Below the pieces are notes generated by a model. The model made no database searches and had not been told where the DNA came from. It saw nothing but the letters and a program-made list of their open reading frames with translations. A stretch of 51,840 bases of DNA. It comes from Planctomycetota bacterium. Lineage in GTDB: Bacteria; Planctomycetota; Phycisphaerae; Phycisphaerales; SM1A02. Position numbers and translations under genes: made by a program. Below, in pieces: positions 1-51,840 of the stretch. Positions within the stretch are counted from its first letter, which is position 1. Every line of letters starts with the position of its first letter. Where the stretch lies: assembly GCA_016873115.1 (NCBI GenBank), contig VGYB01000011.1, positions 1 to 51,840 on the forward strand, read 5' to 3'.

Positions 1-40
1 CGTCATGGGAAGGAAGAAGTCTATCGCCGGGATGGACGAG

Positions 41-283
41 CCCGCCGCAGCCAAGGGCCTTGCGGACGGCGTCGACGAGGAGTGTGTGCAAAAAAGGGCC
101 CGCCGCAGCCAAGGGCCTTGCGGACGGCGTCGACGAGGAGTGTGTGCAAAAAGGGGCCCGCCGCAGCCAAGGGCCTTGCGGACGGCGTCGACGAGGAGTG
201 TGTGCAAAAAGGGGCCCGCCGCAGCCAAGGGCCTTGCGGACGGCGTCGACGGGGAGTGTGTGCAAAAAAGGGCCCGCCGCAGC
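41..283. repeat. 58-bp tandem repeat, four full copies plus an 11-nt remnant
   Basis: Units begin at 41, 99, 157, 215 and 273, each starting CCCGCCGCAG, so the period is exactly 58 bp. Copies are almost identical: the poly-A stretch varies between five and six A and one copy has GGGG for GAGG. Copies abut with no spacer. Read on the minus strand (the direction of nrdJ transcription), each unit can form a GC-rich hairpin around CCGCA...TGCGG followed by GGGCCC and a run of five or six T, the layout of an intrinsic terminator. Because 58 is not a multiple of 3, open frames through the array change frame in every copy, which argues against a coding role. Confidence 0.93.
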
Positions 284-301
284 TGGTGGGTCTGCGGCGG
301 G
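264..301 (-). terminator. Intrinsic terminator downstream of nrdJ
   Basis: On the minus strand a perfect 10-bp stem (301-292 paired with 282-273, CCCGCCGCAG/CTGCGGCGGG) encloses a 9-nt loop and is followed by GGG-complement and six T (264-269). It is the first terminator met after nrdJ and shares its 3' stem arm and T tract with the 58-bp repeat unit, so the array looks like an expansion of this terminator's tail. Confidence 0.8.
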
Positions 302-572
302 CCGGGAGGAACAGGGCCCTGTGGCCCTGGGTTGTGGCAAGGGCGATGGGGGAGTGCCTCCGAGGACGGCCACACCTGCTCGGGTCGAACCCGCTCAGGG
401 GGTCAGACGCCACCGTTCCGTGCTTGTCTGACCAGTGCTCAGAGGATCCGTTCTTTGCCGACCGCTTGGTCTCCTTGGGGCAACTGCCCCCATCGCTGTC
501 TGCCGGGCGTCGTCGGAGCGAAGCGCCCAGCATGGTTGATGGTGGCCGGAACGACCGGCCACCGGTGTTCGG
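302..572. other. Non-coding spacer between nrdJ and the terminator
   Basis: No convincing gene is present. Structure seen: a perfect inverted repeat GGTCAGAC (401-408) / GTCTGACC (426-433) with a 17-nt loop, and a small CGGGT-CGA-ACCCG hairpin at 381-393. Frames open here on both strands look like GC-driven shadows. The stretch would be the 3' untranslated region of the nrdJ transcript. Confidence 0.5.
541..563 (-). terminator. Hairpin just after the nrdJ stop
   Basis: A perfect 9-bp stem, GGTGGCCGG (541-549) and CCGGCCACC (555-563), with a 5-nt loop lies 9 nt beyond the nrdJ stop codon. No T run follows on the minus strand, so it may stabilise the mRNA 3' end or act in a factor-dependent stop rather than as an intrinsic terminator. 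Confidence 0.5.
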
Positions 573-3500
573 TCAGCTGCAGCCCTGGCTGGCGCCGCAG
601 TTGAAGCATCGATAGCACGTGCCGTTGCGCACCGTGATGGCACCGCACACGCTGCACGGTGGGGCATCACCCATGGCGGACGCCGCCTGCGCGTCGAGTG
701 CGTTGGTCATCACCTTCGAGCTGAGTGAGTTCGTCACGCTCCCAGCGGGTGCGGCGGAGTTCTTGCATGAGGCGGAATCCCCATTGCAGCACTCCGACGA
801 GTCGGACACCCCACGGGTCCCGCTGATCCGATCGCCCAAGTTCAGTTCGCCCGAAGCGGTCTGACTTGGAGCAGCCTGGCTGGTGGAGCGGGAAACGTGC
901 GGTGCGGCACTGCGGTCGGTCCATGAGTCCTCCTTGACATGTTCCCGGGCGACGCTGGCGGCCGCGGCGGGTGCGTGTGATCCGGCTTCCATACCGGTGC
1001 GTTGCGGAGCGTTCAAATCACGATAGCCCTGGATGAACTCCATGCCCATCCAGCGGAAGATGTAGTCCACGAGGCTCTTCGCGATGGGGATGTCGCTGTT
1101 CTGCGTCATGCCCATGGGTTCGAAGCGCTGGTGGGCGAACTTGTTCACAAGGCTCTGCAGCGGCACGCCGTACTGCAGGGCGACGCTGATGGCGGTGCCG
1201 AGCGAGTCCATCAAGCCACCGATGGTCGAGCCCTCCTTGGCCATGGTGATGAAGAGCTCGCCGGGCATGCCGTCCTCGTAGCGGCCCACGACGAGGTACC
1301 CCTCGTGGCCGGCCACATTGAACTTGTGCGTGATGCTCTGGCGCGTGTCGCTGAGGCGACGGCGCGACGGACGCTCGATCACACGCTCGACGATGCGTTC
1401 GACCACGCGCTCGATCACCTGCGGTTGGCCGTCGGCTGCCGGAACCTTGGCTTCGTCGGGCAGGCCATCGAGGTCGGCCTCCTCGGCGTGGTCGGCAGCA
1501 TCGCTCTTCGTGGCCAGCGGCTGGCTCAGCTTGCAGCCATCACGGTAGAGGGCATTGGCCTTCAGGCCAAGTTCCCACGAGAGTCGGTAGGCCTTGCCGA
1601 TCTCCCCGACGCTCGCCTCGTTGGGGAGGTTGATGGTCTTGGAGATCGCGCCCGAGATGAAGGGCTGCGCCGCGGCCATCATGCGGATGTGCCCTTCGGC
1701 CGCGATGAAGCGCTTGCCGATGGTGCCGCACTTGTTGGCGCAGTCGAAGACCGGCAGGTGCGCATCCTTGAGGTGCGGTGCGTCCTCGACGGTGCCCGTA
1801 CCGCAGATGACGCGGTTGAGGGCATCGACCTGGCGACGGTTCAGACCCAGTGCACGCAGGCCGTTGAAGCCCATGTCGGCCTTGGCCCGCTCGGCGTCGA
1901 CGCCAGCCTTGCGCAGGACGCGCTCGGGCATGCTCCAGGCCGTGAAGGCGAAGCTGATCTCGAAGCACGACGGCAGGCCGTTCTCGAGGGTGATGAGTTC
2001 CTCGTTGGTGAAACCGGCCTCGATCAGGAACGAGCGGAACGAGGACTGGCTGGCCGAGATCGCACCGTGCTCATCGGCCATCGGCACATCGAGGCTCAGG
2101 GTGCCCATGACATAGGTGAGGATGTCGTCAGTCTGCGCATTCGTGTAGCCGAGCGAGCGCAGCGCCGGTCGCAACGACTGGTTCGCGATCTTGAAGTAGC
2201 CACCGCCGGCAAGCTTCTTGAACTTGGTGAGCGCGAAGTCCGGCTCGACGCCGGTGGTATCGCAGTCCATGAGCAGGCCGATGGTGCCCGTGGGGGCGAT
2301 CACCGTGACTTGGGCATTCCGGAAGCCGTGCTCCATGCCGAGTTCGAGCGCGTCGTCCCACGCCGAGGACGAGGCCGCGAGCATGGCTTCGGCGTTGGCC
2401 ACGGCGATGCGGCCGCTGCGGAAGAGCGCCTGGTCGATCGGCACCGGTGCGATGCGCAGTTCTTCGTAGGCACCCGAGTCGCGGGCAGCGCCGTATGCGG
2501 CGGCGCGGTGGTTGCGCATCACGCGAAGCATGTGCTCACGATTCTTCTCGTAGCCGGCGAAGGCGCCATGCTCGGCGGCCATGCGCGCGCTGGCGGCATA
2601 GGATCGTCCAGTCATGATCGAGGTGATCGCACCGCAGATCGCCCGACCTTCGTCGCTGTCGTAGGGAATGCCCGCCTGCATGAGCATGGCACCGAGGTTG
2701 GCATAGCCCAGGCCGAGCGTGCGGTATCTCCAGCTGAGCTCGGCGATCTCGCGGCTTGGGAAGCTCGCCATGAGCACACTGATCTCGAGGACCACGGTCC
2801 AGACATCGATCGCGTGCTCAAAGCCCAGGATGTCGAAGGTCCTCGACTCGGCGTCGTAGAACTTCATCAGGTTGACCGACGCGAGATTGCAAGCCGTGTT
2901 GTCGAGGAACATGTACTCGCTGCACGGGTTGCTGGCGTTGATGCGCCCGCCCTCAGGGCAGGTGTGCCATGCATTGATCGTGGTGTCGTACTGCAGGCCA
3001 GGGTCGGCGCAGCGCCACGCGGCGAAGCAGATCTGGTCCCACAGCGTCGACGCCTTCAGCGTCTTGGCGTCCTTGCCATCCATGCGGCGTGTGAGCGACC
3101 AGTCGGCATCGGCATCGACCGCATCGAAGAACGCATCCGACAGGCGGACGGAGTTGTTCGAGTTCTGGCCGCTGACGGTGTAGTAGGACTCTCCGTTGAA
3201 GTCGTAGTCGAGCTTCAGTCCCATGCCCTGGGCCAGGTCCTGCTGGTCCTGGGGCAGATGCTTCATGCCCTCCACGAGCGCGGCGACCTTGAGTTCCTCG
3301 CGAACCTTCCAGTTGACGAACGCCTCGATGTCCGGGTGATCGACATCGAGGCAGACCATCTTGGCCGCCCGGCGCGTGGTGCCGCCGGACTTGATCGCGC
3401 CCGCGGCGCGGTCACCGATCTTGAGGAAGCTCATCAGGCCCGAGCTGCGGCCGCCGCCCGAGAGCGGCTCGTTCTCGCCGCGGAGGCGGCTGAAGTTGGT

Positions 3501-4145
3501 GCCGGTGCCGGAGCCGTACTTGAACAGGCGTGCCTCGCGGACCCACAGGTCCATGATGCCACCTTCGTTGACGAGGTCGTCGCTGACCGACTGGATGAAG
3601 CACGCGTGCGGCTGCGGGTGCGTGTACGCATCCTTGGCCAGCGACAGCGCACCGCTGAGGTGATCGGCGACCCAGTGACCCTGCGCCGGGCTGTTGATGC
3701 CGTAGGCCCAGTTCAGGCCGGTGTTGAACCACTGTGGGCTGTTGGGCGCAGCCATCTGCGTAACCAGCATGAAGCAGAGCTCGTCGTAAAAGGCCTGTGC
3801 GTCCTCATCGGAGTCGAAGTATCCGTGCTCCTTGCCCCAGTGCGCCCAGCAGCCTGCGAGGCGGTGCACCACTTGACGCACGCTCTTCTCCGGGCCGAAG
3901 ACCGGCTCGCCGTCCCGGACGATCGGCACGCCGTCCTGGTCGAACTGCGGGACGCCCGCCTTGCGGAAGTACTTGCTGACCACGATGTCAGTGGCGAGCT
4001 GGCTCCACTCCTTCGGGATCTCCGCATCGTTCATCTCGAAGACGACCGAGCCGTCGGCATTGTGGATCTTGCTGGTACGCGTGGTCCATTCAATGGTGCT
4101 GAACACATCGCGCTTGCCGTCGGTGAATCGTCGATTGATCTTCAT
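573..4145 (-). CDS. nrdJ: Adenosylcobalamin-dependent class II ribonucleotide reductase
   Basis: Makes deoxyribonucleotides using a cobalamin-generated thiyl radical, independent of oxygen. The 1190-residue protein has the class II active site: N406-P-C408-S-E410 (catalytic Asn, radical Cys, Glu) and the redox pair C182 (HACFIQS) and C419 (NTACNLASVNL). PTGTIGLLMDCDTTG follows in the barrel. After the catalytic domain comes an ER/EV-repeat linker (VIERVVERIVERVIERP), a TSCPD-type domain (ITHKFNVAGHEGYLVVG...) and a C-terminal four-cysteine knuckle (CSVCGA...CYRCFNCG) that would re-reduce the active site. A purine-rich AGGTAGGAAG precedes the ATG. It lies 114 nt downstream of dcd on the same strand. 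No cobalamin riboswitch was recognised in that gap. Confidence 0.97.
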   Translation of the reverse strand: MKINRRFTDGKRDVFSTIEWTTRTSKIHNADGSVVFEMNDAEIPKEWSQLATDIVVSKYFRKAGVPQFDQDGVPIVRDGEPVFGPEKSVRQVVHRLAGCWAHWGKEHGYFDSDEDAQAFYDELCFMLVTQMAAPNSPQWFNTGLNWAYGINSPAQGHWVADHLSGALSLAKDAYTHPQPHACFIQSVSDDLVNEGGIMDLWVREARLFKYGSGTGTNFSRLRGENEPLSGGGRSSGLMSFLKIGDRAAGAIKSGGTTRRAAKMVCLDVDHPDIEAFVNWKVREELKVAALVEGMKHLPQDQQDLAQGMGLKLDYDFNGESYYTVSGQNSNNSVRLSDAFFDAVDADADWSLTRRMDGKDAKTLKASTLWDQICFAAWRCADPGLQYDTTINAWHTCPEGGRINASNPCSEYMFLDNTACNLASVNLMKFYDAESRTFDILGFEHAIDVWTVVLEISVLMASFPSREIAELSWRYRTLGLGYANLGAMLMQAGIPYDSDEGRAICGAITSIMTGRSYAASARMAAEHGAFAGYEKNREHMLRVMRNHRAAAYGAARDSGAYEELRIAPVPIDQALFRSGRIAVANAEAMLAASSSAWDDALELGMEHGFRNAQVTVIAPTGTIGLLMDCDTTGVEPDFALTKFKKLAGGGYFKIANQSLRPALRSLGYTNAQTDDILTYVMGTLSLDVPMADEHGAISASQSSFRSFLIEAGFTNEELITLENGLPSCFEISFAFTAWSMPERVLRKAGVDAERAKADMGFNGLRALGLNRRQVDALNRVICGTGTVEDAPHLKDAHLPVFDCANKCGTIGKRFIAAEGHIRMMAAAQPFISGAISKTINLPNEASVGEIGKAYRLSWELGLKANALYRDGCKLSQPLATKSDAADHAEEADLDGLPDEAKVPAADGQPQVIERVVERIVERVIERPSRRRLSDTRQSITHKFNVAGHEGYLVVGRYEDGMPGELFITMAKEGSTIGGLMDSLGTAISVALQYGVPLQSLVNKFAHQRFEPMGMTQNSDIPIAKSLVDYIFRWMGMEFIQGYRDLNAPQRTGMEAGSHAPAAAASVAREHVKEDSWTDRSAAPHVSRSTSQAAPSQTASGELNLGDRISGTRGVSDSSECCNGDSASCKNSAAPAGSVTNSLSSKVMTNALDAQAASAMGDAPPCSVCGAITVRNGTCYRCFNCGASQGCS

Positions 4146-4226
4146 GGCTTCCTACCTTGCGTCCGTGCGTTGCTGGAACTGTGCAATCCGTGCCTTGGTG
4201 CTGATTCGCGAGGCGTGTTGTCCCGG

Positions 4227-4243
4227 GGTCGGCGAGGCCGACC
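4227..4243 (-). other. Hairpin between dcd and nrdJ
   Basis: Perfect 7-bp stem GGTCGGC/GCCGACC with a 3-nt loop, extended by three further C-G pairs across a 2x2 internal loop. No T run follows on the minus strand. It could attenuate or process a dcd-nrdJ transcript. Confidence 0.4.
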
Positions 4244-4259
4244 GGGGGGTACTGGGTTC

Positions 4260-4850
4260 TCAATGGCCGTGGAACGGGAGTCCGTCGACCCTGGGCAGCG
4301 TGAGGCCACCCTGGTCCTGATACTTGCCGCCCTTGTCGGCATACGACACCGCGCAGACCCGGTCTGCCTTGAGGAAGATCATCTGTGCGATGCCCTCGTT
4401 GGCATAGATCTTCGCGGGAAGGGGAGTGGTGTTGGAGATCTCGATGGTGACCTTGCCGCGCCATTCGGGCTCCAGCGGGGTCACATTGACGATGATGCCG
4501 CAGCGGGCATAGGTGCTCTTGCCAACGCAGATGGCCAGGACATCGCGGGGGACATCAAACACCTCGACCGTCTCCGCCAGCGCGAACGAATTGGGCGGGA
4601 TCAGGATGTGATCCTTGCCGGTCTGTGCGGTGTCGATCGTGATGAAGAGATCGTTGGTGAAGTTCTTGGGATCGACGATCGCAACGCCGCCAGAGGTGGC
4701 GTTGGTGAAGACCTTGAACTTGGTGCCGACGCGAACGTCGTAGCCGTAGCTGGATACGCCGTAGGAGACGGTGCCGGGGCGCTTGACGTTCTCGGCGAAC
4801 GGCTCGATGGGAACGCATTCCCGGATCTGGGTGTCACAGAGCACTGCCAT
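4260..4850 (-). CDS. dcd: dCTP deaminase
   Basis: Deaminates dCTP to dUTP, feeding thymidylate synthesis. The 196-residue protein begins MAVLCDTQI and carries the family core [14 protein letters not shown], the nucleotide-binding [21 protein letters not shown] and the catalytic-Glu segment [13 protein letters not shown]. The frame is open about 70 codons further upstream, but homology begins at this ATG (codon at 4850-4848), so the upstream part was excluded. An AGGAGG lies about 13 nt before the ATG, a long spacing. Its position ahead of nrdJ groups two dNTP-supply genes. Confidence 0.93.
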
Positions 4851-5361
4851 GGGTCTTCTCTGTTCCTCCTGCACCACCCGACCATGGGTGGCGGCCGATG
4901 GCATGGCATCGACGCCCATGACTGGAAACACCCAGCCCGTGCAGCCGGCTCCGGCGAGGGAGGCGGCTGGTCTCCATCGTGCGCGCGACCACTGCAGGTC
5001 AGTTCGCCCACGATCCACCAGTCCATCGACGCTTGGTTGGATGCCGGGTTTCCACAACGGTCGGCACCAAGCGCGGACGGTCGGATGCAGCGCGAATGCA
5101 TGGTCCTAGAACAAACAATCGTCGCGGCAACCTTGCCAGCGAGGCGAACCACCACCTCACCGGCAGGAGCGCACAATAGCCCTACATGTTGTGGTTGCAA
5201 GAGTCTGGATCACAAAATGTCGCGGTTTTGGGTCCCGTTTCCTAAGTCAAGAACATGTCGAGACTTGCTGACTTGAGGTGGTTCAGTTCGCCGGCGGCCA
5301 GAGTCGCCGAGCGATGGACCACATTCCGGGAGAGCGCTGCGGGCCCTCCTAAACTCGCTCC
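4851..5361. other. 511-bp divergent intergenic region
   Basis: Separates dcd (minus) from the UvrD-like helicase (plus). No gene is supported. Seen: a 6-bp hairpin CCACCC/GGGTGG (4874-4891) just ahead of the dcd ribosome-binding site, an A/T-richer segment from about 5105 to 5260, a 6-bp inverted pair AAGTCA/TGACTT around 5246-5276, and the helicase promoter at 5350. No known RNA family was recognised. Confidence 0.5.
5350..5355 (+). promoter_or_regulatory. -10 box TAAACT, leaderless start of the helicase
   Basis: TAAACT ends six bases before the ATG at 5362, so transcription would begin at or next to the start codon. No purine-rich ribosome-binding site fits between. Confidence 0.5.
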
Positions 5362-7632
5362 ATGGTCACGGAAGGCCCATGGCTTGATGGTCTCACCGAG
5401 GCGCAGCGCGCTGCGGTCGTGCACCCAGCCACCCCGCTCTTGGTCCTTGCAGGACCAGGCTCCGGAAAGACCCGCGTGATCACGCGACGCATTGCGCACC
5501 TCGTGGCCCAGGGTGCAGCGCCATGGTCGATCCTCGCGCTGACCTTCACGAACAAGGCTTCGGGTGAAATGAAGGAGCGTGTGCAGGCGATGCTCGAGGC
5601 AGAGGTCGCGAGCGTGCGTGGCCTGCAGGTCAGCACCTTCCATTCCTTCTGTGCGATGCTGCTCCGTCGTTACGGATCGAGCCCTGCGGCAGCAGCCAGC
5701 GATGGTACGCCGCTTGCGCCGGGGTTCTCGATCTTCGATGCCGATGATGCGCGCGACGCCGCCAAGCGGGCCATTGCGACAGCAGGCTTGGACAGCAAGA
5801 ACTGGCCGGCCGCGATCGTGCTGTCACGCATCAGTGATGCGAAGAACAAGCTGCTCGATGCGGCGGCCTACGCGGCCGAGGCGGGCGACTTCACAAGTCG
5901 TTCGCTGGCCAAGATCTACCGCGCCTATGAAGCCGAGCTCGCCAAGTGCAACGCAGTCGATTTCGACGATCTTCTCCTTCGGGTTGCGCGGCTCGTGCGG
6001 CAGGACACTTCGGTGCGCGAGGAACTCCAGCAGCGCTATCGGCATGTGCTCATCGACGAGTACCAGGACACCAACCATGCGCAGTTCGTGATTGCCGGCG
6101 CGATTGCCCAGGCGCACGGCAGCCTCACGGTGGTGGGCGACCCCGACCAGTCGATCTATGCGTGGCGCGGCGCGGACATCACGAACATCCTGGACTTCGA
6201 GCAGCATTTCCCCGGCGCGGCCGTGATCCCGCTGGGACAGAACTTCCGCTCGACGGGCCACATCGTGGCCGTGGCGGATGGGCTCATCCGCCACAACGCG
6301 CGCCGCAAGCACAAGGACCTCACGACCGAACTCGAGCCGGGGGCGTTGCCGCAGGTCATCCGCGCGCTCGACGAGCGGCACGAGGCGCGTGTGATCGTCG
6401 ACGAGATGGTGCGTCAGCACGAAGCGGGCGTGCCATGGAAGGGCATGGCGGCGCTCTACCGCATGAATGCGCTCAGTCGCGTGATCGAGGATGAGCTGCG
6501 TCGGCGCTCGATTCCCTATGTCGTCGTGCGGGGTACCGCGTTCTACGAGCGCCGCGAGATCAAGGATGCGCTCGCGTACCTGCGCACGCTGGCCAACCCG
6601 AGCGACGAGGTCGCCCTGCGACGCATCATCAATGTCCCCGGGCGCGGGATCGGTGCCGCCACCATCGCCCGTGCCGACGCGCTCGCTGCCGCGCATGGCC
6701 TTGGCTTCGAGGCGGCGCTCGCCGCCACGGATGGACTCACTGCGCGTGCACGCAAGGCGATCGACGGTTTCCTCGCCAGCCTGGCGCAGTGGCGAGCGGA
6801 CCTCATGCAAGGCGCGCCGCACGAGGTCGATGATGAGGACCTGCCGCAGATGCTCGGAGGGATGCTGGGCGGATATGTCGCGCGCGTGCTGACCGAGAGC
6901 GGCTTCGAGGCCGCCGCAGGCGAGGGCAGTGCCGATGCCGAGGAAGCGGCGGAACGCCGGGCAAATGTGGCTGAACTCGTGACGGCCGCGTCGGAGTTCC
7001 GCCTGCCGCCGCAGGAACCGGGTGCCCCACGGCCCCAACTCGTCGATGTCCTGCGTGCGTTCCTCGAGCGCGTGGCGCTCGTCACCGACTCCGATGCGTT
7101 CGATCCAGAGGCCGGTGCCGTGACGCTCATGTCCCTGCACGCAGCCAAGGGTCTTGAGTTCCCGTTCGTCGCGGTCCTTGCCTGCGAGGAGGGGATCCTT
7201 CCCCACAGCCGGGTGCAAGCCGACCCGGCCCAGCTCGAGGAGGAACGGCGGCTGCTCTTCGTGGGCATCACGCGCGCCGAGCGCCAGCTCATGCTCTCGA
7301 GCGCTGCCATGCGCACGCTGCGCGGGATCCGCGAGGCCCAGATGGAGAGCCAGTTCATCGAGGAGCTGCCGGGGGATCGATTGGCCAGACGAGACCTTGC
7401 CGGTGGCCCGCGCGGAGCGAGCACCGATCCCGATGCGCCAGCGTGGGAGCCCGACGCCGATGAACGCCAGGGCTGGAAGGCCGGCATGCGCGTGCGTCAC
7501 CGCCAGTTCGGCATGGGCCAGATCGAGTCCGTCCTGCGTCAGGGCAGCGTGACCACGCTGCGGGTGGCCTTCCGCACCGTGGGCGTGAAGAGCCTCGTCG
7601 CGGAGTACGCGCGGCTCGAGATCGTGAACTGA
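5362..7632 (+). CDS. pcrA: UvrD/PcrA-type superfamily 1 DNA helicase
   Basis: 3'-5' DNA helicase for repair and clearing of replication and transcription blocks. All motifs are present in order in 756 residues: Walker A GPGSGKT (31-37), Ia TFTNKASGEM, II DEYQDTNHAQF, III VGDPDQSIYAWRGAD, IV GQNFRSTG, V TLMSLHAAKGLEFP, VI RLLFVGITRAERQL. The C terminus (MRVRHRQFGMGQIESV...) matches the Tudor-like PcrA tail that contacts RNA polymerase, which favours PcrA over UvrD or Rep; the two names cannot be separated firmly here. It converges with the peptidase gene 15 bp downstream. Confidence 0.95.
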   Translation: MVTEGPWLDGLTEAQRAAVVHPATPLLVLAGPGSGKTRVITRRIAHLVAQGAAPWSILALTFTNKASGEMKERVQAMLEAEVASVRGLQVSTFHSFCAMLLRRYGSSPAAAASDGTPLAPGFSIFDADDARDAAKRAIATAGLDSKNWPAAIVLSRISDAKNKLLDAAAYAAEAGDFTSRSLAKIYRAYEAELAKCNAVDFDDLLLRVARLVRQDTSVREELQQRYRHVLIDEYQDTNHAQFVIAGAIAQAHGSLTVVGDPDQSIYAWRGADITNILDFEQHFPGAAVIPLGQNFRSTGHIVAVADGLIRHNARRKHKDLTTELEPGALPQVIRALDERHEARVIVDEMVRQHEAGVPWKGMAALYRMNALSRVIEDELRRRSIPYVVVRGTAFYERREIKDALAYLRTLANPSDEVALRRIINVPGRGIGAATIARADALAAAHGLGFEAALAATDGLTARARKAIDGFLASLAQWRADLMQGAPHEVDDEDLPQMLGGMLGGYVARVLTESGFEAAAGEGSADAEEAAERRANVAELVTAASEFRLPPQEPGAPRPQLVDVLRAFLERVALVTDSDAFDPEAGAVTLMSLHAAKGLEFPFVAVLACEEGILPHSRVQADPAQLEEERRLLFVGITRAERQLMLSSAAMRTLRGIREAQMESQFIEELPGDRLARRDLAGGPRGASTDPDAPAWEPDADERQGWKAGMRVRHRQFGMGQIESVLRQGSVTTLRVAFRTVGVKSLVAEYARLEIVN

Positions 7633-7647
7633 TCCCCCGGGCAGCGC

Positions 7648-9735
7648 TCAGCGGCAGCAGCCGGTCTGCGACATGATGAACGACCAGCGATCGACCGCGT
7701 CTCGCACACGCAGCGACAGCGGCTTGCCCTGGCCGTGACCGCCGTCGCGATCGACCCACAGCAGGATCGGATCGGTGTCATGGTCGTTGGCGGCCATGGC
7801 CTGCAGGCGCGCGGCCATCTTGCGTGCGTGCAGGGGATGCACGCGCGTGTCGTTCTCGCCGGCAGTGATGAGCATGGCCGGATAGCGCTGGCCCTTCTTG
7901 ATGTTGTGATACGGGCTGTACGCGCGCAGCCAGCGGAACTGCTCCGCCTCCTCGCTGCTGCCGTACTCGGGAACCCAGAAGCGCGCCATCAGGAACTGCT
8001 GGTAGCGCAGCATGTCGAGCAGGGGAACCTGGCAGACCACGCAGGACCACAGGTCCGGGCGTTGCGTGATCGCCACGCCCGTGAGGAGCCCGCCGTTGGA
8101 GCCACCCATGACCGCAAGGCGATCGGCCTTCGTGTAGCCGTTCGCGGCGAGCCAGCCAGCGACCGCGTACAGGTCGTCGAACACATTCTGCTTGCGCCCA
8201 AGCATGCCCGCCTGGTGCCATGATTCGCCATACTCGCCGCCACCGCGGAGGTTGGCCAGCGCGTACACGCCGCCGGCCTCGAACCACGGCCAGTTGGTCG
8301 CGTTGAATCCGGGTTCGAGGCTGACATTGAACCCGCCGTAGCCGTAGAGGAGGCACGGGTTCGAGCCGTCGAGCTTCAGTCCCTTGCGGTGGACGATGAA
8401 GACCGGGACCTTCGTGCCGTCCTTGCTGGGCACGAAGCGCTGGCTCACCTCGACCATCGAGGGATCGACCGGCACCTCGGGGCGCGCCCAGAGCGCGAGC
8501 TGCGCCGAGGCACCCGTGAGTTGCGTGCGATAGATGGAGCGCGGTTCGTTGAAGCTCTCGTAGGTCACGAAGGCCTCGTCGCGGTCCTCCTCGGTTGCGA
8601 TGCCCGCATTGCCCAGGCCGGGCAGCGCGATCTCGCCCGCGCTCGACCCCGAGCGCCGGAAGAGCTCCATGCGCGTGATGACATCCTTCTTCCACGAGGC
8701 CACGAGCCACGATGCCGTCGGCGAGACGCCGTCGAGCACCGCGTCCCTGCGCTCGGCAATCACGGTGCGCCAACGCTCCTGCGCAGGTTCGGTGAGGTCG
8801 ATCGCCAGCAGCCGCCCGTTGGGGCTCTGGAAGGTGGTCGAGGCGTACAGCGTGGTGCCCTCGATCGCGACTGGGTCGAAGCGGCCGTCGAGGCCGACGG
8901 CGATCGGCACGAAGCGCACCTGTCCCGTGCGGCGCCACGCATCGACGCTTGCCACGAACAGGTCGTTGCGCTGCCAGCCCTCGCTGATGCCCAGCGTGAT
9001 CCACTTGCCGTCACGGCTGAGTCCAGCACCAGGAACCCGCGAGGGTTCCTTCTGCACGAAGAGCACGGGATCGTTGCGCTCGTGCATGCCCAGCAGGTGC
9101 CACTTCACGGTGCGCGAATAGGGATCCTTCGGATCCGAGAGGCGCGAGTAGAGGAACTGCCGGCCATCTGGCGCCCAGCCGCCGAAGTCCGCCTTGCCAG
9201 GGATCGTGTCGGCCAGCCACGACCCGCCCGAGGTCGCGAGCACATGGAGCTGGCTCATCTCATCGCCCGCGCGTGAGAGACCGAACGCCACGAACTGGCC
9301 ATCGGGGCTCGGTACGTACCAGTCCAGGCTCGTGAGTCCCTTCTCGTCGATCGCGTTCACATCCAGCAGCGTGCGGGGCGCGCCGTCGAAGCCTTCGCGC
9401 ACCTTGAGCACAGGCTGGTTCTGCGTGCCGGACCGCTCTGAATAGAAGTAGAGGTTCCCGCGCATCGACGGAGCCGAGATGCCGCCGATCTGCATGAGCG
9501 GCGTGAGCGCCTTCTCGAGCGAGGCCCGGCAGGGCAGGGCATCGAGCACGCGGCGGGTGTGATCGTTCTGCAGCGTGGTCCATGCGGCGACCTCGGTGCT
9601 GTCGGCTTCCAGGGCCTCGAGCCAACGGTACTCATCGGTGAACGACTCACCGTGGATCGTGTCGGTGACCGGTCGCGCCTCGGTCGGTGGCGGTGTGACG
9701 GCGGTCGACAGGACGAGGACGGTGTGGAGCAGCAT
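7648..9735 (-). CDS. Prolyl oligopeptidase, S9A family, exported
   Basis: Serine peptidase that cuts after proline in short peptides. In 695 residues, an N-terminal beta-propeller precedes an alpha/beta-hydrolase domain with nucleophile Ser about 546 (GGSNGGLL), Asp about 629 (ENDTRVHPLHARK) and His about 667 (DGGHGQG). The hydrophobic N terminus MLLHTVLVLSTAV suggests export. The minus-strand -10 TACATT (9747-9742) ends six bases before the ATG with no ribosome-binding site, a leaderless arrangement. Confidence 0.93.
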   Translation of the reverse strand: MLLHTVLVLSTAVTPPPTEARPVTDTIHGESFTDEYRWLEALEADSTEVAAWTTLQNDHTRRVLDALPCRASLEKALTPLMQIGGISAPSMRGNLYFYSERSGTQNQPVLKVREGFDGAPRTLLDVNAIDEKGLTSLDWYVPSPDGQFVAFGLSRAGDEMSQLHVLATSGGSWLADTIPGKADFGGWAPDGRQFLYSRLSDPKDPYSRTVKWHLLGMHERNDPVLFVQKEPSRVPGAGLSRDGKWITLGISEGWQRNDLFVASVDAWRRTGQVRFVPIAVGLDGRFDPVAIEGTTLYASTTFQSPNGRLLAIDLTEPAQERWRTVIAERRDAVLDGVSPTASWLVASWKKDVITRMELFRRSGSSAGEIALPGLGNAGIATEEDRDEAFVTYESFNEPRSIYRTQLTGASAQLALWARPEVPVDPSMVEVSQRFVPSKDGTKVPVFIVHRKGLKLDGSNPCLLYGYGGFNVSLEPGFNATNWPWFEAGGVYALANLRGGGEYGESWHQAGMLGRKQNVFDDLYAVAGWLAANGYTKADRLAVMGGSNGGLLTGVAITQRPDLWSCVVCQVPLLDMLRYQQFLMARFWVPEYGSSEEAEQFRWLRAYSPYHNIKKGQRYPAMLITAGENDTRVHPLHARKMAARLQAMAANDHDTDPILLWVDRDGGHGQGKPLSLRVRDAVDRWSFIMSQTGCCR

Positions 9736-9760
9736 GGCGGGAATGTAGGCCGCGCGCGCC

Positions 9761-9783
9761 GCCCCCGCGGGCCGGATGGGGGC
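9761..9783 (-). terminator. GC-rich hairpin after serA
   Basis: GCCCCC (9761-9766) pairs with GGGGGC (9778-9783) around an 11-nt loop, in the 75-bp gap beyond the serA stop. There is no T run. It is only suggestive, because the same gap holds the peptidase promoter. Confidence 0.3.
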
Positions 9784-9810
9784 GTGATGCCGCCAACCGG
9801 ATCGGGATCC

Positions 9811-11016
9811 TCAGGCCCTCGTCAGCCGCATGCGCACCGTCTCGGGCAGCGCGGTGAGTGCGTGCACGATGCCATCGCCCTCGAACGGGTCGACATCGAG
9901 GATGACATAGCTCGTGTGCAGATCCGATTGCAGATACTCGGCGTTGATGTTGACCGACTCGCGTGCGAAGTGGCCGTGCATGGTGCTCAGGACGCCGGGC
10001 ACGTTGCGGTGCACATGCATGATCCGGACCTGACCGGCCCGCAGCGTTGGCAGGTCAACCTCGGGGAAGTTCACGGCGCTTGCCGTCGAGCCACTGGTCC
10101 AGTGGCGTACGAGCTTCTCCGCGACCTCGATGGCGATCGACTCCTGGGCCTCTTCGGTGCTGCCACCGATGTGCGGCGTCAGGATCACATTGCCGAGGCC
10201 CCGGAGCGCACTCTCGAAGGGCTCCTCACGGCTGGCAGGTTCCTGCGGGAAGACATCGAGTGCGGCACCGGACAGATGCCCCGAGCGCAACGCCGCGGCG
10301 AGCGCCTCGGTGTCGACCACGCTGCCGCGCGCGTTGTTGATGAGCGCCGAACCGGGCTTCATGCGTGCCAACTGAGCCCGGCCGATCATGTGCTCGGTCA
10401 ATGGCGTGCTTGGCACATGAAGCGTGACGATGTCCGACTCCGCGAGCAGTGCATCGAGCGAGCCGCGTGGTTGGGCATTGCCCAGTGGCAGCTTGCGCAC
10501 GATGTCATGGAAGACCACGCGCATGCCCATCGACTCGGCGAGCACGCTGACCTGGCTGCCGATGTGCCCGTAACCGATGATCCCGAGCGTGCGGCCGCGG
10601 ACCTCGTGCGCATCCTTCGCGCTCTTGTCCCAGGTGCCCGCGTGCAGCAGCATGCTCTTCTCGAAGAGTCGGCGCGCCAGGCAGACCGCCTCGGCCACGG
10701 TCATCTCGGCCACGCTGCGCGTGTTGCTGAAGGGACTGTTGAAGACCGGGATCCCTGCACGGCTCGCGGGAACAAGATCGACCTGGTCGGTCCCGATGCA
10801 GAAGCAGCCGATCGCGGCTGGTCGACCCGCAGCCAGCGCTGCCTCGCGGATCGAGGTCTTGGAGCGGATGCCGAGCACCGTGGCGCGCGCGAGTGCGGCG
10901 CGCAGTGCATCACCCCCGAGCGCTCCGGTGTGACGCTCGATGGCGAAGCCTGCCTCACGAAGGATCAGGTCGGCGGTGGCGTGCACATTCTCGCAAAGGA
11001 CCGCGATCGGTTGCAT
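9811..11016 (-). CDS. serA: D-3-phosphoglycerate dehydrogenase
   Basis: First step of serine synthesis: 3-phosphoglycerate to 3-phosphohydroxypyruvate with NAD. The 401-residue sequence closely follows the short ACT-domain type of E. coli: NTRSVAEMTVAEAV, the Rossmann segment LGIIGYGHIGSQVSVLAES, SLHVP-like TLHVPSTPLTEHMIG, AALDVFPQEPA, TPHIGGSTEEAQ with the catalytic His, and a C-terminal ACT domain (about 325-401; HVHRNVPGVL...). One base separates its ATG from the map stop (TGACATG), so it is translationally coupled as the last gene of hutI-map-serA. Confidence 0.95.
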   Translation of the reverse strand: MQPIAVLCENVHATADLILREAGFAIERHTGALGGDALRAALARATVLGIRSKTSIREAALAAGRPAAIGCFCIGTDQVDLVPASRAGIPVFNSPFSNTRSVAEMTVAEAVCLARRLFEKSMLLHAGTWDKSAKDAHEVRGRTLGIIGYGHIGSQVSVLAESMGMRVVFHDIVRKLPLGNAQPRGSLDALLAESDIVTLHVPSTPLTEHMIGRAQLARMKPGSALINNARGSVVDTEALAAALRSGHLSGAALDVFPQEPASREEPFESALRGLGNVILTPHIGGSTEEAQESIAIEVAEKLVRHWTSGSTASAVNFPEVDLPTLRAGQVRIMHVHRNVPGVLSTMHGHFARESVNINAEYLQSDLHTSYVILDVDPFEGDGIVHALTALPETVRMRLTRA

Positions 11017-11017
11017 G

Positions 11018-11827
11018 TCAGGTTCCCACGATGTCTGGAAGATCGAAGAGTCCGGCAGTCAGGTTGACTGGGCCGCCGGCGGTGATGAGCACATCGGCCT
11101 CGTAGTGCACGCTCAGTGAGCCATCGGCGGTGTAGATCGGCCAAGCCGATCCGTCCGAGCGGGTCTCGGTGGTGCCCACCGCGATCATCGGCTCAACCGC
11201 GACCAGCATGCCCGGGCGCCAGAGCGACCACGCCTCGCTCCACTCGCCCGGGTAGGTCGGCACCGTGTTGGCCACATAGGGTGCCGCGTGCAGCGAACGG
11301 CCATAGCCGTGGCCGCCAAGGCCGCGCACCAGACAGAACCCGCAGCGCTTCTCGGCGTGCTGCTGCACGGCCTTGGCCCAGTCGACCAATGGACGGCCCG
11401 GCTGCATGGCTTCGATGCCGAGCCGCAGGCTCTCGCGCCCGGCCGCCATGAGTTCCGCAGCGAGCTTGTCGCAGCTACGGATCGCGTAGGTCCATGCTGC
11501 GTCGCCGATCCAGCCCTGGTGCTTCACGCCGATGTCGATGCTGATGAGGTCGCCCTCGGCGAGCGGCCGGTCGCTCATGTCGTGCGTGCCATGGACGACG
11601 CAGTCGTTCACGCTCAGGCATGAGTGGCTTGGAAAGTGGGGATGCCCGCGCACCTTGTAGCCCTTGAAGCACGAGGTGCACTGAAGGTCCTTGAGCTGCT
11701 GCGCGACGAACGCGTCGATCGCTGCGAGCGTGAGTCCCGGGCGAAGTTCATCGACGAGCCGGCGATGGATGGTCACGACGCACGCCGCCGCCGCAGCGGC
11801 GGCATCCTGGTCACGGGGGTCGATCAT
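11018..11827 (-). CDS. map: Methionine aminopeptidase, type I
   Basis: Removes the initiator Met from nascent proteins. The five metal ligands are visible in 269 residues: Asp/Asp in SIDIGVKHQGWIGDAAW, His in GGHGYGRSLH, Glu in VAVEPMIAVG and Glu in VHYEADVLIT; the substrate His lies in DCVVHGTH. A short N-terminal stretch has CTSCFKG, but there is no SH3-binding zinc-finger extension. Its ATG overlaps the hutI stop as ATGA. Confidence 0.94.
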   Translation of the reverse strand: MIDPRDQDAAAAAAACVVTIHRRLVDELRPGLTLAAIDAFVAQQLKDLQCTSCFKGYKVRGHPHFPSHSCLSVNDCVVHGTHDMSDRPLAEGDLISIDIGVKHQGWIGDAAWTYAIRSCDKLAAELMAAGRESLRLGIEAMQPGRPLVDWAKAVQQHAEKRCGFCLVRGLGGHGYGRSLHAAPYVANTVPTYPGEWSEAWSLWRPGMLVAVEPMIAVGTTETRSDGSAWPIYTADGSLSVHYEADVLITAGGPVNLTAGLFDLPDIVGT

Positions 11828-13071
11828 GGCGTTGCTCCAAGCCCGGGTTCATCCGGGTTCACGGCGCGACCGGCATGGAACACCAGGCCGGGTGGACCCG
11901 AGGGCAGGCCGTGGACAAGTGCATCCTCGTTGGTGTCGTGCAGCAGCATGAGGTCGGCGCGTTGGCCGGGCTCGATCGAGCCGACCTGCCCGGCCACGCC
12001 GAGCAGGTGCGCTGCATTGGTGATCGCGGCCCGTAGGACTTCCGCGCTCGTGAGTCCCATGAATCGCGCGGCGAGCTGCATGGCGAAGGGGAGCCCCAGG
12101 CCCGGTGCGCTGCCGGGGTTGGCGTTGCTCGCGATCACCAGCGTGCCCCCCTCGTCGAGCAGCCTCCGTGCATCCATGAAGCGCATGTCGAGCGCGAAGC
12201 CAGTAGCCGGCAGTGCCACGGCGAACGCACCGCTGTGTGCCACGGTCACCAGGTCGTCGTCGCTCGATGCTTCAAGGTGGTCCACGCTGCGCACCCCCAT
12301 CCCGATCAGGTCGGCGAGCAGGCCGGATCGCGTGAACTGGTCCACATGCGCCCGCACGGGGCAGCCCAGGGCGAGCGAAGCCGAGACGAAGCGCATGGCA
12401 TCGTCACCCGTCCATGCACCCTGTTCGATGTAGAGGTCCATCGTCGTGCCCGGCCGCGCTGCGGCGATCGCCGGCAGCGTCTCGCGGATCGTGCGCTCGA
12501 TGAAGTCCGGGCACGCCGGATCGATGGCGTGACCGGCGAGGCAGGTGGCGACAGTCTGGATCCGGGCGGCACAGGCGGTCGCCGCATCATCGATCGCATC
12601 GAGCATGCGCAGCTCAGTCTCGGTGGACAGGCCGTAGCCGCTCTTGACTTCGCAGGTCCCGGTCCCCAGGCGAGCCATGCGCTGCAGCCGCAGCGCCGTG
12701 GCCCCGGCAAGGTCCTCGCGGTTCGAGCCGCGCACCGATCGCACCGAACTCATGATGCCACCGCCTGCATGGAGGATCGACAGGTACGGCTCACCTGCCC
12801 GCTTGCGCGCCCACTCGCTCCAGCGGTCGCCGGTCCAGCAGGCGTGCGTGTGGGCATCGATCAGGGCCGGCATGAGCACACGCCCACGGGCATCGATCCG
12901 GATCGAGGCATCAGGCGGCTTGCCTGAGCCGATGGAGCGCACGATGCCATCATCACCCACGAGCACCCACCCCCGATCGATGGCGCCGAGCTCGCGCATC
13001 GCGGCGCCGCGAGCCGGTTCACGGCCGACAGGCATCGACAGGACGCGTGCATCGTGGATCAGGAGCGGCAC
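11824..13071 (-). CDS. hutI: Probable imidazolonepropionase
   Basis: Amidohydrolase-superfamily enzyme of histidine breakdown (4-imidazolone-5-propanoate to N-formimino-L-glutamate). Signatures in 415 residues: metal HxH in DAHTHACWTGDR, the imidazolonepropionase-specific EVKSGYGL, HVDQFTRSG and SVDHLEA. The start is GTG at 13071: the -10 TAGGCT (13083-13078) ends six bases before it and no ribosome-binding site precedes it. No hutH, hutU or formimidoylglutamate hydrolase gene is nearby. Alternative: another amidohydrolase of the same subfamily. Confidence 0.85.
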   Translation of the reverse strand: MPLLIHDARVLSMPVGREPARGAAMRELGAIDRGWVLVGDDGIVRSIGSGKPPDASIRIDARGRVLMPALIDAHTHACWTGDRWSEWARKRAGEPYLSILHAGGGIMSSVRSVRGSNREDLAGATALRLQRMARLGTGTCEVKSGYGLSTETELRMLDAIDDAATACAARIQTVATCLAGHAIDPACPDFIERTIRETLPAIAAARPGTTMDLYIEQGAWTGDDAMRFVSASLALGCPVRAHVDQFTRSGLLADLIGMGVRSVDHLEASSDDDLVTVAHSGAFAVALPATGFALDMRFMDARRLLDEGGTLVIASNANPGSAPGLGLPFAMQLAARFMGLTSAEVLRAAITNAAHLLGVAGQVGSIEPGQRADLMLLHDTNEDALVHGLPSGPPGLVFHAGRAVNPDEPGLGATP

Positions 13072-13129
13072 GGTCGGAGCCTACCCGAGTGCGCAGCGGT
13101 GTCGGCGCTTCGGCTAGAGTCCGCCGTCG

Positions 13130-13504
13130 ATGACACCACAGAGCAAGAAGACCGCGCTCCTCGAGATCGACTTCGACGGCAGCATCATGATCGTGAAGCC
13201 CGCCGGCCCCAATGTGGGCCAGCGCGAAGCACCGATCATGAAGGCCGACATCGACCCGATGGTCAAATCCGCCGGCAAGGCCATGAAGGTCATGGTGATG
13301 GATCTCTCGAGCGTGCAGTTCATGAGCAGCATGGGCCTGGGCATGATCATCGACATGCGCAACTCAGCGGCCCAATCGGGCGCCACGGCGGTGCTCTTTG
13401 GCGTCAACAAGGAACTCAAGGCGCTCCTGGCCATGATGAAGATCGAGAAGCTCTACAAGATCGCCGACACCGCAGCGCAGCTGCAGGCGCTCTGCGGCCG
13501 ATGA
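13130..13504 (+). CDS. STAS-domain protein (anti-sigma-factor antagonist type)
   Basis: A 124-residue single STAS domain, the fold of SpoIIAA-like proteins that bind an anti-sigma kinase or act in stress signalling. The phosphorylation loop reads VQFMSSMGLGMI; Ser67 aligns with the phosphorylated Ser58 of Bacillus SpoIIAA, while the preceding Asp is replaced by Ser66. No partner kinase, phosphatase or sigma factor lies nearby, so the target is unknown. The -10 TAGAGT (13115-13120) ends nine bases before the ATG. Confidence 0.85.
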   Translation: MTPQSKKTALLEIDFDGSIMIVKPAGPNVGQREAPIMKADIDPMVKSAGKAMKVMVMDLSSVQFMSSMGLGMIIDMRNSAAQSGATAVLFGVNKELKALLAMMKIEKLYKIADTAAQLQALCGR

Positions 13505-13507
13505 CCG

Positions 13508-14440
13508 TCAGTCCAGGCTGAGGCCGTCGCCGACGCGCACCACGAGGTCGCCTCGTCCTCGATCGCCCGACGCCAGCCCGTCGCCCGTCTCCTGGGTGAT
13601 CGCCACCACGAAGACGCTCGTCCCGGGCCGGCGCGCCAGAATCTCGAGCGCCGTGCCGCCGAGGAAGTCACTGTGGAAGCAGCCCACCAGCACGACCGCG
13701 CGCGGACTCGACTCAAGCGCGCGCGCGACACTGGCACCCATCGTCGCGTCCCACACGAGTTGGCTGCGCAGCATGCGGTCAACCTGGTCGTCGGGCACGG
13801 ATGCGTTGGAGCCGCGCATCTCCTGCATGAGCTCGGCCAGACGGTGCCGGTACGCGCCCACGTCAGGCGCGATGGGCAGGTCGAAGAGCGCACGCTCGTC
13901 CGGAGGCAGCGCGAGCAGGCCTTCGTAGCCCTCGCGGTTGGCGCGCGAGACATACTGGCGCGGTGCGTTGGCGGCCACGATCGCGGCGCCGTGCGTACGC
14001 GCCAGGTCCAGACACGGCTGGTAGAACGCCATCCAGCTGTTGGGCTGCCCGGACCAGGTCCTGCTGCCGGTCCGGTCGATCAACTGGTCGGTCGTGATCT
14101 CGCCGCGCACCCACGCGTCGACGATCGGCTGCTCATGCCGCTCGAGCATCTCCAGGCAGAGCGCCGTGCGCGGCTCGCGCTCGAGCAGGCGTGCATAGAG
14201 CGCCTGCTGCAGCGCGTGCGCATCGGGGTTGTCGTGGTACTCGCCCAGCAGCACCACATCCGCGCGGGCGGCGCGCCGGGCGGCCTCGTCAAGGTCGATC
14301 CGGTCGCCCGTCGTGCCGTCGCGGATGACGAGGGCCTGAGCCGTGGCATCGCGCTCGATCGGGCTGAGCACGCGCGCGGTGCGTGGGGCGGTGCAGGCCG
14401 AGAGAGCGAGCACCATGGCGGCAACGGCGAGGAGGCGCAT
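13508..14440 (-). CDS. ChaN-like lipoprotein (heme-binding uptake fold)
   Basis: 310 residues with a lipoprotein signal: MRLLAVAAMVLALSAC, lipobox Cys16. The body matches the ChaN/Tiki-type domain: VVLLGEYHDNPDAHALQ near residue 60, LCLEMLERHEQPIVDAW, and a C-terminal VVLVGCFHSDFLGG. Family members bind heme or act as putative metalloproteases; which applies here is not decided by sequence. It converges with the STAS gene 3 bp away and is divergent from the DinG-like helicase. The -10 TAGCGT (14452-14447) ends six bases before the ATG. Confidence 0.82.
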   Translation of the reverse strand: MRLLAVAAMVLALSACTAPRTARVLSPIERDATAQALVIRDGTTGDRIDLDEAARRAARADVVLLGEYHDNPDAHALQQALYARLLEREPRTALCLEMLERHEQPIVDAWVRGEITTDQLIDRTGSRTWSGQPNSWMAFYQPCLDLARTHGAAIVAANAPRQYVSRANREGYEGLLALPPDERALFDLPIAPDVGAYRHRLAELMQEMRGSNASVPDDQVDRMLRSQLVWDATMGASVARALESSPRAVVLVGCFHSDFLGGTALEILARRPGTSVFVVAITQETGDGLASGDRGRGDLVVRVGDGLSLD

Positions 14441-14510
14441 GGTCCTACGCTAGTCTCGTGGACTGCATGGAGGCAACCAACGGGAGACCGGCCGCACAGG
14501 AGCGCCCGCG

Positions 14511-16556
14511 ATGAGCGTGCAGGTCGCCGCACTGCTCGGCGAAGCCGGCGCCATCGCCCGCCGGCTTCCGGGGTTCGAGCCGCGGCCGCAGCAACTCCAG
14601 ATGGCTGCGGCGGTCGAGGAGTGCCTCGCACGCGGCGGCCGCCTGATGGTCGAGGCGGGCACTGGCACCGGCAAGAGCTTCGCGTATCTCGTGCCGGCGA
14701 TCCAACGGATCCTCTCGCACCGGGAGCGCGTGGTCGTGTGCACCAACACGATCGCCCTGCAGGAGCAACTGATCGACAAGGACATCCCGCTCCTGAATGC
14801 CGTGATTCCCGATGAATTCAGCACGGTGCTCGTCAAGGGGCGCGGCAACTATGTGAGCCTGCGCCGGCTGCGGCTGGCCAGCGAGCGCGCTGACCGGCTG
14901 CTCGGCAGCGAGGAGGAGCGGCATTCGCTCGAACTCATCGAGGACTGGGCCTACCGCACCACCGACGGCACGCGCAGCACCTTGCCGCAGTTGCCGCGCG
15001 AACAGGTCTGGGAGCACGCGCAGTCGGATGCCGGCAACTGCCTGGGGCGGCGCTGTCCCAACCACGATGCGTGCTTCTATCAGGTGGCGCGGCGTCGCAT
15101 GGAGAACGGCGATCTCCTGATCTGCAACCACGCGCTCTTCTTCAGCGATCTCGCGCTGCGTCGCATGGGCCGTGGGTTCCTGCCCGACTACCGGCACGTG
15201 ATCCTCGACGAGGCCCACGCGATCGAGGAAGTCGCGTGTGAGCACTTCGGCGCGCGGCTTTCGGAGTCACGCGTGGCGCATCTCCTGCGCACGCTGCACG
15301 ATGCACGGCAGCACCGGGGCGGCCTGTGGACGGTTCAGGTGCAGGATGGTGGGGAAGGCACCATCCAGCAGGCGATCCTCGCCGTCGATCGCTGTCGCGA
15401 GGCCAGCGAGGCGTTCTTCGGTGATCTCTGGCGCTGGCACCAGTCGGCGGGCGGGGCCGGCCGCGTGCGCGAGGCGGGCATCGTCGGCAATCCGCTCACG
15501 CCCGTCCTGGCGGAGCTCGCGGCGCTGCTGGCCCTGGTGCGTGAACGCGCCGCGAGCGATGGCGACGCTGCCGAGGTGAACGCCTGGCAGCAGCGCACGG
15601 CCGACATGGCGGCCACGGCCGAGGCGCTCGTCGCCCAGTCACTCTCGGGCTGTGTGTACTGGGTCGAGGCCGGGGGCCGTCGCAAGGCCCATGGCGGTGC
15701 ACGGCCGGATGTGGCGCTCGTGAGCGCGGCAGTCGATGTGGGCCCCGTGCTGCGCGAGGCGCTCTTCGGGCGCGAGGTGTCGGTGGTCATGACGAGCGCC
15801 ACCTTGAGCACGCGCCCCGGTGACTTCCGCCACACCGCCGTCGCGCTCGGCTGCGACGATCCGACCACGCTGCAGGTCGGCAGCCCCTTCGACTACGGGA
15901 ACCTCGTCGAGCTCTACCTCGATGTCTCGATGCCCGAGCCGTCGAGCCCCACCTACATCGAGTCCCTCGCCGATCGCGTGCTGCGACACATCGGCGAGAC
16001 CGACGGAGGGGCGTTCGTGCTCTTCACGAGCATCGAAACCATGCACCGCGTTGCGGAACTGGCGTCGCACGAGTTGGTGTCGCGCGGGCACCCGCTCCAT
16101 GTGCAGGGGCTGGGCGTGCCCAATCGACTCCTCATCGAGCGCTTCCGCCAGGACGAGCGCAGCGTGCTGTTCGGGGTCAGCAGTTTCTGGCAGGGGATCG
16201 ATGTGCGCGGCCGTGCGCTGCGCAACGTGATCATCACCCGATTGCCCTTCGAGGTCCCCGACCTCCCACTGGTGCAGGCGCGCCATGAGCTCGTGCAGGC
16301 GCGTGGCGGCAACGCGTTCATGGATGACCAGCTTCCGCGCGCGATCCTCCGGTTCAAGCAGGGGTTCGGGCGTCTGGTGCGCAGCGCGAGCGATGCCGGG
16401 CGCGTGGTGGTGCTTGACCCGCGCATCGCGACCAAGCGCTACGGCCGGCTGTTCCTCGATGCACTTCCCGAGGGGCTCGAGCCGCGGATCATCCGGCCAG
16501 CCGAGGAGGAGCGGTTCGACGAGGGGCCGTCCTATGACGGACCATCGGAGGAGTGA
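14511..16556 (+). CDS. dinG: DinG/XPD-type superfamily 2 DNA helicase
   Basis: ATP-dependent 5'-3' helicase of the Rad3/XPD/DinG class, 681 residues. Walker A EAGTGTGKSFAY (48-59), DEAH box ILDEAHAIEE, and C-terminal motifs VLFTSIETMH, FGVSSFWQGIDVRG and QGFGRLVRS. The iron-sulfur region keeps C177-x4-C182-x5-C188, but the first expected ligand, usually Cys in GRxNYxC, is Ser116 (GRGNYVSLRRL). An AGGAG lies 8 nt before the ATG. There is no RNase domain fused at the N terminus. Confidence 0.9.
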   Translation: MSVQVAALLGEAGAIARRLPGFEPRPQQLQMAAAVEECLARGGRLMVEAGTGTGKSFAYLVPAIQRILSHRERVVVCTNTIALQEQLIDKDIPLLNAVIPDEFSTVLVKGRGNYVSLRRLRLASERADRLLGSEEERHSLELIEDWAYRTTDGTRSTLPQLPREQVWEHAQSDAGNCLGRRCPNHDACFYQVARRRMENGDLLICNHALFFSDLALRRMGRGFLPDYRHVILDEAHAIEEVACEHFGARLSESRVAHLLRTLHDARQHRGGLWTVQVQDGGEGTIQQAILAVDRCREASEAFFGDLWRWHQSAGGAGRVREAGIVGNPLTPVLAELAALLALVRERAASDGDAAEVNAWQQRTADMAATAEALVAQSLSGCVYWVEAGGRRKAHGGARPDVALVSAAVDVGPVLREALFGREVSVVMTSATLSTRPGDFRHTAVALGCDDPTTLQVGSPFDYGNLVELYLDVSMPEPSSPTYIESLADRVLRHIGETDGGAFVLFTSIETMHRVAELASHELVSRGHPLHVQGLGVPNRLLIERFRQDERSVLFGVSSFWQGIDVRGRALRNVIITRLPFEVPDLPLVQARHELVQARGGNAFMDDQLPRAILRFKQGFGRLVRSASDAGRVVVLDPRIATKRYGRLFLDALPEGLEPRIIRPAEEERFDEGPSYDGPSEE

Positions 16557-16620
16557 TCGCGCCCGCGGCGTTCGCCCATGTCCAGGACGACACGCGGGAT
16601 TCAGGCGTGGTGGGACGGGC

Positions 16621-17283
16621 TCACTTCTTGGCGGCGTCGAGCTTGGCGAAGGCAGCCTGCGGGTCGGCCTTGACCTTGGCGGCGCACTTGCCGCAGCAGG
16701 TACGGACGAGGCGGCTGCCGATCACCGTGTCGACGGAGGAGTCACCGAGCTTCTCGCCGCTGATGACGCAGGTCTCCAGCGGGTAGGTGGGCTTCTGCGC
16801 GGCGATGACCTGCTCCTGCACCTGCTTCACCCACGGCTCGGGGTTGGCTTGCACCTTCTTCACGCACTTGCCGCAGCACAGGCGCACGAGCTGGTTCTGC
16901 ACCACGATGTTCTTCGCCTCCATCGCCTCGGCGCCGCGAGGATCAGGGAGCTTGTCCTCGGGCATCACCACGCACGGCGCATCGGGATACCACTTCAGTT
17001 GCTCCTTGATCATCGCCTCGTCAACCTTCTTGAGGTAGGTCGCCTGGTCGGACTTGAACTTCGCCGCGCACTTCGAGCAGCAGAACTTGATCTCACGACC
17101 GTCGTTGGCCTTGTTCGAGGCGTCCTCGACCACGACGCTGACGGCTCCGTCGCCGAGCTTCTCACCGCTGACCGGGCATGTCGCGAGGCCATACGGCGAT
17201 CCCTTCATCGTGGTCTCGGGGGCGCGGAAGGCCAGGGCGGAGGCGACGAGGGCGGCACACGAGAGGATGGCGGTGGTCTTCAT
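16621..17283 (-). CDS. Secreted protein of three cysteine-rich TRASH-like modules
   Basis: Not a named gene. After a signal peptide (MKTTAILSCAALVASALA) the 220-residue protein is three copies of one roughly 55-residue module: 31-88 (C36, C68, C69, C72), 99-156 (C104, C136, C137, C140) and 167-218 (C172, C196, C197, C200). Each reads Y-x-L/D-x-x-C-V-x-S/P...LG/P D...CCxKCxxK...Y/W/F. The single Cys plus CCxKC resembles TRASH/YHS metal-binding knuckles. A role in extracytoplasmic metal or redox handling is inference. AAGGA precedes the ATG; -10 TAGTCT lies at 17306-17301. It is divergent from ahcY. Confidence 0.8.
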   Translation of the reverse strand: MKTTAILSCAALVASALAFRAPETTMKGSPYGLATCPVSGEKLGDGAVSVVVEDASNKANDGREIKFCCSKCAAKFKSDQATYLKKVDEAMIKEQLKWYPDAPCVVMPEDKLPDPRGAEAMEAKNIVVQNQLVRLCCGKCVKKVQANPEPWVKQVQEQVIAAQKPTYPLETCVISGEKLGDSSVDTVIGSRLVRTCCGKCAAKVKADPQAAFAKLDAAKK

Positions 17284-17315
17284 GGGGTTTCCTTGCGAAA
17301 AGACTAGCCCGGAGG

Positions 17316-17344
17316 ATGACGGGGCGCGATGAAGGGGTTATACT
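17316..17344 (+). promoter_or_regulatory. ahcY promoter
   Basis: A -35-like ATGACG (17316-17321), 17-bp spacer and a good -10 TATACT (17339-17344). The predicted transcription start is near 17351, inside the palindromes that follow. Confidence 0.6.
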
Positions 17345-17345
17345 C

Positions 17346-17373
17346 CATCCGTTCATCCATATAGACGGATGAA
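17346..17373. promoter_or_regulatory. Two overlapping inverted repeats at the ahcY transcription start
   Basis: CATCCGT (17346-17352) / ACGGATG (17365-17371) and TTCATCC (17352-17358) / GGATGAA (17367-17373) are both perfect 7-bp arms, offset so that only one can form at a time. The site covers the predicted start point, so it fits a repressor operator or a 5' leader hairpin. No SAH riboswitch fold was recognised. Confidence 0.55.
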
Positions 17374-17395
17374 TCGATCGAACCGAGGAGTATCT

Positions 17396-18901
<1,506 letters not shown>

Positions 18902-18943
18902 TCCGCTCCCGGCCAGCGGTCCGGAGCAGCCTGCATGCAGCCT

Positions 18944-18976
18944 CGGGGGCGCGGAGCATTACACTCCGCGCCCTCG
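18944..18976 (+). other. 13-bp hairpin ending at the methyltransferase ATG
   Basis: CGGGGGCGCGGAG (18944-18956) pairs with CTCCGCGCCCTCG (18964-18976) with one G-T wobble and a 7-nt loop. It ends one base before the ATG at 18977. The loop overlaps a promoter-like TACACT (18960-18965). It may terminate ahcY transcription, though it lacks a T run, or gate the downstream gene. Confidence 0.6.
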
Positions 18977-19828
18977 ATGGCTTCCCCGACACCCAAGCGT
19001 CCACGATCCCGCGCGCAGCGCGCCGTCACGCAGTGGTTCAGCGCCCGCACGGCCGATCCGAACCATCTGTACGAGTTGGCCGTCCAGCAGCCCGATGACG
19101 AGTGCGGCTTCATCGACGCCACCTACCGCAAGAAGGTCGGCAGGCTTCCGGCCACGCTCCGCGAGGACTTCTGCGCCTCGCACGCGGTTTGCCGTGCGTG
19201 GGTCACGCGCCGGCGTACCAATCGGGCCCATGGGATCGATCGCGACCAGCGTGTGCTCGATTGGGGCCGTGCTCGGCAGCGGGCCACGCTGACGCCGGAG
19301 CAGCGCTCGCGCCTCACGCTGACGAAGGGCAATGTGCTGACGGCCCGCGGTGTCCCGGCGGATGTCACGGTCGCGATGAATTTTTCCTATTGCATCTTCA
19401 AGACGCGCGAGCTCCTGCTGCGCTACCTGAAGTCGGTCTATCGGGGCCTTCGCCCGGGTGGCATGTTCGTGTGCGATGCCTACGGCGGTTCGGGCAGCCA
19501 TCTCGAGCAAGTGGAGGAGCGCGACCTCGATGGCTTCACCTACATCTGGGACCAGCGTGTCTACAACCCGATCACCGGCGAGGTGCTGAACCACATCCAC
19601 TTCCGCTTCCCGGACCGCACCGAGCTGCGGAAGGCCTTCACCTACGACTGGCGCCTGTGGACCCTCCCGGAGCTGCAGGAGTTGCTGGCCGAGGCAGGCT
19701 TCCGTGATCCGGTCGTGCACTGGGAGGGCACGGCGAAGGATGGCACCGGCGACGGTGTCTTCACCCCCAGCCGACGCGGTGAAGCGTGCGAGGCCTGGAT
19801 CGCCTACATCTCAGCGTGGCGTCCATGA
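18977..19828 (+). CDS. Class I SAM-dependent methyltransferase
   Basis: A Rossmann-fold methyltransferase of 283 residues from the chosen ATG; the substrate is unknown. The N-terminal SAM region reads LREDFCASHAVCRAWV followed by GIDRD; later blocks are VAMNFSYCIFKTRELLLRY, RPGGMFVCDAYGGSGSH, FTYIWDQRVYNPITGEV, AFTYDWRLWTLPELQELLAEAGF and WEGTAKDGTGDGVF, recognisable as one well-conserved bacterial family. An in-frame ATG at 18935 falls before the hairpin and was rejected. Its stop overlaps the next start as ATGA, so it is coupled to the prenyl synthase. ahcY, which removes its by-product, lies upstream. Confidence 0.85.
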   Translation: MASPTPKRPRSRAQRAVTQWFSARTADPNHLYELAVQQPDDECGFIDATYRKKVGRLPATLREDFCASHAVCRAWVTRRRTNRAHGIDRDQRVLDWGRARQRATLTPEQRSRLTLTKGNVLTARGVPADVTVAMNFSYCIFKTRELLLRYLKSVYRGLRPGGMFVCDAYGGSGSHLEQVEERDLDGFTYIWDQRVYNPITGEVLNHIHFRFPDRTELRKAFTYDWRLWTLPELQELLAEAGFRDPVVHWEGTAKDGTGDGVFTPSRRGEACEAWIAYISAWRP

Positions 19829-20841
19829 GCGTCCTACGCTTCGACATGATCGCGAGACTCGATCAAGCCGAACCATTGGCCGCATCGATCCGGTCGGAGC
19901 TCGGTCAGGTGACTGCGGTCTTCGATGCGCAGCTCGGGAGCGACCAACCGTGCGTGAATGCCCTGGTGCGCCACATCGAGCACTACCGCGGCAAGATGCT
20001 TCGCCCGATGCTGGTGCTGCTGTCCGCCGCCGCCACGGACCGCTGGCCCGCCGGCCTCGCGCGCATCCTGCCGGGCCACCGGGTGCTCGCGGCGACCGTC
20101 GAGATGATCCACATGGCCACGCTCGTGCACGATGATGTGCTCGACGAGGCCGAACTCCGCCGCAAGGGCCGCACCATCAACGCGCTCTCGGGCAACGAAG
20201 CCGCCGTGATGCTCGGTGACTACCTGATCTCGAACGCCTTCCACCTCTGCAGCAGTCTTGGCGATCCGCGCCTCAACCTCGCGCTGGGCAAGGTCACCAA
20301 CACGCTCTGCGAGGGCGAGCTCGTGCAGCTCTCCAACCGCGGCAACTGGGACCTCGACGAAGCCACCTACTTCGAGATCGTCCGCCGCAAGACCGCGTCG
20401 CTGGTGGGTGCCAGCTGCGAACTGGGCGCCGAACTCGCCGGCGCCAACGACCAGATCAGCAGGGCGCTCGGGCGCTTCGGCGAGGACCTCGGCATCGCCT
20501 TCCAGATCCAGGACGATGTGCTCGACCTGATGGGCACCGATGACGAGGTCGGCAAGTCGACCGGTCGCGACCTGGCCAAGGGCAAGCTCACGCTGCCGGT
20601 GGTGAAACTCCTGCGCGGCCAGTGCCCGGCCAACCGCGCGCGCGCGCTTGACCTCATCCAGTCCAATGATGCGGTGGGCCTGCGCGCGCAGGTGGTCGAG
20701 TCGGGTTCGCTCGAGGCTGCTCGCAGCGCGGCACATGGCCTCGTCCACCAGGCCAAGGTCCAACTCGCCTGCGTGCCGCCGGGACCGGTGCGAGAGCTGC
20801 TGCACACGATGGCCGATGCCGTCGTCGATCGGTCGGCGTGA
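19825..20841 (+). CDS. Long-chain polyprenyl diphosphate synthase
   Basis: Trans-isoprenyl diphosphate synthase, probably making the quinone side chain. The 338-residue protein has both aspartate-rich motifs, DDVLDEAELRRKGR and DDVLDLMGTDDEVGKSTGRD, plus GKMLRPMLVLLSA near the N terminus. The residue five before the first Asp motif is alanine (ATLVHDD), which permits long products; octaprenyl (ispB) or heptaprenyl (hepT) cannot be distinguished. The start at 19825 overlaps the methyltransferase stop as ATGA; a longer frame from 19786 lies inside the upstream gene. Confidence 0.92.
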   Translation: MSVLRFDMIARLDQAEPLAASIRSELGQVTAVFDAQLGSDQPCVNALVRHIEHYRGKMLRPMLVLLSAAATDRWPAGLARILPGHRVLAATVEMIHMATLVHDDVLDEAELRRKGRTINALSGNEAAVMLGDYLISNAFHLCSSLGDPRLNLALGKVTNTLCEGELVQLSNRGNWDLDEATYFEIVRRKTASLVGASCELGAELAGANDQISRALGRFGEDLGIAFQIQDDVLDLMGTDDEVGKSTGRDLAKGKLTLPVVKLLRGQCPANRARALDLIQSNDAVGLRAQVVESGSLEAARSAAHGLVHQAKVQLACVPPGPVRELLHTMADAVVDRSA

Positions 20842-20898
20842 TCGCGTGGGCGCGCCCGCCGTTCACGGCCACGGCGCAGCGCGGAACATCACATCGAT

Positions 20899-22146
20899 TC
20901 AGTACCCGGACTTCCCGCGCTTGATCGGGGTGTCCGGTGCATCCTTCAGGGCCTTGGCCCAGCGGCCGTCCCTCATGGCTTCGCCCGCCTTGGCGAACCA
21001 CTCGGCGTTGGCCTTCACGATCGGGTCGAGCAGCGCGGCAGTGAGCCCGTTGGGCGCGCCCTGCCACCGCACGATGCCATCGCTCGTCACGACCACGCAC
21101 GCCGGGATGCCCTTGACGCCGTAGAAGCCCGACATGGCCCCCGATTGGTCGCACGCGATGGAATAGTCCATCCGCAGGCGCTTGGAGTTCATGCCGGTCG
21201 TGCAGGCATTGGCTGATTCGCTCGAGACACCGACCACCACGACCTGGTTGCCGTAGTGCTGCGCCAGCTCGTTCATGTGCGGGATCGCGGCGACGCAGGG
21301 GCCGCACCAGGTCGCCCAGAAGTCGATGACCAGCACCTTGCCGGTCGGATCGGGCGTGGGGGTGAGCCACGACTCGACATAGAAGTTCGGAGCCTGCTGG
21401 CCGCGACGGTCCTGCGTGAAGCGGGGATCGACGGCATCGTTGGGAGCCGGCAGGTCAACCTGAGCGGGTCCGGCTGCCACGGGAGGTTGAGGTTCGGGCT
21501 GGCGCGATCCCGCGGTCTCGGTGCAAAGTTCCTTGATGGCGGACTTGAGTCCGTTCGTCGAGAGCCCCGCGTAGCGCACGGTCCCATCCCGATCGATCAG
21601 CACATTCACGGGTTCACGGAACACGCCGAGCGCATCGCAGAGCGCACCGGTCGAATCGATCAAGGTCGGGGCTGCAGGCTTGCGCATTGCCTTGGCTGCA
21701 CCGTTGGCGCCTTCGGGTGTGTGCAGGCCAATGAGGACCAGATTGCCATCGGCGATCGCTTGCTTCGCCGCGGTGGCAGCCTTGCCCAGCATCGCCTTCG
21801 ACGATGAGTCTGCCGTGGTGAAGGCCTGGATGAGGACGACCTTGCCCTTCAGTGCGGCGGCATCGGGTGCAACGCCGAGCCAGTTCCCGTTCTCCGGCAG
21901 CGGCGGCATGCGCCAGCCACGAACGGCCTCAAGCGACGCCCGATCGATGCCGTCAAGCTTCTCGAGCCACTTGTCCTGGACTGGTGGCAGGCTGATCCGC
22001 TGGGCCGCAGGCTTCGTCGTGGGTGCGCCTGCGGAGCCGCCGGGAGCGACAGGTGGCTGCTTGGCCGGCGGTGCTGCGGGCGGCACGAGGTCATCGGGGG
22101 CCGCGGCCAAGAGGGACAGGACCACGCAGGTAGCGAATCGGATCAT
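20899..22146 (-). CDS. Exported TlpA-like protein with two thioredoxin-fold domains
   Basis: 415 residues: signal peptide (MIRFATCVVLSLLAAA), a Pro/Ala-rich linker to about 50, a first redoxin-like domain (about 90-210) and a second TlpA-type domain (about 250-415) with the active motif WATWCGPC (CGPC 281-284). In the first domain the position of the active-site pair reads FTTADSSSKAM, with no cysteine, although the rest of the fold (VLIGLHTPEGANGAA, NVLIDRDGTVRYAGL) is kept. The second domain probably reduces or oxidises periplasmic thiols; the first may only bind a partner. The -10 TACCAT (22158-22153) ends six bases before the ATG. Confidence 0.88.
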   Translation of the reverse strand: MIRFATCVVLSLLAAAPDDLVPPAAPPAKQPPVAPGGSAGAPTTKPAAQRISLPPVQDKWLEKLDGIDRASLEAVRGWRMPPLPENGNWLGVAPDAAALKGKVVLIQAFTTADSSSKAMLGKAATAAKQAIADGNLVLIGLHTPEGANGAAKAMRKPAAPTLIDSTGALCDALGVFREPVNVLIDRDGTVRYAGLSTNGLKSAIKELCTETAGSRQPEPQPPVAAGPAQVDLPAPNDAVDPRFTQDRRGQQAPNFYVESWLTPTPDPTGKVLVIDFWATWCGPCVAAIPHMNELAQHYGNQVVVVGVSSESANACTTGMNSKRLRMDYSIACDQSGAMSGFYGVKGIPACVVVTSDGIVRWQGAPNGLTAALLDPIVKANAEWFAKAGEAMRDGRWAKALKDAPDTPIKRGKSGY

Positions 22147-22165
22147 CCTGTCATGGTAGCCGAGC

Positions 22166-23014
22166 TCACCGCCAGACCGGAAGCGCCATCGTGTCGATCA
22201 GACGGATGCTGCCGAGTTTCGCGGCGATCAAGCCACGCGTGGGAGCCTCGAATCCCTGCACAGGCAGCAGCGACTGTGCACATCGAACCACGGCGTACTG
22301 CACCTCGAGCCCATGCTCCTCGAGCGTGCCGTGCATGAGTGCTTCGGCGGTCCCGGGATGCTGCGCGGCGCAGGCCACCTGCAGCGCGCGGCTGAGCCCG
22401 CGGGCGGCCTCGATCTGGCGCGGCTCGAGGTACCGATTGCGGCTGCTCATCGCCAGGCCGTTGTCCTCGCGCACGGTCGGCTCCGGCACGATCCGCAGAC
22501 CATCGAAGTGCGTGGGGTGCATCTCGACCATGTCCGTGATCACTCGAAGCTGTTGCCAGTCCTTCTCGCCGAAGTGAGCCACGGCAGGCTGCACGAGTTC
22601 GAAGAGCCGCGTGACGACCTGCACGACGCCCGCGAAGTGGCCCGGACGGCATGCATCCTCGAGTCGAGGCTGCGTGGCGACGGCCGGCAGCGGGAGGGTT
22701 GAAGCCTCCCTTCGCGCGGCATCGATCCCGCGCGGATAGATCGTTTCGACCGAAGGCACGAACACGGCGGCGGCTCCCGCGGCTGCGCAGGTCACGAGGT
22801 CGGCGTCGAGCGTTCGCGGGTAGCGCGCGAAATCCTCGCTGGGCCCGAACTGCGTCGGGTTCACGAAGATGCTCACGACCACGGGACGCCCACCTCGGGC
22901 TGCCGATCGGATCAATGAGGCGTGACCCTCGTGCAGGGCGCCCATCGTGGGCACGAAGGCGCACCCGGACCATGGTGCAAGCAGCGAGTCATTCTCGATG
23001 ACCTCTGGCGTCAT
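22166..23014 (-). CDS. panC: Pantothenate synthetase
   Basis: Joins pantoate and beta-alanine with ATP in coenzyme A synthesis. 282 residues with PTMGALHEGHASLI (HxGH, 22-35), SIFVNPTQFGPSEDFARYPR, FGEKDWQQLRVI and the KMSKS-like MSSRNRYL. The frame continues open far upstream, but homology begins at MTPEVIEND; the ATG at 23014 overlaps the previous gene's stop as TGATG. No panB or panD lies in the window. Confidence 0.95.
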   Translation of the reverse strand: MTPEVIENDSLLAPWSGCAFVPTMGALHEGHASLIRSAARGGRPVVVSIFVNPTQFGPSEDFARYPRTLDADLVTCAAAGAAAVFVPSVETIYPRGIDAARREASTLPLPAVATQPRLEDACRPGHFAGVVQVVTRLFELVQPAVAHFGEKDWQQLRVITDMVEMHPTHFDGLRIVPEPTVREDNGLAMSSRNRYLEPRQIEAARGLSRALQVACAAQHPGTAEALMHGTLEEHGLEVQYAVVRCAQSLLPVQGFEAPTRGLIAAKLGSIRLIDTMALPVWR

Positions 23015-24189
23015 CACACACTCCGCTCCTGTGGCCGCTGGACCCCCATCAGGGCGACGACCAGTATGCCAGCGGGCCAGAGCAGCCACCATGCACTCTG
23101 CTGCAGGGAGCCGATCTCGGCACCCATGCCAGCGAGCAGGACGGCCACCGCGGTCTTGCCGAAGCTCCAGCCTGAACGCGAAGCAAGAAGCAGCACGGGG
23201 AAGACCACGCCGAACATCGCCAACCAGCGCAGGTAGCCAGTTTCTCCCGGGAAGTACCAGGCAAACGGCGATTCCGGTGCCATCGCCTGCACGGCGATGC
23301 CGATCGCCGCGATGACGCCCACCATCGCGAGCGCGCGCAGCAGGCTGTCGCCCATCCGAGGCCCCGAGAGGACGAGCTCCGGTCCGCGCTCGCTCTGCAC
23401 ATCGAGCGCCCCGCGTTGCACGATGCCGCCCAGTTCGCGCAGGTGCGCAAGGGCGGTGAAGGGAAGTTGCACGCACCAGACGCAGAGCATGGCGATGCCC
23501 GGAGCGGCGGCCGTTCCATCCCATTGCATCGCCACGCCGATGATCGTCAACCCGAACATGATGCCGAAGAGCGCGAACGCACGCGGCGAGTCCACGGACT
23601 GCCGTGCACGGTGGAAGGTCAGGTCGAGGGCAGGGCATGCCAGGAACCCTGCGATGATGATCGGTGCCGCCAGAAGGAGATCGCGCCGAGGCAGTGTGCC
23701 CTCGCGGGGCCATGCGTCGATGGGGCTGACCGGTATCTGCCAGAGCAGTGCGATCGAACCGAGCGTGGCCACGCTCGCCACGGCGATCCATGCTGCGTCC
23801 CTCCGCCACCAGATGCCCAGCACGGCGATGGTGGCCAGCCCGAGCGCGAAGGCCGTCATCATCTCGGGGGTCGTCGCGCAACCGGGCTCGTCCACGAAGC
23901 CCGCCATCATGGGCAGCATCCAGGCGAGGAAGGCCACCTGGTACGCGGCCGTCACCGCGCTGAAGGCCGCCATCAGGTTCTGATGGCGGGCGCAGAAGGC
24001 GCGGCTCGACTCCGGCGTGAACCACCAACCGAAGAGCGTGCAGCCCAGCACATTCGGCACGAGGAAGAGCCAGAAGCCCGGCCAGCCGTGCAGACGCAGC
24101 ATGAGGAAGGGCAGGAAGGTCCCGATGCACCAGGTCCAGCTGCTGGCGCAGAAGAGTCCCCAGCCGAGATCGCGAAGGAAGCGTTGCAT
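23014..24189 (-). CDS. Multi-pass membrane protein of unknown function
   Basis: 391 residues with roughly ten hydrophobic segments, for example GWGLFCASSWTWCIGTFLPF, FWLFLVPNVLGCTLFGWWF and LRWLAMFGVVFPVLLLAS. The middle section LACPALDLTFHRARQS is conserved-looking, with charged residues between membrane spans, reminiscent of transporter-type folds, but no family was recognised with confidence. The start at 24189 (MQRFLRDLGWG) begins the first membrane span, 7 nt after the FmdB-like stop; a longer frame from 24282 is within that gene. Probably co-transcribed with panC. Confidence 0.7.
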   Translation of the reverse strand: MQRFLRDLGWGLFCASSWTWCIGTFLPFLMLRLHGWPGFWLFLVPNVLGCTLFGWWFTPESSRAFCARHQNLMAAFSAVTAAYQVAFLAWMLPMMAGFVDEPGCATTPEMMTAFALGLATIAVLGIWWRRDAAWIAVASVATLGSIALLWQIPVSPIDAWPREGTLPRRDLLLAAPIIIAGFLACPALDLTFHRARQSVDSPRAFALFGIMFGLTIIGVAMQWDGTAAAPGIAMLCVWCVQLPFTALAHLRELGGIVQRGALDVQSERGPELVLSGPRMGDSLLRALAMVGVIAAIGIAVQAMAPESPFAWYFPGETGYLRWLAMFGVVFPVLLLASRSGWSFGKTAVAVLLAGMGAEIGSLQQSAWWLLWPAGILVVALMGVQRPQERSV

Positions 24190-24196
24190 ACCGTGA

Positions 24197-24478
24197 TCAG
24201 TCCGCACCGATGGTGTCGGGGCCTGTGCCGGCGGTGCGCCGGTACTTGCCGTCGCCGTCCTTCTCGAACTTGGCGAACCCAAGCCGCTTGAGGTTGCTGT
24301 CGCCGAAGCGCTGCGTGTCGCTGTTGGTCGTGAACTGGGGCGGCACGGGAACCCGTCGCACAGGCAGCCCTGACTCCGGGTGGTGCTCGAGCGCCGGTTC
24401 GCTCATGCGCTGGAAGACCTCGAAGTGCTCGCCGTCGGAGCCGTCGGGCATCACGACTGCGTAGAGGTAGGTGGGCAT
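24197..24478 (-). CDS. FmdB-like small protein lacking the zinc-ribbon cysteines
   Basis: 93 residues. The N terminus MPTYLYAVV, then GEHFEVFQRMSEPALEHHPESGLPVRRVPVP, follows the FmdB putative-regulator pattern MPTYEYxCxxC...FEVFQxMSdpPlxxCPxCG-PVrR. All four zinc cysteines are replaced here and the protein has no cysteine at all. The remainder (SNLKRLGFAKFEKDGDGKYRR) is charged. The -10 TAGGAT (24491-24486) ends seven bases before the ATG. Function unknown. Confidence 0.7.
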   Translation of the reverse strand: MPTYLYAVVMPDGSDGEHFEVFQRMSEPALEHHPESGLPVRRVPVPPQFTTNSDTQRFGDSNLKRLGFAKFEKDGDGKYRRTAGTGPDTIGAD

Positions 24479-24496
24479 GCGCGTGATCCTACGCGT

Positions 24497-25333
24497 TCAC
24501 TCCAGATCCGCACCGCACCAGGAGCGCAGCCGATCCATCGCCACGCGGACATCGCCGGAACGAGCGGCGCCAGCCTCGCGCTCGATCACCAGATCGAGCG
24601 GGCGACTGAGATCACGCAGGGCACCGATGAAGGGGAGCCACGGCACAGCACCCGTCCCGACCTGGACCTCCTGGCCCCACGCGCCGGTGCGCGGTGCAGG
24701 CAGGGCGTCCTTGATGTGGACCTGCCGGATCCATGGTCCGAGCGTGCGGACGGCGTCCACGGGATCGCCCATGCCGTAGAGGATCATGTTGGCAGGATCG
24801 AAGTTCACGCCGATGGCCGGATGGTCGATCTCGCGCAGGGCATCGGCGAGTGTCGCGGCTGACTCCTGGCCGGTCTCGAAGGCCACGGCCACGCCAGCCG
24901 CTTGGAAGAGGTCGGCGACCTCGCGCAGGCGCGTGACCATCATGGTCCGCTCGCGTCCGGCTTCGTGGGGGATGAACCCGGCATGGAAGGTCACCAGCCC
25001 GATCGACTCGCATCCAGCGAGCGCGGCCACGCTCGCGGCACGCGAACGCGTCGCCGGCCAGGTGGCATCGGGCCGGACCCCGCCCGTGCGGGCGATCGAC
25101 TCGAGCGTGCTGTAGTCCTCGCCGACGGTGGCCAGCATGCCGCTGGCGATCGACAGGCCGCGCGCGCGCAGCGTGCCGACCGCACCACGCCACGCCGGCG
25201 CCTCCATGCAGGGAACCAAGGCCAGCTGCACCCGCGTGAGACCGAGAGGTTCGAGCAGTTCGAGAAGATGCTCGGGGTGCTCAGGGCGCAGGCTCCAACT
25301 GCAGGCACCAATGCGGAATCGTGACGGTTCCAT
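24497..25333 (-). CDS. Xylose-isomerase-like TIM-barrel sugar phosphate isomerase/epimerase
   Basis: 278 residues of the AP-endonuclease-2/xylose-isomerase-like barrel. Metal-ligand blocks are visible in order: AVAFETGQES, GVNFDPANMILYG, IRQVHIKDALP and LDLVIEREAG. Early strand FRIGACSWSL and LVTFHAGFIP fit the family. Substrate unknown; relatives act on inositol, hydroxypyruvate or other small polyols. The -10 TAGCAT (25348-25343) ends nine bases before the ATG. Confidence 0.85.
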   Translation of the reverse strand: MEPSRFRIGACSWSLRPEHPEHLLELLEPLGLTRVQLALVPCMEAPAWRGAVGTLRARGLSIASGMLATVGEDYSTLESIARTGGVRPDATWPATRSRAASVAALAGCESIGLVTFHAGFIPHEAGRERTMMVTRLREVADLFQAAGVAVAFETGQESAATLADALREIDHPAIGVNFDPANMILYGMGDPVDAVRTLGPWIRQVHIKDALPAPRTGAWGQEVQVGTGAVPWLPFIGALRDLSRPLDLVIEREAGAARSGDVRVAMDRLRSWCGADLE

Positions 25334-25381
25334 GGCTGGACGATGCTACTATTCGCGGCTTCCCGTCCCCGGCCCACCATC

Positions 25382-25990
25382 GTGACCACCGTACCCACCA
25401 ACCAGTCCATCACCCAAGCACCGCGCTCGTGGTTCGAGCGGTTCGAGTCGTGGTTGAGTCGGATGAGCACGAAGAACAACTTCTGGCACCGCCTCTGCTC
25501 GATGGTGTGGCTGCCGTACGCCTTCACCAGTGGCATCAGCATGAAGCGCCTCGACAAGGATCGCTTCACGGCCGTGCTGCCCTTCAGCCGCGTGAATCGA
25601 AACTGGTACAACGCGATGGCCGGGGCAGCGCTCCTGGGCAACAGCGAGGTGGCCGGCGGCATGTACCTCTTCGGCGAATGCGGGGGGGACTATGTGGTGG
25701 TCTGCAAGGAGATGAAGTACCGATTCCTGCGTCCGTGCCTGGGGCCAGCGGTCTACCGTGTGGTGACCAGCGACGACGTGAAGGCCTTGATCACGGCGGG
25801 CGGCGAGTTCAACGTCAACCTCGTGATGGAGGTGGCGCAGCTCGTGGGCGGCAAGGATGGCGACCGCAAGGTCGGGGAGTGCGACATCACGTTCCATTGC
25901 ACGCCCAAGGCGATGATCAAGGCCAAGGCCGGCCGCCTGAAGGCCCTCGAAGCCGCCCGCCCGTCGCGCGATGCCGGCGCATCGGCCTGA
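25382..25990 (+). CDS. Hotdog-fold thioesterase-like protein (DUF4442 type)
   Basis: About 202 residues. LPFSRVNRNWYNAMAGAALLGNSEVAGGMYLF resembles the hotdog core of acyl-CoA thioesterase-like DUF4442 proteins, where an Asn/His-Gly helix carries the active site. Assignment is by pattern only. The start is uncertain: GTG 25382 is preferred because the ATG at 25343 lies ten bases from the divergent gene's start and overlaps the promoter-like TACTAT (25347-25352); neither has a clear ribosome-binding site. Confidence 0.65.
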   Translation: MTTVPTNQSITQAPRSWFERFESWLSRMSTKNNFWHRLCSMVWLPYAFTSGISMKRLDKDRFTAVLPFSRVNRNWYNAMAGAALLGNSEVAGGMYLFGECGGDYVVVCKEMKYRFLRPCLGPAVYRVVTSDDVKALITAGGEFNVNLVMEVAQLVGGKDGDRKVGECDITFHCTPKAMIKAKAGRLKALEAARPSRDAGASA

Positions 25991-28607
<2,617 letters not shown>

Positions 28608-28622
28608 CGGCGAAGGGTACCG

Positions 28623-29504
28623 TCAGAGGGTGAGTCGGCCGTTCCACAGCATCCAGCCGACGAGTGCAGCCAGGAGGAGGCGCCAAAGCCCGCACCAGAG
28701 GAGTCCGCCGCGTCCGATGAACGCCACGAACCACGAGATGGCGAAGGCCGCGCTCACCGCGGCGACGATGATGCCGACGGCGACCGGCATGATGCCGCCC
28801 AGCAGCTCGATGCCGCCGTCCTGCTGAAGCAGCTTCATCAGTTTGTACGCGCAGGCGGCGCCGAGTGTGGGCAGGCCGAGCAGGAAACTGAACTCCGCTG
28901 CTGCGCGGGGTCGAAGCCCGACGGTCAGTCCGCCCAGGATCGACATCATCGAGCGGCTCGTCCCCGGCCACATCGCCACGCACTGCATGAGCCCGATGAG
29001 GACGCTCTGCACGACCGTGAGCGAACTGCCATCGACTTCCGTTCCCCGTTCATCGGCGGCCCGCCCGCGAACCCACCCATTCAGGAGCACGAGCACGACG
29101 CCGCCGATCGCCAAGGCCAGCACGACCGGCAGCGGCTTGAACAGCCGTGCTTCGAGCCAGTCACTGAGCAACAGCCCGAAGATGGCTGCCGGGATGAAGG
29201 CCACCATGAGATTGCGCAGGAGCCGAAGCGCCTGACGATGGTCGGCAGCCTTTCGCACGAGACCGGTGACGGCGACGCAGGCGTGCGCCATGCCGCGCAC
29301 CTTGCTCCAGTAGAGACCTGCCACGGCGAGGATCGCGCCGCCCTGGATCACGATCGAGAAGGCATCGACCGCCCGGCGCAGCTCCTCGTCAGAGCGCAGG
29401 CCGAGCCACTGCGCCGTCAACACGAGGTGGCCGGTGGAACTCACCGGCAGATACTCGGTGATTCCTTCGACCAACCCAAGGATCACCGCATCGAGCAGTG
29501 TCAT
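28623..29504 (-). CDS. uppP: Undecaprenyl-diphosphate phosphatase (BacA/UppP)
   Basis: Integral membrane phosphatase recycling the lipid carrier for cell-wall and surface glycan synthesis. 293 residues with the conserved EGITEYLPVSSTGHL near the N terminus and WPGTSRSMMSILGGLTVGLR, plus about eight hydrophobic segments. The start was placed at 29504 (MTLLDAVILGLVEG), which overlaps the stop of the reductoisomerase-like gene as ATGA; an earlier in-frame ATG is inside that gene. Confidence 0.94.
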   Translation of the reverse strand: MTLLDAVILGLVEGITEYLPVSSTGHLVLTAQWLGLRSDEELRRAVDAFSIVIQGGAILAVAGLYWSKVRGMAHACVAVTGLVRKAADHRQALRLLRNLMVAFIPAAIFGLLLSDWLEARLFKPLPVVLALAIGGVVLVLLNGWVRGRAADERGTEVDGSSLTVVQSVLIGLMQCVAMWPGTSRSMMSILGGLTVGLRPRAAAEFSFLLGLPTLGAACAYKLMKLLQQDGGIELLGGIMPVAVGIIVAAVSAAFAISWFVAFIGRGGLLWCGLWRLLLAALVGWMLWNGRLTL

Positions 29505-30523
29505 GGGCGGCTCTCCTGGGCGAGCCAAGGCATCATGGCGCGCACGGTACGCCCTGCTTGCTCCAGTGTCATGGCCGCCGCCTGGGTCTGGCCCTCGCGC
29601 AGGCGCCTGCCGCCGTTGAGCTGGTCAGCCATGAGCGCGGCGAAGAATCGACCGTCACGCACCCGCTCAAGCAGGTCCTTCATGGCCTCGCGCGTGCGAT
29701 CGTCGACGACCACTGGACCGGCCTCATCGATCCCGAACGCAGCCGTTGGCGAGACGCGCTCCCGCATCCCGGCGATGCCGTGCTCGTAGACCAGGTCGGC
29801 GACCTGCTTGAGTTCATGGATGCACTCGATGTAAGCGATCTCGGGGGGGTAACCGGCCGCCACGAGTGCGTCGTAGGCAGCCTGCATCAGGTGCACCATG
29901 CCACCGCACAGGACCGCCTGCTCGCCGAACAGATCGGTTTCCGCCTCGACGGCTGAGGTCGACTCGATCACGCCTGAACGGCCGCACCCGATGCCGGCAG
30001 CCCATGCCAACGCCAGTGCGCGGGTCCGCTTGGGATCGGCACCGGCTGCATGGACGGCCATGAGCGCAGGGATGCCCTGTCCCATCGTGAACCGCTTCCG
30101 CAGGGTGCTGCCCGGCCCCTTCGGCGCCACCATCACGATGCCGCGTGCCGGGGCTGCCGCCACCAGCCCGTAGCGAAGGGGTGCGCCGCAGACGAATCCA
30201 GCCACGGCGTCTGCGCGCATCGCCGGCTCCACCGTGGCCCACACATCACCCGCCACATGATCGGGTACGCAGAGCGCGACCAGTGCGGCCAACGATGCGG
30301 CCTCGGCGGTATCGAACTCCTCGAATCTCTCGCTGCGCGCCGCTGCGCGGGCCGTCGATCCGGACCGGCCCCCGACCACGACCCGGATGCCGCTGTCGCG
30401 CAGATTGAGTGCGTGCGCCCGGCCTTGGTTGCCGAAGCCGACGATGGCGACGGTCTGGCCGTGCAACGCTTCCAACCACAGTCCAGCGGAATCCTGGAGA
30501 ACTTGGCACTCGGGACGACCCAT
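29501..30523 (-). CDS. Ketol-acid reductoisomerase-like protein (divergent)
   Basis: 340 residues from the chosen ATG. The Rossmann motif GFGNQGRAHALNLRDSG and the knotted-domain metal residues are kept (EAETDLFGEQAVLCGG and IECIHELKQVADLVYEHGI). Departures from IlvC: PKGPGH becomes PKGPGSTLRK, and the TAEYG motif is TAAFG. It may be the organism's real branched-chain enzyme or a paralog; ilvB, ilvN and leu genes are not adjacent. It is coupled to uppP by an ATGA overlap. TATGTT (30541-30536) ends twelve bases before the ATG. Confidence 0.82.
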   Translation of the reverse strand: MGRPECQVLQDSAGLWLEALHGQTVAIVGFGNQGRAHALNLRDSGIRVVVGGRSGSTARAAARSERFEEFDTAEAASLAALVALCVPDHVAGDVWATVEPAMRADAVAGFVCGAPLRYGLVAAAPARGIVMVAPKGPGSTLRKRFTMGQGIPALMAVHAAGADPKRTRALALAWAAGIGCGRSGVIESTSAVEAETDLFGEQAVLCGGMVHLMQAAYDALVAAGYPPEIAYIECIHELKQVADLVYEHGIAGMRERVSPTAAFGIDEAGPVVVDDRTREAMKDLLERVRDGRFFAALMADQLNGGRRLREGQTQAAAMTLEQAGRTVRAMMPWLAQESRP

Positions 30524-30659
30524 GGCAGCCCACAGAACATAGCCGTGGAGCCACGATTGGGTTGGAGGTGGGGGAAACCATGGCAAGATCAGAAGGGGTA
30601 CAGCGTTTCACTGCCTGAACCCTTCAAGCCCGTCGACCGTGCCAACCGATAACGACCCC

Positions 30660-31028
30660 ATGACCGCTCTCGCCGAACAACGACTCTCCGAACGCTACGG
30701 GGTGAACGCCCCGTACACGGCTGTCCGCGTTGGGGCTGCTGGCGGCGCCGGATTCCCGCTCGAAGGCCACGCGTACGACATTTCGGCCACCGGACTGCGG
30801 TTCGAACTCGATGAAGTGATGAAGGTGGGTCAGCCCCTGAGCCTTGAACTGCTCCTCCCCGGTGCCGGCGGATGGGTGCGTCTGGCGGGTCGGGTGGTTC
30901 GGCTTTTCGATGAGATCGATGATCCCGGTCCGCGCCGCATGGCGATCCATGTCGACTCGTTTGAGGACGACAGCCATCGAGAGCGGCTCGTGGGTCATCT
31001 GGACCGCGGCTACCTGATGTTGGCCTGA
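30660..31028 (+). CDS. PilZ-domain protein, probable c-di-GMP receptor
   Basis: 122-residue single PilZ domain. The nucleotide-binding signature is intact: RLSER (RxxxR, residues 8-12) followed by DISATGLRF (DxSxxG), so c-di-GMP binding is expected. No other domain. Start ATG 30660 is preferred; a GTG at 30639 in the same frame would add seven residues. Ends 18 bp before rnc on the same strand. Confidence 0.85.
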   Translation: MTALAEQRLSERYGVNAPYTAVRVGAAGGAGFPLEGHAYDISATGLRFELDEVMKVGQPLSLELLLPGAGGWVRLAGRVVRLFDEIDDPGPRRMAIHVDSFEDDSHRERLVGHLDRGYLMLA

Positions 31029-31046
31029 TCCTTCGGCGAGCGCCCC

Positions 31047-32000
31047 ATGCCATCCAAGCGATCGTCGACAGCGTCCTCCGCAGGGAAGGTGCCCGGTGCC
31101 TCGAAGAAGCGTGACGCAGCGCCCAAGACCAGTGCGCCCAAGACCGGCGCGCCCAAGCCCAAGCGCAAGCGCAAGCGCAAGCCTGCGTCTCCCTCGACGG
31201 TTGCACCGACCACCCGAAAGCGGTCCGGCAACCCCAAGGCGATTGCCGCAGTGCGAACCAAGGCCGGGCGGCCTGACGAACGCTTCGAGCTGATCGGCCA
31301 TGAGTTTCGCGATGTGAGGCTGATGCGTCTGGCGCTCACGCACGCTTCAGTGAGCAACACGCGGATGGCCAGCAACGAACGCCTCGAGTTTCTGGGCGAT
31401 GCCGTGCTGGGACAGATCATCTGCGAACACCTGTACCAACGCTATCCAGCCCGACTGGAGGGGGACCTGACCAAGCTCAAGTCGCACCTGGTCAGCCGAG
31501 AGATGTGCGCCCAGTTGGTGCGTGAGGCAGGCTTCCATCGCCTGATGTCGATCGGCAAGGGCATGATCAGCCCTGAGCAGTTGCCCAAGAGCGTGCTGGC
31601 GGGGCTCTTCGAGAGCCTGGTCGGCGCGATCTTCCTCGATGGTGGCATCCAGCCGGCCCGGGCCTTTGTGCTGCGTCACCTCGAGCCGCACATCGAGCGC
31701 ACGCTGCAATTGGGTCACCAGGAGAACTTCAAGAGCGTGCTGCAGCAGTTGGCGCAGCAGGCCGGCCTGGGCTCGCCGACCTATGTGGTCCTGTCGGAGC
31801 GCGGCCCGGATCACGAGAAGAACTTCGAGATCCGCGCACAGATCGGCGATCGCAACTTCACCAGTTGCTGGGGCATGAGCAAGAAGGCTGCCGAGCAGGG
31901 TGCCGCGCTGCATGCGCTGCGTGAACTCGCATTCGTCATCGACGGCCCGACCGGGCCGCAGGTGCAGGCACTTCAGGCGGCTGAATCCAGGATGCCCTGA
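31047..32000 (+). CDS. rnc: Ribonuclease III with a basic N-terminal extension
   Basis: Cuts double-stranded RNA in rRNA processing. 317 residues against about 230 usually. The catalytic domain has the signature NERLEFLGDAVLG and ESLVGAIFLDGG; the C-terminal dsRNA-binding domain runs from about 230 to 302 (ENFKSVLQQLAQQ...MSKKAAEQGAALHAL). Residues 1-75 are a Lys/Pro/Ala-rich tail (KPKRKRKRKPAS) from simple AAGCGC repeats, likely RNA-contacting. No strong ribosome-binding site; probably co-transcribed with the PilZ gene. Overlaps convergent aroK by 28 bp. Confidence 0.95.
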   Translation: MPSKRSSTASSAGKVPGASKKRDAAPKTSAPKTGAPKPKRKRKRKPASPSTVAPTTRKRSGNPKAIAAVRTKAGRPDERFELIGHEFRDVRLMRLALTHASVSNTRMASNERLEFLGDAVLGQIICEHLYQRYPARLEGDLTKLKSHLVSREMCAQLVREAGFHRLMSIGKGMISPEQLPKSVLAGLFESLVGAIFLDGGIQPARAFVLRHLEPHIERTLQLGHQENFKSVLQQLAQQAGLGSPTYVVLSERGPDHEKNFEIRAQIGDRNFTSCWGMSKKAAEQGAALHALRELAFVIDGPTGPQVQALQAAESRMP

Positions 32001-32497
32001 GCGATCTCCGTCGGGTTTCGCGTGTCCGTGGCCACCACGGCATCGGCCAGCCGCTCGAAGGCCGCCCAGCGTCGCGCGCGGACGGCAGCCACTTCCTGAT
32101 CCGGAAGAGCGCCCGTGAGGCTCGGTCTGGTTCCGGGCGCTTGGCGGATGCGTCCAGCCAGCACCTCATCGGGCGCGTCGAGCAGGATCACGGTCCAACC
32201 ACCTGTCCGCGCGGATTCCAGCACGGCCTCCGCGCCTGGAGCCATCGGCGTCCCGCCGCCGAGAGCGATCACCGTGAGTGAAGCGGGCTTGAGCGCATCG
32301 CGGAGTGTCGTGGCCTCAAGGGCTCGGTAGGCCGCTTCGCCGAGTGCCACGAACGCATCATGCGCCGACCGGAATCCCGCGGCCCCGGCCACGGCATCGT
32401 CAAGATCCAGGAAGGTCCCGCCCGACAGCCGTGCGATCTCTCGACCGACCGACGACTTGCCAGTGGCTCGAAGGCCGATCAGGATGATGCGTTGCAT
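31973..32497 (-). CDS. aroK: Shikimate kinase
   Basis: Phosphorylates shikimate in aromatic amino acid synthesis. 174 residues: Walker A IGLRATGKSSVG (7-18), the FLDLDD shikimate site, LGEAAYRALE and ALGGGTPM, with the lid region RQAPGTRPSL. It follows rpmH by 49 nt on the same strand and shares its last 28 bp with the end of rnc. Confidence 0.93.
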   Translation of the reverse strand: MQRIILIGLRATGKSSVGREIARLSGGTFLDLDDAVAGAAGFRSAHDAFVALGEAAYRALEATTLRDALKPASLTVIALGGGTPMAPGAEAVLESARTGGWTVILLDAPDEVLAGRIRQAPGTRPSLTGALPDQEVAAVRARRWAAFERLADAVVATDTRNPTEIAQGILDSAA

Positions 32498-32546
32498 GCG
32501 TTCATCCGGCGCAGTGCGCCTGGCATGCGGGCAGGTCCGCGGGCGC

Positions 32547-32681
32547 TCAGCGCACGCGGATCGCGCGTCCCAGACGACGCTTGCGGTTGATGATCTTCCG
32601 GCCCTTGCGCGTGCTCATGCGGCTGCGGAAACCGACCGAGCGGACCTTCTTCGTACGGCTGACCTTGTGGGGGAAGTGCAT
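32547..32681 (-). CDS. rpmH: Ribosomal protein bL34
   Basis: A 44-residue protein, MHFPHKVSRTKKVRSVGFRS followed by RMSTRKGRKIINRKRRLGRA, with the L34 signature SVGFRSRMSTRKGRKI. It is below usual ORF length cut-offs and easily missed. Start ATG at 32681-32679, stop TGA at 32549-32547. In many bacteria rpmH lies with rnpA and dnaA near the origin; here its downstream neighbour is aroK and no rnpA follows. Confidence 0.95.
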   Translation of the reverse strand: MHFPHKVSRTKKVRSVGFRSRMSTRKGRKIINRKRRLGRAIRVR

Positions 32682-32719
32682 GGAGATCTCGGTGGTTGGC
32701 CCGACGGGGCGAGCCGCGC

Positions 32720-32748
32720 AGGCTAACGGGGCTCTCGGTGCGGGGCAA
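32720..32748 (-). promoter_or_regulatory. rpmH promoter
   Basis: On the minus strand TTGCCC (32748-32743), a 17-bp spacer and TAGCCT (32725-32720), giving a leader of about 30 nt before the rpmH ATG. Confidence 0.5.
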
Positions 32749-32824
32749 GCGACTCATGGCGTCCCGGCTGTGGTTATCAGAAAGCAGGCTGCATTGGGGG
32801 TACCCGGTCCACGCTCCCCACGCT

Positions 32825-33481
32825 TCAGGTGGCCGCATGACGGGACAACTGGCCTTCGACCAGGAAGATGACCTCGGTGGCGATCGATGCCGCAAGGTCG
32901 GCGATCCGCTCGAAGCGCTGGGCCATGGCCATGATCTCCAGATCCGCCTCGACCCACTCCGGGTGGCTGGGCATCTGCTGCCGCGCCCACAGGAGGATGG
33001 CCTTGTTGATGTCATCGACCCGTCGGTCGCTGTTGCGCACATGGCGGCCGAGCGTGGCGTCCTCGTTCCCCAGCGCCACCAGCACATCGGTGAGCATGGT
33101 GCGGGCGGCAAAGGCGATGTCGATCAGGTCGCCCGGCAAGTCGTCGTGCTCGATCTCGGAAAGCCGAAGGATGCGCTTGGAGATGCCGCGCGCCATGTCG
33201 GCCATGCGCTCAAAGTCCGTGTTGATGCGCATGACCGCCAGGACCAGCCGCAGATCACCGGCGACCGGGTGGGCCAGCGCGAGCAGGCGCATCGCGTGCT
33301 CCTCGATCATCGTCTCCATGCGGTCGATCTCGTCGTCGCCTTCGCGGACTTCGTGGGCGGCATCGAGGTCGTTCTCGACCAAGGCCTCGATCACGCGCGT
33401 CAGGCGCCGCTCGACCATGGCACCCATGGTGAGCAGGTCGCGTCGCAGGCTGGTGAGTTCGCTTTGCAGTTCGATCGGCAT
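32825..33481 (-). CDS. phoU: Phosphate signalling protein PhoU
   Basis: Negative regulator linking the Pst transporter to the PhoR kinase. 218 residues in two three-helix repeats with the metal-binding ExxxD motifs NTDFERMADMARG and AQRFERIADLAAS. AGGAGGG lies 5 nt before the ATG. Last gene of the pst operon, 16 bp after pstB. Confidence 0.95.
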   Translation of the reverse strand: MPIELQSELTSLRRDLLTMGAMVERRLTRVIEALVENDLDAAHEVREGDDEIDRMETMIEEHAMRLLALAHPVAGDLRLVLAVMRINTDFERMADMARGISKRILRLSEIEHDDLPGDLIDIAFAARTMLTDVLVALGNEDATLGRHVRNSDRRVDDINKAILLWARQQMPSHPEWVEADLEIMAMAQRFERIADLAASIATEVIFLVEGQLSRHAAT

Positions 33482-33497
33482 GTGGTCCCTCCTGGTC

Positions 33498-34319
33498 TCA
33501 GCCGAAGCGGCCGGTGACGTAGTCCTCGGTCTGCTTGGATCGTGGGTTGGTGAACAGCGTTTCGGTCTGGCCCGCCTCGATGAGCGCGCCCTCGAAGAAG
33601 AAGGCCGTCTGGTCGCTGATGCGGGAGGCCTGCTGCATGTTGTGCGTGACGATGACGATCGTGTAGTCGGTGCGCAACTGGCGAATCAGGTTCTCGACGC
33701 TCGCGGTCGACTTGGGATCGAGCGCGGAGCACGGTTCGTCCATCAACAGGACTTCGGGTCCGCCGGCGATGGCGCGGGCGATGCACAGTCTCTGCTGCTG
33801 CCCGCCCGAGAGGCCGAGCGCGCTCGCGTGCAGTCGGTCCTTCACCTCGTTCCAGAGCGCCGCCGAGCGCAGGCTCCGTTCGACCAGATCCTCAAGATCC
33901 GCTCGACTGTGCTTCCAGTGCAGGCGGGGTCCGAACGCCACATTGTCGAAGATCGACTTCGGGAAGGGATTGGGGCGCTGGAACACCATGCCCACGCGCC
34001 GCCGCAGGTCGACGACATCCACCGAACGGGCCAGGATGTCCTCGCCATCGAGCGTGAGTGTGCCGCTGGCCCGCGCGCCGACGATCGTGTCGTTCATGCG
34101 GTTCATCCAGCGCAGGAAGGTGCTCTTGCCGCAGCCGCTGGGACCGATGAACGCCGTGACTTGGTGGCGCGGGATGTCGAGCGAGATCCCCTTGAGCGCC
34201 TGGAACGAGCCATAGAAGCCATCGAAGCCCACTGCCTGGATCGAGATGGGTTCCCGGGTGCCGGGCATGGTCGCGGCAACCGTGGTCGGGTTGGTCTCGC
34301 TGGCGGACATGGTGGTCAT
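33498..34319 (-). CDS. pstB: Phosphate ABC transporter ATP-binding protein
   Basis: ATPase of the PstSCAB high-affinity phosphate importer. 273 residues: Walker [11 protein letters not shown]-loop [13 protein letters not shown], signature [16 protein letters not shown], Walker [13 protein letters not shown] and the switch VTHNMQQA. The ATG at 34319 overlaps the pstA stop as ATGA; a second ATG three codons later is possible. The first 25 residues ([13 protein letters not shown]...) are extra relative to typical PstB. Confidence 0.97.
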
Positions 34320-35251
34320 TGGAATGGAGTCTGGAGCCGCTGGCGCACGAGGATCGCGAGTGCGTTGAAGGACATGAGCACCGCAAGCTGCACGATGATC
34401 GCCGCCGCCGCGATCTCCTGGAACGACGCCTTGGCGCGTCCGGCCCAGTTGAAGATCTGCATGGGCAAGACCGTGAACTCGGACATCAGGTTAGCCGGGG
34501 TCTCGAGCACCATCAGCGGTGCGCCGAGCACCAGGATCGGTGCGGCCTCGCCGATGGCCCGGCTCATCGCCAGGATCGCGCCGGTCATGACCATCGGCAA
34601 GCTGGCGGGCAGCGTGATGCGGGACACCATCTGCCAGCGGGTGCTGCCCAGCGCGAGCGCTCCCTGGCGCAGCGAGTTCGGCACGGCGCGGATGGCTTCC
34701 TGGCTCGCGACGATCACGATTGGCAGAACGACGAGGGCAAGTGTGAGACCACCCGCGAGGACGCTCGAGCCGAACGGCAGCCGCAGGTAGAGGAGTGACT
34801 CGGGGTTGCCCAGCTCGATCGGCTCCGATCCCGCGCGCCATCCGAAGAAGCGGCTGAAGGCCGTCAGCCCGATGATGCCGTAGACGATGCTCGGAACGCC
34901 CGACAGATTGCTGATGTTGATGCGGATCAACTCGGTGAGCCGGCTTCGCTTGGCGAACTCCTCGAGGTAGATCGCGGTCCCCACACCGACTGGCAGCGCA
35001 GTCAGCGCGCAGATCGCACAGACCCAGATGCTGCCCACGAGCGGTGCCCGGATCCCGGCCTGGTCGGGCTTGCGCGAGGCGAAGTTGGCGATGAAGTCCG
35101 GGCTCAGGCGGTGAACCCCATCCATCATGATGCTCACGATCAGCACCGCAAGCACGCAGACGGCCAGGCCGGTGCAGGTGATGCAGGTGGCCAGGAACAT
35201 CCTGTTGGCCAGAAGCCGACGGGCCACGGGAATGTGCGGGGCGTCGGTCAC
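34316..35251 (-). CDS. pstA: Phosphate ABC transporter permease PstA
   Basis: Membrane subunit with six predicted spans, 311 residues. [14 protein letters not shown] and the EAA-type coupling loop [31 protein letters not shown] identify it. The start is GTG at 35251, overlapping the pstC stop as GTGA, with GAGGAG 5 nt upstream; the open frame continues to 36043 but that part is antiparallel to pstC in another frame and was excluded. Confidence 0.95.
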
Positions 35252-36210
35252 TCGTACTCCTCGCGGTACCGCTTGAGGATGGCCGAGCCGGTGAGCGTGA
35301 GCGCAAGCGTCATGATGAAGAGCGTGGCGGCCACGGCATAGCTCGAGGCGTACTCCACGCTGTTGGCCTGGGCATCGCCCGTGAAGATCGCGACGATGAA
35401 GCCGGTCATCGTCTGCACCTGGCTCGCGGGATTCATCGTCATTTGCGCGAGTCCGCCCGCGGCCAGTGCCACGATCATGGTCTCGCCGATGGCGCGCGTG
35501 AGGGCGAGCAGGAAGCTCGCCATGATCCCGCTGAGCGCCGCCGGCAGCACGACCTTGACCGAGGTGTCGAACTTCGTGCCGCCGAGCGCCGAACTCCCAT
35601 CGCGAAGGCTTTGCGGCACGGCACGCAGGGCATCCTCGCTCAGGGAGCAGACGATGGGCAGGATCATGATGCCCACGGCCAGTCCCGCGCTGAGCGCGTT
35701 GTAGGTGCCGAACGCATCGCTCACGCGCTGCAAGGCCGGCGTGATCACCGCGAGCGCGAAGAAGCCGTAGACGACCGTCGGCACGCCGGCGAGGACCTCG
35801 AGCGCGGACTTGAGCACCACGCGCAGGCGCGGTGGCGCATACTCCGAGAGGAAAATCGCGGTCACCAAGCCGATGGGCAGCGCGAACGCCCCGGCGATCA
35901 CCGTCACCAGCACGGTGCCGCAGACCAGGGGCAGCACGCCGAACTTCTGCTCGCCGCCGAGCAGGGGGCTCCACTCCGTCCCCGTGAGGAACGGGATGAG
36001 GCCGATGCCCGGCTTGTCGGGAAAACCCGTGAAGAAGCCCCAAGCCTCGATGCCCAGGACGGCCACGATCGAGAACGTGGTCACGATCGAGAGCAGCGAG
36101 AACGAGAGCAGGACCGACTTGACCACCCGCTCGCTGCGATCCCGCGACGATCGTGGGATCGGTGTGCCGCGTGCGGCAGAGGTGATCGCGGCGGCTGCCT
36201 GCAGGGACAT
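35248..36210 (-). CDS. pstC: Phosphate ABC transporter permease PstC
   Basis: Partner permease of PstA, 320 residues, six spans. Markers are LAGVPTVVYGFFALAV and the coupling loop VPQSLRDGSSALGGTKFDTSVKVVLPAALSGI. Despite lying 63 bp after pstS it has its own -10-like TAGGAT (36222-36217) ending six bases before the ATG, so part of its expression may be independent of the upstream promoter. Confidence 0.95.
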   Translation of the reverse strand: MSLQAAAAITSAARGTPIPRSSRDRSERVVKSVLLSFSLLSIVTTFSIVAVLGIEAWGFFTGFPDKPGIGLIPFLTGTEWSPLLGGEQKFGVLPLVCGTVLVTVIAGAFALPIGLVTAIFLSEYAPPRLRVVLKSALEVLAGVPTVVYGFFALAVITPALQRVSDAFGTYNALSAGLAVGIMILPIVCSLSEDALRAVPQSLRDGSSALGGTKFDTSVKVVLPAALSGIMASFLLALTRAIGETMIVALAAGGLAQMTMNPASQVQTMTGFIVAIFTGDAQANSVEYASSYAVAATLFIMTLALTLTGSAILKRYREEYE

Positions 36211-36273
36211 GTTTGGATCCTACGGGTGAGCCATCCGGGCAGGGCGCACCTGCCGTTCAGGCCGTGCTTGACT

Positions 36274-37248
36274 CTAGCGGTAGACCGAACGGAAGGTGCC
36301 GTGGACTTCCTCGCCGTCGGTGTCCACGAACTGCGTCCCGGTGCGGCGTGCGACCCAGTTGGCTCGCACCATCGACTGGAGATCCGCAGGGAGCTTGATG
36401 TAGCCCACTTCCGGCGCGAACTCGGGTGTCTTCTCGATGAGGTAGTCGATGAAGGCCACGACCTGCGGCTTGGTCAGCGACGCTGCGTTCACGTAGTAGA
36501 AGAGCGGTCGGCCAAGCGGCTGGTATGAGCCGTCCTCGACGGTCACGGGGCTCGGCGCCACGGGGCCCTTGCCGCCGTCGATCGCCACGCCGCGCAGCTT
36601 GCCCTCGTTCTCCATCAGGTAGGCGATGCCGAAGAAGCCGATCGCGTGCTTGTTGTCGAGGATGCCGCGCACGAGCACATTGTCGTCCTCGCTGACGCTC
36701 ATGTCGCCGCGGACCTTGCCGTCCTTGCCGATCACCGCTTCCTTGAAGTAGTCGAAGGTGCCCGAGTCGGTGCCGGGGCTGAAGATCTGGATGGCGTCGT
36801 TGGGCCAGGCGGGATTGAGTTCGCTCCAGGTCTTCACGCCGCCATCCATGTAGATGCGCTTGAGGTCGGCGATCGTCAGCGAGGTAGCCCAGGTGTTGGC
36901 CCTGTTGACGACGACCGAGAGGCCATCGAAGGCCACGGGGAGCTCGACGAACTCGATGCTGTTCTTGCGGGCGAGTTCGACCTCGCCGGGCTTGATCGCG
37001 CGGCTCGCCGCGGTCACATCGATCTCACCGGCGCAGAAGCGCTTGAAGCCGCCGCCGGTGCCGGACATGCCCACCGAGACGTTGACCTTGGGGGCGACCT
37101 TCTTGAACTCCTCCGCAGCGGCTTCGGAGATCAGGAAGACCGTGCTCGACCCGTCGAGCCGCACCGGGCCCGTGGCCTTGGTCGGGTCGGTGGAGGGGGA
37201 CTGCTGGGCGGCAACGGCGAGGATCGTGGCGAGGGTGGGCAGGAGCAT
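36274..37248 (-). CDS. pstS: Phosphate-binding protein PstS
   Basis: Exported substrate-binding component of the phosphate importer, 324 residues from MLLPTLATILAVAAQQ (signal peptide). Phosphate-binding loops are LDGSSTVFLISEA, SVGMSGTGGGFKRFCAGEIDV and SPGTDSGTFDYF. The start at 37248 was chosen because AAAGG lies 7 nt upstream; an ATG 14 codons earlier is before the signal peptide and inside the promoter region. Confidence 0.95.
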   Translation of the reverse strand: MLLPTLATILAVAAQQSPSTDPTKATGPVRLDGSSTVFLISEAAAEEFKKVAPKVNVSVGMSGTGGGFKRFCAGEIDVTAASRAIKPGEVELARKNSIEFVELPVAFDGLSVVVNRANTWATSLTIADLKRIYMDGGVKTWSELNPAWPNDAIQIFSPGTDSGTFDYFKEAVIGKDGKVRGDMSVSEDDNVLVRGILDNKHAIGFFGIAYLMENEGKLRGVAIDGGKGPVAPSPVTVEDGSYQPLGRPLFYYVNAASLTKPQVVAFIDYLIEKTPEFAPEVGYIKLPADLQSMVRANWVARRTGTQFVDTDGEEVHGTFRSVYR

Positions 37249-37273
37249 GGAGTGCCTTTCGTCGGAGCACGCG

Positions 37274-37306
37274 ACCCTAGCACGAACCATGTTCAGGTTG
37301 GGTTAA
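37274..37306 (-). promoter_or_regulatory. pstS promoter with Pho-box-like direct repeat
   Basis: Minus strand: TTAACC (37306-37301), 5 bp, TGAACA (37295-37290), 10 bp, then the -10 TAGGGT (37279-37274). Two TTAACA-like hexamers spaced by five bases about ten bases above the -10 is the layout of PhoB/PhoP-activated promoters. The first hexamer overlaps the phoR stop codon. Confidence 0.6.
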
Positions 37307-38694
37307 GAGTCCCCGAGGAGCAGGCTCTTTCCGGTGTCGGCGAGCGGCAGGCGGATCGTGAATCGCGATCCCTTGCCCACCACGCTCTGGGCGTCGACCG
37401 CGCCCCCGTGAGCGAGCGCGATGTGCTTGACCAAGGCCAGCCCGAGGCCCGTGCCGCCGAGCTCGCGGCTGCGCGCCTTGTCCACGCGGTAGAAGCGCTC
37501 GAAGATCCTGGGCAGGTGCTTGGCCGGGATCCCGGGACCGTTGTCCACGACCTCGATCTCGACCACCTCGCCAGCGAGTCGCCCGGTGACCTCGACGCAC
37601 GAGCCGGTGGGCGAGTACTTGATCGCGTTCGAGACCAGATTCGTCACGGCCTGGTGGATGAGCGTGCCATTGGCGAAGGCGTGGATCCCGGGGCTGCACG
37701 AGACCGAGAGTTCGACCTGCTTGGCACGAGCAGCGTCGCCGAGTTCACCCTGCACGGCAGCGAGCACGGGGCTGAGCTCGAGATCCTCGAACTCAAGACC
37801 GGTCCGTGCATCCACTTGTTCCAGCGATGCCAGGCTCAGCAGGTCCTCGACGAGCATCGACAGGCGGCGCGTGTTGCGGTGGATGATCTCGATGAAGTGG
37901 CCAATCTGTGGGGGATCGTCGTAGCCGATCTGCTGCAGCGTCTCCACATAGCCCTTGATGTTCGTGATGGGCGTGCGGAGCTCGTGGCTGACGTTGGCGG
38001 CGAAGTCCGTGCGCATCGACTCGAGCCGCTTGAGCCGCGTGATGTCGTCGAGCACCACGAGCAGGCCATCGATGCGACCGTCGCCGCCGGGCAAAGGTTC
38101 GCTGGCGGCCTGCATGACGAGGTTCTCGATGCCTTCAAGCCGGATCTCGGCGCTCAGGTGCCCGTTCGCGGCCAGCGCTTCGCTCACGAATCGGCTCAAG
38201 TCCGGTTGGCGCGTCACTTGCTGGAGCAAGCGGCCACGGTAGTCCCCGGTGAGTCCGAGCAGTTGCTCGGCGATCCGATTCGCGCTGCGGATCCGCTGTT
38301 CGCGGTCGAGGGCGATCAGTCCGTTGCCGAGCGCTTCGAGGATCGCCTGCAGCTCGTCGCGCTCGACGGTCAGGCGGGAGATCGTCGTGGACACATCGCG
38401 CTGCGCCCGCCCGAGCGCACGGGAGACGCGGAACGCCTGGCCGCCCTGGGGCCGCTCGAACCGCGCGGGGAGACGGCCCTCGGCCATCGCGTCGAGCGCC
38501 GTCTCGATCATGCGCAGGTCACGCGCACGGATCGCGTGTCGCAAGACAATGGTCGCCGTCCCGCAGGCCAGGGCGGACGCGAGCAGCGGGCGAACGGGCG
38601 CGATGTCGGCCAGCGCTGCGATGCTCAAGGAGCCCGCAGCCACGAGCATGGCCCAGGACAGCGTGCGCAGCACCGGGGTTGGCACCGTGATCAT
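37303..38694 (-). CDS. phoR: Phosphate regulon sensor histidine kinase
   Basis: 463 residues: two N-terminal membrane segments (about 10-53), a PAS domain (about 110-220; LDREQRIRSANRIAEQLLG), the HisKA phospho-acceptor His237 (NVSHELRTPITNIKGY) and an ATPase domain (NAIKYSP, DNGPGI, GGTGLGLALVKH). Cognate kinase of PhoB, 32 bp downstream of phoB. It has its own -10-like TAGCCT (38706-38701) six bases before its ATG. Confidence 0.94.
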   Translation of the reverse strand: MITVPTPVLRTLSWAMLVAAGSLSIAALADIAPVRPLLASALACGTATIVLRHAIRARDLRMIETALDAMAEGRLPARFERPQGGQAFRVSRALGRAQRDVSTTISRLTVERDELQAILEALGNGLIALDREQRIRSANRIAEQLLGLTGDYRGRLLQQVTRQPDLSRFVSEALAANGHLSAEIRLEGIENLVMQAASEPLPGGDGRIDGLLVVLDDITRLKRLESMRTDFAANVSHELRTPITNIKGYVETLQQIGYDDPPQIGHFIEIIHRNTRRLSMLVEDLLSLASLEQVDARTGLEFEDLELSPVLAAVQGELGDAARAKQVELSVSCSPGIHAFANGTLIHQAVTNLVSNAIKYSPTGSCVEVTGRLAGEVVEIEVVDNGPGIPAKHLPRIFERFYRVDKARSRELGGTGLGLALVKHIALAHGGAVDAQSVVGKGSRFTIRLPLADTGKSLLLGDS

Positions 38695-38726
38695 GCGCGA
38701 AGGCTATCGCGCCAGCCGCAGCCGGT

Positions 38727-39428
38727 TCACTCAGTCAGGTCGTTCGGATCGCGGAAGCGATAGCCCACGCCGCGGACCGTCTGGACGCACTCGCCGAGGG
38801 TGCCGAGCTTGCGGCGCAGGGCGGTCATGTGCACATCGACGGTCCGGCTCGAGAGCACGGTGTTGCGGCCGTGCACCGCGCTGATGATCTGGTCACGGGT
38901 GCGGACGAAGCCCGGACGCAGCGCCAGGGCATGCAGGATCCCGAACTCGGTGACGGTGAGTTCGATCGTCTGGCCGTCGACGGTCACCATATGGCGCTCG
39001 CGGTCGATGAGCAGCCGGCCATGCACGAGGCCGATGCGCTCGGTAGGCTCGGTTGCGCCGATCTTGCGCAACGCGTTGCGCAGGCGTGCCATCAGGACGC
39101 GGGGACTGAAGGGCTTGGTGACGTAGTCGACGGCGCCCATCTCGAGGCCGGCCACGATGTCCGACTCCCCGCCGCGGGCGGTGAGCATGACGACCGGGAT
39201 CGCCTTGGTGCGGTCCTGGCCCTTCAGGCGGCGGCAGATCTCCAGCCCATCGAGGTCCGGAAGCATCAGGTCGAGCACGATGAGGTCGTAGCCCGTGCCC
39301 TGCACCATCTCGATCGCCTTGCGTCCATTGCGGGCCACGCTGACCTGCATGCCGTCACGCTCCAGGTGAAACTTCACCAGGTCAGCGATCTCGTGCTCGT
39401 CCTCGATGATCAAGGCACTCGCGGGCAT
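38727..39428 (-). CDS. phoB: Phosphate regulon response regulator, OmpR/PhoB family
   Basis: 233 residues: receiver domain with phospho-acceptor Asp53 (LIVLDLMLPDLDG), Thr83 and Lys105, and a C-terminal winged helix (TVTEFGILHALALRPG, RTVDVHMTALRRKLG, TVRGVGYRF). It activates pst-type promoters when phosphate is scarce. CATAAT (39440-39435) ends six bases before the ATG. Confidence 0.94.
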   Translation of the reverse strand: MPASALIIEDEHEIADLVKFHLERDGMQVSVARNGRKAIEMVQGTGYDLIVLDLMLPDLDGLEICRRLKGQDRTKAIPVVMLTARGGESDIVAGLEMGAVDYVTKPFSPRVLMARLRNALRKIGATEPTERIGLVHGRLLIDRERHMVTVDGQTIELTVTEFGILHALALRPGFVRTRDQIISAVHGRNTVLSSRTVDVHMTALRRKLGTLGECVQTVRGVGYRFRDPNDLTE

Positions 39429-39493
39429 GTGGGGATTATGGCGGGCTTGGCATGGTTGTCAGGTGTCCGGAGCGTGAAGAGTCGGTGAACCCT

Positions 39494-40603
39494 CTACGGC
39501 CGGATCGTGGTGGAGCAGCAGCCGGCGAGGTTGCGGCGTCCGGTGACGGCGGGCAGGCCGGGCGCGACGCCATCGAGGGCCAGCGCCCCGAGGATGGCCA
39601 TGGCCGCGGCTTCGCGGTAGGCGGCTGGCCACTCGGCGGCGGTCGGCGGGGGGCCACCGGGCAGGCCTTCACGGAGTGCCCCTTCCAGCGCGAGATTCAA
39701 CACGCCACCGCCGGCCAGCGCGAGATGCCGCACGCTGTGATCGCGAAGGGTGGCCACGATCGTGTGAGCGATCGCCGACACCGCCGTGGCGCAGGCATCG
39801 CTCGGGGCAAGGTGAGCGAGCATGGATGACGCGGTGGCCACGGATTCGTCGGCCGTGCCGAGGCTGCGTCCTGAGCCTGCCTGCGCCGAGAGGAACTTCA
39901 TGAGGTCCTCCTTGGCCGCGCTGTCGACCTTGCCCGAGTTGGCCGCACGACCATCCCAGTCGCACGGCTGGCCAAGTCGTGTGCGCGCGAGTTCATCGAG
40001 CAGCTGGTTGCACAGGCAGATGTCGAAGCCGCGCACGGCGGACGGATCGACTCCGCGGGGCGGAAGCACCGTGGCGTTGGCGAAGCCACCAAGGTTCACG
40101 ACCGCCGTGGGTGCCGCACCGGCGTACATGATGAAGTCGCTGGTGGGCGTGAGCGGGGCGCCTTGGCCACCGGCGGCAAGGTCAGCGCCGCGCAGGTCAT
40201 GCAGCACGGGCACGCCCAGCGCTTCGGCGACCGGCCACGGTGCACACAGTTGCAGCGAGACCGGGGGTGCGTGGTACAGCGTCTGACCATGCATGGCGAT
40301 CGCCACTGGTGCGGCGGCCGTGCGGGCGAGCGCGCGGAGCACCTGCACATGCGCGTGCGCCAGGTCGTGTCCGAGCTGGGCCAGGTGGCCTGCCGTCATG
40401 GGTTCCTGTCGAAGCGCCGATCGCACGCGCGCGGCCAGTCCCGGCATCGCATCGTCGTAGGGGAGCGAGGTGCCCGCCAGGAAGTGGGGGCGCATCGACC
40501 AGCCATGCCCTTCGATCGCAACGGCCGCCACATCGATGCCGTCGCAGCTCGTACCGCTCATGCAGCCGTGGATCACGCGCACCTCGCCGTCGCCTCGGGC
40601 CAT
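39494..40603 (-). CDS. anmK: Anhydro-N-acetylmuramic acid kinase
   Basis: Recycles cell-wall anhydro-MurNAc to MurNAc-6-phosphate. 369 residues of the sugar kinase/actin fold: GCMSGTSCDGIDVAAVAI (phosphate 1), AIAMHGQTLYH, VVNLGGFANATVLP and LALAGGGVLN. No murQ etherase is nearby. Start ATG 40603; the -10-like CACAAT (40615-40610) ends six bases before it. Divergent from the decarboxylase-like gene with 38 bp between start codons. Confidence 0.93.
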   Translation of the reverse strand: MARGDGEVRVIHGCMSGTSCDGIDVAAVAIEGHGWSMRPHFLAGTSLPYDDAMPGLAARVRSALRQEPMTAGHLAQLGHDLAHAHVQVLRALARTAAAPVAIAMHGQTLYHAPPVSLQLCAPWPVAEALGVPVLHDLRGADLAAGGQGAPLTPTSDFIMYAGAAPTAVVNLGGFANATVLPPRGVDPSAVRGFDICLCNQLLDELARTRLGQPCDWDGRAANSGKVDSAAKEDLMKFLSAQAGSGRSLGTADESVATASSMLAHLAPSDACATAVSAIAHTIVATLRDHSVRHLALAGGGVLNLALEGALREGLPGGPPPTAAEWPAAYREAAAMAILGALALDGVAPGLPAVTGRRNLAGCCSTTIRP

Positions 40604-40609
40604 GAGGGC

Positions 40610-40631
40610 ATTGTGGCAGAACCGTTACACT
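40610..40631. promoter_or_regulatory. Back-to-back leaderless promoters of anmK and the epimerase-type gene
   Basis: Minus-strand CACAAT (40615-40610) and plus-strand TACACT (40626-40631) are separated by ten bases inside a 38-bp gap. Each -35 region would fall around or inside the other's start, so the two promoters probably compete. Confidence 0.5.
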
Positions 40632-40641
40632 CGCGGGTCGC

Positions 40642-41613
40642 ATGCACAAGCGCATCCTCGTCACGGGCGGAGCGGGTTTTCTGGGCAGCCACCTGTGCGA
40701 ACGCCTCGTCGGGGACGGTCATGAGGTGACCTGCCTCGACAACCTCTTCACCAGCCAGAAGTCGAACATCGCGCACCTCCTGGGCAAGCCGAACTTCGAG
40801 TTCGTGCTCCACGACGTGGTCAATCCGTTTTTCTTCGAGGTCGACCAGATCTACAACCTGGCCTGCCCGGCGGCGCCCGGGCACTACCAGTACAACCCGA
40901 TCAAGACGATGAAGACCTCGTTCCTCGGGGCAATGAATTGCCTGGGCCTGGCCAAGCGACTTCGGGCCCGCATCTTCCAGGCGAGCACCAGCGAGGTCTA
41001 CGGTGATCCCGAAGTGCATCCACAGGTCGAGAGCTACCGGGGTTGCGTGAACCCGATCGGCCCGCGCGCCTGCTACGACGAAGGCAAGCGTGCGGCCGAG
41101 ACCCTGATGTTTGACTATCACCGCGTGCATGGGGTGCAGATCAAGGTCGCGCGCATCTTCAATACCTATGGCCCCCGCATGCATCCCTTCGATGGCCGCG
41201 TCGTGAGCAACTTCATCCGCCAGGGACTCGCCGGTGACACGATCAGCATGTTCGGCGACGGTTCGCAGACCCGGTCATTCTGCTATGTGAGCGACATGAT
41301 CGACGGGTTCCTGCGCCTGATGGACTCGCCAGCCGAGTTCACCGGGCCAGTCAACCTGGGCAACCCCACTGAGATCACGATCATGGAGTTGGTCAAGAAG
41401 ACCATCGCCATGACCGGCGGCAAGGCGCGCCTGGGTGCGAGCCGACCGCTGCCGCCGGATGACCCCAAGCAACGCAAGCCTGACATCACGCTGGCGAAGG
41501 AACGCCTCGGTTGGGAGCCCAAGATCCAACTCGCGGAAGGCCTGCAGTACACGATCGACTGGATGAAGTCGATCGACCTCCGCGATTTCCAAGCGCCAAC
41601 GCCCAACTACTGA
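40642..41613 (+). CDS. UDP-glucuronate decarboxylase-like NAD-dependent epimerase
   Basis: Extended SDR enzyme, 323 residues, likely making UDP-xylose for surface glycans. NAD motif [11 protein letters not shown] (9-19), [17 protein letters not shown], catalytic STSEVYGDP and Y-x-x-x-K in [14 protein letters not shown], all characteristic of UXS-type decarboxylases, then [26 protein letters not shown] (40626-40631) ends ten bases before the ATG. Confidence 0.9.
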
Positions 41614-41621
41614 GCAAAGCG

Positions 41622-42428
41622 ATGAACCCCTCGACGCTCACCTATGCCGGCTACCTCAAGGTGCATGAACTGCTCACCCTGCAGCAGCCGCTCTCGTCCG
41701 ATCCCGAGACTGGCCGGCCTGAGCATGACGAGATGCTCTTCATCGTCACCCATCAGGTCTACGAGCTGTGGTTCCGGCAGCAGTTGCACGAAGCGGATCG
41801 TCTGATGGACCGGCTTGTAGCCGGCGACTCCGTGCTCGCGTCCACCACGCTGAAGCGGATGCTCAGCATCCTGAAGACGATGGTGCTGCAGATCGATGTG
41901 CTCGAGACCATGACCCCCATTGACTTCCACTCCTTCCGGAGCTTCCTGTCGAGTGCAAGCGGATTCCAGAGCGCCCAGTTCCGCGAGTTCGAGTTCGTGC
42001 TCGGCAACAAGAATCCGCGCATGCTGTCATTCCAGCCCGAGGGTTCGCCGGAGCGCTCGGCCCTGGAGCGGCGCTTCGCCGCCCCGACGCTGTACGACGC
42101 CTTCGTCCGGTTCGTGGCTGCCCGTGGGCATGCGGTCCCGACCGAATTGCTGTCACGCGATGTGACCCAGCCGATGCAGGAGTGGCCAGCGTTCCAGGGG
42201 ACGATCCTTGATCTCTACCACCACCATGCGGCGGAACGGGGCATCTGCGAGTTGCTGGTGGACCTTGACGAGGGGATCCAGGAGTGGCGGTACCGCCATG
42301 TGAAGATGGTTGAGCGCACGATCGGATTCAAGCAGGGGACGGGTGGAAGCTCCGGTGCGGCCTACTTGCGTACCACCCTCTTCAACCCGCTCTTTCCCGA
42401 CCTCTGGGCGATCCGCACGAGGCTCTGA
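41622..42428 (+). CDS. Tryptophan 2,3-dioxygenase
   Basis: Heme enzyme opening the tryptophan indole ring to N-formylkynurenine. 268 residues: distal His56 (WFRQQLHEAD), substrate Arg121 (SGFQSAQFREFEFVLGNKN), heme ligand His226 (WRYRHVKMVERTIGFKQGTG) and GGSSGAAYLR. The start at 41622 begins MNPSTLTYAGYL eight bases after the upstream stop; a longer frame from 41511 overlaps that gene. No kynureninase or formamidase is adjacent. Confidence 0.94.
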   Translation: MNPSTLTYAGYLKVHELLTLQQPLSSDPETGRPEHDEMLFIVTHQVYELWFRQQLHEADRLMDRLVAGDSVLASTTLKRMLSILKTMVLQIDVLETMTPIDFHSFRSFLSSASGFQSAQFREFEFVLGNKNPRMLSFQPEGSPERSALERRFAAPTLYDAFVRFVAARGHAVPTELLSRDVTQPMQEWPAFQGTILDLYHHHAAERGICELLVDLDEGIQEWRYRHVKMVERTIGFKQGTGGSSGAAYLRTTLFNPLFPDLWAIRTRL

Positions 42429-42582
42429 GTCCCGCGGGTTCCGCAAGGCGCATGTCCGTGGCCGGCTCACGCGATCGCCCTGCCGCTGGGTGGGGTGGAA
42501 CCGACTTCGCCCCGTGGCCCGGTTCCCGAGGTCCGTGGCCACGACGCGAGAGATCAGTCACGGCGTCGAGCGCTGTCCGCAG
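42429..42582. other. 154-bp convergent gap
   Basis: Between the dioxygenase and the cysteine desulfurase ends. The only structure noticed is the 10-bp palindrome CGTGGCCACG (42534-42543) with a further CGTGGCC copy about 20 bp upstream; no T-tailed terminator was seen. Confidence 0.4.
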
Positions 42583-43749
42583 TCAGGCCGCTGGGGATCC
42601 GCTGCGCCGCAGGCGCTCGATGCATCCTGGGATCGTCTTGAGCGCATGGTCGATCTCGCGATCCGTGGTCATGCGGCTCACGCTCAGGCGGATCGTCCCG
42701 TGAGCGACAGGATCGGGAAGACCCATGGCGAGCAGCACCGGCGAAGGCTCCAGCGAGCCGCTGGAACACGCGGCACCCGCGCTGGCTGCCACACCACGCT
42801 CGGAGAGCAAGAGCAGGATGGCCTCGGCCTCGAGCCCGGGAAACGCGATGCTCGAGGTGTTCCAGAGTCGTGGCGAGGCGGCGGCGTTCACGATCGCATC
42901 GGGAACGGCTGCGACGATCGCCCGTTCGAGCGTGGCGATCATCGATCGACATGGTGCCGTGGCTGCCTCTCGGTCGATCCACATCCGAGCTGCCTCTGCC
43001 GCGACACCGAAGCCGACGATCCCGGCCACATTCTCGGTGCCGGCCCGGCGGCCAAGTTCCTGTGGGCCGCCCGGCAGGATCGACTCGATGGCTGCACCCG
43101 CGCGCGTCGCGATCGCACCAACGCCCTTGGGCCCGTGGAGCTTGTGGGCGCTGCAGGTCAGTGCATCGATCCCCAGCGTGGACCAGTTGGTCGCCTCGCG
43201 CCCGACCCACTGCACGGCATCCGTATGCAACACGACACCTGCGGTGCGGCAACGCGCAGCGACCTCGGCGATCGGCTGGACGACGCCGGTCTCGTTGTTG
43301 GCCCACATCAGGCTCAGCACGCTGATGGAGGCACCGTGGTCGGCAAGCAGCCTGTCGAGCGCGCCCAGATCGATCACGCCGTCCGGACGGTGGGCCAGCC
43401 AGTGGATCCGTGTGCCTCGGGCCTCAAGTGATTGCACGAGTTCGCGGACGGCGCTGTGCTCGAGCGCACTGGTCGCGATGGCGGGTCGTTCGGGCCGGGC
43501 GGCGATGGCACCAAGGATCACCCGTTGTACGGCTTCGGTACCGCCCGAGGTGAAGGTCACGGCGCGTGGTGCACAGCCGATGAGCCGCGCGACCTGCTCG
43601 CGCGCGAGTTCGAGGGCGTGCCGGGCCTCGACACCGGCACGGTGCACGCTGCTGGGGTTCGCCCACCGCTCACGCAGGCACGCTCCCATCGCCTCGATGA
43701 CCTCGGGCAGGGGATTCGTGGTGGCGTTGCAGTCGAGGTACGCCTGCAT
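42583..43749 (-). CDS. Cysteine desulfurase (NifS/IscS family)
   Basis: PLP enzyme taking sulfur from cysteine for Fe-S clusters or thio-modification. 388 residues: YLDCNATTNPLP, TSGGTEAVQ, PLP Lys203 (SAHKLHGPKGVGA), AGTENVAGIVGFG and active-site Cys328 (SAGAACSSGS). The N terminus DCNATT replaces the usual DxxATT, still consistent. It starts 3 bp after the pgi stop (TAGCCCATG), so it is probably translated from the pgi transcript. No iscU or mnmA is adjacent, so the acceptor is unknown. Confidence 0.93.
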   Translation of the reverse strand: MQAYLDCNATTNPLPEVIEAMGACLRERWANPSSVHRAGVEARHALELAREQVARLIGCAPRAVTFTSGGTEAVQRVILGAIAARPERPAIATSALEHSAVRELVQSLEARGTRIHWLAHRPDGVIDLGALDRLLADHGASISVLSLMWANNETGVVQPIAEVAARCRTAGVVLHTDAVQWVGREATNWSTLGIDALTCSAHKLHGPKGVGAIATRAGAAIESILPGGPQELGRRAGTENVAGIVGFGVAAEAARMWIDREAATAPCRSMIATLERAIVAAVPDAIVNAAASPRLWNTSSIAFPGLEAEAILLLLSERGVAASAGAACSSGSLEPSPVLLAMGLPDPVAHGTIRLSVSRMTTDREIDHALKTIPGCIERLRRSGSPAA

Positions 43750-43752
43750 GGG

Positions 43753-45402
43753 CTAGGTGGCCTTGGTTCGGAGCGAGCGGATCAGTGCTGAGGTGCTCGC
43801 ATCATGGGCTGGCTTCAGGTGGGGGTCGCTCATGTCGCGGATCACATCGATCGCCAGCGCCTTGCCGAGCTCGACACCCCACTGGTCGAAGGAATTGATC
43901 CCCCAGACGATGCCCTGAACGAAGGTCGAGTGCTCATAGAGCGCGATGAGCGCTCCAAGCGACCCCGGCGTGAGTTCCTCGGACCAGAGAAAGGAGCTGG
44001 GCCTGTTGCCGGGGAAGGTACGGTGCGGAACGAGCGATTCGGGCGTGCCCTCCGCGCGGACCTCGTCGGCCGTGCGACCGAAGGCGAATGCCTGCGCCTG
44101 GGCGATGGCATTCGCGTTGAGCAGCATGCGGTGACGCCCGAGCTGGTGGGCCGCGGTGCGGAAGGCGATGAAGTCCATGGGCACGACCGTCGTGCCCTGG
44201 TGGAGCATCTGGTAGAAGGCGTGCTGGCCGTTGGTGCCCGGCTCACCGAACACGATCGGGCAGGTGTGCCAGCCGACGCGCTGGCCGTGATCGTCGATGC
44301 GCTTGCCGTTGGACTCCATCATGAGCTGTTGCAGGTAGGCGGGGAAGCGCGCCAGGAGCTGCTCATACGGCAGGACCGCCAGCGCGGGCAGCTGCAGCAC
44401 GCTCGAGTTCCAGACACCGATCATGCCCATCAGGACCGCCAGATTCGATTCGAGCGGGCTCGTGCGGACATGCTCGTCCATGGCATGGAAGCCAGCGAGC
44501 ATGCCGCCGAAGGCGGATGGCCCGACGGCGATCATGGTGCTCAGGCCGATCGCGCTGTCCATGCTGTACCGGCCCCCGACCCAGTCCCAGAAGCCGAACA
44601 TGCGCTCCGGATCGATCCCGAAGGCCCGGACCCTGGCCGTGTTGGTGCTCACGGCGACGAAGTGCCTGCCCACGGCGCCCTCCCCGAGCGACGCGATGAT
44701 CCACTCCCGCGCACTCGCCGCGTTCTCCATGGTCTCCTGGGTGGTGAAGGTCTTGCTGCTGATGATGAACAGCGTTTGTGCGGGGTCGATGCCTGCCAGA
44801 GCAGTCGACAGGTCGTTGCCATCGACATTGCTGACGAAGCGGCAGTCGAGATCCCGCGAGCGCCAGGGCTCGAGCGCCTGATAGGCCATGGCAGGGCCGA
44901 GGTCGCTGCCGCCGATGCCGATGTTGACCACATGGCGGATGCGCTTGCCGGTCGCACCCGTCCACGCCCCGCGGCGGACGGCCTCGCTGAAGAGGCCCAT
45001 GCGTCGGAGCGTCTCCCGGACATCGGGCACCACATCGCGTCCGTCCACCAGCATCGTCGAGCCTGCGGGCGCCCGCAGCGCGACATGGAACACGGCGCGT
45101 CCTTCGGTCCAGTTGAGGCGCTCGCCGGCAAACATCGAGCTGATGCGCTCGGGGACCCGACGGTCGCGCGCGAGGTCGAGCAGCAGGGGCATCGTGTCCG
45201 TGTGCAGCAGCTGCTTGGACCAATCGAGGGTCCAGCCCGCACCGCTGGTGGTGCAGCGCGCAGCCCTGCCGGGTTCGGCGGCGAAGGCTCGCCGCAGATC
45301 GACGCGGCCCACCGCCGCATGGTGCATCACCAGGGCCTTCCACGCCTGCGCATCGGACAGCCGCGGTCGAAGGGCAGTGGGTGCTGCCGAAAGGTCACTC
45401 AT
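43753..45402 (-). CDS. pgi: Glucose-6-phosphate isomerase
   Basis: Interconverts glucose-6-phosphate and fructose-6-phosphate. 549 residues, the usual long bacterial form: NIGIGGSDLGPAMAYQAL, SSKTFTTQETMENA, FWDWVGGRYS, ESNGKRIDDHG and FGEPGTNGQHAFYQ. The start at 45402 (MSDLSAAP) was chosen because the -10 TACAGT (45415-45410) ends seven bases before it; an ATG 13 codons upstream lies before that box. Divergent from transaldolase. Confidence 0.96.
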   Translation of the reverse strand: MSDLSAAPTALRPRLSDAQAWKALVMHHAAVGRVDLRRAFAAEPGRAARCTTSGAGWTLDWSKQLLHTDTMPLLLDLARDRRVPERISSMFAGERLNWTEGRAVFHVALRAPAGSTMLVDGRDVVPDVRETLRRMGLFSEAVRRGAWTGATGKRIRHVVNIGIGGSDLGPAMAYQALEPWRSRDLDCRFVSNVDGNDLSTALAGIDPAQTLFIISSKTFTTQETMENAASAREWIIASLGEGAVGRHFVAVSTNTARVRAFGIDPERMFGFWDWVGGRYSMDSAIGLSTMIAVGPSAFGGMLAGFHAMDEHVRTSPLESNLAVLMGMIGVWNSSVLQLPALAVLPYEQLLARFPAYLQQLMMESNGKRIDDHGQRVGWHTCPIVFGEPGTNGQHAFYQMLHQGTTVVPMDFIAFRTAAHQLGRHRMLLNANAIAQAQAFAFGRTADEVRAEGTPESLVPHRTFPGNRPSSFLWSEELTPGSLGALIALYEHSTFVQGIVWGINSFDQWGVELGKALAIDVIRDMSDPHLKPAHDASTSALIRSLRTKAT

Positions 45403-45423
45403 GCCCCTGACTGTACCCCGTTG

Positions 45424-45436
45424 GTCGTCTGACGAC
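45424..45436. promoter_or_regulatory. Palindrome between divergent pgi and tal
   Basis: GTCGTC-T-GACGAC, a perfect 6-1-6 inverted repeat, lies between the pgi -10 (45415-45410) and the tal -10 (45452-45457), in the -35 region of both. It fits an operator shared by two sugar-phosphate genes. Confidence 0.5.
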
Positions 45437-45464
45437 TCCAAAGCTGAGGTGTAGAGTGACTCCC

Positions 45465-46529
45465 ATGAAGCAGACCGCCTTGCTGAACCTTCTCGGCCAG
45501 AGCTCCTGGCAGGACAACATCACTCGCCGGATGCTGGACGATGGCTCGCTCGGACGCACGATCGATGCGCTCGGCATCACCGGCCTGACCAGCAATCCGA
45601 CGATCTTCGAGAAGGCGATCGGGTCGGGTTCCGAGTACGACGCCCAGGTCAAGGCCTGCGCGGCGCGTGGGCTCGACGCCGATGCCACCTTCTTCGAACT
45701 GGCCCTGGAGGATCTCTGCCGGGCCTGCGATCTCTTCCTGCCGATCCATCGGCGGACCGGCGGCGTGGATGGTTGGGTGAGCCTTGAGGTGAGCCCGCTT
45801 CTGGCCAACGACACGCAGAGCACGGTCGAGGCGGCAACCGCCCTGCACGCGCGAGCCGGACGACCGAACCTCTACATCAAGGTGCCGGGCACGCCCGAGG
45901 GTCTGCCAGCGATCACGGAACTCATCGCGCGCGGCATCCCGATCAATGTGACGCTGCTCTTCGACATGGCGCAGTACGAAGCCACCGTGCTTGCCTACAT
46001 CAAGGGCCTCGAGCGGCGTGTGGCCGCGGGACTGCCGCCTGACACCTGCAGCGTGGCGAGCGTCTTCATCAGCCGCTGGGACAAGGCCACCGCAAGCCTG
46101 CCCGAGGGCCTGCGCAACCGGGTGGGCATCGCGATGGGGCGCGCGTGCTACGACCGGTTCCTCGACCTCTTCTCGGGTGATCGGTTCGAGGCCCTCCGGG
46201 CCAAGGGCGCGCGGCCGCAGCGCTTGTTGTATGCGAGCACCGGCACGAAGGACCCGGCCCTGCCGAAGTCGCTCTATGTCGAGGCCCTGTGCAGCCCTGG
46301 CACCGTGAACACCATGCCAGAGGATGCCCTGCACGGCTTGGCCAATGCGGGCACGCTCAAGGCATGCTTCACGCCCGGCGATCCAGCGACCGCTGAGGTG
46401 CTCAAGGGGGCGATGGCCAACGGCGTCGACCTGGCCAAGCTGGCCCACCAACTCCAGACCGAAGGCCGCGACGCCTTCATCGCCAGCTGGCATGCGCTCC
46501 TCAAGAGCATCCAGTCCAAGCGCGGGTGA
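45465..46529 (+). CDS. tal: Transaldolase
   Basis: Pentose phosphate pathway enzyme, 354 residues: TGLTSNPTIFEKAIGSGSEYD, Schiff-base Lys139 (LYIKVPGTPEG), NVTLLFDMAQYEA, YASTGTKDPALPKSLYVEAL. Length and pattern fit the longer transaldolase class. The ATG at 45465 was chosen: TAGAGT (45452-45457) ends seven bases before it and would overlap a GTG start three codons upstream. Confidence 0.95.
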   Translation: MKQTALLNLLGQSSWQDNITRRMLDDGSLGRTIDALGITGLTSNPTIFEKAIGSGSEYDAQVKACAARGLDADATFFELALEDLCRACDLFLPIHRRTGGVDGWVSLEVSPLLANDTQSTVEAATALHARAGRPNLYIKVPGTPEGLPAITELIARGIPINVTLLFDMAQYEATVLAYIKGLERRVAAGLPPDTCSVASVFISRWDKATASLPEGLRNRVGIAMGRACYDRFLDLFSGDRFEALRAKGARPQRLLYASTGTKDPALPKSLYVEALCSPGTVNTMPEDALHGLANAGTLKACFTPGDPATAEVLKGAMANGVDLAKLAHQLQTEGRDAFIASWHALLKSIQSKRG

Positions 46530-46544
46530 GTGTCACAAGCGAAA

Positions 46545-46570
46545 CCGCCCCGGGCGAGTGCCCGAGGCGG
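46545..46570. terminator. Hairpin between convergent tal and tRNA-Leu
   Basis: CCGCC-c-CGGGC, loop GAGT, GCCCG-a-GGCGG: two 5-bp stems with one mismatch. On the minus strand it is followed by TTTC, so it may end the tRNA transcript; it could also serve tal, though no T run follows on the plus strand. Confidence 0.6.
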
Positions 46571-46573
46571 GAA

Positions 46574-46657
46574 TGCGGTTGAGAGGACTTGAACCTCCAC
46601 GGGTTTTACCCCACTAGAACCTGAATCTAGCGCGTCTGCCAATTTCGCCACAACCGC
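46574..46657 (-). tRNA. tRNA-Leu (anticodon CAG)
   Basis: Minus strand. Seven-bp acceptor stem GCGGTTG/CAACCGC, anticodon stem CTAGA/TCTAG around loop TTCAGGT giving CAG (reads CUG), a long variable arm as expected for leucine, and T loop TTCAAGT. Discriminator A at 46574; CCA is not encoded. A TATGCT -10 lies at 46676-46671. Confidence 0.95.
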
Positions 46658-46723
46658 GAGTGGGGCGGCAAGCATACCGGTGCCGACACACGGGCGGAAG
46701 GGCGTTATCGCTGGACAGCAGGC

Positions 46724-48079
46724 TCACTCGCTCTTGCTCTTGACGAGCGGAGCATTCGGATTGGCGGCGCGGTACGCGAGGACACCCTTGCGGATCTCGA
46801 TCACGAGGTCGCGGTTCTCGCGCAGGAACTGCTTGGAGGCCTCGCGCCCTTGGCCGAGCCGGACATCCTTGAAGCTGAACCAGGCGCCGCTCTTCTCGAC
46901 CACGTTGGCATTCACCGCCAGATCAAGCAGATCGCCGACCCACGAGATGCCCTCGTCGAACATGATGTCGAACTCCGCCTCGCGGAAGGGAGGGGCGATC
47001 TTGTTCTTGACGATCTTGGTGCGCACGCGGTTGCCCACATTGCGCTCACCATCCTTGATCGCTCCGATGCGACGGATGTCGACGCGCACCGAGGAATAGA
47101 ACTTGAGCGCGCGCCCACCGGTGGTGGTTTCAGGGCTGCCGAACATGACGCCGATCTTTTCGCGCAGCTGGTTGATGAAGATCACGATGGTCTCGCTCTT
47201 GGCGATGGCACCGGTGAGCTTGCGCAGGGCCTGGCTCATGAGGCGCGCCTGGAGGCCGACATGGCTGTCCCCCATCTCGCCCTCGATTTCGGCGCGCGGA
47301 ATGAGCGCGGCGACCGAGTCGATGACGATCACATCGACGGCATTGGAGCGCACCAGCATCTCGCAGATCTCGAGCGCCTGCTCGCCGGTGTCGGGCTGCG
47401 ATACGAGCATCTCATCGAGATTCACGCCCAGCTTCTTGGCCCACGATGGATCGAGTGCGTGCTCGGCATCGATGAAGGCCGCCGTACCGCCGGTGCGCTG
47501 CGCATTGGCCACGACGGTGAGGGCCAAGGTCGTCTTGCCGCTGGACTCAGGGCCGAACACCTCGATGATGCGACCACGCGGCAGCCCGCGACCGCCCAAC
47601 GCCAAGTCGAGGCTGAGCGCGCCGGTGGAGACCGCCGGGATCGGCGTGATGTTCTCGCCGTCGAGCTTCATGATCGAGCCCTTGCCGAAGGACTTTTCGA
47701 TCTGGCCCATGGCGGCTTCGAGGGCCTTGATCTTGCCCTTGGCGTCGAGCGCGTTGGTGCGCGGGTCACCCGCGGATGCATCGGAGACGAAGGGCTTGGG
47801 TTCGACCGTGCGGCTGCCGGCATCGCCGAGGTTGCCTGCGTTCAATGCCCTGCCTGCGTTCGGTGCGGTGATGGACACGGTGGACGGCTTGGCCATGCTG
47901 CTCCCCTGAGTCATGCTGCCTGCGAGGCGCGCAGGCGAGGAGGCCGACGAGGCATCCGTGCCTGCTGTGGTTCGAGTTGTAACGGCTTTCGCCTGTTCTG
48001 GTGCGCGGGTTGCGGCGCGCGCGACGGTTTCGGCCGACTTGGTCGAGGTGGCGGGCTTGGTTGCGGTGGGGGTTGACAT
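46724..48079 (-). CDS. recA: Recombinase RecA with a long N-terminal extension
   Basis: Strand-exchange protein and SOS co-protease. 451 residues: Walker A GPESSGKT at 176-183 (66-73 in E. coli), so about 110 extra residues, Ala/Ser/Thr-rich, precede the core that begins [20 protein letters not shown]. Core motifs [30 protein letters not shown] and [12 protein letters not shown] are intact. The start at 48079 has AAAGGA 6 nt upstream. A second in-frame ATG at 47896 has GGGGAG 4 nt upstream and would give a 390-residue form. Confidence 0.96.
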
Positions 48080-48146
48080 GGTGAGTCCTTTCACGAGGTG
48101 GTCACGGTGGGTTGGACAACAGGTCCGATTCCGTTCGGTGAGTGTT

Positions 48147-48176
48147 AGGGTAGACCGAACGCATGTTCGGTGTCAA
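48147..48176 (-). promoter_or_regulatory. recA promoter
   Basis: Minus strand: consensus -35 TTGACA (48176-48171), 18-bp spacer, -10 TACCCT (48152-48147). It leaves a leader of about 60 nt before the recA start. Confidence 0.75.
48154..48171. promoter_or_regulatory. LexA/SOS box, Bacillus type
   Basis: ACCGAACGCATGTTCGGT is an 18-bp perfect palindrome whose core fits CGAACRNRYGTTCG, the LexA (DinR) box of Gram-positive bacteria. It fills the spacer between the recA -35 and -10, where a repressor would block polymerase. Extra half-sites GTTCGG (48133-48138) and CGAACGG (48178-48184) flank it. Confidence 0.85.
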
Positions 48177-48299
48177 GCGAACGGATCGGCGCGGGCAGTG
48201 TGACGGACCTCAGGGCAACATCCCGCAGAAACCTCCCCAATTTCGGTGTCCAAACAAAGCTTCATTCGCGCGTGGAGCGGTCTGGGATAAGGTAGGCCC

Positions 48300-50501
48300 A
48301 TGCTGGTTCCCACGATCCTCGCCGCCTTGGTTCTCGGACAGTTGACTCCCTGGGTCGGCCAGCCGATCCCGAGCCCGATCATCCGTGAAGATGTGGAACT
48401 TGCCCCGGCCCTCGCCCCGGCCGCCTCGGTGGTGCATCTCGACGCTGCTGCCTGGGCTGCTGCGCGCGCCAACGATCTCCAGTGGTGGCAGGGCGTCCCC
48501 ATCGCGCCCGGTCGCAACGTCGACCTCACCCTGACCCGCGTGCAACCGTTCACCGACGATGCCACCATCGTCGATGCCCAGGGCGAGAAGACCGAAGCCG
48601 CCGTCGTCGCTCCACCGGTCGACTGCTTCATGGGTTCGGTCGATGGCGAACCGGGTTCGCGCGCATACATCGCGATCAGCGAGTTCGGTCACTACGGCTA
48701 TGTGCTGGCGCAAGGCCGCACCTTCATCCTCTCGAGCGGCAACTTCAACTCAAACCTGCCCACGCTCTTCTATGACCTCGGTGCACTGCCGCCGGGGCTC
48801 GTGCCCGCACCGACCTTCACCTGCTCGGAACTCACCGTGCCCGGCGCCAAGCCGCCGGTGACCACGCCCGCCGATGGCTCGCTCGCCGGTTCGCCGTGCC
48901 GCCAAGTGCGCATCGCGGTCGAAACGGACCACGAGTACCTGCAGTCGCTCTTCGGTGGCAACACCGCTGCAGCGACGGCCTATACCGCTGTGCTCATGGG
49001 AGCCGTGAACGAGGTCTTCGTCGCCGCGGTCAACACGCGCATCAGCGTGAACTACCTGCGCCTCTGGAGCACGCCGAACGATCCGTGGTCAGCGACCTCG
49101 ACCGGTGCCGAGCTCGGCGTCTTCCGTGACTACTGGGCGGCGAACATGGGCTCGCAGCCGCGCGAACTCGCGCACTTCCTCTCCGGCCGTGGGCTGGGCG
49201 GCGGTGTCGCCTGGCTCAGCGTGGTCTGCAACCAGGGCTATGGCTTCGGCCTCAGCGCCGACCTCGGAGGCTCGTTTCCATACCCGATTGTCCACAACTC
49301 CCACTCGAATTGGGACCTCATGGTGGTCGCGCACGAGATCGGCCACAACTGTGGCTCCCCGCACACCCACGACTACAGCCCACCAGTCGACGGCTGCGGT
49401 TCGAACCCGCAGGATTGCACGGTGGCCGATCAGGACATGGGCACGATCATGAGTTACTGCCATATCTGCCCGGGTGGGCTGTCGAATGTGCGCATGGAGA
49501 TGCATCCGACCTGCAGTGCATCGATGCACATGCACCTCGATGGCAACGGCTGCGTCGAGGAAGGATCGTCGCTGCCGCCGCAGACCATGATCGACGCGAT
49601 CGTTGCGATGCCCGGCCAGCCGGTGACCTTCGACCCGCTCGTGAACGACATCCCGATCAACTGCGAGGCGATCTCCCTGCAGTACTACGATCCGACCACC
49701 GCGCTCGGTGGGGTGGTCGAGCGCGTGGGCACCACTGGCTCTGTCCTGCGCTACACCGCGCCCGCTGGCAGTGTGGGCAACGATGTGATTGCCTACGCCA
49801 TCGGCGAGACCTCGGGGGCCATCGCGACGGGCGAGATCCGTGTGCAGGTGAAGCCGTTGCGTGCCGCCACGCTGGTCCAGGGTGATGTGCCGGGCCTGCT
49901 GGTCGAGTACTACGACCTCAGTGCAGCACCGCCAGCGGTGCTGCCCGACTTCACGCAACTCACGCCGTACCGCACCTACTTCTCCAGCGCGGTGAACTAT
50001 GCCTCGACCGACGGGAACTTCGCCGACAGCCAGCGCGCCGAGACCGTCGGTGCCGTGTGGACCGGCTGGATCAATGTCCCCACCTCGGCGGATTGGACGC
50101 TCTTCATCGAGAGCGATGACGGCTCGCGGTTGTGGATCGGCGACCAGATGCTCATCGACAACGACGGCCTTCACGGCATGTTCGAGCGCTCGGGCTCGAT
50201 CGCGCTGGCCGCGGGCAAGCACCCCGTGCGGCTGGCCTTCTTCGAGAACGGTGGCAACGCCGGCATGATCCTGCGATGGCAGGCGTCAGGCGTGCCCAAG
50301 GCCGTGGTCCCGGCCTCGGCGCTCACCCGTGGTGGCACCGTGAATCGGAGCGACATCAACCTCGATGGTCATGTGGATGGTGGCGACCTCGGGCTTCTGC
50401 TTGCTGCATGGGGCACAGCCAACGCCGCTGCCGACATCGACCAGAGCGGAGGCGTCGACGGCGCCGACCTGGGCGTGCTGCTCAGTGCGTGGACGGGTTG
50501 A
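48300..50501 (+). CDS. Secreted reprolysin-like metalloprotease with PA14 and dockerin-like repeats
   Basis: 733 residues. Signal peptide MLVPTILAALVLGQ; an N-terminal propeptide-like region; a zinc protease domain with HEIGHNCGSPH (His345, Glu346, His349, His355) of the M12B-like metzincin type; a cadherin-like linker (about 425-525); a PA14 sugar-binding-type domain (about 530-665; GLLVEYYDL, SDDGSRLWIGDQ, GGNAGMILRW); and a C-terminal pair of calcium-loop repeats (about 684-732; DINLDGHVDGGDLG, DIDQSGGVDGADLG) typical of planctomycete exported proteins. TAAGGT (48288-48293) ends six bases before the ATG. Probably an extracellular polymer-degrading enzyme; substrate unknown. Confidence 0.9.
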   Translation: MLVPTILAALVLGQLTPWVGQPIPSPIIREDVELAPALAPAASVVHLDAAAWAAARANDLQWWQGVPIAPGRNVDLTLTRVQPFTDDATIVDAQGEKTEAAVVAPPVDCFMGSVDGEPGSRAYIAISEFGHYGYVLAQGRTFILSSGNFNSNLPTLFYDLGALPPGLVPAPTFTCSELTVPGAKPPVTTPADGSLAGSPCRQVRIAVETDHEYLQSLFGGNTAAATAYTAVLMGAVNEVFVAAVNTRISVNYLRLWSTPNDPWSATSTGAELGVFRDYWAANMGSQPRELAHFLSGRGLGGGVAWLSVVCNQGYGFGLSADLGGSFPYPIVHNSHSNWDLMVVAHEIGHNCGSPHTHDYSPPVDGCGSNPQDCTVADQDMGTIMSYCHICPGGLSNVRMEMHPTCSASMHMHLDGNGCVEEGSSLPPQTMIDAIVAMPGQPVTFDPLVNDIPINCEAISLQYYDPTTALGGVVERVGTTGSVLRYTAPAGSVGNDVIAYAIGETSGAIATGEIRVQVKPLRAATLVQGDVPGLLVEYYDLSAAPPAVLPDFTQLTPYRTYFSSAVNYASTDGNFADSQRAETVGAVWTGWINVPTSADWTLFIESDDGSRLWIGDQMLIDNDGLHGMFERSGSIALAAGKHPVRLAFFENGGNAGMILRWQASGVPKAVVPASALTRGGTVNRSDINLDGHVDGGDLGLLLAAWGTANAAADIDQSGGVDGADLGVLLSAWTG

Positions 50502-50546
50502 GCGCGCGGCGGGTCTGCGCCATGCGCCCGGGGGTGTCATGCGGAG

Positions 50547-51746
50547 TCAGTGCGTCGGCGCAAGCGCCATGGCGCACATGGCCATCACGCCGGTGGCGAT
50601 CGCCTCGTCGTTGAAGTCAAAGTGCGGTGAGTGGAGCGGGTGGACGGGTGCACCCTCACGGCCGGTCCCGAGCACGATGTAGCAGGCCGGGACACGCTGG
50701 CCGTAGTAGCTGAAGTCCTCGGCCCCCATCACTGGCGCAGGCATCGTTCGCGTGTTCGCCGTGCCGACCGCCCGTGCGAGCTGGCGGCCGGCGATCTCGG
50801 TCAGGGCCTTGTCATTCACGGTGACCGGATAGCCATCGCGGAACGCGACCGTCGCCGTGCAACCGTGTGCGAGCGCAGTGTTCGTCGCCACACGCTCGAT
50901 GCGCTCCTTCACGGCGGTGCGCGTCGACTCGCAGAGCGTGCGCATGGTGCCGAGCAGATCGACCCGTTCCGGAATCACATTGCCGGCCGTGCCGCCGTGG
51001 ACCGAGCTGATGCCCACCACCGCCGCATCGAGCGGGTCGAGCGTGCGTGACACGATCTGTTGCAGCGCGACCACGATCGCGCTTGCTGCCAGCACGGGGT
51101 CGCGGCCCGTGTGGGGCAGCGCTGCGTGCGAGCCCACGCCATGGACGGCGATCCTGATCTCATCGGCGCTGGCCATGACGGGTCCCGCGCGCAGGGCGAC
51201 CGCGCCGGTCTCGAGCCATGGCCAGCAGTGGAGGCCCATGATCCGCTCGACCGGCGGACCGAGCACCGAACCATCGAGTGCGCCGTCTTCGATCATGCAG
51301 CGGCCGCCGCCGCTGCTTTCCTCGGCGGGCTGGAAGAGCAGCGTGATCGGATGGGGCAACCGGCCCTCCTGAGCGAGTGCCGAGAGCACGCGGGCGGCGC
51401 CGATCAGGATCGTGGTGTGTCCATCATGTCCGCACGCATGCATGCGCCCCGGCGTGGTGCTTGACCACGCTGCACCGGTCGCTTCGGTGATGGGAAGCGC
51501 ATCCATGTCGGCACGCAGGGCGGTGGCGCGTCCACCCTCTGCCGCGATGTGCGCGAGCACGCCGGTGCCGCGCGCCAGCCCGCCGCGATGCTCGATGCCG
51601 GCGGCCGCCAATTCGCGCTGCACGACCTCGCTCGTGCGCCGCTCCTCGAAGGCCGTTTCAGGGTGCGCATGCAGGTCACGGCGCAGCGCGATGAGCGAAG
51701 GCAGTTCCTCGGCGATGAGCGCGCGCAGCCGTTCAGGGGTGGGCAT
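50547..51746 (-). CDS. M20-family amidohydrolase (hippurate hydrolase-like)
   Basis: Metal-dependent amidohydrolase releasing acyl groups from N-acyl amino acids, 399 residues. Metal-binding MHACGHDGHTT with the family Cys, LLFQPAEESSGGG with the catalytic Glu pair, GLHCWPWLETG, a dimerisation domain (about 180-290), and C-terminal MGAEDFSYYGQRVPACY. Substrate cannot be assigned. The -10 TAGGCT (51759-51754) ends seven bases before the ATG. Confidence 0.9.
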   Translation of the reverse strand: MPTPERLRALIAEELPSLIALRRDLHAHPETAFEERRTSEVVQRELAAAGIEHRGGLARGTGVLAHIAAEGGRATALRADMDALPITEATGAAWSSTTPGRMHACGHDGHTTILIGAARVLSALAQEGRLPHPITLLFQPAEESSGGGRCMIEDGALDGSVLGPPVERIMGLHCWPWLETGAVALRAGPVMASADEIRIAVHGVGSHAALPHTGRDPVLAASAIVVALQQIVSRTLDPLDAAVVGISSVHGGTAGNVIPERVDLLGTMRTLCESTRTAVKERIERVATNTALAHGCTATVAFRDGYPVTVNDKALTEIAGRQLARAVGTANTRTMPAPVMGAEDFSYYGQRVPACYIVLGTGREGAPVHPLHSPHFDFNDEAIATGVMAMCAMALAPTH

Positions 51747-51799
51747 GCCATCAAGCCTAGCGGGATGCCATGGCCCAGGTCATGGGCGAGGCGACCGGA

Positions 51800-51840
51800 T
51801 CAGGACAGGAGCATCTTGATGGCGATCCCCAGGAGCGTCA
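51800..51840 (-). CDS. C-terminal end of a further gene (partial)
   Basis: The last bases encode, on the minus strand, ...TLLGIAIKMLLS and a TGA stop (51802-51800). The hydrophobic end looks like the final membrane segment of an integral membrane protein; it is reminiscent of cation-efflux proteins such as MntP but too short to name. Confidence 0.45.
   Translation of the reverse strand, partial: TLLGIAIKMLLS

Follow-up and report, generated by a model that had tools for sequence, protein, structure and literature searches.

A 58-bp tandem array at the 3' end of a candidate structured RNA downstream of nrdJ in a planctomycete genus

The window (the whole 51.8-kb stretch of DNA analysed here) carries on its minus strand, behind a gene that we take to be nrdJ following the sequence-only reading, a conserved stretch that ends in a terminator and a 58-bp tandem array. 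We consider it likely that this is a slippage array at the 3' end of an unannotated, nrdJ-linked, conserved structured RNA with a CCCACC-loop terminator. What we observed is the repeats and how they vary among species, an RNA-like sequence that is conserved, shows covariation and is linked to nrdJ, and the fixed terminator loop. The features are given below in the order in which they are read on the minus strand.

573-4145, minus strand: nrdJ, B12-dependent ribonucleotide reductase, 1190 aa (open reading frame list; C-terminus shared by relatives)
264-572, minus strand: candidate structured RNA, from the nrdJ stop to the end of the terminator T tract (identity, covariation, negative Rfam search)
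541-563, minus strand: hairpin GGTGGCCGG/CCGGCCACC just past the nrdJ stop (genus alignment; paired change to GGTGACCGG/CCGGTCACC in some species)
500-530, minus strand: hairpin with the loop motif CUCCGA at 518-513 (motif recurrence)
343-496, minus strand: domain closed by helix P1, in which 496-487 (GCGATGGGGG) pairs with 352-343 (CCCCCATCGC)
400-463, minus strand: conserved core (model R1), including helix P3 (433-426 with 408-401)
312-329, minus strand: hairpin CAGGGCC/GGCCCTG ahead of the terminator (strand fold and alignment)
264-309, minus strand: terminator, with CCTCC at 309-305, stem 303-292 with 282-271, CCCACC at 290-285 in the loop and T6 at 269-264
40-283, minus strand: 58-bp tandem array, units 283-226, 225-168, 167-110 and 109-52 plus a last arm, 51-40
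269-264, 210-206, 152-148 and 95-90, minus strand: T tracts of the array, T6 (the terminator's own), T5, T5 and T6
18-23, minus strand: TAGACT, -10-like element of the next gene (by eye)
4-6, minus strand: start codon (ATG) of the next gene, membrane-protein-like and continued on contig C29

The array and its leading terminator

Tandem Repeats Finder placed the strongest tandem repeat of the window at 40-283 (period 58, 4.2 copies, 98% matches, score 467), and its other four rows scored 53-66. This confirms the array of 58-bp copies described from the sequence alone and its minus strand, shared with nrdJ. Its place behind nrdJ also stood, but the direct succession from gene to terminators did not, as ∼270 nt of conserved RNA-like sequence intervene. 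Every unit opens with the 3' arm of the terminator, GCTGCGGCGGGC, and closes with GCAAGGCCCTTG. Only this arm and the T tract recur in the units; the 5' arm and the loop are absent from the repeats, and the fifth and last arm (51-40) is without a T tract. This arrangement supports the earlier proposal that the terminator was amplified, as far as its 3' half is concerned.

On the minus strand the terminator reads 5' arm GGCCCGCCGCAG, loop ACCCACCAG, CTGCGGCGGGCC, C and T6. The stretch 303-264 folded at -28.7 kcal/mol (z -5.88 vs. shuffles) and shows what is expected of an intrinsic terminator, a stable G+C-rich hairpin with a T tract directly after it; the hairpin and T6 noted earlier were thereby borne out, and the stem has 12 pairs instead of the 10 bp first given. 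The four 58-base stretches of the array, at -17.5 to -21.2 kcal/mol (z -0.98, -0.14, -0.43, and -1.48), folded no better than dinucleotide shuffles. Judged as intrinsic terminators, by a hairpin above chance followed by a T tract, the units therefore fell short (z -1.48 to -0.14, with the last-arm stretch also lacking the T tract), and the description of each copy as a clear hairpin with T5-6 could not be upheld. The entire 330-nt array strand, terminator included, gave z -2.22 (2 of 100 shuffles as good), somewhat better than shuffles, so that the repeats may have some weak structure. A strict hairpin scan called the leading terminator as the only one in the 51.8-kb window and none in 8.8 kb of contig C29 (L003), and strict intrinsic terminators seem to be rare in this genome. 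A consensus scan passed over the leading terminator, whose loop of 9 exceeds the limit of 8 in that scan.

The pattern CCTCC-N8..24-CCCACC-N8..24-TTTT occurred at 70 distinct sites in 61 genomes (the focal genome, G000, and 60 relatives). Twenty-nine of the sites lie within 1 kb downstream of nrdJ and on its strand, one each in 29 of the 58 genomes for which the end of nrdJ could be placed; seven belong to the focal genus and six to other families of the order. All 29 form stems of 10-14 pairs, whereas only 4 of the 41 other sites form stems of at least 8; the loop pattern was picked after such sequences had been seen, so that the count describes more than it predicts, while the contrast with the other sites stands. 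Behind nrdJ the CCCACC loop and the preceding CCTCC are constant and the stem varies. By eye, no consistent pairing partner for CCCACC was seen elsewhere in the RNA. We rejected the idea that a CCCACC loop is general to terminators, the pattern being found at a single site in G000.

A 22-base core of the unit had seven matches in G000, all of them on the window's contig (C11) or on the overlapping end of C29, i.e., at one locus. Units scattered at unrelated sites, which would have spoken against the sequence-only reading, were thus not encountered, and a dispersed repeat (REP/BIME-like, with many copies at unrelated sites) was rejected on the same ground. Elsewhere in the nine genus genomes there were two stray single sites at 2 mismatches to the unit core, and the homology beyond the genus was short and weak.

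The candidate RNA between nrdJ and the terminator

In G000 and six congeners, 307-309 nt separate the nrdJ stop from the start of the T tract. Across this stretch the mean pairwise identity was 96.5% (range 94.8-98.4, 21 pairs, gap columns excluded), compared to 92.1% for the last 900 nt of nrdJ, 86.3% for the first 300 nt of the next gene (250 in G008), and 68.1% behind the terminator. In 31 of 36 representatives the CUCCGA motif precedes the core by no more than 115 nt, with differing flanking sequences. In the search against Rfam 15 no family reached its cut-off at the locus (seven sub-threshold matches, E 0.24-3.5), and 14 further nrdJ loci gave nothing at E 0.5 except a tRNA. The covariance models of 6S RNA (RF00013) and of the cobalamin riboswitch (RF00174) did not match the locus, and both were rejected as its identity. 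Elsewhere in G000 we noted a weak 6S RNA candidate at G000:C6:40042-40226 (L061; 29 bits, below the family cut-off) and a cobalamin riboswitch above cut-off at G000:C15:28671-28895 (L062; 60.3 bits); a tRNA gene lies at 46574-46657 of the window (minus strand, 53.4 bits).

Covariation was assessed in alignment A3 (21 sequences, not fitted to the structure, L040 left out) with four helices (26 pairs) drawn from G000. Of the cells of these helices in A3, 80.3% were paired, falling to 35-49% when the partners were slid, a comparison in which single-sequence structure favours the unslid version. Changes on both sides affected 16 of the 26 pairs vs. 11.0 +/- 1.7 in shuffles (2 of 500 as high) and 42 cells vs. 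19.2 +/- 3.5 (0 of 500), with the caveat that relatedness alone can exceed shuffles. Further pair types (34 vs. 32.4; 143 of 500 shuffles) were the one among five covariation measures that did not stand out. Helix P3 is best supported, with both-side changes at 7 of 8 pairs, followed by P1 (5 of 10); P2 and P4 are weakly supported. The counts for P1 are low because its 5' strand is misplaced in the A3 rows of G082, G066, G080, G079, G067, and G035. Paired changes that keep the helices, the mark of a conserved structured RNA, were found, including 5 of 7 pairs in the core helix. Variants of the closing stem were seen at similar places (GCGATGGGAGCGA/TCGCTCCCATCGC, TCGCAGTGGTT/GACCACTGCGA, and TTCGCAGCGGTCC/GGATCGCTGCGAA). 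This stem is nearly palindromic, and when it was searched for freely, only 12 of 43 representatives scored above all of their 20 shuffles, some via another stem. A candidate pseudoknot between the CUCCGA loop and GGYYGG in the core was looked at by eye only.

For the survey of relatives, the 66-nt core model R1 was built from 16 sequences (alignment A1, from which additional copies of the genus were omitted, as were L036, L023, L040, and L041, which are weak or divergent). A DNA search of 181 family genomes gave a match in 17, three of them outside the genus and clearly behind nrdJ; R1 matched the core in 120 of the 181, representing 34 of 45 genera. In a class-wide sample of 397 genomes, 40 matched R1 at E 0.01; 13 of these are outside the family and weak, and the best non-family match (G054, 2.4e-4) is located just behind the nrdJ of that genome by coordinates. 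Two further weak R1 matches in G000 itself (C31 and C65) were taken as noise. The core was downstream of nrdJ, on the same contig and strand, in 111 of the 113 family hits with a place for nrdJ; the other two start less than 200 bases from the contig start, and seven genomes had no listed nrdJ place. Among 80 loci searched (several being one genome twice), 71 had a core hit, and in 67 of these the nrdJ C-terminus was found 84-503 nt upstream. An nrdJ-like match was present in 177 of the 181 family genomes; in eleven it reached no better than about 1e-28 to 1e-38, and a paralogue may account for it there. Sixty-one family genomes, including all 13 of g18, had no core match; since nearly all have an nrdJ match, these partly reflect real divergence. 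One g18 genome (G025) carries the terminator despite having no core match. The exact pattern CACTGGTCRRRCRAGCACGGA was found in 14 stretches among a genome collection of 84,980 species (11 with Planctomycetota titles, two uncultured bacterium, and one Bacteroidia). By eye, a stretch of about GGATGACC...CACCTGGGGAAGC recurs before the terminator behind nrdJ in L025, L026, L027, L029, and L040, and is perhaps a second RNA domain in other genera.

Our searches of open-access papers brought up no nrdJ-linked RNA of Planctomycetota. A table line that names a Rhodopirellula motif in the survey PMC2864571 makes no mention of nrdJ, and a passage of PMC1242208 places Yfr6 between trnS and nrdJ in one Prochlorococcus strain and elsewhere in another.

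History of the array and alternative explanations

The genus sample comprised nine genomes: G000, six congeners with a readable flank, G004, which is cut off inside the array, and G001, in which the contig ends before the site. Copy number in relatives, suggested earlier as a check, was compared: the unit was found in all eight genus genomes other than G001 at the same place, with a length of 57-59 bp (58 bp in six genomes, 59 in G003, and 57 in G005). G000 has four copies, G008 two, G004 at least two, G002, G006, and G007 one each, and G003 and G005 about 1.9. The array shows what is expected of a minisatellite or VNTR, tandem units whose copy number varies among relatives, here from 1 to 4. 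Within species the unit spacers are identical (G004 and G005) or 1 base of 26 apart (G000 and G003); between species they differ and are mostly species-specific. The sequence-only reading took the near identity of copies for recent expansion or ongoing homogenisation, and this pattern of spacers supports that view. G008, however, has two spacer types, one like that of G007 and the other like those of G006 and G002 (likeness by eye), so that the common ancestor of these species probably already had two or more units in tandem. Some lineages would then probably have retained one spacer type while others re-amplified one. In some congeners the unit's GCAAGGCCCT is also found in the hairpin that directly precedes the terminator; this suggests a derivation of the unit from the 3' end of the RNA, with the middle deleted.

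Other repeats were seen nearby. In G003 (L010) an insertion of several hundred bases, about 480-626 nt past the core start, separates the second unit arm from the TAGACT of the next gene and holds another tandem repeat (period 40, 3.7 copies). Unrelated tandem repeats are located near the RNA in other genera, behind it in L103 (18 bp x 6.7) and L106 (15 bp x 4.3) and before it in L105 (10 bp x 7.1), and the surroundings of the RNA may be prone to slippage more widely.

How far the array could be a product of assembly has to be weighed, as this is a metagenome-assembled genome. The window starts at a contig end (G000:C11), and the last ∼200 bases of a second contig, C29, share 98.5% identity with window 1-198; this contig breaks off within the array and shows T7 tracts there as well as a short tail that does not match. 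Copy number thus depends on the assembly, and two contigs of the bin ending at the array with different T tracts, together with the G004 contig that likewise ends within it, are what an artefact might look like. Two relatives have a row made up of nrdJ, the RNA, and two genes that resemble a membrane-protein gene and a mutase/MeaB gene (names presumed from the translations), and the same genes are found at the C11 and C29 ends; we concluded that the two are neighbouring contigs. Yet C11 spans four units between nrdJ and the far flank, and other species, assembled independently, carry units as well, with the flanks bridged in G002, G003, G005, G006, and G007. That the array is largely an artefact is highly improbable. 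The same can be said with slightly more force of a small protein encoded by the conserved stretch in place of an RNA. A 170-aa frame (21-533, minus strand) crosses part of it, but in this G+C-rich DNA several open frames overlap, the 58-bp repeats included, the core length varies over 62-67 nt in 16 aligned sequences by differences that are not multiples of three, and paired changes follow the helices.

Two further explanations give the repeats a task. The units could have been selected as extra intrinsic terminators that insulate the next-gene promoter from read-through, the fail-safe stop of the sequence-only reading. Three units do have a hairpin-capable arm followed by T5-T6, the second copy in G005 (GGCCCGC-GCTGCG-GCGGGCC-CTTTT) makes a 7-bp hairpin by eye, and arm and unit length are constant through the genus. 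We downgraded this explanation to unlikely because the units fold no better than shuffles; the strict hairpin scan called the leading terminator alone, the last arm is without a T tract in G000, G002, and G004, and a single unit suffices in three species. Otherwise the next gene might be regulated in cis, by a riboswitch-like leader made up of the RNA and terminator in which the array arms offer the 5' arm a choice of partners. The 5' arm GGCCCGCCGCAG is able to pair with any of the five 3' arms, and the next genes in the genus include a presumed B12-dependent mutase/MeaB-like gene. Against this, nrdJ is the gene with which the association is retained, and G138 has a convergent ORF next; together these make a next-gene riboswitch very unlikely; moreover, the RNA occurs without the array, and the cobalamin riboswitch of G000 is located elsewhere. 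As for the next-gene promoter, TAGACT follows the last unit arm at 17 nt in G002, G004, G006, G007, and G008 and at 16 nt in G000; a search for sigma-70-like promoters found no site in window 1-15000, which leaves TAGACT unsupported. Its end is 11 nt from the next-gene ATG (also in G006), which would give a nearly leaderless mRNA.

Proposed origin and relation to known systems

For the slippage array that we favour, transcription, a 3'-UTR origin, slippage and, above all, an RNA function are what we infer from the DNA. The stretch 572-264 (minus strand) would either belong to the nrdJ transcript, as its 3' end, or be a gene of its own immediately after nrdJ, and it would end at the intrinsic terminator with the conserved CCCACC loop. 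The 58-bp array would have arisen by tandem duplication of the DNA at this terminator and behind it. With the 3' arm of the terminator as 12-bp direct repeats, replication slippage or unequal recombination could gain or lose whole units, which would be homogenised within species. The units themselves probably do little and would serve at most as weak extra stops ahead of the next gene, although selection on the units could explain why their length (57-59 bp) and the arm sequence are constant across species. The RNA is most likely an nrdJ-linked 3'-UTR RNA that might protect its own mRNA, or act in trans via its C-rich CCUCC and CCCACC segments.

A further-reaching possibility, put forward tentatively, is a new class of ornate bacterial RNA of about 300-450 nt (CUCCGA-loop hairpin, long closing helix, 66-nt core, and a terminator whose CCCACC loop several families of the order share), which in this planctomycete order would form the tail of nrdJ. 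Such an RNA would act together with the B12-dependent ribonucleotide reductase, either regulating in trans or as an RNA-protein partner; the terminator loop would be functional, and the 3' boundary would be a slippage hotspot in one genus. A structured nrdJ-tail RNA in 34 of 45 genera of the family, with a conserved terminator loop, would make it possible to test directly whether regulatory RNAs find stable homes in the 3' ends of metabolic genes in Planctomycetota. The array offers a natural 1-to-4-unit series on how repeats originate at terminators and on whether extra terminator-like units matter.

The CcsR/cuckoo sRNAs of Alphaproteobacteria carry a CCUCCUCCC motif, and the candidate RNA resembles them in a C-rich CCUCC(C) segment near the 3' hairpin. 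The match to CcsR1 is below threshold (17.1 bits vs. a cut-off of 65.3, E 0.24), the phylum is another one, and the folded domain upstream is far larger here. Comparative-genomics surveys have described orphan RNA motifs, structured noncoding RNAs fixed to one neighbouring gene, and covarying helices, a conserved unpaired core, and a constant gene association are found here as well; the candidate RNA differs in being downstream of its linked gene and before that gene's terminator, with no Rfam match. The leading terminator has the 12-bp G+C-rich hairpin and T6 of intrinsic (Rho-independent) terminators, but behind nrdJ its CCCACC loop and the CCTCC before it stay the same from genus to genus and in several families of the order, while the stem varies. 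Like bacterial minisatellites/VNTRs, the array consists of head-to-tail units with a copy number that varies by species and near-identity within species; unlike them, its unit carries half a terminator and keeps a constant length of 57-59 bp through the genus.
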